This document shows positions 1-64,000 of a DNA stretch of 64,000 bases, in pieces. The stretch covers positions 124,001-188,000 of the forward strand of contig JAIXMF010000015.1 of assembly GCA_025201365.1 (NCBI GenBank), written 5' to 3'. The stretch is from Syncephalis plumigaleata. Lineage: Eukaryota; Zoopagomycota; Zoopagomycetes; Zoopagales; Piptocephalidaceae. The notes under the pieces were generated by a model. It saw nothing but the letters and a program-made list of their open reading frames with translations. It ran no database searches and was not told the DNA's origin. The position numbers were made by a program, and so were the translations under genes. Each line of letters opens with the position of its first letter. Positions within the stretch are counted from its first letter, which is position 1.

Positions 1-3000
1 GTAGAATCACATTTATCGATCGACCATCGGATAGTCCACGAGCTGACCTGTATCAATGTCATTTACGATGGAGGAATGACGATGAACTACTCATTGGCTG
101 GGCAAATTGCATTAAAGTAGCTGTAGTGAAATCACGAGAGGCAACAGGAGGTGCTAGCAAGACAGATGCAACAATATCATATGTGGAGATTATTTCTGTG
201 TAAGTATTGATGCATATATCTGCAATAGTAGTAAATAATACTGACATGTCCACAGTCTATCCACCGATTATATCGTATCTGGCATTGCTCCTTATGGCGA
301 TATGACCCTGGTGTTGGCGTATACACTAGAGGAGTTGGATACAGATGAGGCAACACAGGATTTAGAACGTCAAAAGCGTAAGGTGAGCTGTTTGCCATAT
401 ATAACTGATACATAAATACTTAACGAGTACATTTAGGCTGGATCATTGCCAGAATTACGAATATTAGATGCAAGCAATGAGGAAATATCATCCGATGCAT
501 TAGCCATTACCGGCTACGAGTATTGTCAACCGAATGACTACAGTCTAGGTGAGTTTATATGTCATCTACGTAGTATTGCACACGAGTATTCATGTATGCA
601 CACCATTATACGTGTCAATATAGCTTGTGGTGCTGCTGGTGATCTGTTCTACGTGTTGGGACCAAAGGATTTGGTGGTAGCCGAAGCACGTACAGCCGAT
701 GACCATATAGCCTGGTTATTGGCGAGGGAACGCTATGAAGATGCTCTGGCATGTGCTCAGTCAACTGAGGAACAAGAGGGTGTAGCCAATCTATCACCGA
801 ATCATACAGTAGAATCTATCGGTCAAGCATATTTGTCGACACTATTCAGTCAGGGTAAGCTTGCCTAGTATTTAGTGATATAATCTCATGAGATTAATGA
901 CTATAGAGGAGTATGCCACGGCTGCCGAATGGTGTCCCACCGTGTTAAGGAACAACACACAGTTATGGGAGCAATGGGTGTTTGCATTTGCATCTGTAGA
1001 TCAGTTGAAGGTAAGTAGATACATGTACACATGAAATAGTAACAAACATATGTATGTATATATATTACAATTACTAGGTGGTTATACCTTATCTACCCAT
1101 CAAGGACACTCAATTAAGCAACACCGTGTATGAAATGGTGTTAGTACATTTCCTTAATGTTGATCATGAAGTAAGTGTAATACAATGACATAGTTACAAG
1201 TTAATTAACTAACGAGTGATACGACTAGCAATTACGATTGACACTTCAACAATGGCCATTCGAACTATACGACGTGCATAGCGTGGTAGTCACCATAGAA
1301 GATGCTATTCACGCATCGCCAAATGATAAAGCATTGATGGAATGCCTGGCTCTATTGTAAGTACGAGTATCAAACTGTTTATTAGATGACTTGAGCATCA
1401 CACTACAGATATGTCGCGGAACATCGCCCGGAAAAGGCGCTCGAGTATTATCTTCGTCTTCATAGAGCGGATACACTTCAACTGATCAAGGAGCACAACT
1501 TGTTCGCCGAAGTGCAGGACAAGGTGTTGTTACTGATGCAGTTCGGTGATCATACCAAATCAACATCAGAATCAAATGAAGAATGGCCGACTGAAGAGGC
1601 TCAACTGGAACAGGCGTATAGTGAACCGGTACAATTGCTCGTTACCAATACAGATGCTATACCGGTAAGGCGTGGAACAATTCTGTAACATATACAATGA
1701 CACTGATATTCACGCATGTATATACACATATAGGTGAGCAGGGCTGTAGAACAATTGAGTCAAGATCGGAAATTGCTATTCTTCTATCTTGATGCCTTAT
1801 TCAATTATGACTCGAGCATTGGATACGAGTATCATAATCTACAGGTGATCCACTAATTGAATGATGTAGTAATGCATGATCACTTACTCGATAGATACGA
1901 TCTAGGTTGGATTGTATGCCGAGTATGCACCACAGAAACTATTAAGCTTCTTGAGAGCATGTAATAGCTATTCACTAGAAAGGGTACGCTATTCTTTATA
2001 CGAATGATCATTGCATCACAAATAATGATCATACCTTGTTCTATTTAGGCCTATGACATTTGCATGGAACGTGACTTCATACCAGAAGTTGTCTACATAC
2101 TAGGACGTATGGGTAATAATCAGAAAGCACTCTCATTGATTATTGATCGATTAGGCGATGTGCATCAAGCAAGTTTATCTACATTGCATAAGAAAGTGAC
2201 ATACACTAATTAATAATAATAATAATACTTAGGCCATTGAGTTTGCTAAAGAGCAGAATGATACACAACTATGGGATGATTTATTGACTTATTCCATGGA
2301 TAAACCAGGTATTTACATAGAACAATAATAGTGGCATCAATGATGTCTATTTCTATTACTGCAAGTGTAATGTACTCATTCATGAATAGTATTTATTAAG
2401 GGATTACTTGATGGTGTGGGATCACATATTGATCCAATTAAGCTAGTCGGTCTCATTCCAGAGGGCATGGAAATACCAGGATTGAAGGATGGCCTCACCA
2501 AGATATTGCAAGACTTTGCCCTTCAGGTAAATTAGCGTTATTTGAAATGGTGTCATTTACGCTTAGTTAGCTTACGACTTGCATGTGTGTATTACATCAT
2601 TCACGGCAGGCATCATTACAAGAGGATTGCAGTAAATTATTGGCATCGCATATCATCGATCTAGGCTATCAGCAACTTACGGCACAGCGACAAGGTCGTG
2701 GGTGTTCGCGTAAGTAATCTCGTTGCATTAGCGAAAAAGGAAAGGAAAATAAGTTAGCAACTAACTATCGTCATTGTCATTAGCGGAGGATATGATGTGC
2801 CATAGTTGTGAAGGACCATTATTGTTTGACAGTAAGTATACCTCTGATGGATTATCATCATCTATTGTAGATTGTTAATATATATGATGTATATCATTGT
2901 ACATTAGCATCGATTGTGAATATATTGTTCTTTTGCGGGCACGCTTTCCATGAGTTCTGTCTATTTGATAATAACTCATTCCTATCGGATATCCAGCTCT

Positions 3001-3209
3001 CATTCCCTAATGGTGGTGTGGCTAGAAAGGCGGATGCCGTACTTGGTCTTGGACTAACACAGCCTATACGATGTCCAAAATGTACCGCTGCCACCTTAGA
3101 TGGCATTGAAGAGAGCAACCATAATGGCGTGCACTCATCTCCCATGTCACCGACCGTGTCGATGGCGCCGTTACATCAACTACCGCCTGTGGAGCAACTT
3201 ACACTCTAG
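1..3209 (+). CDS. VPS41: VPS41, HOPS complex subunit (5' end outside window)
   Basis: Vacuolar protein sorting protein 41, a subunit of the HOPS tether that drives fusion of late endosomes, AP-3 vesicles and autophagosomes with the vacuole. The gene is split into many short exons and the window begins inside the N-terminal beta-propeller. Visible blocks are DDELLIGWANCIKVAVV (exon ending near 199), EEISSDALAITGYEY, DLVVAEARTADDHIAWLL, AEYAPQKLLSFLRACNSYSL in the clathrin-heavy-chain repeat region, YILGRMGNNQKALSLIIDRL, and a C-terminal RING-like zinc finger (CHSCEGPLLFD, then FFCGHAFHEFCL and CPKC). These match the order in animal and fungal VPS41. The 76-nt intron at about 549-624 happens to be open in frame, so naive ORF finding merges it into the exon. 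Stop at 3207-3209; convergent with GlnRS, 160 bp apart. The identity is secure; exon edges are read by eye. Confidence 0.9.
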
Positions 3210-3369
3210 CTAACTAACTAACTAGTTAGTTCAGCTAATTAATGATTGTTTATATTATACAAATACTATTGAATACAAATAAATCCATTACGTAATTATA
3301 CAGGAAATACATCAACAATTATTACATCAATGATAATTATCCGCCGCTCGATTGCAGATTAATATTTAT

Positions 3370-6012
3370 TTAAGCGTCTGTTTTCCCGGCATCCTCCTTC
3401 AATCCAACTATACGATTAACGATTACGCCCTCGAGTTGCGGTGCTCCCTGCTCGTCAACGCGTAGTGTCGTGTTCTTGTCGAGGCAGAAGAAACCGATAC
3501 GCACGAATTGGAATCGACATGTCTCGAAGCATAGCGCGTCCTTGTTCGTTTGCTCCTGGTACCAATCGTGTACTAGATTACGGAAGCCCGTCTCTAGTAG
3601 GGCACCCTCGATCTTCTCCAAGCTATCAGGATTGGTATCGGACATCCAACCCTCGGGTACAAGATTCTTGTCCATAGGATTGCTATGCTTGAACAGATTG
3701 CCATACATGCAAATGGTGTTTGCCTTCACGGGCGATTGGTGTGCCTCGGATTTGGCCACCCATTGGATGAACGCCTTTGGCTTCTTGGTGGTTTCCGGCT
3801 CGAGCACACATTCAATCTCTTCGATGCTACCCGTTTCCGGATGTTTGCGTATGCCCGTGCATGTAATAATCGCATTGGCATGCAATAGGCCAACACTCTT
3901 ACCCGGTGCCAATCGATAGTAGCCCGGTGTGTCTTGCTCCTTGAAATCGTCGGCATCGATCCATAGATGCTTGGTAAATGGCACGGTATGCTCGCCTGCC
4001 TCGGGTTTACGCGGGATATTCGGCACCACCACTTCTTTGCAGTAGTCATCGGCCAGATTGGTGATCACCACACGAAGTGGTTTTATCACCGCCATAATAC
4101 GACGTGCGCGTACATTCAACAATGATCGAATGTGGAAGTCGAGCTTGCTCACCTCGATCGTCGTGTTGGCGGTAGTCACACCTACTTCGCGTACGAATGC
4201 GTTCACTGCCTCTGGTGGCACGCCCCGACGTCGAATGGCCGGTAACGTGTACAAACGCGGATCATCCCAGCCGTCAACAACACCGGCTTCCACTAGCTTA
4301 CGCAATTTACGCTTCGACAATACGGTATTCGTGACGTCCAGTCGCCCGAACTCCCATTGCACCGGCTTGTACACTTCAAGTGCATCGCACAACCAATAGT
4401 AGGATTCGCGTGATTGACGGAATTCGAGTGTACAAATGGAGTGCGTGATATTCTCGAATGAATCCACCAAGCAATGCGTGTAATCATAGGTGGGATAAAT
4501 ACGCCACTCGCTACCAGTACGATGATGTGGCGTGTCTAGAATACGATAGGCGATGAGATCCCAGAACTGCGGATTGCCATCTTCTAGATTCATCTTCATA
4601 CGGAGTACGGCTTCACCCTCGGCGTAGAATCCATCGTGCATCTTGGTGAACTCCGCTAGTGACTCTTCAATGGGTCGACTACGATGGACACACGCGCTAC
4701 GAGGACCCTTGGCATCACCGCCACGATGCTCGTGAATCTGCTCGGGTGTGCAATGGCAAACGTAGGCCTTGTCGCGTTTAATCAGGTCGATGGCCAGCTG
4801 GTAGAGACGCTCAAAGTAATCGGAGGAATAGGTGATCTTGTACGGCTTGAAACCGAGCCATTCGACCGCTTCCCGAATCTTAACAAAGTACTCCTCCTCC
4901 TCGGCCTCTGGATTCGTATCGTCGTAGCGTAGATAACAAACGCCATTATGGGCACTCGCATAACCAAAGTTGACATTAATCGATTTGGCATGTCCGATAT
5001 GAAGGTAGCCATTGGGTTCGGGAGGGAAACGCGTGACCACCAAGCCACCTGTTGCCTTCAGGTGTTCCTCCATAATGGATGGGCGCAACTGCTTGTTGCC
5101 ACCGGGTTTGTGCAAGCGTGATAGTTCACCCTCGAAGAATAGAGCGTTAGAAGTGGCGATAGTCAATGTGTCGGCCAATTCCGTCTCGGCCGATGTAGTG
5201 GCCACCTTGGTAATGGCTGTGGCTGGTGCAGCCTTTGACTTTTTCTCCTAATGAAATATCGTATATTCATGAGTATACACATGACATATAATCAGTTAAG
5301 CAATCAAACTAACCTTCTTCTTAGGAGCAGGTGCATCGCGTTCATCTTTAGGACCGAGTAACGACTCGAATTGCGCTTCAAGCTCTGTCTTTACCAGACC
5401 GGCATTTGCCCAGCGAAGTGCTTCCAGCTTCTTCACCTTGCTTAGTGTGGGTCCTAGACAACGATAACGATCCTCCTCAATCGATTTCTTGTTCTCCGCT
5501 ATATAGGCGGCAACGCTATCCTTTATATCCTGTTCACTAATAACGACGCCTAATATTAATAGGAATAGTTAGAAATGAATAAAACTTTGAACATCGATTA
5601 TATCCTCGATACATACCAACACCGGCGGCCTTCTCATAGTCGGCACGTACTATCTCTTCGTGATCACTAGCATACTTTATAGCCGCTACAAATACAATAT
5701 ATGCTATTAGTATAAAACAGAGAGTAACTTAATAGTCCTCGTACCAGCTACTTGATCAGTGGTCAATAGTTGCTTGGTGGCAATCTCTTTGGTTAGGAAA
5801 TCCAAGTGAATTGACGCATCACCTGAAATGGTCGAGGCTAGCGTGTACAATAGTGTTCCTACTGCTCGATCACATTCCTCGGCGTCAAAGAGACCGGCTA
5901 CCTTAATGACATGTTCCAGTTGTAGAGCAAGCTTCTTGTTCTTGATTGTTTCCTTGGCTTTTTGCTCCGACAACCCAATCTTCTGGAATAGAGCAATATT
6001 GTCGTGTGTCAT
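3370..6012 (-). CDS. GLN4: Glutaminyl-tRNA synthetase, cytosolic
   Basis: Class I aminoacyl-tRNA synthetase charging tRNA-Gln in the cytosol. Exon 1 (from ATG at 6010-6012) encodes the fungal/animal N-terminal tRNA-binding appendage (FQKIGLSEQKAKETIKNKKL), followed by short exons to about 5250 (RCLGPTLSKVKKLEALRWAN) and a large last exon with the catalytic core. The HIGH motif reads PEPNGYLHIGHAKSI, the KMSKS-like loop is VLSKRKLRKL, and the conserved VDGWDDPRLYTLPAIRRRGV follows. The C-terminal anticodon-binding beta-barrels end at the stop at 3370. Total size, about 800 residues, is normal for eukaryotic GlnRS. A lysine/alanine-rich linker (EKKSKAAPATAITKV) joins the appendage to the core. 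No frame damage seen. Confidence 0.95.
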
Positions 6013-6385
6013 AACTGTCCTGACTGGCGGATAGCAGCGTAGAATGTACCGAACAAATTGGGAATAAGCGTATACGAAAGGTTAACGAGAAAAAGAATAA
6101 ACAAATTCTGAATGAGCAAGAAGGTGTCGTTGGTTGATGTTGTTGCGTGAAAATAAGGTGGGGTTACAATTATATTTTTATACTCATTCATTCTGATTCC
6201 GACTCTTTCCTATCACTTACATCTCACTATTGATTATTGCTATATTCTATGAGTCATTTTATCGGTATAACTTTATACAATAGATATCTAGATGCTTGAA
6301 TGATTGTTCATGTTTAGTAATAAATAATAGGTATGCTGCTAATCATTGTGCAATGTAAATCAAATCATGTACAATTTCATATTCT
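6013..6385. other. Intergenic, no gene seen
   Basis: AT-rich spacer between the GlnRS start and the 3' end of the first 7TM gene. It must hold the GlnRS promoter. Short open frames here have no recognisable features. Confidence 0.5.
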
Positions 6386-7328
6386 CTACGGTAGTTCAAG
6401 CAATTTGGCTCTTCTTTGATATGCATGCTGGCAATAACGTATTAGTATCGTGTTGATTAATACCCTAGATCCTACGTTAGAATATGTTCTTAATGCTGGC
6501 GACTAGTTCCACTCACCAATCTGCTATATAAAGTACGTTAAAGTTTAAGTTATATTTTGTGGAAGTGGATTTTACTATAATACAGCAGGTAATGTTGCAC
6601 AGTGCGGCCAAACACATTATCTGAATACCCTCGCGTGTAAGTCGTTTCCATGCATCCGACTTGTTTCTTTGGTACTGTTTAAAAGCGATACGGCAAAATA
6701 TTGCTGAATACAAAAGGTTAATGGAGAAGGTTGGCGCGAACCAGTACCACACCATGAAATATTGATAATATATGGTGCAGCCCAGTTCCGGTGAAAACAT
6801 GGTAAAAGTAGTGGCTATGGTTACTAAACCATATGATGCTTGCATCAATATAAATGGTGCACTAGCGTATAGTATCCATCTTTTTCTATCTAATACTAGA
6901 TAGGCTTTCTGGAGTAGCAGTAAACAATTGCAAATATTTGCAACCGATACTCCCATTACTAGTGCCCATGTGAGATGACGACAGTTGAAAGAGTACCCAA
7001 GATGTAGAGCTAGAAACATCAATGCTGTTATTACTCCCGTTGAACAAGGTAGGAAGCAGCACCAGGATGCGATGGTGCGCGGTCGTTTAATCACCATTTT
7101 AACGGATCTTAACGTGTTATAAACGAGGATATACGTCAGAAGCACACCGAAACTTATTTGCAATCGACTACCCAATAGCTTGCTGGGCTGGCGAGCCAAA
7201 CTACTATCCTGTGCGTAATAATCGAGTACATTTATTTCACCGAATGGATGCAAGGGTATTCCCAAGAAATACGACGCGTTCTTTACCCATTCCGTATGTG
7301 CGGGATTATCATAATCAATAATGGGCAT
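6386..7328 (-). CDS. Seven-transmembrane GPCR-like protein, copy A
   Basis: Member of a paralogous 7TM family present five times in this window; no named family recognised. Two exons: 7328-6517 and 6464-6386, 296 residues. The 52-nt intron (GTGAGT...CTAG) splits the Trp codon of a conserved Asp-Trp; without splicing the frame stops at once. Layout: extracellular N-terminus (MPIIDYDNPAHTEWVKNAS, with a sequon), TM1 from about residue 55, the TM2 entry RPRTIASWCC, Cys before TM3 (FNCRHLTW), Cys in the TM4-TM5 loop (PELGCTIYYQY), a basic TM6 entry (SDAWKRLTREGIQIMC), TM7 across the splice, and a short tail ending KLLELP. The two cysteines sit where class A GPCRs have their disulfide. There is no DRY motif. 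The tail is about 20 residues shorter than in the other copies. Receptor function is inference. Confidence 0.8.
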
Positions 7329-7540
7329 ATTGTAGTTGGTAGAACGGCAGTACTGATGTTAAACGAAAAGAAATGAACGAACATGGGAAGGTCAAAACAC
7401 GAGTGATAGAGGGACCGCGTTGCAGCGTCGAACAATGGCATTTCATGCATAGGAGCTAGCTGCATATCATGGCATCGTGCAACATTCCATTCTTTCTTCT
7501 TATACCAATCATCGTTATAGAATCAACCTTGTGCCTTTAA

Positions 7541-7897
7541 ATGTACGAGGAATGGAATGCAGCGGATTTGATTCGTGCCATCTTTTTGTTATTAGTTGTA
7601 CTTTACCGCACAAGCCTAGTCATGGCACAAACGATATTGGACGTGTGTAGTAATGGTTCATTTGATAAGCAACTAGGCCTATTTGTATTAAGTAAGGACG
7701 AGTTGTTGTTGCAGCATAATTTAACATTGAATAAAATAACAATTAATGATAAATGCAAGCAATGTTATAGGAATCGAGTGTTTGCCTACATCGATTTACC
7801 ATATGAGTATAACTTAATTAAGATGGCCTATAGGATACAAAATATTGTATTGTGTAATGGTGTAAACATATTTATAATGTTCAACCTTACCATCTAA
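7541..7897 (+). CDS. Small putative secreted or single-anchor protein
   Basis: A 118-codon frame lying divergently between 7TM copies A and B. Residues 9-27 are strongly hydrophobic (IRAIFLLLVVLYRTSLVMA) and look like a signal peptide or anchor, followed by a Cys-containing segment with three potential N-glycosylation sites (NGS, NLT and another NLT-type) and a CKQC pair. I do not recognise it. Length, a clean ATG and the signal-like start favour a real gene, but the AT-rich composition and lack of relatives in the window make chance possible. It could also be one exon of a longer gene. Confidence 0.35.
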   Translation: MYEEWNAADLIRAIFLLLVVLYRTSLVMAQTILDVCSNGSFDKQLGLFVLSKDELLLQHNLTLNKITINDKCKQCYRNRVFAYIDLPYEYNLIKMAYRIQNIVLCNGVNIFIMFNLTI

Positions 7898-7967
7898 CAT
7901 TTATTGTTGAACGATGAATGATTTTAGTAAAAAAGACGTATAAATATAAATGATAGTAAGGGAAATG

Positions 7968-8980
7968 TTACTTCAAATCATCCTTGACGCTAACTGCAGT
8001 GGCAATCTGTGACAAATTCAGTATATACTCGGTTTTCGGTTGATGAGAGCTACTCGTGTTTCTGCTCATGTTCTGGCAATGTCTAAGCAATATTATATTG
8101 ACAATCATCCTATGTATATGTATATGTACGTATTCCGATTAGCGTTCATGTAGTGCCAAGTAATAATCACTTACCAGTCTAAGGGGAAGAAAAGGTCGGC
8201 ATTAGTGCCACCAATTTGTAGGGCTATTGCGGTGCAACAACCAACGTTGCAGAACACAGCCAGGCACATGGTTTGAATACCTTCTTTCGCTAGACGCTTC
8301 CATGCGTCTGAACCATAAAGCTTGTACTGTTTATAGGAGACGTAGCAGAAAATAGACGAGAATATAACATTGAGCGGGACGGTACTTGCGAACCAGTACC
8401 AGATGATGAAATACGGATAATGAATGATGCACCCGTAGTCGGGATCGAGTGTGGCGTAGCAATTGAGCATGATGAAAACGATATAGCAAACCTGCATAAG
8501 CATGAGCGGGATACTAACGTAGATGATCCATTTCTTCCGGTAAAGAACCAAGTATGCTTTCTGAAGTACAATTAATCCATTGCTAAAGTTGGCGATGGAC
8601 ATGCCAAATCCAATTGTCCACACGGTGTCCCGACAATTGAAGACTAGGCCGAGTTGCATCAGTATGGATACGAATGCAGTGATTGATCCCAAGAGTGCGG
8701 TGGTCATGCAACACCATGGTGCGAGGACTCGCGGGCGCTTTATGACCATTTTAGCGGCAACAAAGAAGTTACGTACAATAATGCAGGACATCATTACGTT
8801 AGACACGAGTTGCAGTCGACTGCCGTATAGCTTGCCGCGTTGGTCGGCGATACTCGATGAATCCATGTAAAAGTCGAGTACGCTCATTTCACCGCTTGGA
8901 TGGAGCGGAAGACCCACTACACGACGAGCATCTTTAATCCAAGACGTCTCTCGTGGGTCGGCGGGATCAATGATAGGCAT
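7968..8980 (-). CDS. Seven-transmembrane GPCR-like protein, copy B
   Basis: Second member of the 7TM family, in tandem behind copy A on the same strand. Exon 1 is 8980-8175 (806 nt), intron 8174-8110 (65 nt, GTAAGT...ATAG), exon 2 8109-7968; 315 residues. It shares the MPIID start, LHPSGEMSVLDFY, the TM2 entry RPRVLAPWCC, the pre-TM3 Cys (FNCRDTVW), the loop Cys (PDYGCIIHYPY), the TM6 entry SDAWKRLAKEGIQTMC and the Asp-Trp splice position. The exon 2 tail carries HQPKTEYILNLSQIATAV, closely resembling the tail of copy D. It lacks the N-terminal Asn sequon (KDARR instead of NAS/NAT). Stop TAA at 7968-7970. Likely a plasma-membrane receptor; ligand unknown. Confidence 0.82.
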
Positions 8981-10048
8981 GAATAAGGAGAGCGGGAACT
9001 ATTACACTTTGATGATATATATTTATATATACGTATATTATACTATGATTATTGTAAGAACGGAGACAGTTAAGTAAATAGACAAATAATCAATAAAGTC
9101 AATTATAATAGTATAGTTTGAAGGAGAAGAAGAAAATCGGCATGAACGTTTAGTAGAAATGATTTCAATCTATGCAATCCTGCCTTTGTCTGTGGCAATG
9201 CTATTTATCCTGAGGCTGCCTGCAGTTGGACCAGATGGCACTTGGGATTGGTGCTAAAAACTTGTTTTGACAGCAAGATAAAGGGGAGGAAGTGATATCA
9301 CATGAAGCGTGCCAGTGCCAATGATCATTAAAGGCAAACCAGCTTACTTGACAGGAATACGTCTTGTCCTTCACAAGGTGTCGACTTGAATTGAATGCAA
9401 CTATCTAACCTGATGTTAAATTAGCGTTACTAATTTGGAAATGAACAAGTACGTGGTACTTGAACGTGTGGAGTGCCATACGAAATGTACCGCAGTCGTC
9501 ATAAACGCCAACCTTTATGTCATAAACGAATGCATTTTCATATTATCTGCTATGCTTTCCGTTATAAGATTATGCAAATACTCCTTGGTATACCTGATGT
9601 TATGCCTATTGTTGTATGCATTCCATGCCGATAGCAATTGCTGTTTCCATATATGTATTAGTAAGCATAGTTCAAGTGGTGTTCTATTGATTGAATTCGC
9701 AGAGTTCAGATAATACGAATATGTCTAGATGCATCAAACACGCGGTACTGATGTGTTTCTGATTAGAATAATCTCATATTCTTAGTCTACTCCTTGCCAT
9801 GCAGTTAATTCTTGCACTATAATGCCATACTTATGGCCGTTTCAGCGGAAGATAGTAGGAACTCGACTTGTCATAATAGCATTATGTAGATAGCATATCA
9901 CAGCAAGCATTACTTTCAATAAATTGCAATTGTTACAAAAAAGAGATATTTTACTAGATATTGGAGTTGGAGTTGGCTCCTCACTCACTCGTTCACTCAC
10001 TCGTTCATTTACTCTTTAATTTTTACATTCTTTGCATTTATTTTAGTA
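8981..10048. other. Intergenic with two small signal-peptide-like ORFs
   Basis: About 1.07 kb upstream of 7TM copy B. Two plus-strand ATG frames begin with signal-peptide-like stretches. One starts at 9159 (MISIYAILPLSVAMLFILRL) and closes after 31 codons in TWDWC. The other starts at 9552 (MLSVIRLCKYSLVYLMLCLL, then NCCFHICIS) and ends at 9713. Neither is long enough to call a gene. They may be first exons, remnants, or chance; the ORF at 7541 nearby has the same character. A short ACTC/GTTC-rich stretch lies at about 9975-10015. Confidence 0.3.
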
Positions 10049-10914
10049 ATGCCGAATCCACTACGTGATCCAACTCAACGAGCCTCCATTCTCAAGGGAA
10101 CATTGGGTTTTGGTGTGTGTATATACATGGCAAGAAATAGATGACTTCCGGTTATTTATGTGGTGATTCATATTGACAGGTATTGCCGGAGCAACTATCG
10201 GCGGCTTCTGGTCTCTGGCACGGGGACGTTCTTTCGGGCCGTACACGCTAAGCCTTGCGTTCAACTGCGGCCTAGTTGGCTTCACCTTCCTGGGTAAGAA
10301 GCTTTGATAGTGCTGTAATAGTCGGTGAATTGCAGTTGCGCTAACACGACCACCATAGCCACACGTCGATTCGTGCTGGAGGAGCGACTAGACCGTGGAC
10401 GCGCACTTGGTCAGACCACACCACAGCTGAGAGATGCCGATATGATCGCGGCTAGCACCGTGGCGGGTGGTGCTGCCGGCAGTATCTGGTCGGGTGTCTT
10501 TTGTACGTATATCAATGTAGTATTAGAGCTAGCGTGTTACTCTACTAATGCTGCGTCTGTTAACTATCAGATGGCTCGCAGCGGGTGATTGCTGGATTTC
10601 TGATGTTTGGACTGTTAGCAGGTGGCGTGCAGATGTGTGCCACTGCAGCCAATCATATGCGTCAACAGATCATTCTAAACAAGTTGGATCCAGAACAAGC
10701 ACGGAATCTGCCATTGATCCATATGAAGCATTCGCTTGCAAGTCAATGGTCAGAATTAACAGGCTGGATTGGTGAGAGCCTCGCATGGATTCCCATTCAT
10801 AAATTATCGGCAACCGAGCATCGAGAACTGCTGGAGAAGAGATTAGCTCTCGTTGACATGGAGCTGAATGAGCTTGAGCTTACCATTGCTGACGCTAAAC
10901 CAACTCGAGACTAG
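10049..10914 (+). CDS. TIM17/TIM22/TIM23-like mitochondrial membrane protein
   Basis: Four exons: 10049-10112, 10180-about 10291, 10359-10502, 10571-10914. The product, a little over 200 residues, has small-residue-rich membrane segments with glycine motifs (GIAGATIGGFWS, TVAGGAAGSIWSGVF, VIAGFLMFGLLAGGVQ) typical of the TIM17/22/23 superfamily, separated by a basic loop (ATRRFVLEERLDRGRAL). The C-terminus is hydrophilic and helical (TEHRELLEKRLALVDME). I could not assign it to TIM17, TIM22 or TIM23 proper; it resembles uncharacterised fungal family members of the mitochondrial inner membrane. The first intron starts GTGTGTGT and the third exon begins after ACCATAG. Frame is maintained across all junctions. 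Confidence 0.7.
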
Positions 10915-11641
10915 ATTACAAGTAGCGAATCCCAAATAATTATACAATGTTTAATAAATGACAAAATATCCTGCAAATCTACATGATTTTGTCTAGATTG
11001 TTCTGTCCAACGATATCCAACGATTGCAATTTAGCAGTACAATTGATCATGCGCACATGATAATAGCAACCTTGCTTTTTCTTCTCCTGATAAAACAAAC
11101 AAATATTGTCTATCGTTATGCTTCAACGCCATTCTACTGCCTAATTAGTATATACCTTCATTGTTCAGATCACTGGTGGTGACCTATGTTAACGTGTCCA
11201 CAGAGGTCCGGGCCACCACAAATATGGACGACAATTGGTAGTGTGATTGGATCATAGACACGCTTATTCCACAAGTTTACGCAAAACCCGTATCGTGCGT
11301 GATGCATGTGGAGCTCGGCACATTGCCAGATATCCGGTTGTTGACAACAACATCACGTATGCAGTCTAGTGCATCGGTATGGATTGCTTCGCTATCCAGC
11401 GTCAATGGTATAGTTGTCACGCGTGCGTGTTCTAGAATAGCATTCCGTAATTCTCCTTGAGCATTGTGGCATTACCGCCATTCAGAATGATATAATCCCG
11501 AGCAACACGGTACAGATCTGCATCGATCCATCAATCTGATCCGTATATTGTTTAGTAATAATAATAATAGCACTACATCACCATCATTCTTCTCTTTGAT
11601 CTGTCCCACTGTATTCGCGATATTAGTTCGCATTAGCATTG
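10915..11641. pseudogene. Intergenic with decayed minus-strand coding stretch, family unknown
   Basis: Between the TIM17-like gene and 7TM copy C. On the minus strand at about 11160-11520, protein-like sequence persists but jumps between frames: VARDYIILNGGNATMLKENY, then LRNAILEHARVTTIPLTLDS continuing into EAIHTDALDCIRDVVVNN, then LWNKRVYDPITLPIVVHICG. These runs look like conserved coding sequence rather than noise, yet no single frame spans them. It is either a relic of a host gene or a gene hit by the single-base losses seen elsewhere in the window. I do not recognise the family. Confidence 0.35.
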
Positions 11642-12641
11642 ATGCCCATTATAGATTATCAGAACTCGACAGATACCAAGTGGATAGACAATGCCACCAC
11701 ATATGTCGGGGGATTGCCCCTTCATCCATCAGGTGAGATGAACATGATTGACTTTTACATGACCGAGTACGATCCGAGTAAGCCGTCCAAGCTATCCGGT
11801 AATCGACTTCAACTTGTGACTGGCGTAGTTATGATCTATATTGTCATTGTCAATGTGATCAAGGCATTGAAACTACTGATATCTCGACCGCGTTTGCTTG
11901 CACCGTGGTGTTGCTTTATTCCTTGCATCATGGGCACAATTACCGTTACAGTGTTTACGTTCATGGAATTAGGACTACACTTCACTTGTCGACATCTTGT
12001 TTGGTCGATTTTAGCGGGGATTGCCGTGTCCAATTCCCTTCATAGCATGATCCTAGTACAGAAAGCATATCTTATACTTTGTAAGCAAAAATGGGTCATC
12101 TACATTAGTATCCTGCCTATGCTATGCCAGTTGTCCTACGTGTTCATCATGGTGTGCACCTCTTTCGTCACCACCGTGCCGGATATTGGATGTAGCGTTC
12201 ACTATCCTTATTTTACAATTTGGTTCTGGTTTAGCAACACATTGCCGCTTAACCTGCTATTCTCGGGTATATTCTGCTATGTAGCAGTGGCGCACTATCG
12301 TCGATACGGGACTGATGCATGGAAGCGACTGGCACGGGAGGGCATTCAAATCATGTCATTGATTGCAATATGCAACATCCTGTGCTGTGTTCTACTAATT
12401 ACACAAATAGCCGGGCCAAACACTGATCTCCTTCTTGCCATGGACTGGTGAGTGACAATTGCCATTAGCACACCATAGATTGCTCACTCGAATAACTAGG
12501 ATGCTCACCAGCACCGTGTTGATTAACCATTGCTTGAATATGCGAAAAAACACCACTCATTCCAGCGATACAAGGTCTTCCCATTTGATGGGTGCTACTC
12601 GAATGGAGTCTGCAATATTAACATACAAAGCATTGGAGTAG
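11642..12641 (+). CDS. Seven-transmembrane GPCR-like protein, copy C
   Basis: Third 7TM family member, on the plus strand. Exon 1 is 11642-12447 (806 nt), intron 12448-12499 (52 nt, GTGAGT...CTAG), exon 2 12500-12641; 315 residues. The ATG at 11642 is preferred over an in-frame TTG just upstream because all paralogs start MPI(I/N). Features: N-terminal sequon (WIDNATTY), LHPSGEMNMIDFY, TM2 entry RPRLLAPWCC, pre-TM3 Cys (FTCRHLVW), loop Cys (PDIGCSVHYPYF), TM6 entry TDAWKRLAREGIQIMS. TM7 crosses the splice (LLLAMDW then MLTSTVLINHCLNMRKN), followed by a Ser/Thr-rich cytoplasmic tail. It is closest by eye to copy D. NADAR lies 286 bp downstream in the same direction. Confidence 0.83.
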
Positions 12642-12927
12642 AATAAAAACACATAAACAGTTTGTAATATAATAAAACATTGGCCAGTATGAATACAGGT
12701 TGACTCATTGCTCATCTACACATCATGTCTCCTTTATTGTCTTTTATTTGAACCGGTTAGCCATAATGAACTAACATGTATCACAGTAATGATTATATAA
12801 TTTACGATCATATTGACTCATGCACAATGAGTACACATAAACAAATATAAATAGATAAAAGTAACAGCATATCCCATTCAATAGCTGATCATTATACGTG
12901 CACGCCATTTTATATGCAAAGTTAACA

Positions 12928-13455
12928 ATGACTAGTCCCGTGACAACGCCACTTCCCGTCAATGAAGATGATGGTAGCGCGCATTACAACGCAACTACAC
13001 CTGCCATCTACTTTTACAGGAAGCATCACGAGGTTTACGGACATTTGTCGAATTTCTATCCTGCTGCCATCTACTTGGATGATAATCGCTGGCCCACCAC
13101 CGAGCACTACTTCCAAGCGGCAAAGTTCCCCGATGATCCACAGTATCAAATGGCAATTCGTAACTGCACGACGCCAGGTAAGGCAGCAACGAAAGGAAGA
13201 AGTCGAGCACATCCATTACGCGCAGATTGGGAACAAGTAAAGGAGGAGATCATGGAACGAGCTGTTATGGCCAAGTATACGCAACATAAGGAATTAGCAG
13301 AGCAATTGCTAGCTACGGGTGATGCGCTACTTGTGGAACATACATCGAACGATCGTTACTGGGCTGATGGCGGCGGTAATGGCGCAGGACTGAATCGATT
13401 GGGCGTTATTCTAATGCGAGTTCGTACTCAATTGTCAGCAACATCAAATCATTAA
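12928..13455 (+). CDS. NADAR-domain protein (YbiA-like N-glycosidase)
   Basis: A single-exon gene of about 175 residues, nearly all of it one NADAR domain. Diagnostic segments are the opening YGHLSNFYPAAIYLDD, the central WPTTEHYFQAAKF with the conserved His/Gln, the RSRAHPLRADWEQVK region and the closing YWADGGGNGAGLNRLGVILM. NADAR proteins cleave N-glycosidic bonds: YbiA/RibX-type enzymes remove toxic riboflavin intermediates, and other members remove ADP-ribose from guanine in DNA. Which activity applies here cannot be read from sequence. ATG at 12928 is the first good methionine; an upstream GTG extension is unlikely in a eukaryote. Cytosolic, no targeting signal seen. Confidence 0.9.
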   Translation: MTSPVTTPLPVNEDDGSAHYNATTPAIYFYRKHHEVYGHLSNFYPAAIYLDDNRWPTTEHYFQAAKFPDDPQYQMAIRNCTTPGKAATKGRSRAHPLRADWEQVKEEIMERAVMAKYTQHKELAEQLLATGDALLVEHTSNDRYWADGGGNGAGLNRLGVILMRVRTQLSATSNH

Positions 13456-13627
13456 TTATAGCATAATTATAACATCGTATACAAACAAATCATTCAGTAG
13501 TAACTATTAATAAACATTAGCAATAGCTACACTATTATCTGTATCAATCAATGGATAACTATATTGTTTTAATGAATGAGAAACAAAGCTACACGGCAAT
13601 ACCATTAGCTAATCAATTAGCTAATAT

Positions 13628-14614
13628 CTAATTATCTTTACGATCAGCAATTAATTCTTCTACGTCTTCTTCATCTTCTTCAACAGCAGCAACGCCACTA
13701 CTCTCTACCGGATCAGTGATCTCCTCTAGTAGTGGTGCTGTAGCTGTAGACTTTCCTTTGGCACTCTCACCAGTAGCGTTGGCTGCTGCCGCTCCCGATG
13801 CAGCAGGTCGTTTGCCTTGTTTCTTGGCCGATTCCGCCCATGCCCATAGTGGAATGAACGAGTCGATAAATCCGACATCCTCGTAGAGATTCGGGAAGAT
13901 CCAGATACCCGGTTTGACCAGCACGACCGTGAGTAGATAGAAGATTAGACGCACCACCGTGATGGCCAGTAGTAGACCGAGTAGACCGAGGATCACCATA
14001 CTGAGATACCAGGCACCGTCGCGCATAAACTGCGGCCATAATGGGAACATGACGCCGGCGAATACAATGGCCACTAGGGCGATACCGCCTAGCATGGTGC
14101 CCACTTGTGATCCTTGGTAGAGCCAGGTGTAATAGCTGTCCTCGTCCAGCATTTGAAGCGGATCCGGCTGCAAGGCACGACCACCAGCGGGATGAGCATC
14201 ACCACGATCGCAACGTAAGAAGAATTGATGCATTAGCAGCTGTTCCAGCAGCTTCTCGGCCTCTGAACGATCCGTCACTGGAGGTCCACCCGACTTGGCA
14301 TATTCCTCACGTAGTAAGGCATTGTATGCGCTTTTACCTAAACACAAATGAAAGTCATACATGAGTATTGGTTAGTATAAACCAGCTGTGGTATATATAT
14401 ATATTATACAACGCTCACCCTTAAAGTATTCTACTCGCTTGCCGTTTAGTACGCCTGTACGTGGCTTCAGATTGGATATCTTTTGATTGCGAAGATAATT
14501 TGCTGCTGCAAATAGTTGCTTCGACGGTTTATCTGATTCGGTTGTGTTCTTTGCCTGATAGTTAAGTTGATGAGCTTGTTGAGAATGGCCTCCGCCGCAG
14601 CAATCGTCGGTCAT
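13628..14614 (-). CDS. SEC62: SEC62, ER post-translational translocation subunit
   Basis: SEC62 works with SEC61 and SEC63 to move proteins into the ER after translation. Exon 1 (14614 to about 14419) gives the basic cytosolic N-terminus (AAANYLRNQKISNLKPRTGV, NGKRVEYFKG); exon 2 continues GKSAYNALL, the EAEKLLEQLLMHQFFLRCDR block, and two transmembrane helices at about 150-205 (GGIALVAIVFAGVMFPLWP and YLSMVILGLLGLLLAITVVR), with the conserved GIWIFPNLYEDVGFIDSFIP after the second. The C-terminal tail is Ala/Ser-rich then very acidic (EEDEEDVEEL). One intron of about 75 nt. Convergent with NADAR. Confidence 0.92.
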
Positions 14615-15090
14615 GGTAGAATAAAAAGTAGGAGAGTATCAGTCAGTCAGTCAGTCAGTCAGTCGAATGTAAATGGAACGAAGCTTGAGATTAAGTTAAA
14701 AAAGAAAGGAGATAATCTTATATCTTCATTGATATCCACTGCGTGTTTCATAATTGTGGTGGAGTTCAAAATAAAAATATTAAAACATTTCAACGAATAG
14801 AATGTCGCCACAGCCATTTAACACATCGATCTCAATTAGGTACTTGGCTCGATTCGACTCGAATCTAAAGTATGCCATTACATGTTGATTTGCCAATCAT
14901 TTGTTTACTAACATTGCTCTATGTAGTTACTATTACGCAGTTAACATGCAACTACTTTCGAATAGAATCAGATAGGTAGACATCGATCTATTTATTAGTA
15001 AACAGCAAACATTAAAGGATAAATACGCAAATTGGATGGAAAAACACTGTATTGTATTACTACTAGTATTATTATCATCGTTCTATTGTC
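14615..15090. other. Intergenic with (CAGT)n microsatellite
   Basis: Spacer between the SEC62 start and the HAP5 stop. It holds a perfect CAGT microsatellite of about six units at 14640-14664, inside the likely SEC62 promoter or leader. Otherwise AT-rich; no gene seen. Confidence 0.7.
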
Positions 15091-16147
15091 CTATTGTCCT
15101 GTGCCTGTATACTGGTCAGATCCATCCCGTGGACTTTGTTGGAATTCAGGTACAGGTGGCGGCTGATGGTAATATGGATACGAGGAATAGTCAGTAGTAC
15201 CCGAGGGTTGATTGGGATGTCCGGTAGTTTGCGCAGAAGGTTGTTGTAGCATCTGTGCTTGCATGTATTGTTGTAGCTAATTAAACAATCAGCATTATTT
15301 CTTCTTTTCTTTCGCTTTCACTTACTTGTCCTTGATGCTGTTGCTGTTGCTGTTGCTGCTGTTGATGATAGGCGAATACTGATGGATCAGTGATTGTCTA
15401 AACATACACAATTAGTCATGTATTTGATACTCGTCACTCTTTCTCTCTATTAACTACTTACACCAGCATTATACGAGGGTGTATGCTGCATGCCATAGCC
15501 GTACTGGTAGGCTGTATGTTCTGACGACATCATGCCACGATAATCCTTCTCGGGCGATTTACCCGCTGTACGTAGTATCTCATCGCGAGGTACAATATCA
15601 ATCAGGAAATCAAACATATCCGACTTGGAGATGGCGGTAGCAATGTCACTTCGTTGCAATGTACGACGCTTATTCTCCTCGGCATGAATCCATGCACGCA
15701 TGGTCAATTCACGAATCATAATCTCGCATGCTTTAGCAAATAATATGGGTGCCTACAAAAATGAACAATGTCAACTAATGATCTATACAGCATAGTTATA
15801 GTGGATGCTTACCTCGGCACTAATCATCTATAGTAATCGTAATCGTAATCGTAATCATAATAGCAGCAGTAATGATGGAGATAGTTATTATCATTGTGAT
15901 TGTTTGCTAACTAGTAAATGCTACTTGCCTTGACGTCTTCATCCGCTTTCATCACCTTCTTAATACGGGCCAAAGGCAATTGATGAAACTTAAAGTCATG
16001 ATGCCCGGTTTCTATCTCGGCAATCTGATTAGACCAGAACGCACTCATCAGCTGTTGGTGCTGCTGAGCCAGTTGCTGAGCATGTTGCGAAGAACTGTTG
16101 CTATTCATCGAGTTGGGAGCTGTAGGCGAATGTGGATGTGGATCCAT
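15091..16147 (-). CDS. HAP5: HAP5 / NF-YC, CCAAT-binding factor histone-fold subunit
   Basis: Subunit C of the heterotrimeric CCAAT-binding factor; it pairs with HAP3 through a histone fold. The N-terminus is Ser/Gln-rich, followed by FKFHQLPLARIKKVMKADED, MISAE, APILFAKACEIMIRELTMRA and RRTLQRSDIATAISKSDMFD, the classical NF-YC core. The C-terminus is Gln/Pro/Tyr-rich. The gene is unusual in structure. After the codons for DEDVK the donor is GC (intron 15928-15828, GC-AG). The next exon is only 15 nt (15813-15827, encoding exactly MISAE), and the following donor is GTAAGC. Further exons carry PSYNAG and the Gln-rich tail; stop at 15091-15093. The microexon is required to complete the conserved helix, so it must be spliced in. 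Confidence 0.92.
15813..15827 (-). other. 15-nt microexon of HAP5, preceded by a GC-AG intron
   Basis: Reads ATGATTAGTGCCGAG on the minus strand, five codons MISAE, which are invariant residues of the NF-YC histone fold. It is flanked by ...CTATAG acceptor and GTAAGC donor. The upstream intron begins GCAAGT and contains an imperfect GTAATC repeat (about 15836-15861, plus-strand view) near its 3' end. Confidence 0.85.
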
Positions 16148-17478
16148 GCTATCAATACAGAATGATTATCTAGCAGAAATAATGTTAGCCCAGTACTAAA
16201 GATAAAGTGTAGAACAATAGATTTTATTGCGTGTACACACATATACACACACGAATGGGAACACGCTACTTACCCGTATTGTCGATAATTATATGTAGAA
16301 ATGAAAGAATCAATAAACAAATGTATTAGTACAAAGATGGTGAAGCCTGTCTGTACTAGTTTCGCGCACAATATTTGCCAATCAGTATGGATTCACGCTG
16401 ATCAGGTTGACTGGCAGGTTAGTTAGTTGGCTGGTTAGTTCGTACGTTGAAGCAATGAGGAAATATCAACGATAGTGTGCGCAAGTTAACAACAATAGAC
16501 GAATAGGAGAGAAAGCTTCGACGAATAGGAGGGAAAAGGGTAGATAGGCATTAATTCCGTCATAGGGTTGTTCTACCCAAAGTGAAACTAAGCAGCGTCA
16601 TCATCATAATCATTATAATAAAATGGTCAAATCCATTTGGTAAACACAGCTAGACTAACGAGACATATCACTTATGCATTCTATAACTGCATAGCTATGA
16701 TATAATGACGTTGATATACATTCTATGCGATCAAATATAGACACTAGTGGAATAATCTATTAACATGTAAATGATAAGACTATTGCAACAACGATGGAAC
16801 TTCTTTTCTCAATTATTCGTAATCGTCATTATTGAGTTGTTACACGATTATTCCTGTATCAACATGTTCATTATATACTATAGATGGATAACATTATTGA
16901 ATAGAGTTGTAATTTAAGAACATTGCTATCATCTCACTTGATGGCGATTGAGTGGATTACATCGTTTAACTGGTGTTTGCTAATTGTAATATTCTACATG
17001 ATTTCAACTCTCATATTGTATTATATCATACATCATAGCGTGCTATTAGAGTAGGAAAAAAGCGGAGAACAATATACATTGATGTTATTGGCATAGAACA
17101 GGTAGAGCAAGAGTGAAAAACGATAAAATAGTAATCGTGTTCATGCTTTCCTTCATCCACGAGGCTTGTAATCGTATTAGCGACACGTGTACTACACGCT
17201 AATTAACAAATCCAGCACTACGAGAAATAGAAAAATACCCATCTGCTCATTGTAGACTTGTAAACTACGACAGAAAGAAAAAGCGGGAAAAACGCACACA
17301 TTACAACGACTGCTTAAACGGGAATGTTCCATGTTTAGTATCGTTCTGAATGATGTCAAGTGGTATTGTGCCATTTCCGGCACACCTATACACATGTCAT
17401 TGGCGGTGAGATGCACGGCAGACATAAAAGTGCCAGCTGACAAGGGAGCTGCACCATTCCGTAACACCAATCCGCATA
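16148..17478. other. Long intergenic region, no gene seen
   Basis: About 1.3 kb upstream of both HAP5 and APP1, so it should hold two divergent promoters and leaders. I see AT-rich sequence, no long frame with family features, no tRNA and no mobile element. Confidence 0.5.
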
Positions 17479-19563
17479 ATGACAAAGGCTGGACAACCTA
17501 CACGACAATTATCACGACTTGATGGACGTTGCCACCATCGCCGCCGCTACCGTCTTCACTTTCGCTTCCGCAGCCTTCTTTCCACTATCGTCCTATTCGT
17601 TTTTTCTATTCTATTCTTCGCTATGACTCAGGAACTCGTTGAGAATACGCAAGCAGAAGCTGCAGTTCTGCAAACACAAAAAATGTTGACTACTACCACG
17701 ACGACGCAGCTCGCTGGTAAAGATAGTGAAACGACCACGACCACCACCACCACCGCTCATACGGAAATCAATGTAACATCCTCAGTAACGGTGATTACAG
17801 AGGAGGATCTCGATAAGCCGAGTAAACTGTATAAACAATGTCTACTATTCCCTAGTTATGCCTACTGGAGTTCTCGAGTTGGTAAGTTCGTTTTTCTTTC
17901 ACTCTAAATTGCGTAGTTTATCATCAATGTCAATATTTACATTATGATTGATGGTTCAATTAGAGGATGGCGAGAATGATGCCGGCGAATGGACGATCAG
18001 AATCAATGGCTGGATCTTTGGATTCCCCAAGAAAAGTAATCGTCGTCGATTGGCACTAGGCAAGTGTGGTTTGATGGATAAATCATTTATTACACACAAT
18101 AATGGCATGTTCTAATTCATACGTTAATTCATTCAATTAGGTATTGCTCGTTTACTAAGTGGTCTCAGTAGTACCGATGAGCATTATGCGCATTTTGAAC
18201 GACGTACACGCATGTTCTTCGCCGTGGATACACCCGATGTACCCGTGCGTGTTCAAGCAATTGGTGTCACCACACCTGAAAAGTTCGAACTGGACGGTGA
18301 TCCGGCTGATCACATCTACAGCGAGGGATGTGGGCCTGATTGCAGCGATAGCGATAGTAGTAGCGGTTCGTCCAAGAAGAAGACGGACTTGGCATTCACG
18401 CGTAAGAAGTTGCCACCACTACCAGTGCCGGAGAATGCACCCTCCATGGAACTTCTCGCGGAATCAGGCTATCTACGCGGACATTTACGTATCGACGGGA
18501 TATAGTGAAGGAATGGCACGCTGCCAGTGATCATAGTAAGGATCGTACTCTCCTTAAATTGCAAGCTTTCTTTACCGGTGAACCCGAAAGGCCCACTAGC
18601 GGTGTGGTGAATCTCATCAGTCCACACGGCATCTCGTGATATCCGACATTGACGACACCATCAAGATGACAGGCATCCTACAGGGTGTGAAGACTGTACT
18701 GAACAACACATTCTTCAAAAAGACCAACGACGTGCCCGGTATGGCGGATGTCTACAACGAATGGTATAAAAAGGGCGTGGCATTCCATTACGTGAGCAAC
18801 GGACCATGGCAACTCTACCCCATGCTTGACCAATTCTTCCGGATCATCGCTTCCCTCCCGGTGCCGCTCATCTTCGTATGTACGACGGTATCTCGGCCGT
18901 GTTGCAAGATCAACCGGGTCAAACGAAACAGGATCGTATTATGATATTTTCAACGACTTTCCGCATCGACGCTTCATCCTGGTTGGTGACTCGGGCGAGA
19001 AGGATCCCGAAGTCTACGCCGAGATTGCTCGTCGCTTCCCCGATCGTGTTGCCTGCATATTTATTCATGATGTTACAACGCCGATGTTACTCGAGCAAGT
19101 ACAAGCGAAATTGGAGACTACCATTCATGGCGACAACAGCACGAAGACGACCACGGAAGGCGAGAATGGCGCGGAAGTGAAGCGTGATGTGCCCAAGCAA
19201 CCCGAAGGCTTCATCCAACGTATCCACACGCGTCTTGGCGACCTTAAGAACCAATTCCACAAAGATATCCATGATGGCTCGGAAACGGTGGGCGATCTGT
19301 TCGACTGGGTCGACAATAAGACGGACACGGCGCAAGACGAGCTTAGCATCAAGGTTGACGAGCTTGCCCAGTCTAGTCGTAAAGCATTGCTGGAATTCCG
19401 TCAGCGTATTCATGAGGTGTTCGACGGTCTCAAGGATTGGCGTTTGTTCATGGAGGCACGCGAGATGTTGTCGCACGAGAAAATACACTCGGTATTCGAA
19501 AGCCAATCTGTTGCGCAAGCAGAAGCGCAAGAACCAGCAGTGAAGGCAGATCCGTTACATTAA
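17479..19563 (+). CDS. APP1: APP1-type phosphatidate phosphatase (DUF2183)
   Basis: Mg-dependent phosphatidate phosphatase of the HAD superfamily, known in yeast from cortical actin patches and endocytosis. Recognisable parts: KLYKQCLLFPSYAYW and EWTIRINGWIFGFPKKSNRR at the family N-terminus, the catalytic VISDIDDTIKMTG (the DxDxT loop), GMADVYNEWYKKGVAFHYVS, WQLYPMLDQFF, FPPGAAHLRMYDG, and HRRFILVGDSGEKDPEVYAE with the late HAD acidic motif. A Thr-rich stretch precedes the domain and an N-terminal hydrophobic run suggests an anchor; the true start is uncertain (17479 or the ATG near 17623). Reading the conserved domain needs four frame changes, near 18500, 18635, 18848 and 18938, each equal to one missing base, with no other damage. 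I read these as assembly errors, not a pseudogene. Confidence 0.85.
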
Positions 19564-20204
19564 ACGAAACGAACAGATGAACACACATACTATTGTTTAA
19601 TACTTGTTAACGCGTAAAGTAGTATTTTGTAGCAGATGATAATAATAATATCCGCTTACTATTTTATCCTCAATAAATCATTACTCTAGCCATTGAAATG
19701 CATGGCACTTTTTGCTTATCACACATGTAGATGGCACACTAAGATGATAGATAAATGGTCATTTATATTGTATAATAGAAGCATGTTGAGATCAAATCGA
19801 AGCTATACTTCTAATCTATGACTGAGGACATATATTCAATTAATGATTGAATGATGATCTTGTAGATATATTTCTTGTACCAAGGAATAATGACTTGAAT
19901 GGCATGGATAGACAGATAAGTTGACTAGAACGAGAATGAAAGTAGTAGATAGTAGCTAGAGTAGAGTAGAGAAGAGCGAGTATGAAGATATGTATGACAG
20001 GTATCAAGGAGGAAATCGTAAAATTTAAATAGGTAGTCTTCTTATGACGCCAAACCTTTTGTTATGATATTTTTTGAGTTTTATTTATTTAGTTTTTCTT
20101 ACAATGTACGCGAATGACACGTTAACATCGCAAGAAAGCGATTTAGTCAATAAAGGTAGGCAATAGTTGGTGGATAGCACGCTGCACCGAGTAGATATAT
20201 AACT
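19564..20204. other. Intergenic, no gene seen
   Basis: AT-rich spacer between the APP1 stop and the Myb-like start, with GAGTAGA-type short repeats at about 19940-19985. Nothing else recognised. Confidence 0.5.
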
Positions 20205-21780
20205 ATGAACTATTACGAACTAGAAAACCATGGTTTATCAGAGTATGAACGACAACGCCAGGAGAATATTGCAAGGAATCAGGCAATGCTTAAAGCATTA
20301 GATATTGAGTCACTGGTGCCTAATGACCTAAACGACGTGAATACAACTTCTAATGTAGTTGATAAGGGTAGAAAGTAAGTTGTATTGTTGTTTCTACTGC
20401 AATATCTTATGAGTACCATGTATAACTGACGTGGATATATGGAATAAAGGAAGAAACAACCGCGTACCACGACACCGTCTAATGGTAAGTAAGATGAAAT
20501 AAACATTTATAATGACTACAATAACTAATAACTAATAGCTAATGCTACACCACGACGTGTATCGGCACGTTTAAGAGGTGATGCCCCCGCTGTAATACCA
20601 TTAAGTACCGACGGATCAGCGGAGCCAGATATACCGGCAATCAATTATGTGGTAGGTATATCGGTATTATTGACTTGCACCTCTTTATTGTATTGCTAAT
20701 ATACATTAGACTGATGACTTGACAGGTATACTACTTACCGCGGATCAATATTTCGATGAGGAAACAAAAGCTACCGCATTACGTGTTGATGGTCATTTCT
20801 CTGGTAAGTTACCAATCTATCTATCTATCTATCTATCTATTGTTATGCTATCATGCAAGCTGTGTACTAACTATTGTAATATGTACACATGTAGGCTGGG
20901 TTAACAAGGATATGATTGAGAAATATGGATTGGAAGCGAATGCGGCAGATGCATGGAAGAACAACGGTGGTGGCACGTTTTCTTATCGAGATCCATCGGG
21001 CTCTGCTGGATGTAATGTAGACTGTGCTTACTATTACATACTAAATGATAGCTAATATCTATTCTGTAATGAAAATAGCTAGTAGTATGCGTAAATTGGG
21101 ACGAAAAGTAATGGGCAACATTAAGGAAGCGAAACTCATAGCCAAAATGCTATTTAGAAAGAATCCCAATGCATACTTTTACCGACACAATGAACCAGGC
21201 GAGGTAATTAGCCGATTAATACTAGTAAATATCGTGTCATTTAATGTATATATATATATATTATAGGAACAATGGACAGGTGATTGGAGTCAAGAGGAAG
21301 AGGATCTATTTGTTCAGGTATAAGCAATGCCAATTTGATATGTGATGACAATATGTAATGCTTACCATTTCACTACTCGTAGATTGCAAGAGAATACGGA
21401 TGTGGTGATAAGGTAGGGCTCATCTACATTGATGATGCTTGACTAGTTAGTTAACTGACTAATCAATGATGTCTAGTGGGGATTATTCGCCAGTTACATT
21501 CCTCATCGAGTAGGCTATCAGTGCAGGTAAGCATGCTATTACGTAGATATTGTATAATTGAGAGTAACCATGACTAAAACATAAATACAACGCAGTAACC
21601 ATTATAGACAAGTTATTTACCATCTGGACGTATTATCGATCCAAATTACAAGGCAAGTAAAAGCTATATTAGTATATGTGTGCACTATTATCTAATACAT
21701 CATATAGTTCACATCACGCGGACAAGCTATATACGTTGGATTGCACGGACGATCAAAGAGAGTTGAATAATCTCGTAATT
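20205..21780 (+). CDS. Myb/SANT-like DNA-binding protein
   Basis: Multi-exon gene starting MNYYELENHGLSEYERQRQE. The N-terminus is low in known motifs, then RRVSARLRG. The C-terminal half holds the recognisable part: NPNAYFYRHNEPGE, EQWTGDWSQEEEDLFVQ, IAREYGCGDK, WGLFASYIPHRVGYQCSNHY, a single Myb/SANT repeat with three spaced aromatic residues. A fungal and protist family carries this 'YRHNEPGEEQWTGDW' signature; its target is not known to me. IAREYGCGDK is a 30-nt exon (21383-21412). The last intron (21656-21710) is GC-AG, and the end reads GQAIYVGLHGRSKRVE. Reaching that end requires one missing base near 21620 (T run), where the frame should read LPSGRIIDPNYK. A TCTA repeat lies in an intron. 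Nuclear regulator by inference. Confidence 0.72.
20816..20840. repeat. (TCTA)n microsatellite in an intron
   Basis: Six uninterrupted TCTA units directly after the donor of an intron in the Myb-like gene. Confidence 0.9.
21656..21710 (+). other. GC-AG intron in the Myb-like gene
   Basis: Exon ends AATTACAAG, the donor is GCAAGT and the acceptor CATATAG. Using it joins IIDPNYK to FTSRGQAIYVGLHG in frame. Same extended donor (AG|GCAAGT) as in HAP5 and SNAPC3. Confidence 0.75.
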
Positions 21781-21989
21781 TAATAAACATTCTATTATTT
21801 ATTTATCGTAATGAGTATGAAATAAAACATAGGAGAAAATACGCGTGATTGTTTTTTATTTATCTATTTTCTATTAACACTGTTTACTTTATTTATTTGC
21901 GTGATTCAACTACTAAATTCAACAGTAAGTATTCAATAGATTGGAATACTGACTAGATTACAAGCAATAACACTAGTATATACCAACAG

Positions 21990-23781
21990 TTAGACGCTAA
22001 TGACAATAAACGAGCACACACCACTACTGTCACTAATGGCAAGAAATCTCATTTACTGGTAAGTAAATATGGAATTGACTGAATTACCATAGATATAGTA
22101 GCTAATAATACCTTGAGAATAGCTAGACCATTTCAGCCACGAGTGACACTTGGTAAAACGCGTGTATATAATGTAGACCTTGGTGATAAAACAAACCATG
22201 ACATGTCATCAACAGTATCAGGTAAGCGACATTAGATAAGCGTGTAGTTATAGCTTAACATTTGACTAGAGACGACATCATTTACGGATCATGTACAGCT
22301 ACCAATAGCAACTTGCAAGTTGACAATACCAAAAAGTACGTTTATTAATATGTAATTGAATGAATGAATAATAAATGAATGAATGATAGATGAGACCATT
22401 GTACGTCAATATCTGTCATCGATGGAGACAGTAGGCCAATGAGTTCAACTAATAAAGAGAAGTGGAAACCACACTAGTAGGACAGTTTCGATTAATGTAA
22501 GTACTAGTAGCATTATTTATTATATATTCGATGACTAATACATGTTGTGATGCTAGTCATTCTAGAGTGGCAGTATCGTTGATTGAAGAATGCATGAATA
22601 GTTGCAAACAATTGACATTACAAAAGATAACAGCATCCAATTATACGGCAATCGAGAAGATTAATCGACCAGATTATGGTGCTTCTTCTTTTATACCGAA
22701 AGAACCCAATCGTGAATGGATGTTACTGGCAGTGGTGGCACAGCGAGGATCTGTGATTACTGATCATGAAGGAAATAAATCCATCACACTTGTATTGACT
22801 GATCTCAAATACAGTCAATGTCGTTTAACGTTGTTTGATGCCGCATTGGATGCACACTGGAAGACAGCACCTGGAAGTGTAGTGGCCGTGTTCAATGCAA
22901 ACTATTTGAATCCAATGCTAAGGTACGAATCTGCTTAATTATAATCAATAATACACATGATAACTAATTAATGTTGCTGCTTCTTTTGTTATTTATTTAT
23001 TATTAGATGGGTCTATCTATTTCACGATTGGAATGCCTGCTTAATATCGGTGACTGTATTGATTTCAGCATGTGTATTGCGGCAAATAAGGATGGAAGCA
23101 AGTGTAGGATGCCCGTTGACAAGTAAGAAGAAGTGCTGTTTATCGATGATTGATTGCTAACTGGTATGCCGTAAATAATAGAAGAAGGGTACGAAATGCG
23201 AGTGGCATTGTATCGAGGGAGTCAAACGAAGTATCTCTCGTCGAATGGAAATTGCTGTCGGGTAAGTGCATATTGACTAGTTTTGTTGCTGCTGCATCCT
23301 TTAGTTTAATCGATCAATTATGTTACATAGTGATGTCAGTATGCAAGTACCAAGCTCAAGTTTTGACAATAATAAGGATAGTAGCGCTGTCAATACGTAT
23401 CAATCAAGCAATTATTATGAGGCTACTCCATTTGGACGTGCGTCTAAACTGTCATCTAAAGCATTGCAAGAGAGACAAAAGTCTGAATCAAGATGAGGTA
23501 AATAGAAAAGACAAGATGAAATCACATATCAAATGCCTGTCTAATCATTGATATTGGTAGTGCTTTGCTTAAACAACATAATAACTTGGGTGGTATTTAT
23601 CTACAAAGTGCTATTGCCACACATAATGAACGTAAAAAGATCAAGCTTGCTCAAGAGGAAGAAGCATCCGCTAATCTTGCTAAGAATAATACGAGTAATG
23701 AACGAGAAAACCACGAGTAAAGAAGAGTGCACTTGCTATACTGGAGAATGCAAAGGGCCGTCCAGTAGACAAGGAATTGTA
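21990..23781 (+). CDS. MCM10: MCM10, replication initiation factor
   Basis: MCM10 binds the MCM2-7 helicase, polymerase alpha and DNA during origin firing. Visible exons: LDANDNKRAHTTTVTNGKKS, RPFQPRVTLGKTRVYNVDLG, then the OB-fold in one long exon (EWMLLAVVAQRGSV, ITLVLTDLKYSQCRLTLFD, WKTAPGSVVAVFNANYLNPM). The MCM10 zinc region follows: MGLSISRLECLLNIGDCIDF, MCIAANKDGSKCRMPVDK and GTKCEWHC. Later exons encode FGRASKLSSKALQERQ, DIGSALLKQHNNLGG and a C-terminal KPRVKKSALAILENAKGRPV. One base appears to be missing near 23706, since the last segment is one frame off. The start is not determined; the coordinate given is the first exon I trust. The gene lies close behind the Myb-like gene on the same strand. 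Confidence 0.8.
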
Positions 23782-24011
23782 GAAATATTATTATTATTAT
23801 TCACATTGATTCTTACCAGTAATTACAAGTAAAATTAGATTGGCATGTGTAACAACATTTATTCAGTTGTATTATAATTTCATATTTAAGTGTTACTGTA
23901 TTCACTTGTAATTACATTGAGGAATAGTAATAACAGTATAGCTATTAAGGTATTACGCATAGAGTGGATGTGGCACGATATCAATGGCATACTGGTAACG
24001 ATAATAGTCGA

Positions 24012-25052
24012 CTATGGCTGATAATCATAGGATGCAATCGTTTGAATCTGTGAAAGGTGAAGTATATGATATGTCTTTGGTTGATTGGACACACCGGTTG
24101 ATTTACGCATATCCTGACAATGATTTACCAAGATAGTACTGACGATATTCCTAGTTACACACACACAAGTACAAACACAAGTACAATGCGTTAATGAATG
24201 TAAACAAATAGATGAGCACGCGTTGATTTTCATCATGATTACTTACCAGTCTGTGGCCAGTAGCAAATCAGATAGATTCCCGGCAATCTGTGTCGCCACG
24301 AGTGTGCAACATATGACATTGCACACCGCAGCTAAACACATTGCCTGGATTCCATCTCGTGCCAATCGCTTCCATGCACTTGATCCATACTGGCGGTATT
24401 GTTTTATCGCGACATAGGAGAAAATGATGGAAAACATCAGGTTAAGCGGTAGGGAAATGGCGAACCAAATCCAAATGGTATAGTAAGGATAATGGAGGGA
24501 GCAGCCGACATCCGGTTCTATCGTTACGAAACATGTGAAAACCATCACGAACACGTATGATAATTGCATCAGCATAGGCAGAACACTAATGTATAGCACC
24601 AGTCTGTTTCGATACAATATGAGATATACTTTTTGTAGCAATACGGCACTATTAAAGAAGTTGGCCGTAGATATACCAAAGCAGATCAACCAGATCAAAT
24701 GTCGACAGGTGAAATAGAGGCCTAGTTCGACGAGTATGAATACCACGACAGTGATACCACCGATTGAGCATGGAATTAGGCAACACCACGGAGCGAGAAT
24801 ACGCGGGCGTGCCCTTACCATTTGAACGCAAATGATAATATTACGTACGGTTAGAAAGGCCATGATGATACCCGCCAGTATTTGAAATCTAGCACCGTTC
24901 AATCCGCTGTAGTGCTCGCCCGAATGTCCCTCCGCCACATAATAGTCTAGCATGTTCGTTTCACCGAGCGGGTGCAAGGCTATCCCCCATAGCTGTGTGG
25001 CATTCTTTGTCCACTCTGTTTCCTTTGGATTAGCATAGTTGATCGCCGGCAT
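24012..25052 (-). CDS. Seven-transmembrane GPCR-like protein, copy D
   Basis: Fourth intact 7TM family member. Exon 1 is 25052-24247 (806 nt, the same length as in copies B and C), intron 24246-24151 (96 nt, GTAAGT...CTAG), exon 2 24150-24012; 314 residues. Shared features: MPAINYANPKETEWTKNATQ with a sequon, LHPLGETNMLDYY, TM2 entry RPRILAPWCC, pre-TM3 Cys (FTCRHLIW), loop Cys (PDVGCSLHYPYY), TM6 entry SSAWKRLARDGIQAMC. TM7 crosses the splice (LLLATDW then NIVSTILVNHCQDMRKS), and the tail NQPKTYHILHLSQIQTIA matches copy B. An in-frame TAA 15 nt upstream of the ATG supports this start. Ligand and coupling unknown. Confidence 0.83.
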
Positions 25053-26184
25053 TGGATATCTAGTTTACCGACTATAAAGGAGGGATAGTTCTACGAATAG
25101 GTTAAGAAATAAATAATAATACTATGATGGTACTGATGATGACACGGATATTGATGGTAGCAAACGTTAAACGTAGCAAAACAAAACAGAAACGGCCTGA
25201 TCCACCAGTAGTTACTGTCTTGGCTTGCGTGGCATATCCACATCCAAGTACCCTAATAGTCCGGATATCGACACCAGTACCATGCATCAGTTGCATTAAT
25301 GATCTCTTCTTCTTCTGTACATGCGGGAGAATTGCTTCACACATTTCACCTTGTATACCGGTTACTTATAACTGGATAGTGGTATACGACTCTGTCCGAA
25401 AGCGTGGACACATCCTACATACCTGTTACCAGTATTCGCGTATGAACCAATCACAATAACGAGTTTGATGGCATTCCTACATCTTGATTGAAGCCATTCG
25501 GTGCTAAACATGTTGATGATGGAGTGAATAGACGTGCACACGTATACATTATGATGTAAGTTCATTTAGATGGTAAGTTATAGTTAATTGATGGAACCAT
25601 GGTATGTCATTACTACATACATATATGAAATGTAGGTGAATATTGATCTGCTGATCAAGCATTGTCGATATACATAGTAGCATCATGCAATTTACCATCA
25701 CCATCGCGTGTTTATAACAAGTTGAAATACTAAATGTGGATATTTACCAGAGTAATCGATTCTATTTGCATGCAATGGTGTTACAAGTTGAACTACATAA
25801 TACAAGAGAGTAGCCATGTTTTTATTTAATCAACGAAGCAATGTAATGTATAAACAAATACATTAATCTATTATCATGTTTTATCATAGAAACTATCAAT
25901 TGCATTGCTAGTATTACTGCTACTATCATATGAACAAAGTATGCACTAGTTGGAGCATGATGGAAATGGGACGTGTATAATGAAAACAAAAATACGCGAG
26001 GGTGAATCAACGGAAAAAAGACGCCAACTGATTAGGCATACTCGACATCATTATAGTCAGCATTCGTATCGAGAAAAAGCGGACACCTCTTTCACTCCTC
26101 GACATTCTTTTCTTTTTCCTCATTCACTACTTCAAGCAAAGGAGGTTTCTCGTCACGTCCGTATTACGGTTGTTCTACTGCATC
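25053..26184. other. Intergenic, no convincing gene
   Basis: About 1.1 kb between the divergent starts of 7TM copy D and the CDK1-like kinase. A Cys-rich 111-codon frame at 25124-25459 lacks family features, and a hydrophobic frame opposite it is equally unsupported. The 3' part (about 26050-26160) is pyrimidine-rich and is probably the kinase promoter and leader. Confidence 0.45.
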
Positions 26185-27543
26185 ATGTCGGATAATTACC
26201 AAAAGCTTGAAAAGATTGGAGAAGGCACCTACGGTGTCGTGTACAAAGCCAAGGAACTCGCCACTGGTAGAACGGTGGCCTTGAAGAAGATTCGACTCGA
26301 TTCCGAGGACGAAGGTGTGCCCTCCACTGCTATGCGCGAAATCTCTGTTCTAAAAGAGTTGAAACACACGAACATCGTCGAGTAAGTAAAAGCAAGAATG
26401 AAAAAATGCTAGCGTGTTAGTAACGCGTATTTATAACGCGACAGTAATACGGCGCTATTTTTTTATTTTCTACATCAATATTACCCACTAATAGTAATGA
26501 TGATGATGATACTGTTATAATATCCCGTGTAGATTGTTAGACATTGTGCATAATGAGTCAAGTCTATATCTTGTGTTCGAATTTCTTGATCTCGACTTTA
26601 AACGCTACATGGATTCGAGTGCTCCTAATGGTCTCACCAATGAACATATTCAGGTAAGTAACTCGCATTGCTGCAATTGCCTGACTAGCTACTAATTGCT
26701 TATATACTTATATAACAGAGTTATCTCTACCAACTGGTCGATGGTATTCACTTTTGCCATGCTCGTCGTATTATGCATCGTGATTTGAAACCGCAGAATC
26801 TACTCATTGATCGTAATGGTTTGCTTAAGCTGGCAGATTTCGGTTTAGCACGCGCCTTTGGTGTGCCATTGCGTGCCTATACACATGAGGTGAATGAATG
26901 AGGGAATGAGAGAAGGGAATGAGTATATCGACAGCATATTGATTGTATATGATGTACCTGTAGGTTGTAACACTTTGGTATCGTGCACCAGAAATCTTGT
27001 TAGGATCAAAGAACTACGCACCACCCATGGACATGTGGAGTGTAGGATGTATTTTTGCCGAAATGGTACAACGACATGCACTATTTCCTGGTAAGTTATA
27101 ATAAGTATAATATATGCAATACTATCATATTGATTATATTGATAGGTGACTCGGAAATTGATGAGCTATTCTGTATCTTCCGGTAAGTAACTTGTTTCTA
27201 TTCGATAGATTGATTCCTTTAACAAACGAGCATATAGTACACTGGGCACTCCCGATGAAACTGTATGGCCAGGTGTAAGTAGTCTACCCGACTACAAGAC
27301 AGTATTCCCTCAATGGAAGCGGAAGCCATTGATTAACTCGGTGCCAACACTAAATGCCGAGGGTATAGACTTATTAGAGGTGAGCTAGTCGCGATGTTGT
27401 CGTTTAGTACAGCTCGCTGATGATGATGACTATTACTACTATAACAGAGTATGCTTGTCTACGATCCAGCCAAGCGTATTTCAGCCAAACGAGCCTTGCA
27501 ACATCCATTCTTCAGCAATATGGGCAAGGAGACCGCCTATTAA
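26185..27543 (+). CDS. CDK1: CDK1/CDC2-type cyclin-dependent kinase
   Basis: Cell-cycle serine/threonine kinase of about 300 residues in seven or so exons. Motifs in order: [13 protein letters not shown] with the Thr-Tyr inhibitory site, [20 protein letters not shown] (cyclin-binding helix), the [12 protein letters not shown] catalytic loop, [20 protein letters not shown] with the activation-loop Thr, [17 protein letters not shown], and SVGCIFAEM. The cyclin-binding helix reads PSTAMRE rather than the PSTAIRE typical of CDK1. Length and the rest of the fold are CDK1-like, not CDK7/8/9. Start chosen at ATG 26185 ([14 protein letters not shown]), since upstream frames lack a methionine. One exon is only about 37 nt ([10 protein letters not shown]). 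Confidence 0.92.
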
Positions 27544-27709
27544 TATGATAATATACGGAAGAGATGAAGAATGGAGAGAGGATCATTCAATGGCGTTTAT
27601 CAATTCAAATTATCAGAAATTCATCGTGTATTGCACACTGCATTTATTCATTAAAGCGCTTTCCTCCAATAGTCATTAGCAGATTATATGCTTTTTATTC
27701 AATAGCAAG

Positions 27710-28593
27710 CTAGTTTGTTTTCCTACGCTCTTCATCGCGTTTAGCGTAGATTTTAGCGGTAAATGGCCTAGTAATAATAGTAGTAGATTATCATGTTAGT
27801 TATACATCAATTGATTGTTAACAATCATCCACTTACTCTTCAAATCTCAATACAATCGAGTATACAATGAATACCTGAATGGTCAAGAGAACACCAGCCA
27901 ATGATCCATACCATAGAGCAGTGCCTAGGAATACCATACTAGAACCGTGATACATTGGATTATCGGTGGCATTAAAGGGGAATCCAGTGACTCGTTCATT
28001 CATGAGGATACCAAAGTAGTCGCCTGTCATCAGTTGACGTAAATCTATGTCAATGGTATATTCCTTCATAATCACGAGTGTATATCATCAACCTACCAAG
28101 ATAGGTACCCGTAACACCCAATGCATACATGGATGTCAATACGAGTACATTACCGGCTAGTACGAGTAGAACGGCGATCACCTTGAATTCACCATAGGCG
28201 AGGAGTGGATGAACCGGTTGATGCTCTAGTGCTGTTTTATAACTAATACACGCGTATATTTATTTGTCAGTCTAGTTGATATCATTCCAACTTGATTACT
28301 AACATGAAATCACGAATGATACCCAAAGAGAAAATGGATACAGCCAGTAGATAGCAACCGTATAATCGATTGCCACCGGCCAACTTTGTAATAGTTTTAT
28401 TGTTGTATTCTACTCGAATGGACTAGTTAGTTAGTTCATGTCCTTCAGTTGATTGACAAGCCATTATTTGTGCGTGTAGCTTACCTGAACGCGCGGCAAT
28501 AGTCCAGAAGATAGGATTGAACATGATAGAACCAATGGCCCAATATAAAGTAGGCTGACTAAAGTCGACCCAGTCAAGTAAGTTGGTAGCCAT
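27710..28593 (-). CDS. OPI3: Phosphatidyl-N-methylethanolamine N-methyltransferase
   Basis: ER membrane enzyme that makes the last two methylations from phosphatidylethanolamine to phosphatidylcholine, using S-adenosylmethionine. Several exons encode MATNLLDWVDFSQPTLYW, MFNPIFWTIAARSVEYNNKT, ITKLAGGNRLYGCYLLAVSI, FSLGIIRDF, LEHQPVHPLLAYGEFKVIAV, MYALGVTGTYLGDYFGILMN, ERVTGFPFNATDNPMYHGSS and the tail AKIYAKRDEERRKTN. This is the order and spacing of yeast OPI3, with the GxG-type SAM site in the GVTGTYLGDYFG block. About 200 residues, four membrane segments. A longer upstream frame exists to 28770, but the ATG at 28591-28593 fits the family. The last intron splits a Glu codon before PFTAKIY. 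Confidence 0.93.
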
Positions 28594-29016
28594 TATAGAG
28601 GAATACAACAAGTGTACTAGATAGAGAGAGTGTGTGTAAGGGCTAGACAAGTCAACGCACAAGCAAAACAAAAGCAATAGACCAAGCTTAAAAGGAGAGA
28701 GAGAGAAGAAGGAGAAGGTACTCTTAGCATAGTTGCCGATAGGATTAATTTGTTGATTAAATAGGGACACGTCAATGACGTATAAAGAGGCGAATGATCA
28801 TGTCTATTGGATGATGATGATGATGATGTGATTCACATGCTTGTTACAATCAATTCATATGAAATCACATGTTAATATGTCATTGCTTTGTAACCTCATT
28901 CTTTGGTTGCTTCTTCCCCAACCGCTGTTCATTTTCCTTACACACTTCTTTCCTTCTTAACGTGACACTATAGTAGTTGAGGCTACTACGCGTTTATTAC
29001 GTGTTACACGAGAGTA
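28594..29016. promoter_or_regulatory. Divergent intergenic promoter region, OPI3 / SNAPC3
   Basis: 423 bp between two divergent starts. Contains a purine-rich GAGAGAGA stretch (about 28692-28715) and a GATGATGATGATGATG run near 28812. No gene seen. Confidence 0.5.
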
Positions 29017-30587
29017 ATGGCGGAACAACCGACTGATCGTTACCGAGTATTTGACAAGTCGGTGCAACTAGCGTCATTTGCAAAGGATGTTCAAGATTCA
29101 CTAAAGGAATTTGATCAGTTACTTGATGTGAATCCTTCAGAAGAGGAAGTACTACTACGTCGATGGCAAAAACGATGCAAGTAAGTAGGCAGACATATGT
29201 GATATTCATATCAATCAGCATGATTATCTAATTGACATCCAACCACTAGAACAAAACACTGGCCAATACAACCAAGCAGTACTTTTCCAATCCTGGCCTA
29301 TTAGTATTAATGCGACAATACTATGAATCGAGTCATAATGCTAATAGTCTAGATGCAAATGATGCCTCATCTATTTGAATACAACAGGTAAGTAAACAAT
29401 AGTACACAATTGTATATTTACTGAAATGCAATCTAGGACCAGTATCCAACTCACTTACCAATCATTCAAGGGAATCCTTGATGACATGCAAAGTAAATCA
29501 CTTGGTACTTATAGGCAAGTCATTTAGTAATAATGATAATCATCTATGACAATTGTTTAATAATTGATATGTATATTAGACGTGATGCTCGTGTCTCCAT
29601 ACCAATACATCGTCGTCCTGATATTAACTATTTAGCAGAACAATCAGCGGTAAATATCTTAAACAGTGTCATTTATTATTTGCTCATCTATTAATACTAG
29701 AAATTACAACGAGAACCGATATCTACTCATACATCCTCCGAGTTACCACATGTGATTATTACAGTTACTCTATTTAATCCAGAGAAACAACAGGATAGAA
29801 ATGAAGAAGTGGAAATACTATCAATACAAACTATAGGCGATCTAATTGCACATGTCGGTTGTCACACTCAGTCAATGATGATGGACGCGGAACATCAACC
29901 AGAGAAAGTATGTTTTATTGGTAATAAGGTATATACGAATACTAGCGATATATCAGCGAAAGAGTATGTCTATTACATTGTATACAATGAAAGAACTTGC
30001 TTGTTAACACTGTTACATCTAGACGATTGTATCGTAGTCTTTACGCTGAATATGATACATCCAAGATAACAAATGCTGAACCATTAACGACAAAGTTCAA
30101 CGAGATTGACATTGTATTTGGTCAGCCTCATCTACTTAGTCATAATGGACAGTGTCGACATGTGTTCATGTTCAAGAATGCCCGGTATGTATTACACTGT
30201 TTAATAATGACTATATACATTCATCTAATTGATCTGATATAGATGTGTACAACTTGCAAACAAAGAGAGTGAATCGATATTCCCTCAAACGACATTTCGT
30301 GGTAGAATCAATCGGATCAAATGTCAAATGTGTACCATTTATCCTGCCGAGTAAGTGGATGAACAAGTAGATACATTTATTAATGAGTTACTAATATAAA
30401 TATATGCAGACGTGTCATTATTGAAGATGTTCATTGTGGTGATACACCAATGATGATGTGCATCTGTTGTTATGACATGTTTCTCACAGATACACAGGGT
30501 AATCTATTGCGTGACATTAAGGAATTACCCTATAATAAGACACGAATGGAATTAGACGAGGCTGGCGATGATATGAGTGAAGTATAA
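29017..30587 (+). CDS. SNAPC3: SNAPC3 / SNAP50, snRNA-activating complex subunit
   Basis: The largest conserved subunit of the SNAPc factor that reads the proximal sequence element of snRNA genes for Pol II and Pol III. Multi-exon. N-terminus MAEQPTDRYRVFDKSVQLAS, then TYQSFKGILDDMQSKSLGTY, VSIPIHRRPDINYLAEQSA, HVIITVTLFNPEKQQDRNEE, LRRLYRSLYAEYDTSKI and RHVFMFKNARCVQLANK. The diagnostic zinc-binding C-terminus is CQMCTIYPAERVIIEDVHCG with PMMMCICCYDMFLTD. One intron (29515-29579) is GC-AG. One base seems missing near 29375 in a T run; restoring the frame removes an in-frame TGA. It is convergent with the LACTB2-like gene, 63 bp between stops. Confidence 0.85.
29515..29579 (+). other. GC-AG intron in SNAPC3
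   Basis: Exon ends ...ACTTATAG, the donor is GCAAGT and the acceptor TATTAG. Splicing joins KSLGTY to RRDARVSIPIH in frame by splitting an Arg codon. Confidence 0.75.
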
Positions 30588-30650
30588 AGGATAAACAAGA
30601 GAGTATATCTGTTATAATATGTATTGTATAATAAACTGTAATCTTGTTTA

Positions 30651-31768
30651 TTACTTTGACATACTATTCTCAGTCGTGGTTAATTGCCAATGTAGATCCT
30701 TAACCAATCCTGCTGTACTCATTGATAAACGTGTCAGTTTCAATGCATCATTAATGGCATCAATTGTTTGTGTATTCTCTGCGTTCACTGGTGGTAATAT
30801 TGCACGTACACGTCCATCATGCTTTAGTTTCAATAAATGAAGTAACAGCCCATATCCTGCTGCTGCCTTTACCATATCAGGCACGTCAGGATAGATGGTC
30901 GACACCATTTGTGATGCTGTCCAACTACTGGGTTCCTCGTCGTATTGCGAGACCTCCGATGCTGGTTGCTCCATCAACTTGATGATCTCTTCTTCTCGCG
31001 CAATACGATGTTTGATATAGTTATCCAACACGGCTTGCACATTATCCTCCCCATCGATCATCGGGCCATGACCAGGATAGATACGTTTGGCGTTAACACG
31101 CTTCAATCGTTCCAATGACTCGAGATAAACGGGTAGATCCTCGAATACGGTCGTCTTCTCACCCAGTACACAATCCCCGGTGAACAATGCTTGTTCCTCT
31201 TCAAGATAGAAGGCAAGATGATCGCGCGTATGTCCGGGTGTGTGTAAGGCACGCAGTGTACAGCTATCCGTGTGGAATACATCGCCATCCTTCACTGGCT
31301 TTAGTGTATGATTGTGCGTGCCTTCCACCGTTGGTACGCCAGGTCGACTGGAAGTTGCCGGTTTCCCATCATGTTCATCGTCTGGAAACTTGTAGGCAGT
31401 CGATTCTAGATTGGAGAATGCTTTGCAAACATCGGACAAACCGCCTACATGATCACGATGCCAATGAGTAAGCAGTACTCGATCGATAATCGTGGTTTCT
31501 GACGAGTTATCCGTGCTATTCTCCTTCAACGCTTGCTTCAACTGCGCGACATAGCCATCAACACCCTCACCCGTGTCGATAAGTAGACGCTTAGCACCGG
31601 TACCTACTAGATAGGTATTCGTGCCTAGTGACAAGTTGGTGAGTTGATATGTATTACTATTTTATGGCTATTACCTTGTAGAGTGAATGGACCAGGATTA
31701 AGACCAAGTACTCGAATAACACGCTTGGAAAGCATTTCAATATCAGGTAACGGTGTTAATGCAGCCAT
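30651..31768 (-). CDS. LACTB2-like metallo-beta-lactamase-fold endoribonuclease
   Basis: About 355 residues in two exons; the start is MAALTPLPDIEMLSKRVIRV at 31768. Metallo-beta-lactamase fold with the zinc motif LLTHWHRDHVGGLSD (HxHxDH), a later metal His in LHTPGHTRDHLAFYL, the bridging Asp in LFTGDCVLG, and the last His in RIYPGHGPMIDG. The opening GPFTLQGTNTYLVGTGAKRL is characteristic of the LACTB2 family, single-strand-specific endoribonucleases found in animal mitochondria and related to fungal polyketide-cluster hydrolases. No polyketide synthase is near, so the housekeeping RNase role is favoured. A 50-nt intron follows the TLQG codons. Divergent from the Nudix gene. Confidence 0.85.
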
Positions 31769-32064
31769 ATCAACGTCAATAGAGAGGATAGGTAAGTAAG
31801 TAAGCAAGTAGACGAGTAGGTAATAGAATGACGACGCTGTTTCTCAATTCCATTCGATAATGCAAACAAAAGTGACATTATTAGAAAAGTGTCACTCGGC
31901 CATTCACAATGCCACTATTTCTACCACACTTTCTTCTTTCATTTCTACCGTTTCGTCATCAGTGTATACGCCATACTCACAAACCACGATTGTATCTTTG
32001 TCTTTCCCCGAGAAACTTGCTACTAGCATTACCACTTTAACTTTTATTTCTTATAAGCATTAGT
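31769..32064. promoter_or_regulatory. Shared promoter region, LACTB2-like / Nudix
   Basis: 296 bp between two divergent start codons. A short GTAAGTAAGTAAG-like repeat lies next to the LACTB2-like start (about 31793-31806). A pyrimidine-rich leader precedes the Nudix ATG. Confidence 0.5.
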
Positions 32065-32784
32065 ATGGAATTGAGTGAGGAATCACGTCACGGTCGTTCA
32101 CTCCAAGTATGGAATGAAGACGGTGCACGCGAGGTTAGTTATCAGTAATAATAATAGCCATGCTTATTGACTACTTATTACATAGGTATCAGTATGTATA
32201 CCAATAGATTTGAACACTAAGCAAGTATTACTTGTATCTAGTCGATCTTCACCTGATCGATGGATTTTAGTAAGTAATATGTATAGAACGAATAGTAGAC
32301 GATAGAGTAAAAGATCACTTTCATGTTCATTATAATCATCAGTTTTACTAACAATACATGATAATAATTCATTGGGATAACTTTATTCTATCATCATCAT
32401 CATTAGCCAAAGGGTGGCTGGGAGTCTGATGAGACGAAGCAGCGTTCAGCTGAACGTGAGGCTTGGGAAGAAGGTATGTTTGCTGTTGTTCTACATATCA
32501 TGATGTAGTAACCCTATAATTAATGATCAATGGTAGCCGGTGTCGTAGGAGAGATCGTTAATGAAATTGGCGTGTGGAACACGTTCAGTAAGAAGAAGCC
32601 AGATAAGGCCAAGGCGCAATTTACCGTATTCGAGATGAAAGTAACCAAGAGTCATGACACCTGGCCTGAACAATCATTCCGTAAACGACAATGGTTTGAT
32701 TTGGAGGAGGCACAAAAAGTAGTAAAGCATGCCTGGATGGTAGAAGCCATTCAACGATGTTCCATTGTAAAAGCACAAGTTTAA
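32065..32784 (+). CDS. Diphosphoinositol polyphosphate phosphohydrolase (Nudix)
   Basis: Nudix hydrolase of the DIPP/Aps1 type, which removes the beta-phosphate from inositol pyrophosphates and cleaves diadenosine polyphosphates. Small exons give MELSEESRHGRSLQVWNEDG, VSVCIPIDLNTKQVLLVSSR and SSPDRWIL. The Nudix box, spread over exons, is PKGGWESDETKQRSAEREAW followed by EEAG. The C-terminus has the DIPP hallmarks VWNTFSKKKPDKAKAQFTVF and WPEQSFRKRQWFDLEEAQKV. About 160 residues. The gene has an intron of over 100 nt in front of the Nudix box (AT-rich, ATCATCATCATC). Cytosolic. Confidence 0.88.
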
Positions 32785-33197
32785 CACAGCCCATTTGACT
32801 TGTAATGTTTATGTTGTGTTAGTTAGTTAGTTCATTAAATGATTGATTATTAGAATGAAGAGAATAATGAAGTGTGACATCATCCAATAAACATATTACG
32901 AAATGAAGCAATGTCGTCATCATGTAGTCATACAATACGTAATATGTATTCGTAGTAGAATAGTAGATAATATGGAACATATTACTCGATCGAATGATTA
33001 TAATGAATATAGTTGATTTATTGAAATCGCTAAGAGATAAGATAATAATCGTTGACAAAAGAGCACACATGGCAGTAAACAATAAGAGAGAACATTGTTC
33101 ATATCATATCAAATGATTAAAGAAATAATCACTTTATAGTAGTTGTAGTAGAGTAGTAGTAGGTATAGTGTTACCACCTCAAAAAGAAGAGATCAAT
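32785..33197. other. Intergenic, AT-rich
   Basis: 413 bp between convergent genes. Very AT-rich with TAGTAGTAGTAG-like runs near 33130-33160. No gene seen; probably two 3' ends. Confidence 0.5.
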
Positions 33198-34507
33198 CTA
33201 TACTTGACGTTCAGTCTCCTCAGTAGAGTGTACAAGTACGTCAGTCTCCTCGTAGGCTGGTGGTGACACTACCTCGGTGGCAGACATGATTTGCGGGTCT
33301 TTAAAGTGACCGGCCTTCTTCTCGTCATAACCGTAGTCGAATGAGATGTCATCGTCATTTGGCTCGAGTGCACGATAGGCTGGATCACGACGAGCGCGCC
33401 ATTGAGCGTACATGGCAAATGGCAATGCAACGAACAAGGTGAGCACCAACAACGAGCCGAAGAACGTGGCGAGACCAATACGAACTGCGGCTGGCAAACG
33501 ATGCCAGGCACGAGAGGCGTGTTGAGCGAGTGGATGGCCACCACGATGGCATGGTGACATGTTCTGCTCTTGTTCGGCCATCAATTCGGCGTCAAAGGCA
33601 TCTGGCAAGAAGATGGCAGCACCCGGCATACCGGTGGCCAACATCGGAATAGCCTTTGGTGCACTATGACGAATCATACCAGTGGGGAGGATGTCCAATA
33701 CTTGTTCAATCAAATCGGTTTGCACCACATCGTGTCCGTTGATCTCGAGGATACGCGCTGTAACGACAATGCGACGCACCTTCATGAGAGACTCGGTGAT
33801 ATCGACTGGCGCGTTGCTGTTAGCATCCGGCTCTCCAAGATCGATGGCATCCACTAGGATCTCGTCAGCTTGCGCTTTAACCTTCAACGTGACGATACCC
33901 GTATCGAAAGCGGGCTCAACGTCCTCGGACGTGATTCCCGCTGCTTGACCGCGTGGCGACACTAGAATGTCCGTTTCCACCTGGATTGTCGAGAGACCAA
34001 GATCAACTGGCACACCGTTCACCAATACTTCGTCATCATTGATGTCAAAGTTTAGTTTAACATCCATGATACGCTCGGCAATAATACGGCCATCGTCGTC
34101 TAATAGATCATCGACACGTTCCACCTTGACAGCGAATGTTTCATCACCAAACATGGTTACACTGGTGGGAGACACGGTCATTGTTGTGGTGGATTCATCC
34201 GTGATAGGCGAGGCAGACACAACGCCTATATTGTACAATGCAAATAAAGCATCAAGGTAACATGGAATAGCAGTAATAATAATGCAAGATTAGTCATATG
34301 ATGAATACTCACACACATACACTCTCATATTCCCCTCTCCTTTTCAATTGTCTCTATCATGTTATTGACCATATAGTAGCAGCATACACTCACTCACTCA
34401 CTCACTCTCATACTTCATAATAATAATAAACAATAATTTGTTAACTACTTACCAACTGATAGAATAGCGCAAAGCGCTAAAACACTCCATAACTTGGACC
34501 AACGCAT
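33198..34507 (-). CDS. Type I single-pass membrane protein, function unknown
   Basis: Two exons. The first (from 34507) encodes a signal peptide, MRWSKLWSVLALCAILSVG; after an intron of about 230 nt the second gives VVSASPITDESTTTMTVSP and an acidic, beta-rich ectodomain of about 230 residues (FDINDDEVLVNGVPVDLGLS, VRRIVVTARILEINGHDVVQ). One transmembrane helix near residues 275-300 (IGLATFFGSLLVLTLFVALP) is followed by a basic stop-transfer run (QWRARRDP) and an 80-residue cytosolic tail with DDDISFDYGYDE and a PPAY motif, a possible WW-domain/ubiquitin-ligase docking site. I do not recognise the ectodomain. Topology is well supported by sequence; role is not. Confidence 0.75.
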
Positions 34508-35225
34508 GATGACAATAGTGTATCAGATCAACCAATCAACCAACAAGATAACCAGTTGTATGCAAGAAGCTAGACACAATAGAGGAACGTCTATTTGTCA
34601 AGCAATACGGATATAACTATAAACACAAGAGTCTACTCTCCCAGGTAACCAACTGCAACACAGGTGGAATGTCAAGAGTATTCCAATAACAATGCAAGTA
34701 AAAGATGAAAGCTAAAGAAGCAAAGAAGCAAAGCAGCTAGAGAAATGAGTTCAGTGAAAGGAAAGAGAGTAAGTTGCGAGTAGGATATGTATTGCCACAC
34801 ACACAATGTAGTGATAGTCCAGCAATAAAAAGGAGGAAGAAATGGTGGAAATAAGTGCACAAGCAAATGGGATATCCAGGACTATTTAAGTAGGAGGAGA
34901 AAGAGAAACGACGTCCCACACACACACACACACACACACACACATCCACTATAATATTTCTACTCTTTCTCTATTCACACTTCAATGATTCACATCATAC
35001 AAACATTTCTCCTTTCCGTGCCAATGACATACTCCCAATTAATCATTGTGGCATGATTGCCATTCAATGTCAGATACCAACTATTACTGTTCACTGTTCT
35101 CCTTCTAACTTGCACTACTTCATGGTAGACACGAGATATCGCTATAAATGTATTAACACTCGTGCCGTGTTTTAAAACAGTAAATAAATGGGATGGTAAT
35201 GTTTTATTTGAAAGCATTTACTGTT
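34508..35225. other. Intergenic with (CA)n microsatellite
   Basis: 718 bp upstream of the membrane-protein gene and downstream of TOF1. A perfect (CA)14 run lies at 34917-34944. The hydrophobic frames seen around it arise from this repeat and from pyrimidine bias. No gene supported. Confidence 0.6.
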
Positions 35226-38200
35226 TCAGCTAAGGGGTAGACCATTCCAGTCCTCTTCTTCGTCGTCTTCCGTTTCAATAGTCGGTTCTACTTTTGGTAT
35301 TTCTACTTCCATTTCAATATTGTCATTTGTGATCGGAGATACTGATGATGACGACGGAGAACTAACATCAGGGTTATTAATAGGATGATGTGATGGTGGT
35401 GGTAAGTTATCTGAAGATGCTTCTGTTCTTTGTCGTTTATGCGAACTACTCGTCGTATTACTAGGTGTAATATGCCATTTTGGAAAGAACACCTAAATAG
35501 ATATACAAGTATGCATTAGTAATTAGAATGTGTATTATCATATAACATGTTACCTCTATTGCTAGTAATGGACGTCGTTGCCATGTCTTAATAAATCGAC
35601 CAATACAATGATGAATGAATTGTTGTAATGCATTATAGACTGGATCTTCATTGTTGAGTGTGACTAGTTGATCAAGTATTTGATCGAATAGTTGTAATAC
35701 TGATAGCTATGATGATAATGATAATGACTTGTTAACTCTACACTAATAGGAGTAATAACATCACATCAAATACCTTATAGAATAGCCATTCACATTGACA
35801 TGTAACAAATAGTCGATGGAACATACTAACAATGTGCTTCACTGTACTGATATCAAGTCGTGGTAGTTGTTCCAATAAAATACAATAGGCTTGTACAATT
35901 GATTCGCGTGCAAATCCCTAATTTAATTCAATATCATCATCATCATCGTTGTACATGTATCAATAATGACTTACCATTTGAAATCGAGAGAATTCAAATT
36001 GTCGTTCTGAGGCAATCTGAATAGATGCGCTATTATCTTCATCTTCATCGTCTTCATCTTCATTGCTGTGATGGCTATTCTCGTCATTGTCCCCTTCCTC
36101 TTCTTCTCTATCTTCTTCTGTATTATCTAATACAATAGTCAATATGTCATACTAGTTAATTGCAAGTAGTCTCAATGTTGTTTACCTTTATTCTTGCGTG
36201 AACGTTTTCGCTTTCCACTTCTATGTTGTCGTACAAATAAATGTTGTCGTTCTTGCGAGTAGTGTTCTAACATTTTCAACAAACTATGAATCATAGCTAC
36301 TAGATCAATTAAATAGCTGTAACAAATGGTTAGCCATTAATCATCTATCTTGTACGGAATAACTTACGCGGGATGACGAGCAGCTGATGGTATCTGATAT
36401 AGTTGCACCATTAAATCCAATATCATCTTCTCATAAAAGATGTTTGCTCGTAGTGTTTCAGCGGTAGCACGATGAACCGAGTTGGATGATTGAAACATAA
36501 GCTGTATCATACGTAGCTATCCTCATTGAATGTCAATACTTGTATCGAGTATCATCATTATATATCGTATAGTATATTGCTTACCGTTTGATGGAATGCA
36601 TTTACAGGATGTGCAAGTTCAGTGTAGAGCTAAGTAATCAATCATTAGCATTGCATAATGCAATCGATTCTACATCAGGTATCTACCTTTAAATCACGAC
36701 ATTGTTGAATTCGTTTAATTTGACACAGCACTGTACGTAGACTTAGTGCTTCTGCACAGTGTTCAAACATAAACATATCCTTATTTGACTGTAGATTATC
36801 AATGATAAGTGTTAGATAGTAGCTAGTATACATCGAATATACTTACTGATTCTGTATCATTCGACATGACAAGTAGTTGGAATTCAATAAAGAACGCGAT
36901 AAATGAAAAGAATCGATCAGAGTCCTCGTTGAGGACGTCAGGTCTTCCGATATCCACCGTGTATCGTAGAGAAGCGACCATAGCTAATGACTACCGGATT
37001 AGTATGAATGAATACAATCAATCTGCTACTTACGATTGAAACAGCTACATATAATTGTCTCTGCAGTTTGATAGAGTAGCTTGTTTAGCTCTTTGTCCGA
37101 TTGATATTGCTTTTGCTCAAAGGTCTACACTTGTAATGTTAGTTTATACACAATTGCCTCTAGCTTATACTTGCCCATAGTTTTGCGGTAACGGTTTTCG
37201 GTTTCTTCATCGGTTCTATCGCATTGTGAAATGATAAATGAGGTGTAAATTGTCGTAGAATATTATACTGTGTTCCATCCTACAACCAACAAATACATAA
37301 TGTTAATGTCGTTATTATTCTCTCATTATCTCATTATCTCATTGAGTACTTACTGCCATCTTCTCGGTAATAGCTCCACCAAATCGTGAATGGCGTGACG
37401 GGGCATTACGCTTACGATCCCTACGGATACGCTCTTCTTTCTGAAGTTCTTTGCTTAATAGATCGGTCTGTAAATGAACGGCTTTCGCGTCGATTGCCTC
37501 GTTAACTAGTCGATCAGCTGTGGTTTGCGTGAAAATAAGCTGAATAATCTCCAGTAACAATAGATTCCAAGCGGAAAACTCTTGCGATGCAATAGACGAG
37601 GCCATCACTAGGAATAGTCGGACGAATGACGTACGATGTAATTCCTTGATCAAGTCTACCTTTATCGCAAGGAAAGAAAGCGTCAATTGACTATACGGTA
37701 TACGTGCTCCTCACTTACCTGCATATGCGTATGTTTTAATGTATCAGCCGATGCACTGGTAGGTGCACATGGATCCTCAATGGCTAATAAATTACGAATT
37801 AGCGTCATCAATAATCTTATCAATGCTTGTCGTCGTTCTGAGCGTTCTCTAATTTATATCAATAACTATGAGCAATCGAAGATCCGCATATTGTTTGTGC
37901 AACTTCTTACACATAGGGAATGGAAAGCCAACGCGTAAGTATCGTAAACAATGCCGGCAATGCTCGCTCGTGAATAAACGCGTATTTATAACTCCACAAT
38001 TGTTGTCTTCGTTCCGTCAACCATGGCAATGTTTTCTCGGGTGGCCAAGTCAACGGTACCAATAGTTCCACTAGCCGAACAGAACACGGAATACACCTGC
38101 ATCAATATAATAGGGTCTGCGGTTACATGCTACACCACTCACAACATGCGCCGCATATCAAGTCTTGGTCTTCGGTCTGTCCCTCGTAGGTATTGAGCAG

Positions 38201-38519
38201 AATGGGCAATAGATCAAGGGTCATTATATGCATGTCGCCAATACGGCGTAGTAGCGGTTTGCTTTCCGTACGATCATCCCGTAAAAGATACTGTTTTATA
38301 TCGCGTAGACAGTCTATTTACCAATAAGCAAGCATACATAATAGCGTATGCTAGACATACTTACCGAGACATTCGTCGCCAAGAACGTATCGTCCTTTTT
38401 GTCGGGTTGTATCACTTCCTAGTGTCTGATTGTTTGCATGTATCGTATCTGCAACAGGCTCGAATCCACCCAGTGCCTCGCATACATTAAGAAGAAATGC
38501 CTCCGAGGACACGTTCATT
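35226..38519 (-). CDS. TOF1: TOF1/Timeless, replication fork protection factor
   Basis: Large subunit of the fork protection complex (Tof1-Csm3 / Timeless-Tipin), which slows helicases at barriers and couples replication to the checkpoint. More than ten exons. The N-terminus MNVSSEAFLLNVCEALGGFE and DCLRDIKQYLLRDD are Timeless family hallmarks. They are followed by QLLMTLIRNL-type helices, LIKELHRTSFVRLFLVMASS, SAWNLLLLEIIQLIFTQT and the conserved SRFGGAITEKM segment. Middle exons carry alpha-helical repeats. An Asp/Glu-rich stretch (NEDEDDEDEDN) lies near 36070, and the C-terminus is Ser/Pro-rich then acidic (EDDEEEDWNGLPLS). No frame damage was noticed in the parts I translated. Exon edges between 35500 and 37300 were only skimmed. 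Confidence 0.85.
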
Positions 38520-40599
38520 GTTGATTAAACAAGTGAAGATAAAATAAAATAAAAAGGAAGGAAGGAAAGGAATAAGGAAACGCGTTGTTGCACGATAATA
38601 ATGAAATGACGGTGATGATATAATGACGCGTATACGCGATAATGTACGTGTCTTTTCTCATATTGAAAAAAGTCATATGATTACATCATCATTCGCATAT
38701 CTGCTAGTGGAATTAATATCCAAACAACGTATTCCTCTACTTTCTTTCTTTTACGGTTACCACCGTGATTTACTTGCATGCCCTTGCCATCTACACCGGC
38801 ATCCATTGTTGGCCAATTGATTATGCGACATTTACTACAAATACGAATACTATTCAACTAAATGGATCATCTAACTGCAGAGTATGTTTCATTTGCATTA
38901 ACAATCTAATAAACGTATTTTATTTGTTTTACTTTTACAATTAGTAGATGTTTATTTGTTTTACTACTATTACCATTGATGATGATGATGATGATACCAT
39001 GGTTACTATAGAATCAATGATTGATTGATTAATTAATCCATCTAATTAATTAGTTAGATATCTGTTTACTTGGCAGAATGAGCAAGTGAGTGAGCGAGTG
39101 AGCAAGCAATAGTGGCAGGTGCGAACGATGGCATCATAGAAAAAAGAAAAAAGATCGATGGGTATTTTGCCTACGTAGTCTCCGCCATTACTGGAGAACA
39201 GCTAGACAGAATGGTTTTACATTTTACCATTACGCAACACCATATCATTCACATGCCTATCACTACGGATGGTAGAGTAAGAAAAGAAGACGAGAAAGAT
39301 GTGATGTGATGTGACGTGTCCACTGATACAGCAATGAGCGCATATTCTATATGGTACGTGTGCATGGGAAGTATACACTTCGTGAGCAGCAATAGCAGTA
39401 GTAACAGCAGCAGTAGCAGCAGCGTGATAGTGATAAGCGCTGTTAACGCATGAAACAATGGGAAATGATTATTAGTATTGATCAATTACGTGTTAATAAA
39501 CTTACCAGGTGAGACACATTAATATTTGAGTTTTATTAACCGCTCTTCCCCACTCCTATAGTGACTACTTGGTTATTCGCTACCACGATCCCTACCATTA
39601 TTACGATTACTCTGTCATTACTACTGCTATTGCCAGCTGATATCTCACTTACTGCTGCTATTATCGCGACCTAGCTCATCAATCATTCTCCTCGTCATTC
39701 CATTATTCTTTTTTTTTTTCGTCATCATTGTCTATTACACCAAGCATTATTGTTCATTCTATTCCATCAACGATTATATCACTTTCTACTGCTTCTTTTC
39801 AGCTCTTAACAACCTGCTATTGCACTTTTGATCTGTATTGATTGTATCTTTTTAATCGCACATCCAAACACAGAGTCAACCATTGTATATCGTGTTTAAT
39901 CATCATCATCATCATCATCTACGATATCAACATTGATTCTACGTGAACACTGAATACTTGTTACTACCATCCTACATATCTGTATAATCCATCGTTAACT
40001 GTCTAACTAGCAAGTAGATCAGTATCACTACTGTATATTCTCGTTTGAGACTTGCACCTCTATTCACTTGCTAATACTACTTGTGGTAAGTACATGAACA
40101 CATTCCCTATCTTGGCAATGATATGACCCTTGCTCTCTTTTGCACATTTCATTTACCATTCGATGAACGGTGCGCGTCATCTTTGCTGGCCAATGTTGTC
40201 TCGCTGAGTTGTCGCGAACTGCGTCGTCAGGCTTGTCAAGTATGGCTTGATCTTGATTGCGCAGTTTAACATAGCTTGGCATTCCCTACAAACATATGAT
40301 ACATTTATCGCTGTTCTACATAAGCTACTATCAGTCCAGTTTGCTGTACATTCATTTTCCATATTCTATGCGATCATTCCTTATTGGGATGTCATTTCTT
40401 TCTGTACCAATATTGTAGTGTTCCATTAGATTTGCCATGTAATTGCTTGACAACACTAGTGACTCATCTTTACTAATTTAGTTAGCATACCTTATTTTCA
40501 TTTGATTTCTTCATTTACATGTAACCATATCTAACACGCTTCTGTTTATTCCATTGGATAATAGCGCATTTCTAGCGAGTGTACATCGTTCACTTCATC
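38520..40599. other. Long intergenic/leader region upstream of the MedA-like gene
   Basis: 2.08 kb between the divergent TOF1 and MedA-like starts. From about 39540 onward it is markedly pyrimidine-rich on the plus strand, with a T run (about 39709-39718) and CATCATCATCATCAT at about 39903. Short plus-strand frames (for example 40247-40429) would act as upstream ORFs if the region is transcribed as a leader. Developmental regulators in fungi often have long leaders. No other gene seen. Confidence 0.45.
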
Positions 40600-41234
40600 A
40601 TGGACACGCTTTCCCCGGGTTCGACAGCCTCGGCCCGGGTCACCGCCGATACGTCGCATGGCGCAATGGCCGACTCGGTATTTACCGCCACCACCACCAA
40701 TCTTGTACCTTCATCACTTTTAGCTGACACGATAGTCAATGGTACTGATACGAAAGTATCGGCCAACTCACCACCTGCCACACCACTTGCTGTCATCACC
40801 AATGGCAGTAGTCAATCGAGTGAGGAGCGTGCCTCCACGCATGATAGCGGTTCTACAGCAGATATTGCTTCCATGACACAAACGCAGAAATCATTGTCGG
40901 AACAAGCATTACCTGAGGCGCCTCTCCTATTGCCCGACTTTCCCGATCCATTGGCAGCACTCATGGCCAGTGCCGAACAATCAGACGTTAGCAATGATCA
41001 ACAGACCACGGTGATACTCGCCACCGACGTGAAAGGGCTCGATCAAACGGTATTTCCTACGCCTAATTCACCACCAATGCAACAACGAGGCCATCAACGA
41101 GAAGAGATGCATATTAAGCTCGAGGATACCAGTATCGATTTATCTTCTGAAGATCCAGCTACTGTAGCAGCAGCGGCAGCGGCAGCAGCAGCCGATCTTA
41201 TGTCACTCAATGTGTCATCGACCATGATGCAAGC

Positions 41235-41267
<33 letters not shown>

Positions 41268-43025
41268 GCAACAGCAACAACAGCCAAAATCACATGATCA
41301 ATTGCTTGCCACATCTTTTGATACATCGCAGTCACAATTGGATATGTTATCCAATCTAACACAGACAAGTAATGCGGCAGCCGCAGCAGCAGCAGCAGCA
41401 TTCAACACAAATTATCCACCTTCCATCTCTACATCGATGGACATGCTTGGATCATCGCATGCCATGAACAACTATCCTATGATGGCAGCCAAGACTGAAT
41501 TACGTATTGTGGGCAATCTAGACACCGTGCTATATGACTGGTAAGTAGTTGAATACAATACACACTTTGCTGCTATTATTGACCATTATTGACTATTATT
41601 CAGGCCATTGAAGGAACGTCAAGAGCGTAGACGTCTAGTGGAATTCGCTCCACATCGATCGGGCAACACCATTACTTGCACCTTCCAGCCCATCACTTCG
41701 GGTGATCATAAACCGCCGCACATTGTCGTGTCGTGTATTTTCTGGGAGGAACGCGGTGACTGCTTCATCACCAGTGTGGATTGCATTCATCTGTTGGAGT
41801 CACTGATCGGTGTACGCTTCCAGGTAGAGGAGAAGAATCGTATACGTCGTAATCTCGAGGGATTCCGACCCATTACCGTGTCAAAATGTAAACCGGAAAC
41901 TGCCGAGTTCTTCAAGCTCATCATGTCATTCCCTAATCCGAAGCCGCGTAACATCGAGAAGGACGTTAAAGTCTTTCCTTGGCGTACCCTCCCGCATGCC
42001 TTGCGTAAGATCGTTAACAAATACGTAAGTAACTACTACTACTACTACTAGTAATAACAAGAGCAATACAATACAATGAATCTAATCAACAATACACTTC
42101 CTCTCTCTCTTCTTCTTCTTCTTCTTCTTCTTCTATTGATTAGCAACCGGCAATAAGTAATGCATCATCTCTCGATTTGAATATGTTACAACGTGGTGTC
42201 AGTGGTGCCGCCAGCAATGGTCTAATGCTATCATCGCCCATGACAAGTACACTAGCGGGACAAGGACATGGCGCATCACTAGATAGGCAGCATCGCTATG
42301 GTAAGTAGTAGTAATCTATGCAGATTACTAGTTATTGGTTATTCACCATCCTCTTTATTTATTTATTACTATCTATAGGTTACCATCCATATCCTATGGG
42401 ACGTCGATTCTCACATCCAGCCATGTCGACTACTACTGCTCATTTATTGGCACGCAGTGGAAATGGTCTAGACATGCCAAATCTATCAAAGGAGCAACTA
42501 CAATCGCTCGGTATTAATGCGCAACTTTATCGAACTGCCGGTGTCAATGCTGCCAATTCATTGTCAAATACCGCTGGTACTGCCAACGGTGCTAGTATCG
42601 CTAATCCATTAAGCTCAAGTGGTATCAGTCATCCTGCAACAGATCCACTTGGTGGAGATGCTACCACACCATTCGATATGGAACAAGTGTCCTCTCAAGC
42701 GAATAGCATGCTTGATGGATGGCCTACCGCCATTGACGAGTTTGACGCGACGTTAGGCTTGTCGCCACGTACTCAACAGCAACTACGTCAAGCTGGCCTC
42801 GGTGGTAGACGTCATTCCATCGCTGATCCTTACAGTTTACGTCAAGCTAGTCAGCACTACTTTGATCTCGTTGCGGCCAGTGACACACTAGGCACTAGTT
42901 TAGCCGGTCTCACCAGTGCTACGCGTATGTCAAATGCCGAAGGACGCGACACGAAACAGGAGTTTATCGATTTCAATCCATCGACAGGGGCACCTCCTCC
43001 AGCTGGACTCAATGTTTTCCCTTAA
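40600..43025 (+). CDS. MedA/Ren1-type developmental regulator (DUF7082)
   Basis: Four exons. The N-terminal 300 residues are low-complexity: Ser/Thr-rich, two poly-Ala runs, and a Gln/His-rich tract of about 20 residues. After the exon end at VLYDW comes the conserved domain: RRLVEFAPHRSGNTITCTFQ, VSCIFWEERGDCFITSVDCI, VEEKNRIRRNLEGFRPITVS, FPNPKPRNIEKDVKVFPWRT and LPHALRKIVNKY. This block is the signature of Aspergillus MedA, Fusarium Ren1 and relatives, nuclear regulators of sporulation, adhesion and morphogenesis. The C-terminus (GLSPRTQQQLRQAGLGGRRH) is Ala/Ser/Gln-rich. The start ATG at 40600 is preferred. A CTT repeat fills the third-intron acceptor region (about 42113-42132). Confidence 0.88.
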
Positions 43026-43415
43026 TATCTACAACACGCATCGTTGTATAGCCCTGTTCTCCTCTCTCTCTCTTTCGCTTAATTGCTTAACAAACACATT
43101 AATTCGCTATAATTCATCTTTCTATTCATGATTCTCGTTTTTACTTTCGTTTTGTATATGCATCATCATCATCAATTCATCCTTTATTTTTTCCGGCTAA
43201 AGTAGGGCAGATATGATTGTCATTGATGTGTGTCTGTTGCAGCACTCGTCGATTCATACGCTTATCTTTGTACAGAAATATGACTTTGGTCTTTTACCAT
43301 TTGAATAAAGAAATACTCATTTTATCGTAGTTGCATGCGTGTATAATATATATGTATATGTATAGCATAGGTTTATTCTTTTCTATCTTCTTCAACTTTA
43401 AACAAATCAAGTGTG

Positions 43416-45308
43416 TTACACCTTCAACCAACGAGCAAGTGTGCCAGGTAGTTCATCAAACGTACAAGAGCATTGCTCGCGCGAACCAAGATGGCGTATA
43501 GCTAGCTGGCCTGTTCCCACTTCGTTCTCACCGATTAGAATGGCCACTTTAATGTTCATCTCGCTTGCTTGACCGAGTACACGTCCGAGTCGTTGCACTT
43601 TCCATGTTGTCTGATGTAGCATAGTGCACGAATAACCCGATTGTCGTATCTTGTCGGCAATCCGAGCTGTAAGCGCGTAGATTTGCCCATCGTTTACATC
43701 GCTTGTCGTGGATGGACTGGTTCCATTTGTATTCATCGGTAGACTAATGACAGCAATTTTTGATGAATTATCGCCATCCTCTTCTATATTCAACTTCGAT
43801 TGAGCTAATAACAAAGCAAGTCGATCAATACCAGCTGCCCATCTAATAGCAATAGAATCGACATGTTACTACAATTACAATAATAGTAAGCTAGTTTTTT
43901 TACATTACTTACCCTACTGCAGGTACATTATTAGTACCACCACTCAGTGTACCTACTAGTGTATCATAGCGACCACCCGCCAGAATGGTATCTTGCGATG
44001 CACCCAATTGCGTATCCGTATACTTGATCTCCCAGACAGTGTCATTGTAGTAGTCGAGACCACGTACCAATCGCCAGTTGATAGTGTGTGGTATATCGAG
44101 TGCATGCAACATTTGACATACAAATAGAAAACGCTTCCTACTCTCTGCGGTTAAATGATCAGTAATACGCGGTGCTTGTGCTATAATCGATTGATCCTCC
44201 GGTGATTTCGAATCCAAAATACGTAATGGATTCTCGGTTAATCTAGCGAGCCATTAGTGATGCTGCATGACTATCCAAACAATAAACTAATACCTTCGTT
44301 GACTATCAGTTGAAAGTGTAGCTTTATTTTGCGAGAAATAACGACGCAATATCTCTATGTAATTGCGTCTTTCCTCCATGTTACCAATCGAGTTAATCTC
44401 CAGCTATATCGCGTATTCATATATAATTAATATCAAATCATAACAATAAAGCTAAACCTACTTTGGCAGCACCTGGCAAGTTCAATCGTTGTATAAACGA
44501 CCATCCCATTTGTACAAGTTCCACGTCTGACGATGGATGTTGATAACCAAGCATCTCTACACCGAACTGTTCAAACTACCAGCATTACATGAGTATTAGT
44601 TTAATGTTGACATTGCTCCAATTCGATCATGTCTATTCCGGAATTATTACCTGTCGTAATCGACCTTTTTGCGGTCGTTCATGTCGAAACATCGGGCCAT
44701 GATAGAAGAGACGCGATGATTTCCCGTGAATTTGATGCGATGATATTAAGGCGCGTACAATACCTGTATTATTGTCATTATAATAGATCCAATAGATTGA
44801 TAAATGACTACATATGTATATATATATACTTCATATGTAAGTGTGCATACCCGCTGTTCCCTCAGGTCGTAATGTCAATGCTGTACCATTTTTATCAGTA
44901 AATTTGTACAATTCCTTGCCAATAACATCGGAACTAGTGCCTAGTGAGCGTTCAAATACTTCGGCGTGTTCTAGTATCGGTGTCACTACCTAATAGTAAA
45001 ACGTATATATACATATATGCATATTGTGCTATCGTTCATATTACTCATAACTATCACGTCTTATACAAGCAACAAACCTCGGAGAAGCCGTGTGATTCGG
45101 CAATGCTACGTCCTTGCTCTATAATTCGTCGGTAGAGTCGTGTTTCCGGTGCGAATCGATCACGCATACCGCGTACTGGTCGACAATCAGCTACTGCAGT
45201 GGAACTGCTTAGATAGCGTGTTCCATGATAGGCAACACAACTCACGCTAGTCCGTCCTAGCAGGAATAACGAGCGACGACTAGCTAGGACGCAGTGAGCA
45301 TAAAGCAT
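43416..45308 (-). CDS. Histidyl-tRNA synthetase, bacterial type, probably mitochondrial
   Basis: Class II synthetase charging tRNA-His. Exon 1 encodes a basic, Ser/Arg-rich N-terminus ([20 protein letters not shown]) fitting a mitochondrial presequence, then [20 protein letters not shown] (motif 1 region). Later exons give [20 protein letters not shown] and [20 protein letters not shown] (motif 2), [37 protein letters not shown] and [18 protein letters not shown] (motif 3). The C-terminal anticodon-binding domain ends [21 protein letters not shown] and LAGGRYD with [12 protein letters not shown] resemble bacterial HisS rather than the eukaryotic VARGLDYYTGVIYE form. Baker's yeast uses one gene for both compartments, so a separate bacterial-type enzyme is notable. 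Confidence 0.88.
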
Positions 45309-45505
45309 GTATATTAGAGAAGAGGAGGAAAATACTATAGAGGGAAGATAGATGATTTTTATTTTCGTTAATGATAATGGTAAAAATGATGCTAGCTAAA
45401 TAAGGTAATGATTTGTTTAGAATGTCAAAAGAAACAGCATAGTAGTTCAATATAATTTGTAATAAGTTAAAGAGTAATTGGCAAAAGAATAGGGTAGATA
45501 TATAG

Positions 45506-47659
45506 TTAATAAGCACGGTGTGGCTGCACCAAGTATTGCTTTCCTTTCGGACTGGTAACAGTGCCATACACGGGCTGCATGCATCATTACTGGTATGAGG
45601 CGTGAAGGTGAAGTTACGTAGGATCTCCACCAATGTTAGACGAAGCACCATCCATGCCAAACTAGATTATGTTAGTATACACTATCAAATGATTATTCTG
45701 TGGTGCATTACTTACTTGCGACCAATACAGGCACGGGACCTACGGAGAATGGAGTAAAGTTCAGTCGCATGTTGGCTAGCTCCTCCGGTGATGCGTGAAT
45801 CCAGCGTTCCGGAGAGAAAGCCTGTGGATTTGGAACACTTGCTCGTTCATGTGCATGGCAATAACAGAGACCATCACCGTAGTCTAGTGGATTGTAAGCG
45901 TTAATGCATGTCCCCCTTCAATATAGGAGCAAACTACTTACGCCGCCTGGTATAAAATACTTGTCGAGCGTGGTGCCTTCTGGTGGAATGACCCGTGGCA
46001 TACCATGAGCAAGTGGCGGTCGAAGTCGTAATGCCTCGTGGAGGACGGCGTCCAAATATTTAAGCGAGCCATGTCACGATGACTGATACGCTTGTTTGGA
46101 TCGGGATAGATGGCACGGATCTCATCGAGTAATCGACCGGCGCATATGGGATTCTCTATGAGAAAGTGTATGGCCCTAGACATTGAATGTCGGTTAGAGA
46201 TGCATGATCAACGTACAATACTGTTTAGATACTTGCCATGTAATGGTCATTGCAGTAGTATCGGTGCCCGCGAGACTATGATCACATAAGCAAGCTATTA
46301 GCTAGTAGTCCATTGGTTGACAGTAAAAATACTTACATCAGTAGGATAGCTTCCGATTTGATGCCTTCATCTGACATGGTGGCACCGGTTTCCTCGTCAA
46401 CAGCCTCGATCAGTTGTTGTAAGGTATCTTTCCTTTCATTGCTACCGGTCATTCTTCGTTTATGGATGGCAGCTCTCGCGTACTAGTCATGACATTGTAA
46501 GTTATACACGCTTGTTTGAATCGTTATACAACGGCTTACATTATCCAATGCCTCGACGGAATTGGTCAATTTCGGAAACATGAACGAGGCAAACATGTAG
46601 CCAAGTACGTAACGCTAAGTGGAATACGATAAGCACATGCAGTACAGGTGTAGCAAGCATCACTTACCCAGGAATTGTAGGCCATTCGGTCGTTTATCCA
46701 TTCTATTATAGGATGACACTCCTGGTTCTCCTCGAGTAATCCAAATGTCTTGCCAAAACTAACCTCTCCCGTGATATCCTAGGCGAGAGTGACGTGATAA
46801 GCATAAACACGAAACATGACAAGTATTACTTACAAAGGTCATACTCCTTAGTAGGTTCATTATATTTACACACGACCTGTATCGGCATAGACACGTAGAC
46901 AATGCACTAGTTTTGAAACGCCCATATCAACGATCAATGGTTCCAGTTTCTCGAGGGCACCAGGAGTGAATGCTGGTAGCATTAGTCGTTTCTACCATTT
47001 GTATCGACTAAATGAGCGACACATTATCGTGTAATCATCATTGCTTGCCTACCTGCGATCGATGATAATCGACATTACTACACAGCATGGAGAAATCGAT
47101 TAGTTTACATTGTCCTTTGTCATTTTATTATCATTGAAGTAATCACTCACATTGTATTGAATAAATTCTCGTGACCAATACGAAATAGATTGTAGTCTCG
47201 TCCCTTGGCATATTGATGCGAACCATTGACCTTACGAATTAGCGCGGCACTCGACACCCATACGGTATTGGGACCTGTCATTGACGAGGTGCGCTTCTCA
47301 TTAGACATGATAGACAAAAAGCATCACCAATGTGACCGGTTTACTTGCCTGCACGTAGGATCGAGCCATACTGACGGTGCATCCTTAGTACTTCCGTGTT
47401 TTGCTGCGTGTAGGCACGCTTCAAGTTAAGAAAAAGTTCTGCTAGATGGAGAGACGAGGTCCGGGTACTTTGGCCAATGGATTTATACACTCCACATGGA
47501 TCACCTGATATGATAAGAGTGTTAATGCTTTATTACTGCTACTACTGCTATTGCTACGCGGTTGCTAACCTTGTACAGCGCATAGCCAGCTACCGTTAAC
47601 GCCATAAGCTCCCACCAGGGAAGGGCGTTTGGTAATAGTTCCGATATAGATGATATCAT
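45506..47659 (-). CDS. Cytochrome P450 monooxygenase
   Basis: Multi-exon microsomal P450. It starts MISSISELLPNALPWWELMA with an N-terminal anchor helix, then PLAKVPGPR, KRAYTQQNTEVLRMHRQYGS, WVSSAALIRK, the I-helix LAGTDTTAMTITW, the K-helix ExxR in LHEALRLRPPL, and IPPEGTTLDKYFIPGG. The haem loop is FSVGPRACIGR and the end reads SPKGKQYLVQPHRAY. Four of these joins need one missing base each: near 47449 (before HLAELFLNL), 46058 (before YLDAVLHEAL), 45737 (in a C run inside the haem loop) and 45573 (before PVYGTV). Every catalytic residue survives once frames are followed, so I favour assembly errors over a dead gene. Substrate unknown; neighbours suggest no clear cluster, though a questin-oxidase-like gene is 2.2 kb away. 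Confidence 0.82.
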
Positions 47660-47699
47660 ATGGCTAGAGTAGTAGTTTGATGATGAATAATGGTTAGCT

Positions 47700-47724
47700 A
47701 GAGAGAGAGAGAGAGAGAGAGAGA
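47700..47724. repeat. (GA)n microsatellite
   Basis: Twelve GA units immediately upstream of the P450 start, within its likely promoter or leader. Confidence 0.9.
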
Positions 47725-48249
47725 TGAATAATAATCGAGAAGATAATGGTAAACGCTAGTATGCACTGATATAAAACAATTTTATAGACAATTCATAAGC
47801 TGATAGCATGTTGAACAGCTGGCTTTTTTATTCCGTTACTCTTGTGCCAACACTTTGAATAGGGATGTGCGATACGCACACACACAATGATTGCTGCACT
47901 AGAACAGGTGTCTAGACACGCAGCTGTAGGGTCTGGCCAACTCTGGCTAGAACATCATTTAATCATGCCATTTATTAAAAGAAGAAAGAACGAAGGAAAT
48001 GACTAGTTTGCCCGCTATAACCGGAATAAATCTAGAACCAGTATCACATGAGTTGCGCACGAGTGTGATGCGTAACAACTATCCACGACTAATCTAGCAT
48101 GATTATATTAATGTATTCTAGATTATCGACTCTTATTTTTAGCAAGAATCCAAATGATAACTGCTTCTATCCTCATTCCCTATCATCATGACATGTCGAT
48201 TCACATATTCTATTTTACTATTATTTGCACACAGGTCTAGACTTATCGT

Positions 48250-48703
48250 CTAGTTCTGTAAATGGTATAATAGCACATTGGCTTAATTGAATGGCTATAC
48301 AACTTTACGTTAGCACACCTGTAGGGATAGAATGTTGCAATCACTTACATTGTCAAGCTCCGTATTCAATACGGTGAGCGACATACGACTGTCGGAATAT
48401 TGATTTCTAGCCACAGTAAGGATTTTACGTGACATTGGCGATAGATCCTGCGTAGAATCATCACGGATAAGATCTATTCGCTGTTGTGTCAATATTCATT
48501 GTGTATCACTGTCACCATTGCTTTCATTTATTTACGCCTACCTTGATTGGTCTTGTCATTGCAGTTCAAGTAATTGCCAGTTAAATCGGCCGATACTCGA
48601 GTACGTTTCCTCATACATAGATGCTCTTGCCGTGCACCAATAGGTGATTTGGCACAGATCCGCAAATCAGAACCAAGTGTATACGTGCTACTGCTACCTT
48701 CCA
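48250..48703 (-). CDS. Hypothetical small protein, two or three exons
   Basis: Starts MEGSSSTYTLGSDLRICAKS and continues GARQEHLCMRKRTRVSADLT up to about 48543, where GTAGGC could be a donor. A second block, RIDLIRDDSTQDLSPMSRKI then LTVARNQYSDSRMSLTVLNT, lies to 48350 and is followed by a good donor (GTAAGT). The junction between the two blocks does not keep frame with the acceptor I see, and the third exon would add only a stop. The content looks coding but the gene model is uncertain; no family recognised. Confidence 0.35.
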
Positions 48704-49029
48704 TTGACGTGTATTTGACGAGAATGATTAAAAGGTTATAGTTTAGAATGGATTGCTAATTGCTTGCCACTTGTCAAATGAGCTTGGTTATACCTGTCCG
48801 TATTCCGTACGTGTTCGAATTAATGACGACGTTTAATTTTAAATGCCTGGATACTGTAATATGTTACCAGGTGGTATTATCATGGTACACTTGTAATATT
48901 AATCAATGTTCCGGTCATTAGGATATATCATGATAGTGGTACTGAATAAATGACGTTAAGGGCGTGTGCTGCTCAATCATTACTAGACTGTTCGACAATC
49001 GTGGTTAAAGCAAAAAGAGGAATACACAA

Positions 49030-49236
49030 ATGACGCTTTTCTCTCCACTAGGCGCCGACGGCGCATACAAAATGAATCCAGCAACACTCGGATCACAGCA
49101 ATCTTCATTCGCCACGAATACTATGCCTTACAATGTGGTGGCAGCAAAGCCCGCTACTAAATTAACAAAAAAGTTCGCGAGAGATAAGAAGGAGGAGGAG
49201 ATTAAGGCTGTCAAAAGTAAGCTTTATTCCAAATGA
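49030..49236 (+). CDS. Hypothetical 68-residue basic protein
   Basis: ATG frame MTLFSPLGADGAYKMNPATL, ending in a Lys-rich helix (LTKKFARDKKEEEIKAVKSK). GC content and codon usage look more coding-like than the flanks. No family recognised; it could be a last exon or a small nuclear protein. Confidence 0.3.
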   Translation: MTLFSPLGADGAYKMNPATLGSQQSSFATNTMPYNVVAAKPATKLTKKFARDKKEEEIKAVKSKLYSK

Positions 49237-49382
49237 AGATGTTCGAGAAGTCGTGGATACGGATAAAGTGTCAATGGTTTGTTTTCGAGTCAGGCGGAAA
49301 TGCTTACAACGGTACAGCTGTTTATTACAATAAAATAAGTTACGATAATGTTTAAAAAGAAAAAGAGTAACAGGTAAACAAA

Positions 49383-49676
49383 GCAAGTGTGTTCACGAGT
49401 GTGTTAGTGTGCATACAGCCAGTTAAGAGTGTTACGGCAATAGATATGCGAATAACGAGTGAACAAGTGAACGAATGAGCAATAAACGAGTAGACGAGTA
49501 ACGCGTAAGCAGTGAACAAGTGTGTTCACGAGTGTGTTAGTGTGCATACAGCAGCCAGTTAAGAGTGTTACGGCGATAGATATGCGAATAACGAGTGAAC
49601 AAGTGAACGATTGAGCAATAAACGAGTAGACGAGTAACGCGTAAGCAACAAATAAGTGTGTTGACGAGTGTGTTAG
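49383..49676. repeat. Minisatellite, about 136-bp unit, 2.2 copies
   Basis: Copy 1 starts near 49383 (AAGTGTGTTCACGAGTGTG), copy 2 near 49518, and a partial third near 49654. Copies differ by a 3-bp insertion (CAGCAGCC against CAGCC) and a few substitutions. Inside each unit are shorter GAGTGAACAAGTGAACGA-like repeats. The frames on the minus strand covering it simply follow the repeat. Confidence 0.9.
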
Positions 49677-49892
49677 CATTTAACAATACGCTTCCATTCA
49701 ATAACCCAAGCGATCATATCCCTGTATTCTATTTTATCTCATATGATCATTCATTTGAATGTTGTCAAATAGGTTTATTATAATAAAATCGCTACGGCAA
49801 CATTTAAAAAAGGAATACACAATTAACAACTGCTCGTGTAGAGTGCTGCTAATAGCAATGATGATGATGGTAGTTAGTATGTATATTCCAGT

Positions 49893-51289
49893 TTAATACT
49901 TGGATTTAAGCTGTCGTTCCGTGTATCCATGTCCCGTAAACTCCCAATCATCATTTACCCTTATCGCATTAGTGGTGAGTGCTGCTGCCACGCGCCATCG
50001 ACCATTCTGCTCGCCAAATGCTTTCTCCGCGCACATCATGGAATACACCAGCTTCGGTGCGTGCTGATCCTTTGCTGCTATCGCCTCGGCGATAATACGT
50101 TGCCATGGATAGTCTTGTTGGTAGGGCTGTAGGATCTCGTCCGCGTGTCCGAGTGAAGGTCGCCCCTGAACGATGTAGGCCAGCAAGAGGAACAGCCATT
50201 CGACGCGTAATAAACGGACACGCTCCGTGATTGGTAGTCGCTTGTACACAACACTCATGGCATGGGCCGAGGTCACTCCATGCACCATGAAAAAGTCCGG
50301 ACGTTGATGATGAGCCGATCCCACATAGGCTGTCACCGCCGTTTCGAATAGCTCGACCAATCGTGCATCCAAGTTATCTAAATAGTACAATAATTGTCAA
50401 AATAAAAGAATTCATTAGTATTATTCTATAAGTTGAATGACCATTTATATCGCTGCTATTATTCACCTTCATTAATGGCCACTTTGTTGTAGTATTTCCT
50501 CAATAAATCTCTTCTATTCCATACGGCTTCTAATTTATCGCTGAAACCGGTTCCAGTTGCACTAAGTGCTATCTTATCGAATTCTTTATCCTCTGCAACT
50601 TGCGCTACTATATCGGCAAATCCGATATTAGGATCGCATTCGCTATTATCGACTGGCGCATCGACTAGATCCCCCATTGGAACATAGCGTGTTGATCCCA
50701 TGGCCAATGCCTCGACTAGTACCATGTTATCGTTAAACTCGAGCGCATATCCAAGATGTATCAGCGGATGTCCAGCTGCACCGACAGAGCCATCCAGTAG
50801 CAATGGAACATACATGTCAAACAGCTTATCGGCACCAAGTTCCTTAAACTGATCCTCGTAAAAGCGCAAATACGCGGAATAAGATCTATTTCCATTAGTA
50901 GAGTAGTAATGTTAGTTAGCAATGATGATTTGTATGTATTCAACGTGGACTACTAACGTTGTATCTCCCAGATATTTCGACCAGTTATCCTTGGTAATGG
51001 TAATGCCATGCGATTCTAAAGGCTCTAGTCGTTGCTTTCCCTCGTTCATGGCTCTTTGAAGACGTTGAGAATCAGCTAGATAACATATCGTTAGATACTC
51101 TTATATCATGGTACAGTAACTGCTAGCGTTCTACGTACCTCCCATGCTATAGAGAACATACAAATGATGCACCATGTGATTAACCCTGAATCCACCAAAG
51201 ACTATATCGAAACTGTCATGGTTGATCTTTAGCAAATCGTGCAGCGTCTGCTCCCTCGTCTTATCCTCCGTGTGACTTGTTACTTGCAT
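49893..51289 (-). CDS. Questin oxidase-like protein (DUF4243 family)
   Basis: Member of the family that includes questin oxidase GedK and AflY, which act in fungal anthraquinone and aflatoxin routes; many members are outside clusters and uncharacterised. Exon 1 gives LLKINHDSFDIVFGGFRVNH and MVHHLYVLYSMGG, the conserved His-rich N-terminus. Exons 2-3 carry GITITKDNWSKYLGD, LGADKLFDMYVPLLLDGSVG, HPLIHLGYALEFNDNMVLVE and ALAMGSTRYVP. The last exon has FFMVHGVTSAHAMSVVY and ends QLKSKY. About 430 residues, family-like. Start ATG at 51287-51289. No polyketide synthase is visible nearby, so a secondary-metabolite role is only a possibility. Confidence 0.82.
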
Positions 51290-51818
51290 GTTGCTTAGCG
51301 GTGGTGATATCGGTGATGTTTCCGTTTTGGTTATCCAAATGATAGTTTAAGAAATAAACTTGAAATAAGAACGAATGATAATGATGATGATGATAATGAC
51401 AATTATTGTAGATAATGCGGTAAAAGAGATTACGTCCAGTTTATATATATATACGTACATGTTACATGTCAGACACCTATTCTACTAATTACTAAGCATG
51501 ACGATATATATATATCCCTAGTTTCACGTCGATCTTACCATAGACATCATCACCGTGCTAATACACAAACTGAAACACCTCACTGTCACATGTGTAGGTG
51601 GTTGATCTGGTTCTATCTTACACGAAACAGGAGTTGACAATGACAATTAGTCATCCATGGCAGAGACATGTTGTCCTATAATAAATTCTATAAATGATCA
51701 AAGTGGCACGATTCAGTATGCAACGATTTATTTTTAGAGATGATGAAATTGCATTACAATCATGATGCTGACAAATAAACAAAATAACGCATTGCTTATT
51801 GTAAATGTAGTAAATTGC
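51290..51818. other. Intergenic, AT-rich
   Basis: 529 bp between the questin-oxidase-like start and the PIG-B stop. Contains ATGATGATGATGATG and TATATATATA runs. No gene seen. Confidence 0.5.
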
Positions 51819-53797
51819 TCAATGATTATTGCAATACACTAGGACATCACCAGTGCGTCGTTCATCATCGTGAAAGAATGAATTAAAGAATCGATTACAC
51901 TATGAACGTTGATTAATTAGTTAACAGTATGGTATGCAACAAATAAACACCTATCCTACCTCATGATAGCCGTGTGCCTCCAATGTTTTGTTCACGACTG
52001 GTAGCAGCACGTTGAAAAGTAATAGATGACTTGGCCACCATCGTTGATCACCCATGGTATCAAGCTCCGTTGTTGATACAGGTTCTTCCGGCATGGATGA
52101 TTGATCTATCGACATTAAACGTGTGTCTAGAAATGCTACAGGATCCGCATAGAATACGTCCTCCTCTGATTTGTACGTATCCATGACACTAGCACTAATA
52201 AGTAAATGATTCATTTAGATTAGCATTCGCAAACGGTATATTTCCCCTCGTTTACTTACGAGGCCGGTGGTTCGCAAGTGATAAACCACATGGGAACACG
52301 TCGATGAAGTCGACTCCAGTACGGTGTTGAATGGCAAGGCATCAGGTAACCGATACTGGACAATTTATCAGCAGGCTGATGACGTAGCCAATCCATCACG
52401 TCAAGCACGCCTCGTTGATGATACGACACGAATAGGACTGATAGTATGACATTCGGTAAAAGGATGCCAATGATAAATAGCATACGCCATTGACGACTAG
52501 ATTGCAATCGAGACGAATGCCACCAGTATCGAGCACCGTAAGCGGCGTAAACAATGCCAATGGGAACAATTGGATAGATGAATCGGAATTCCTTGTGTGC
52601 CAATAGACTATAGATGCTTAGAAGCCATAGGCTAGCGTAGGCTGCGGTCCGATGGGTAGCGGCGGATGCTTTTCGAATGCCGTAGATGGTCAATGGTAGA
52701 AATGTGGTTAGCACCACTGGAACACCCTGAGTGGCATACCAATGCCATGGATGCTGGCCATAAAAGACGGACACGCCTCGGATAACATTGGCTTTTATAA
52801 AGTTATAGGGGACAAACACCCATTCACCGTAGTAGTAATGGTCGGCCAGTGCCATTACTCCGAATGCTATGAATCTAACCAAAATGATAAGCTATGATAA
52901 TATGATAGAAATAATAAATGCGGCATTACATAATTACGAGTGTATTGACCAAGACTAGAAAGTTGACATGGATACTTGATTTTACAAGCAGATCAACACC
53001 TAGGAATATCCAGAATACAGCTCCCGTTGGACGAAGTAAACAGGCAAATGCCGCGATCATTAAGGAAATACGAAGTTGTCTAAGGATACATGAATGTATA
53101 GCGTTAATTATTGTTGTTTATTTTTCGAGTTATTGTCATCATGTACTTGCTGCATTTGACGAGTGACATCCTTGCTAGATACGAATTTATATGGCCATGG
53201 CCAATAATAAAGTGCCATGGTAGAGAGTGACATCTCCATAGAGTTTGCCAGCGTACGAGGTGCGTGCAACCAATGACACCATGATATTAGGGTAAACCAC
53301 ATCTAATAAATGGATTGCGATTAGATGTCTCGTTGGCTACAAGCGACTAAACGGCAGACTTACCGTCCATCGCGCCGTATCCTTACCGAACCATTGACGC
53401 GCTATTCTAATGGTATACCAGTCGCCGATGGCCGCTATTATTGCTTGCAATATTGTTGGCATCCATTGCTATAACATCGCGAGGTTAGTGTGATTCCCAC
53501 CTAGATAGTACCATCTACGTGATAGTCAGCTATACTTGCCACTAGTTCAGATTGTTCCATGCCCAGTTGAACAGCTACCTGGTAGGCGAGTGCAAAACAC
53601 CATGGATGCAATATACTACGGATACGCTCCCTCCACTCCCAGGTAAGATAGCCATAACCGAATACACTACGGTGTGCTACCTCCTGCGCCTGCCAATACT
53701 CGTCTGGATAGCCGTAAGTATGCGTGAGTGCCCCGTTCACTAAGCGATACAGCACGAACCACCAGAAACGAGGCTGATAACCAAGAGAGAACTTCAT
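51819..53797 (-). CDS. GPI10: GPI mannosyltransferase 3 (PIG-B/GPI10)
   Basis: ER glycosyltransferase of family GT22 that adds the third mannose of the GPI anchor. Exons encode MKFSLGYQPRFWWFVLYRLV, THTYGYPDEYWQAQEVAHRS (the luminal acidic loop, YPDEYWQ), FGYGYLTWEWRERIRSILHP, several membrane helices, FVPYNFIKANVIRGVSVFYG, HPWHWYATQGVPVVLTTFLP and LLAHKEFRFIYPIVPIGI with the HKExRF signature. The C-terminus has SYHQRGVLDVMDWLR and YLMPCHSTPYWSRLHRR. The last exon follows an intron whose donor (GTAGGA) gives a premature stop if not spliced; after splicing the end is CNRFFNSFFHDDERRTGD. Stop at 51819-51821. ATG at 53797 is preferred over a frame extending further upstream. Confidence 0.9.
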
Positions 53798-53872
53798 TGG
53801 CGGTAGGCCAACCTGCAATAACTTTTCTATCCGCTGATCTTTACTCCTTTCTTTCCCGTCTACTACGAGTAA
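53798..53872. promoter_or_regulatory. 75-bp bidirectional promoter, GPI10 / METTL23-like
   Basis: Only 75 bp separate the two divergent start codons, so both leaders and the promoter must overlap or be very short. No TATA box is obvious. Confidence 0.6.
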
Positions 53873-54985
53873 ATGACCACCAAGTTCTATTGCTTCGGTT
53901 CTAAATCACCGTTTGACACTAGCAGTGATAGCGAGGAGCAATGTGTATCGTAAGTATTCACGTATGCAGGAGCAATAAAGCAACGACTAATCACTACCAA
54001 ATCAATAGTGACCAAATCAGTGACGAGAACTATGGTGAAGTTCAAGTGGCTATTACCGAGGTAAGCGTAATAAATAAACAAACGAGATAGGATAGAAGAT
54101 AATGATAACAACAATATGTAATAGCAAATAGACCCGTCGTTTCATTGCTACGTCTGGCCCAGTGCTTTAATGTTGGCAGAATATGTATGGCATAATAGAT
54201 CTTTATTTGATGGCACTACCACGATTGAGGTAATTGATGCTTGCCACTATATAGTATTATTCATTCATTGACTAGGCTAATACGTGGATGTACACGTTAA
54301 TAGTTGGGAGCAGGCACAGGACTACCCGGATTATTGGCGGCTAAACTCGGCGGCCATGTTTATTTAACGGATCTACCAAGAGCGATGCCACAACTAGAGC
54401 AGCATATTCAAGAGAACAATCTTACAATGAACGCAAGTCATCATGATGAAGAGACATGGCATGGATGGGCACAGTCGCATCCACTCGTATGGGGCTCATT
54501 CGATAATGAAGGGCTGATAAAACTAGTCGATTCACTAGATTCACTAGACTGGATATTAGGCGCTGATTTATTTTACGATTCAAAAGGTAGAATACTGAAA
54601 TCTAACAACAGTAGCAACTTCTAGTACTAATCATAATGCTAGATTTTGAAGCAATTCTCATTACCGTGGCTTATCTACTTGATACTTATCCAGAGGCACG
54701 ATTTGTTACCACCTACCAAGAGCGTAGGTAAGTAATGAACAGTAAGAGGAGTACATTCCTACTTGTTTAATCTCTAATGATACATTTATACATATGACTA
54801 GCGCGACACGTACACTTCAGCCATTACTTGATCGATGGCAATTAGCGGCGCGAGTAATAACGGGGGATCAATTCGGATGGGATCCCGACGCCTTTGCATT
54901 GTCTGCGAGTGATGACGAGGACACCAATTACGATTCAAGCTCGCTCCATAGCGTTACACTATACGAAATTAGACGAATCAAGTGA
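53873..54985 (+). CDS. METTL23-like family 16 methyltransferase
   Basis: Seven-beta-strand SAM-dependent methyltransferase of the METTL21/METTL23 group (protein lysine or arginine methylation). Exon 1 MTTKFYCFGSKSPFDTSSDS; then FHCYVWPSALMLAEYVWHNR, SAM motif I VGAGTGLPGLLAAKLGG, an acidic post-I strand (VYLTDLP), and the group hallmark WILGADLFYDSKDFEAIL (DxFY). The C-terminal exon holds LQPLLDRWQLAARVITGDQF and an acidic insert (SASDDEDTNYDSSS). About 250 residues over six exons. METTL23 is known as a histone H3 arginine methyltransferase in mammals; the substrate here is unknown. Confidence 0.82.
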
Positions 54986-55794
54986 TTGCATGACGTGGAC
55001 ATGTGTTCAACAGTTATAGCGTATAGTTTTCCTTTACTTGCTACAAGCACCTATCGACAAGTCGATCTATCTCGCTTATAACATATAAACTGATGAATAA
55101 ATGGAGTTTTGGAGTATTGAAAGGGTAATAATGCCGTTACATGTAAAAATAGAATAAGGATACGGAGTAAGCTAAATAAGTAGAATGTTATAGGATACGG
55201 AATGCCGCAAATACACACACGCACATATAGATAGACAAACGCACACATGTTGCCTTGTGGTAGTGAACGGAAACTGCCAAGTATAGACGATACCGATGAC
55301 TATAGCGGCATTGTACTACCACCACTTCTATTAGTACAAGTTGTGGTGTGAATGGAAGTGGAAAGGGTGGGCATATGGCTTCATCATCCACATCATCATC
55401 ATCATCATCATTCTCCCCAATACGAGTTCACATGACCGTCATCATTCACTGTCATTCATTCATTGTGGCGGTGATATTCACAATTGTAATACGTAGAGCC
55501 GGTTACATTCATTGATGCCACCAACTAGTTCGTTTCTCCTATATATAGAGGGAGGGAGAATGATGATGATGATGATACTGGTACTATTCGTTCAAAGTCC
55601 TTTTCTTTCCTGTTCACTCTCATTTACTTTTGATATTTGTTTCCACACTATTGTTTGACAGTACTTGTTCACTCACTCACTTAACTATCATCGATTCTAT
55701 CATCGTCATTGACTATCTCTAGTCTATTGCTTTTGTATCTATCAGACAAAGTAATCGTGTGTGTGTGTGTCTGTTTATAACCACTGCTACCACT
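54986..55794. promoter_or_regulatory. Intergenic, likely strong promoter of the beta-thymosin gene
   Basis: About 0.8 kb. A clear TATATATAG box sits near 55540-55548, some 250 bp before the thymosin ATG. After it come GATGATGATGATGATG (55562-55577), a pyrimidine-rich leader and a GTGTGTGTGTGT run at 55758-55770. CATCATCATCATCATCA lies at about 55390-55410. No other gene seen. Confidence 0.45.
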
Positions 55795-55944
55795 ATGGCC
55801 GACCAAGCACAGAACCAGCAGATGTTGAACGAGATCGAAAAAAACGACAAGACACACTTGAAGCACGTCACACCGGAGGTGAAGAATAAACTGCCCACCA
55901 AAGAGGATATTGAAGCAGAGAAGAAGGAGGCTCAAAACGCCTAG
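55795..55944 (+). CDS. Beta-thymosin-like actin-monomer-binding peptide
   Basis: Single exon, 49 residues: after MADQAQNQQ the thymosin fold runs MLNEIEKNDKTHLKHV, then TPEVKNKLPTKEDIEAEKKE and AQNA. It matches beta-thymosin throughout: an N-terminal amphipathic helix with the IEKxDK pattern, the LKxx actin-binding motif (LKHV, as in ciboulot-type proteins; LKKT in thymosin beta-4), the LPTKEDIE(A/Q)EK C-terminal helix and the small size. Beta-thymosins bind G-actin 1:1, sequestering it or, in ciboulot types, helping profilin-like barbed-end growth. The family is best known from animals. ATG at 55795 follows a GT-rich leader. Identity is strong on motif grounds; activity is inference. Confidence 0.85.
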   Translation: MADQAQNQQMLNEIEKNDKTHLKHVTPEVKNKLPTKEDIEAEKKEAQNA

Positions 55945-56333
55945 ATCAATCTACCATCATGTCCTTTACTGATCAATAAATTCAGCTGTTGACCCACCTT
56001 GAATTATTGTTATGATAATTGACGATAGTGTTATAAGATGTATTCTAACGATATTTACATACAATTAGCGAATACGATAGAAGAGACGATTTATCGTATG
56101 ACTCATTAAAAAATCGTAACTTACATGGATTTCTCCATCTGATTAACATAGTCAGCCTTTTTGTTTTTACGAATAAATAATAGATAGGTTAACACTTACG
56201 TATTTAGTTGTAAAAGCGATAATCCTCAACTGCTAGGGCCATGACAACTACTCAATAATAATAGCAATGCGATAATGATGTTAACAATTGAATAGATTAT
56301 TGATTAATATATATTTATTATAAGACTAGTACA
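55945..56333. other. Intergenic, AT-rich
   Basis: 390 bp between convergent genes; holds an AATAAA-like 3' end signal soon after the thymosin stop (about 55975). No gene seen. Confidence 0.5.
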
Positions 56334-57212
56334 TTATCGTGAATTTAAATACTCAATAATGTTAAAAACTGAATCATTAGAACTTATTGTACTCATAAGA
56401 TCTTTCTCTTTAGATACATTGTTCGTCAAGTTACTATTTAAATACTTCCAAATATCTTTGTAACCACTAGCAAGGCACTCGCGCATTATTCTCCATTCAC
56501 AGATGAAGGATCCATTAATATTTTCCTTCGCCTTTTCTAATACATACTTTACTTGTTTGCCAGAGTCTGCTAGCGCTTGTAATAAAACATCGATAACTTC
56601 ATCGTATTCTTTTTGCTTTGTTGAATACTCATCAATACGAATATTTAGCTTAGCCACTTCCTTCTTCTTTTCCTCATCCAAATGCTGTTCTCGCGTATCC
56701 AACTCCTCCTTTCTATTGTCTAGCTCTACTTTTCGTTGCTTCACTTCCTTCGTACGATTATCTAGCTCCAGCTGTTTCTGCCTATACTCCTCTTCGGCTT
56801 TAGCATGTTTCTCTTGTGCTCCTTTAAGCTCTTCTTTTTCTTGATGTAGTTGCTTCTCCATATCGTTAAGATCATTCTGTTTAGTAGCATTATCCAGTTG
56901 TTGTTGCTGCGTACTAAGCTTAATGTTATTCATTTCTTGCTGTTGATGACTCCTCTTTTCTAATTGACTTATACGACTAGACTGCTCCTTGATTGTTTCC
57001 TTAGCCATGGCAAGTTGCTCCTTTAGCTGAACATTCTCGCAACTCAATTCACAAATGACTTTCATTGATTTAATCTGCTCATCTTTCGATGCAAGCTCAT
57101 TTTTTAATTGAGCATTCTCTTTTAACAATTGCACAATGCTACTATCCATTGTTTCGTTCACTAATTGTTCTTCTTTCTCTGAATTTAATACGTAGGTTAC
57201 TTCTTGCTTCAT
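56334..57212 (-). CDS. Coiled-coil protein of unknown function
   Basis: A single 292-codon frame. Residues 20-205 form a nearly continuous coiled coil rich in Glu, Lys and Gln (VQLLKENAQLKNELASKDEQ, LHQEKEELKGAQEKHAKAEE). Within it is a near-repeat, KQLELDNRTKEVKQ, KVELDNRKEELD, TREQHLDEEKKK. The C-terminal 80 residues are not coiled coil (ICEWRIMRECLASGYKDIWK) and contain two cysteines and aromatic residues, so they may be a small folded module. No transmembrane segment. I do not recognise it; coiled coils attract false matches to myosin and golgins. Confidence 0.65.
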   Translation of the reverse strand: MKQEVTYVLNSEKEEQLVNETMDSSIVQLLKENAQLKNELASKDEQIKSMKVICELSCENVQLKEQLAMAKETIKEQSSRISQLEKRSHQQQEMNNIKLSTQQQQLDNATKQNDLNDMEKQLHQEKEELKGAQEKHAKAEEEYRQKQLELDNRTKEVKQRKVELDNRKEELDTREQHLDEEKKKEVAKLNIRIDEYSTKQKEYDEVIDVLLQALADSGKQVKYVLEKAKENINGSFICEWRIMRECLASGYKDIWKYLNSNLTNNVSKEKDLMSTISSNDSVFNIIEYLNSR

Positions 57213-58755
57213 AGCTTGATTTCTCTTCAGAATAAAATATTCAAGTGTGTACTGTGGTCTTAACTTGGAAGCTATTGCAATGAGAATAAGGAGAAGAAAG
57301 TGCTTAAGTAATAATAGTCAACTACAAAACGTGCTATGTAAGCATTTAATAGCATCGAGTGCAATCTTCCGCCCTTTTAAATCTATAATTTGTTCTCCTT
57401 ATACGTTCCAAACATAACTCCTTTTCCTTATTCCTTATCAACTATTGATAGCAATAACGCTTTCGTTGCAAGTGGCAATGATTATGTGACACGTTAAGCA
57501 TAAATCTCCTTCCCCCTTATCGACTGATGTATAAACTCTTAATTCTCTTTATTAGCCAATAAAACATTATGTTTCTTTCTTTACCAATGTTGTCTCCTTA
57601 GTCTTGACTACATTCCACTTGTCGTTGACTTCTTTCACATACTGTCTTCTTCGTGCCAACTGTATTTCCCTTACCACTAAACAGTAAGTGCCTTCTTTGT
57701 GTCAACTACATTCTACTTGTCAGTAAACAACACACGCCCACTTCCTCTTAACTATATGCTAGATATTCCTTTTCCTTTTATTTATCTGTTTACTTTCTCA
57801 GTAATACGCGTCTTCTTCGTGTCATTCACATTCCACTTACTTCATCTTTCACTTTAACATACACATTCCCAATAGCAGCTATTCTGCCATACTATCACTA
57901 TGTCGTTTATTTATCTCTTTGTTTTCCTCTTGCTCTAAACTATCTACATGCTCACTTGTCGTTATTATTACTATACCAATAAGCCTTGTTTATTGTTCGT
58001 TATAGTCTTTTGTTTTCTATCACTGTCCTGCTTATTTATCAATGTTTAAGCGTTTACTGCTCTCGTTGTAGTATGCACCTTTTACTTTTACCATTCTTTT
58101 CCGTCAACTGTTTGTATGCCACCCTTACGTCATGCTTTTATTTGTATTTTCATTTGTTTACTGCCATCTACATACTCTGTTTACCACATACAAGCATACA
58201 CTGCTTCTTCAAATAAACTGGCATACGTGTTCATGTACTCTTCCTCGCTCCTTCCTTGCTCATTCGTGACAAGTCAGTCATTCTACTAGTTATTGCTTGT
58301 TTATTACATTGTTTATCGTGTATTCTATTTGTTCACTCGTTGCTCTCTATGCAATCAATTGTAAACATTATCATCATAGTTTATCTACCATGCTAGTTTA
58401 TTACTACTTGTAAGTACATGGCATGGCAATATCCAACTATATTTGTACACTTGTATCATCTATCTTATAGAATTGATGATGATAGTTATCGCTATCAATA
58501 TAGGATCCATTACCAAATACTGAATTGTTATTATTATCGTGCTGTATCAATTGGCATTTCTATGGTGATAATGGTGTTAGCAATTGTGCAAATCTATTTA
58601 TTAATAAACCGCAAATGTTAAAGGCTAACAGTGTTAATCGGTTGAAAAAGACATGTATTTTATTCAAGTAAATAAAAATTAAAAATACACGTTATTCGAT
58701 TGCTCCTCTCTATCTATCCATCGTATTGCTGGTGTGCGTCTTATCCTCGTATAAT
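57213..58755. repeat. Long non-coding stretch with degenerate pyrimidine-rich repeats
   Basis: 1.5 kb between two genes with divergent starts. At about 57600-57850 a diverged unit recurs at least four times: ACTACATTCCACTTGTC at 57608, CTTCTTCGTGCCAACTGTAT at 57645, CTTCTTTGTGTCAACTACAT at 57690, CTTCTTCGTGTCATTCACAT at 57810. Spacing is irregular (roughly 45-120 bp). The remainder to about 58400 has the same C/T-rich texture with scattered TTTATTTATC and CTGTTTACT words. Frames in it are low-complexity and not believed to be genes. Confidence 0.5.
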
Positions 58756-60957
<2,202 letters not shown>

Positions 60958-61462
60958 GATGACATGATGATATCTTGATCATTTGGTTGCAAGTATGAAC
61001 ATGACTACACTCACGATATTGACAAAGTGTTTCATGATAATAAAATCAATAGCTCCTAAATGACATAATGAACAACATCAGGAATGTGGAATGTATCCTA
61101 ATAACAGTAAAAACTCTTTGGTATAAAATACAATTGAACATTTTACCTATTCCATTGTACCTGGCACTCTGAGATGTCCCTAACTGCTGCATCACATGTA
61201 TGTCTTTCTCATTGGTGTCTTGATTCTCCAATCCACTCGACAAAGGTTATACAAGATTTATACATAATCCAAACTGGTTTCTATTCATTTATAACGAGAA
61301 AGAAGGCCACCTCGGTTAGTCCTATTATTGTGTAGCTCAAGCCAGCAATATATAGTTATATAATAGACGCGTGTGCACATCCATTTCCTTCCCTTCTCTA
61401 TTCTATTCTGTTCCGTTTTATCTTGTACAACACCCATTTATATCATATCTACTATCCTACCA
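60958..61462. other. Intergenic, no gene seen
   Basis: About 500 bp, AT-rich, between the ProRS stop and the 7TM relic. The last 80 bp are C/T-rich (TTCCTTCCCTTCTC), similar in texture to the leaders of other 7TM copies. Confidence 0.45.
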
Positions 61463-61800
61463 ATGCCTATTATTAATTACAACAATCCAAAGAGTACAGA
61501 ATGGATAAGCAATGTCACCTATTTCGGCATCATTCCACTCCATCCAGATGGAGAAATGAACATGCTTGATTATTACATAGGTGGCGGCAATATGACAAGG
61601 TAACGCAACCGATTTGCTGGTAATGTGCCTCAGCTTATTTGTGCCGAAGTATCGACATATGCAATCCTATATAAAGTCATACTATCATACAAGATGGTTA
61701 TGCATCGACCAAGGCAACTTGCGCCATGGTGTTGTTTGAGTGCCTCCACAATGTGTGCCGCCACACTTGTAGCAATTATGACAAGTCTTCTTGGATAACT
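61463..61800 (+). pseudogene. 7TM GPCR-like family, copy E, truncated relic
   Basis: Starts exactly like the intact copies (MPIINYNNPKSTEWISNVTY with the N-terminal sequon, then LHPDGEMNMLDYYIGG), reaches an in-frame TAA at 61601-61603, and continues in the same frame through TM1 and the hallmark TM2 entry (MVMHRPRQLAPWCCLSAS) to a second stop near 61795. Nothing corresponding to TM3-TM7 or the second exon follows; NUFIP1 begins 220 bp later on the other strand. A cryptic 30-nt intron hiding the first stop is conceivable but would still leave a two-helix fragment. Dead by truncation, with modest divergence, so probably a fairly recent loss. Confidence 0.8.
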
Positions 61801-62019
61801 CACTGAAATCACCCATATGTGATCTGTTATTATCCATCTTACATAGTCATGATCAATTCTAATCGCGTAAAAACAGCTTATAATCGACATCGACATTACC
61901 AATCATGTATAACACTCAAAACGACTAAATAAACATATTTATATCTATTCTAATGCCAATTCTAATCCAACTCAAATACAACTTTTCTATAATACACACG
62001 CATTAATTCGAGCGATCAA

Positions 62020-62797
62020 CTACTGGTAATACTTGTCGGCAATGTACATTAAACATTGTAAAATGGCCAAACGCTCTTGTTGTCTCTCTTTAGCGAGTAC
62101 CTAACAGTAGATTTAGTAAAATGATAATGACAACATCGTATCCATCGACTAACATGAGTAATAATTCCTCCTGCCTTGTTTGCCTATTACCCGTTAGTAT
62201 TTCCTTATATTATATTGTCATAACATAACAGTTACCTGTACAGATAGTTGCGCTTGTTCCTTTGTATTCCGTAGTGCTGCTGCTGCTGCTGTCATCTTAC
62301 TTTGTGGTCTATCACTTGGAATGGACGATTCTTCATTCGCTATTTCCTCGTCTGATTCTGAAGCATATCCACTAAGTAATGACAATCCTGTAGTTGGCTC
62401 CACTTCTAATGTCTTATCCTATCATCGTTCATATATATATATGTCAACAGCTATTGTTATACTAGACAAGACAAACAACCAACAATACACACTCTAGTTT
62501 GCTCGTTATCCTTTAGTGGATACTTGCGCTTACGCTCTGCAATCCATTGTGCAATCTCTTCCGGATTATCTAGTCGTGGAATAGAGTAGCGTGGTGTCCC
62601 TTCATATCCATTAGTTGCTCGTCGATCACCGCCACCACCTCCACGACCTCTACCACGACCACCTCGGAAGTGACCACGTCTACCATGTCCTGTAGTGCGT
62701 GTACGCCCTATAAACTAGTTATTAGCAACTATATCTACAATTAATAGTCAGACTATACCATACCATTGTAAGAACGTTGTTGTTGTTGTTGTTGCAT
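62020..62797 (-). CDS. NUFIP1: NUFIP1-like protein (box C/D snoRNP assembly)
   Basis: Starts MQQQQQQRSYNGRTRTTGHG, continues into an RGG-rich RNA-binding run (RRGHFRGGRGRGRGGGGGDR), then the NUFIP1 signature YSIPRLDNPEEIAQWIAERK followed by RKYP. A linker with acidic serines (SGYASESDEEIANEE) follows, and the last exon is VLAKERQQERLAILQCLMYI. NUFIP1, Rsa1 in yeast, holds Snu13/15.5K and the R2TP complex during assembly of box C/D snoRNPs. About 190 residues in four exons, shorter than animal NUFIP1 and lacking its zinc finger. Divergent from PRP40. Confidence 0.78.
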
Positions 62798-62902
62798 TTC
62801 GCTATATAAAAATAAAAGAAGGAAAAGGTTGAAAAGAAATACGAGTGGCAACAATCAAAACAATATCGCGCGTTTTCTTTTTTTCCTATCTGTTCTATCA
62901 CC
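62798..62902. promoter_or_regulatory. 105-bp bidirectional promoter, NUFIP1 / PRP40
   Basis: The start codons of two RNP-related genes are 105 bp apart in opposite directions. T-rich on the PRP40 side (about 62873-62887). Confidence 0.55.

Positions 62903-64000
<1,098 letters not shown>

Follow-up and report, generated by a model that had tools for sequence, protein, structure and literature searches.

The number of G-protein-coupled receptors (GPCRs) in fungi is considered low. In animals, olfactory receptors and nematode chemoreceptors occur as clustered and dispersed copies, with relics beside intact genes and a conserved inner but variable outer face. Older counts of Pth11-like receptors, the class 14 receptors of Pezizomycotina, are higher in some species than those of a recent survey. 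In its available part this survey gives 1–40 Pth11-like receptors per genome and describes the DUF6534 proteins of Agaricomycotina as lineage-specific putative GPCRs outside the known GPCR domains (Liu et al. 2025, PMC12842992). For Trichoderma mycoparasites, the available parts of two studies suggest that receptors at the cell surface, together with G proteins, sense host signals (PMC3100592, PMC3664084).

The family described here, found in the obligate mycoparasite Syncephalis plumigaleata, is like the Pth11-like receptors a lineage-specific seven-helix expansion in fungi, but does not match the Pfam domain of that class. As far as the available part of the survey describes them, the DUF6534 proteins are comparable as fungal lineage-specific putative GPCRs outside known domains; however, they belong to another phylum and have a Pfam domain, which none of the scanned members matches. 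The arrangement of copies and relics and the distribution of conserved and variable faces resemble the animal chemoreceptors by analogy only, as no homology is shown and the organism carrying the family is a fungus. We consider it likely that the family is a clade within the GPCR superfamily specific to Zoopagales, with about 100 loci in S. plumigaleata, whose members would activate G-alpha through a shared inner face and detect diverse cues.

Gene copies in the window and in the genome

The window, i.e. the whole stretch of S. plumigaleata DNA analysed (64,000 nucleotides), contains four copies (A–D) and one pseudogene (E) (Table 1). All four copies are long open frames, each with a second exon that is joined by GT-AG splicing, and the deposited gene models agree for B and D. 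The relic aligns to residues 3–126 of the copy D exon 1 query and is interrupted by three in-frame stops (one TGA, two TAA). The four genes and the relic proposed in the earlier note are therefore real: splicing ends where it had placed the gene ends, and same-contig E values of 1.4e-22 or lower exclude chance similarity. The intron place in TM7 is common to the family, as judged from sequence letters and not from transcripts.

Table 1 Family members in the window (E values from the search of the same contig with copy D exon 1)
Feature	Position	Strand	Description
Copy A exon 1	6517..7328	-	TM1 to start of TM7; open frame and family match C57:130516-131334, E 6.0e-82
Copy A exon 2	6386..6464	-	Remaining TM7 and short tail; total 296 aa; splice inferred
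Copy A intron			52 bases, GT-AG, inside the Trp codon after Asp
Copy B exon 1	8175..8980	-	Open frame; E 9.2e-93; deposited model P0021
Copy B exon 2	7968..8109	-	65-base intron; tail present in P0021; total 315 aa
Copy C exon 1	11642..12447	+	Open frame; family match E 1.2e-102
Copy C exon 2	12500..12641	+	52-base intron; total 315 aa; splice inferred
Copy D exon 1	24247..25052	-	Open frame; deposited model P0001
Copy D exon 2	24012..24150	-	96-base intron; tail present in P0001; total 314 aa
Relic E, pseudogene	61460..61831	+	N-terminus up to roughly where TM3 begins; C57:185460-185831, E 1.4e-22

Matches from five genome searches, merged at 150 bases and with short second-exon matches excluded, fall into 155 places, fragments included. 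Of these, 97 lie on large contigs (200 kb or more, 18 in number) and 58 on other contigs; six contigs with one place each (C12, C23, C52, C159, C189, C233) were counted as small without information on their length. Since the searches score best candidates only, 97 and 155 are lower bounds. Among 50 frames fetched from small contigs, 33 share 95% identity or more with a large-contig copy, so that the small-contig places are partly haplotypes; the other 17 have no such partner among the fetched large-contig frames, and some likely partners were not fetched. Of the fetched frames 81 are distinct, and 77 stay open all the way from TM1 to the Asp of TM7; both counts are lower bounds, as about 26 places out of 155 were not fetched. 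Many family frames are open, with dN/dS below 1. The family thus comprises about 100 loci in S. plumigaleata, and the expectation of hundreds genome-wide was too high, given 97 large-contig places and a total that includes fragments and haplotype copies.

Beyond S. plumigaleata, members are present in Thamnocephalis sphaerospora and two further species of Syncephalis. Within reach of word-based searches all named relatives belong to one fungal order, the Zoopagales, in agreement with the proposed confinement to one fungal clade. Piptocephalis gave no match in a search that requires shared five-residue words, which does not establish absence.

Predicted fold and conserved residues

For two divergent members AlphaFold (AF2) confidently predicts a seven-helix receptor (pLDDT 87.8 and 84.3), and the best 50 Foldseek hits listed for each model are all GPCRs, in a comparison that covered these two family members alone. 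For the first model the matches are weak, with none at E ≤ 0.001 among the best 50 listed. The predicted fold is the 7TM receptor arrangement of the GPCR superfamily, consistent with the GPCR-like topology suggested earlier. Lys and Arg make up 31% of the residues in the intracellular loops (ICLs) compared to 3% in the extracellular loops (ECLs), and the charge rule favours an N-terminus outside the cell. The N-terminus has about 50 residues and, by raw count, carries a sequon in 55 of 91 members.

Residues were counted in 103 family sequences that are non-redundant at 95%. Highly conserved positions are W89 (98/103), C90 and C91 (89/103 each) near TM2, C116 (102/102), C184 (103/103), W227 (102/102), and the Asp-Trp of TM7 (D268 95/100, W269 88/96). 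The motifs listed in the earlier note are therefore family features, with a looser LHPxGE box (H27 58/95, G30 84/99). In a larger set the Cys at the TM3 top and the Cys of ECL2 are invariant (129/129 and 130/130), and in the predicted model both are rightly placed for a putative disulfide. The inner (cytoplasmic) half of the proteins is the conserved one, while the outer halves vary.

Scans against Pfam and NCBIfam found no Pfam family for the members, only scattered sub-cut-off matches of single members, and no known transporter or enzyme family above cut-off. TIGR04162 was rejected for P0036 (E 1.4e-4) because its score of 21 bits lies below the cut-off, which is 150. PF00003 (7tm_3) was not matched among the 43 and 26 members scanned, and the domains in Table 1 of PMC12842992 (fungal GPCR classes 1–17), in the part of this source available, are absent from the Pfam matches of the scanned members. 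A PDB sequence search with copy D returned no match, and one with the family profile a single ribosomal protein (E 0.14). The literature search found no paper describing the family. The designation "unrecognised" must be qualified with regard to UniProt, where a few members already have GPCR names: those of P0014, P0036, P0044, P0052, P0070, and P0072 start with "7TM GPCR serpent", "G-protein couple" or "G protein-coupled r".

Class A receptors and other seven-helix proteins

The proteins could be divergent members of class A (rhodopsin-type GPCRs) with eroded signatures, forming one family with the 7tm_1 receptors of other early-diverging fungi; we regard this as possible, though on balance doubtful. 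Shared with class A (PF00001) are the predicted fold, the likely N-out orientation, the TM3–ECL2 Cys pair, and the ECL2 hairpin. Of 130 sequences, 128 have a basic residue 25 positions after the Cys (Cys+25; Arg in 21), which we take to be the 3.25–3.50 spacing of class A. An Asn in TM1 (N71, 122/129) and a Pro in TM5 (P202, 114/130), candidate equivalents of 1.50 and 5.50, point in the same direction. The best 50 Foldseek hits listed for the divergent-subfamily model are all class A, and 7tm_1 homologues are known from early-diverging fungi according to the available part of Liu et al. (2025, PMC12842992). However, PF00001 was matched by none of 43 members at E ≤ 10, none of 26 at E ≤ 1, and nothing in the genome at E ≤ 1. 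NPxxY, CWxP, the TM2 Asp, and the TM6 Pro are all absent from P0001, and the ICLs of the family are very short. In place of D-R-Y the family has mostly Q-K-A-Y and in few cases E-R-A-Y, with the conserved Tyr near the TM3 foot at Cys+27, not +26. The earlier statement that DRY is missing is correct letter by letter, but overlooks the basic residue and the E-R at Cys+24/+25 in 11 of 130 sequences. By VIA structure comparison class C receptors match the models as well. Since several class A marks failed, we do not file the family as class A. Class C receptors (mGlu, CaSR, GABA-B; PF00003) differ in turn by their large ligand-binding N-terminal domain, which the family lacks together with a Pfam match, and by a Cys-to-Lys spacing of about 21.

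Seven helices by themselves are no proof of signalling, and the UniProt name of the Thamnocephalis member P0060 begins "Chitin synthase exp". Non-signalling proteins, e.g. a Chs7-type ER export chaperone or a membrane scaffold, are nevertheless unlikely. The Chs7-type chitin synthase export chaperone domain is in Pfam, but a Pfam scan of P0060 gave no family at E ≤ 10; some 100 divergent copies whose outer halves vary would be unsuited to a chaperone, and the ECL2 hairpin with the invariant Cys pair is receptor-like. That the proteins are photoreceptors or pumps of the retinal type (microbial rhodopsins) is highly improbable, since the mid-TM7 retinal-binding Lys is absent from P0001 (no TM7 Lys before residue 285) and P0036 (only a Lys towards the inner end, 14 residues past the conserved Asp), and an invariant extracellular Cys pair is, to our knowledge, not a feature of rhodopsin pumps.

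Proposed signalling and use in a mycoparasite

For a Zoopagales-specific receptor clade we propose that, with the N-terminus outside the cell, ligands would bind in a pocket beneath the ECL2 hairpin that differs among paralogues. Binding may free a lock between K/R141 at the TM3 foot and the acidic D/E233 at the start of TM6, whereupon the shared inner face would activate a G-alpha subunit. G-alpha proteins are encoded near C340:1.096 and 1.108 Mb. The use is probably chemosensory, and the cues would most likely be diverse, e.g. products of the host fungus, nutrients or mating signals. More tentatively, with a chance that we put slightly short of even, a repertoire of about 100 chemoreceptor genes for host finding and recognition arose in zoopagalean mycoparasites independently of animals, from a GPCR lineage absent elsewhere and with a switch of its own (K/R at the TM3 foot, D/E at the TM6 start, Asp-Trp in TM7).

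About 100 GPCR-like copies in a fungus that parasitises fungi suggest an extensive repertoire for chemical sensing, of a type unexpected for fungi. If this is true, the family would rank with the larger sets of receptors in a fungus, one that surveys based on domains have overlooked for want of a Pfam model, and host finding by obligate mycoparasites would become directly testable. The S. plumigaleata genome has both G-alpha and RGS genes.

Size of the family and state of its copies

The genome gave 142 matches with exon 1 of copy D as query and 128, 126, 145 and 144 with four further members; combined, the five queries mark 155 places, fragments counted, of which 97 lie on 18 contigs of at least 200 kb and 58 on the remaining contigs. 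Among the fetched places, the large contigs carry 66 frames of at least 190 aa, of which 65 are distinct at 95% identity, and the small ones contribute 50. Of the latter, 33 match a large-contig copy at ≥95% identity and are probably alternative haplotypes (compare contigs C38/C57 and C43/C46). Over all fetched loci there are at least 81 distinct frames, and in at least 77 of these no stop falls between TM1 and the Asp of TM7; both counts cover the fetched places, with about 26 of the 155 outside them. The family proposed earlier is real and large, at ∼100 loci per haploid set, and its reading as receptor-like was correct, but the hundreds of copies extrapolated from the density of the window were not found: that density reflects local clustering. 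Family places on contig C46 number 19.

The window lies on contig C57 of the 32.6 Mb assembly of S. plumigaleata (Zoopagales, Piptocephalidaceae). In its four intact copies an intron splits the Trp codon right after the conserved TM7 Asp, and copy D is 100% identical to the deposited protein BDF22DRAFT_778046.

Features in the window and at other loci of the assembly
Feature	Position	Length	Observation
Copy A	window	296 aa spliced	short GT-AG intron
Copy B	window	315 aa spliced	short GT-AG intron
Copy C	window	315 aa spliced	short GT-AG intron
Copy D	window	314 aa spliced	short GT-AG intron
Relic E	window		fifth copy; three in-frame stops
Strand bias	window 56001-58000		strong; AT skew -0.19, GC skew -0.25
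7tm_3/RGS	C12:17602-19230	597 aa frame	matches coincide
7tm_3/RGS	C1:2987576-2989204	597 aa frame	matches coincide
7tm_3/RGS	C46:518287-519792	574 aa frame	matches coincide
Dicty_CAR	C112:864463-876645		three clustered cAMP-receptor-like matches; repeated on C231
RGS	C351:319498-321273		≤∼0.7 kb from family copy, opposite strand
RGS	C140:15212-16972		≤∼0.7 kb from family copy, opposite strand

In all 49 paralogue pairs (70-97% identity), which overlap in members and some of which are probably alleles, dN/dS was below 1 (median 0.435, maximum 0.759). Family copies also include relics and stop-bearing frames; relics alongside intact copies are a feature of birth-and-death receptor families.

Distribution and published accounts

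A single-sequence search found 20 related proteins, a first profile 43 and a second profile, with Thamnocephalis included, 33. Every organism-named relative belongs to S. plumigaleata, S. fuscata, S. pseudoplumigaleata or Thamnocephalis sphaerospora (Sigmoideomycetaceae), in agreement with the predicted confinement to one fungal clade; the others are metagenome proteins and P0004, which comes from the window. In a 130-sequence tree (quick method, midpoint root) the 19 Thamnocephalis members form six groups, the biggest with 12 sequences and support 0.75, suggesting that the family predates the Syncephalis/Thamnocephalis split and later expanded in both lineages. The deposited model of one Thamnocephalis protein, P0049 (605 aa), carries a Cys-containing N-terminal part of ∼250 residues ahead of the 7TM domain, either a fusion or a gene-model error. 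A subfamily beginning MPVIDY(N/S)NPDD or similarly (L059, L061, L062, L063, L067, L069, L073, L099, L100) is scattered across many contigs at ∼74-96% identity, which suggests recent, dispersed rather than tandem duplication.

No paper of the open-access literature searched names Syncephalis or Thamnocephalis together with G protein-coupled receptors, and among the matches listed none gives an account of the family, which may be treated in print elsewhere. The sole paper found to name S. plumigaleata is a phylogeny (PMC7865070), and the word 'receptor' is absent from the main text of a single-cell study, published in 2018, that covers S. pseudoplumigaleata and T. sphaerospora (PMC6784888). A survey that grouped fungal GPCRs into 17 classes by Pfam domain also examined which Pfam domains occur in the ten largest of its unclassified seven-helix clusters and put the largest, DUF6534, to test (Liu et al. 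2025, PMC12842992). 'Zoopag' and 'Syncephalis' are absent from the main text of that study, and the present family may be among its unclassified clusters, without a name.

Conserved positions and relation to known receptors

The cysteine pair noted earlier is invariant: the TM3-top Cys occurs in 102/102 and the ECL2 Cys in 103/103 for the 103 non-redundant sequences, and in 129/129 and 130/130 once Thamnocephalis is added. The predicted fold and this pair place the family as a clade within the GPCR superfamily. By the sequence test it falls outside class A, whose marks NPxxY, CWxP and TM2 Asp are all missing in P0001, the deposited copy D model. The reported lack of DRY holds to the letter, but 11 of 130 sequences have E-R at that site, and a basic residue stands 25 positions after the first Cys in 101/103 non-redundant sequences (128/130 with Thamnocephalis), a spacing equal to the distance from 3.25 to 3.50 in class A. 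In the helix columns around it, a basic residue occurs in ≤1% of sequences at 134-139 and 142-146 and in 11% at 140. The basic residue co-occurs with an acidic residue at 233, in the first turns of TM6, in 94/102 sequences, and together the two might correspond to the ionic lock of class A or class C receptors; 7 of the 19 Thamnocephalis sequences carry Asn at 233.

The inner helix halves are more conserved than the outer ones (mean 0.501 versus 0.394; Mann-Whitney p 3.5e-6, a guide only, since adjacent columns are non-independent), as should be expected for many ligands and one transducer. Conservation is lowest in the ECLs (0.344), the invariant Cys notwithstanding, but among the 30 positions with the highest conservation 13 lie on the outer side. 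The K+R share, 31% in ICLs versus 3% in ECLs, favours an outside N-terminus, and by raw count a glycosylation sequon occurs in 55/91 N-termini. Putative chemosensory receptors are the best explanation for the family.

Signalling genes

S. plumigaleata has a G-protein pathway, to which we infer that the family is coupled. G-alpha matches above cut-off lie at two loci on C340, repeated on C257. The genome also has 26 RGS matches (haplotype copies counted) and six cAMP-receptor-like matches on two contigs. No 7tm_1 match occurs in the genome at E≤1; of ten 7tm_3 matches, one is above cut-off. Three loci at which the 7tm_3 and RGS matches coincide in position and in frame length probably encode class C-like 7TM-RGS fusion receptors.
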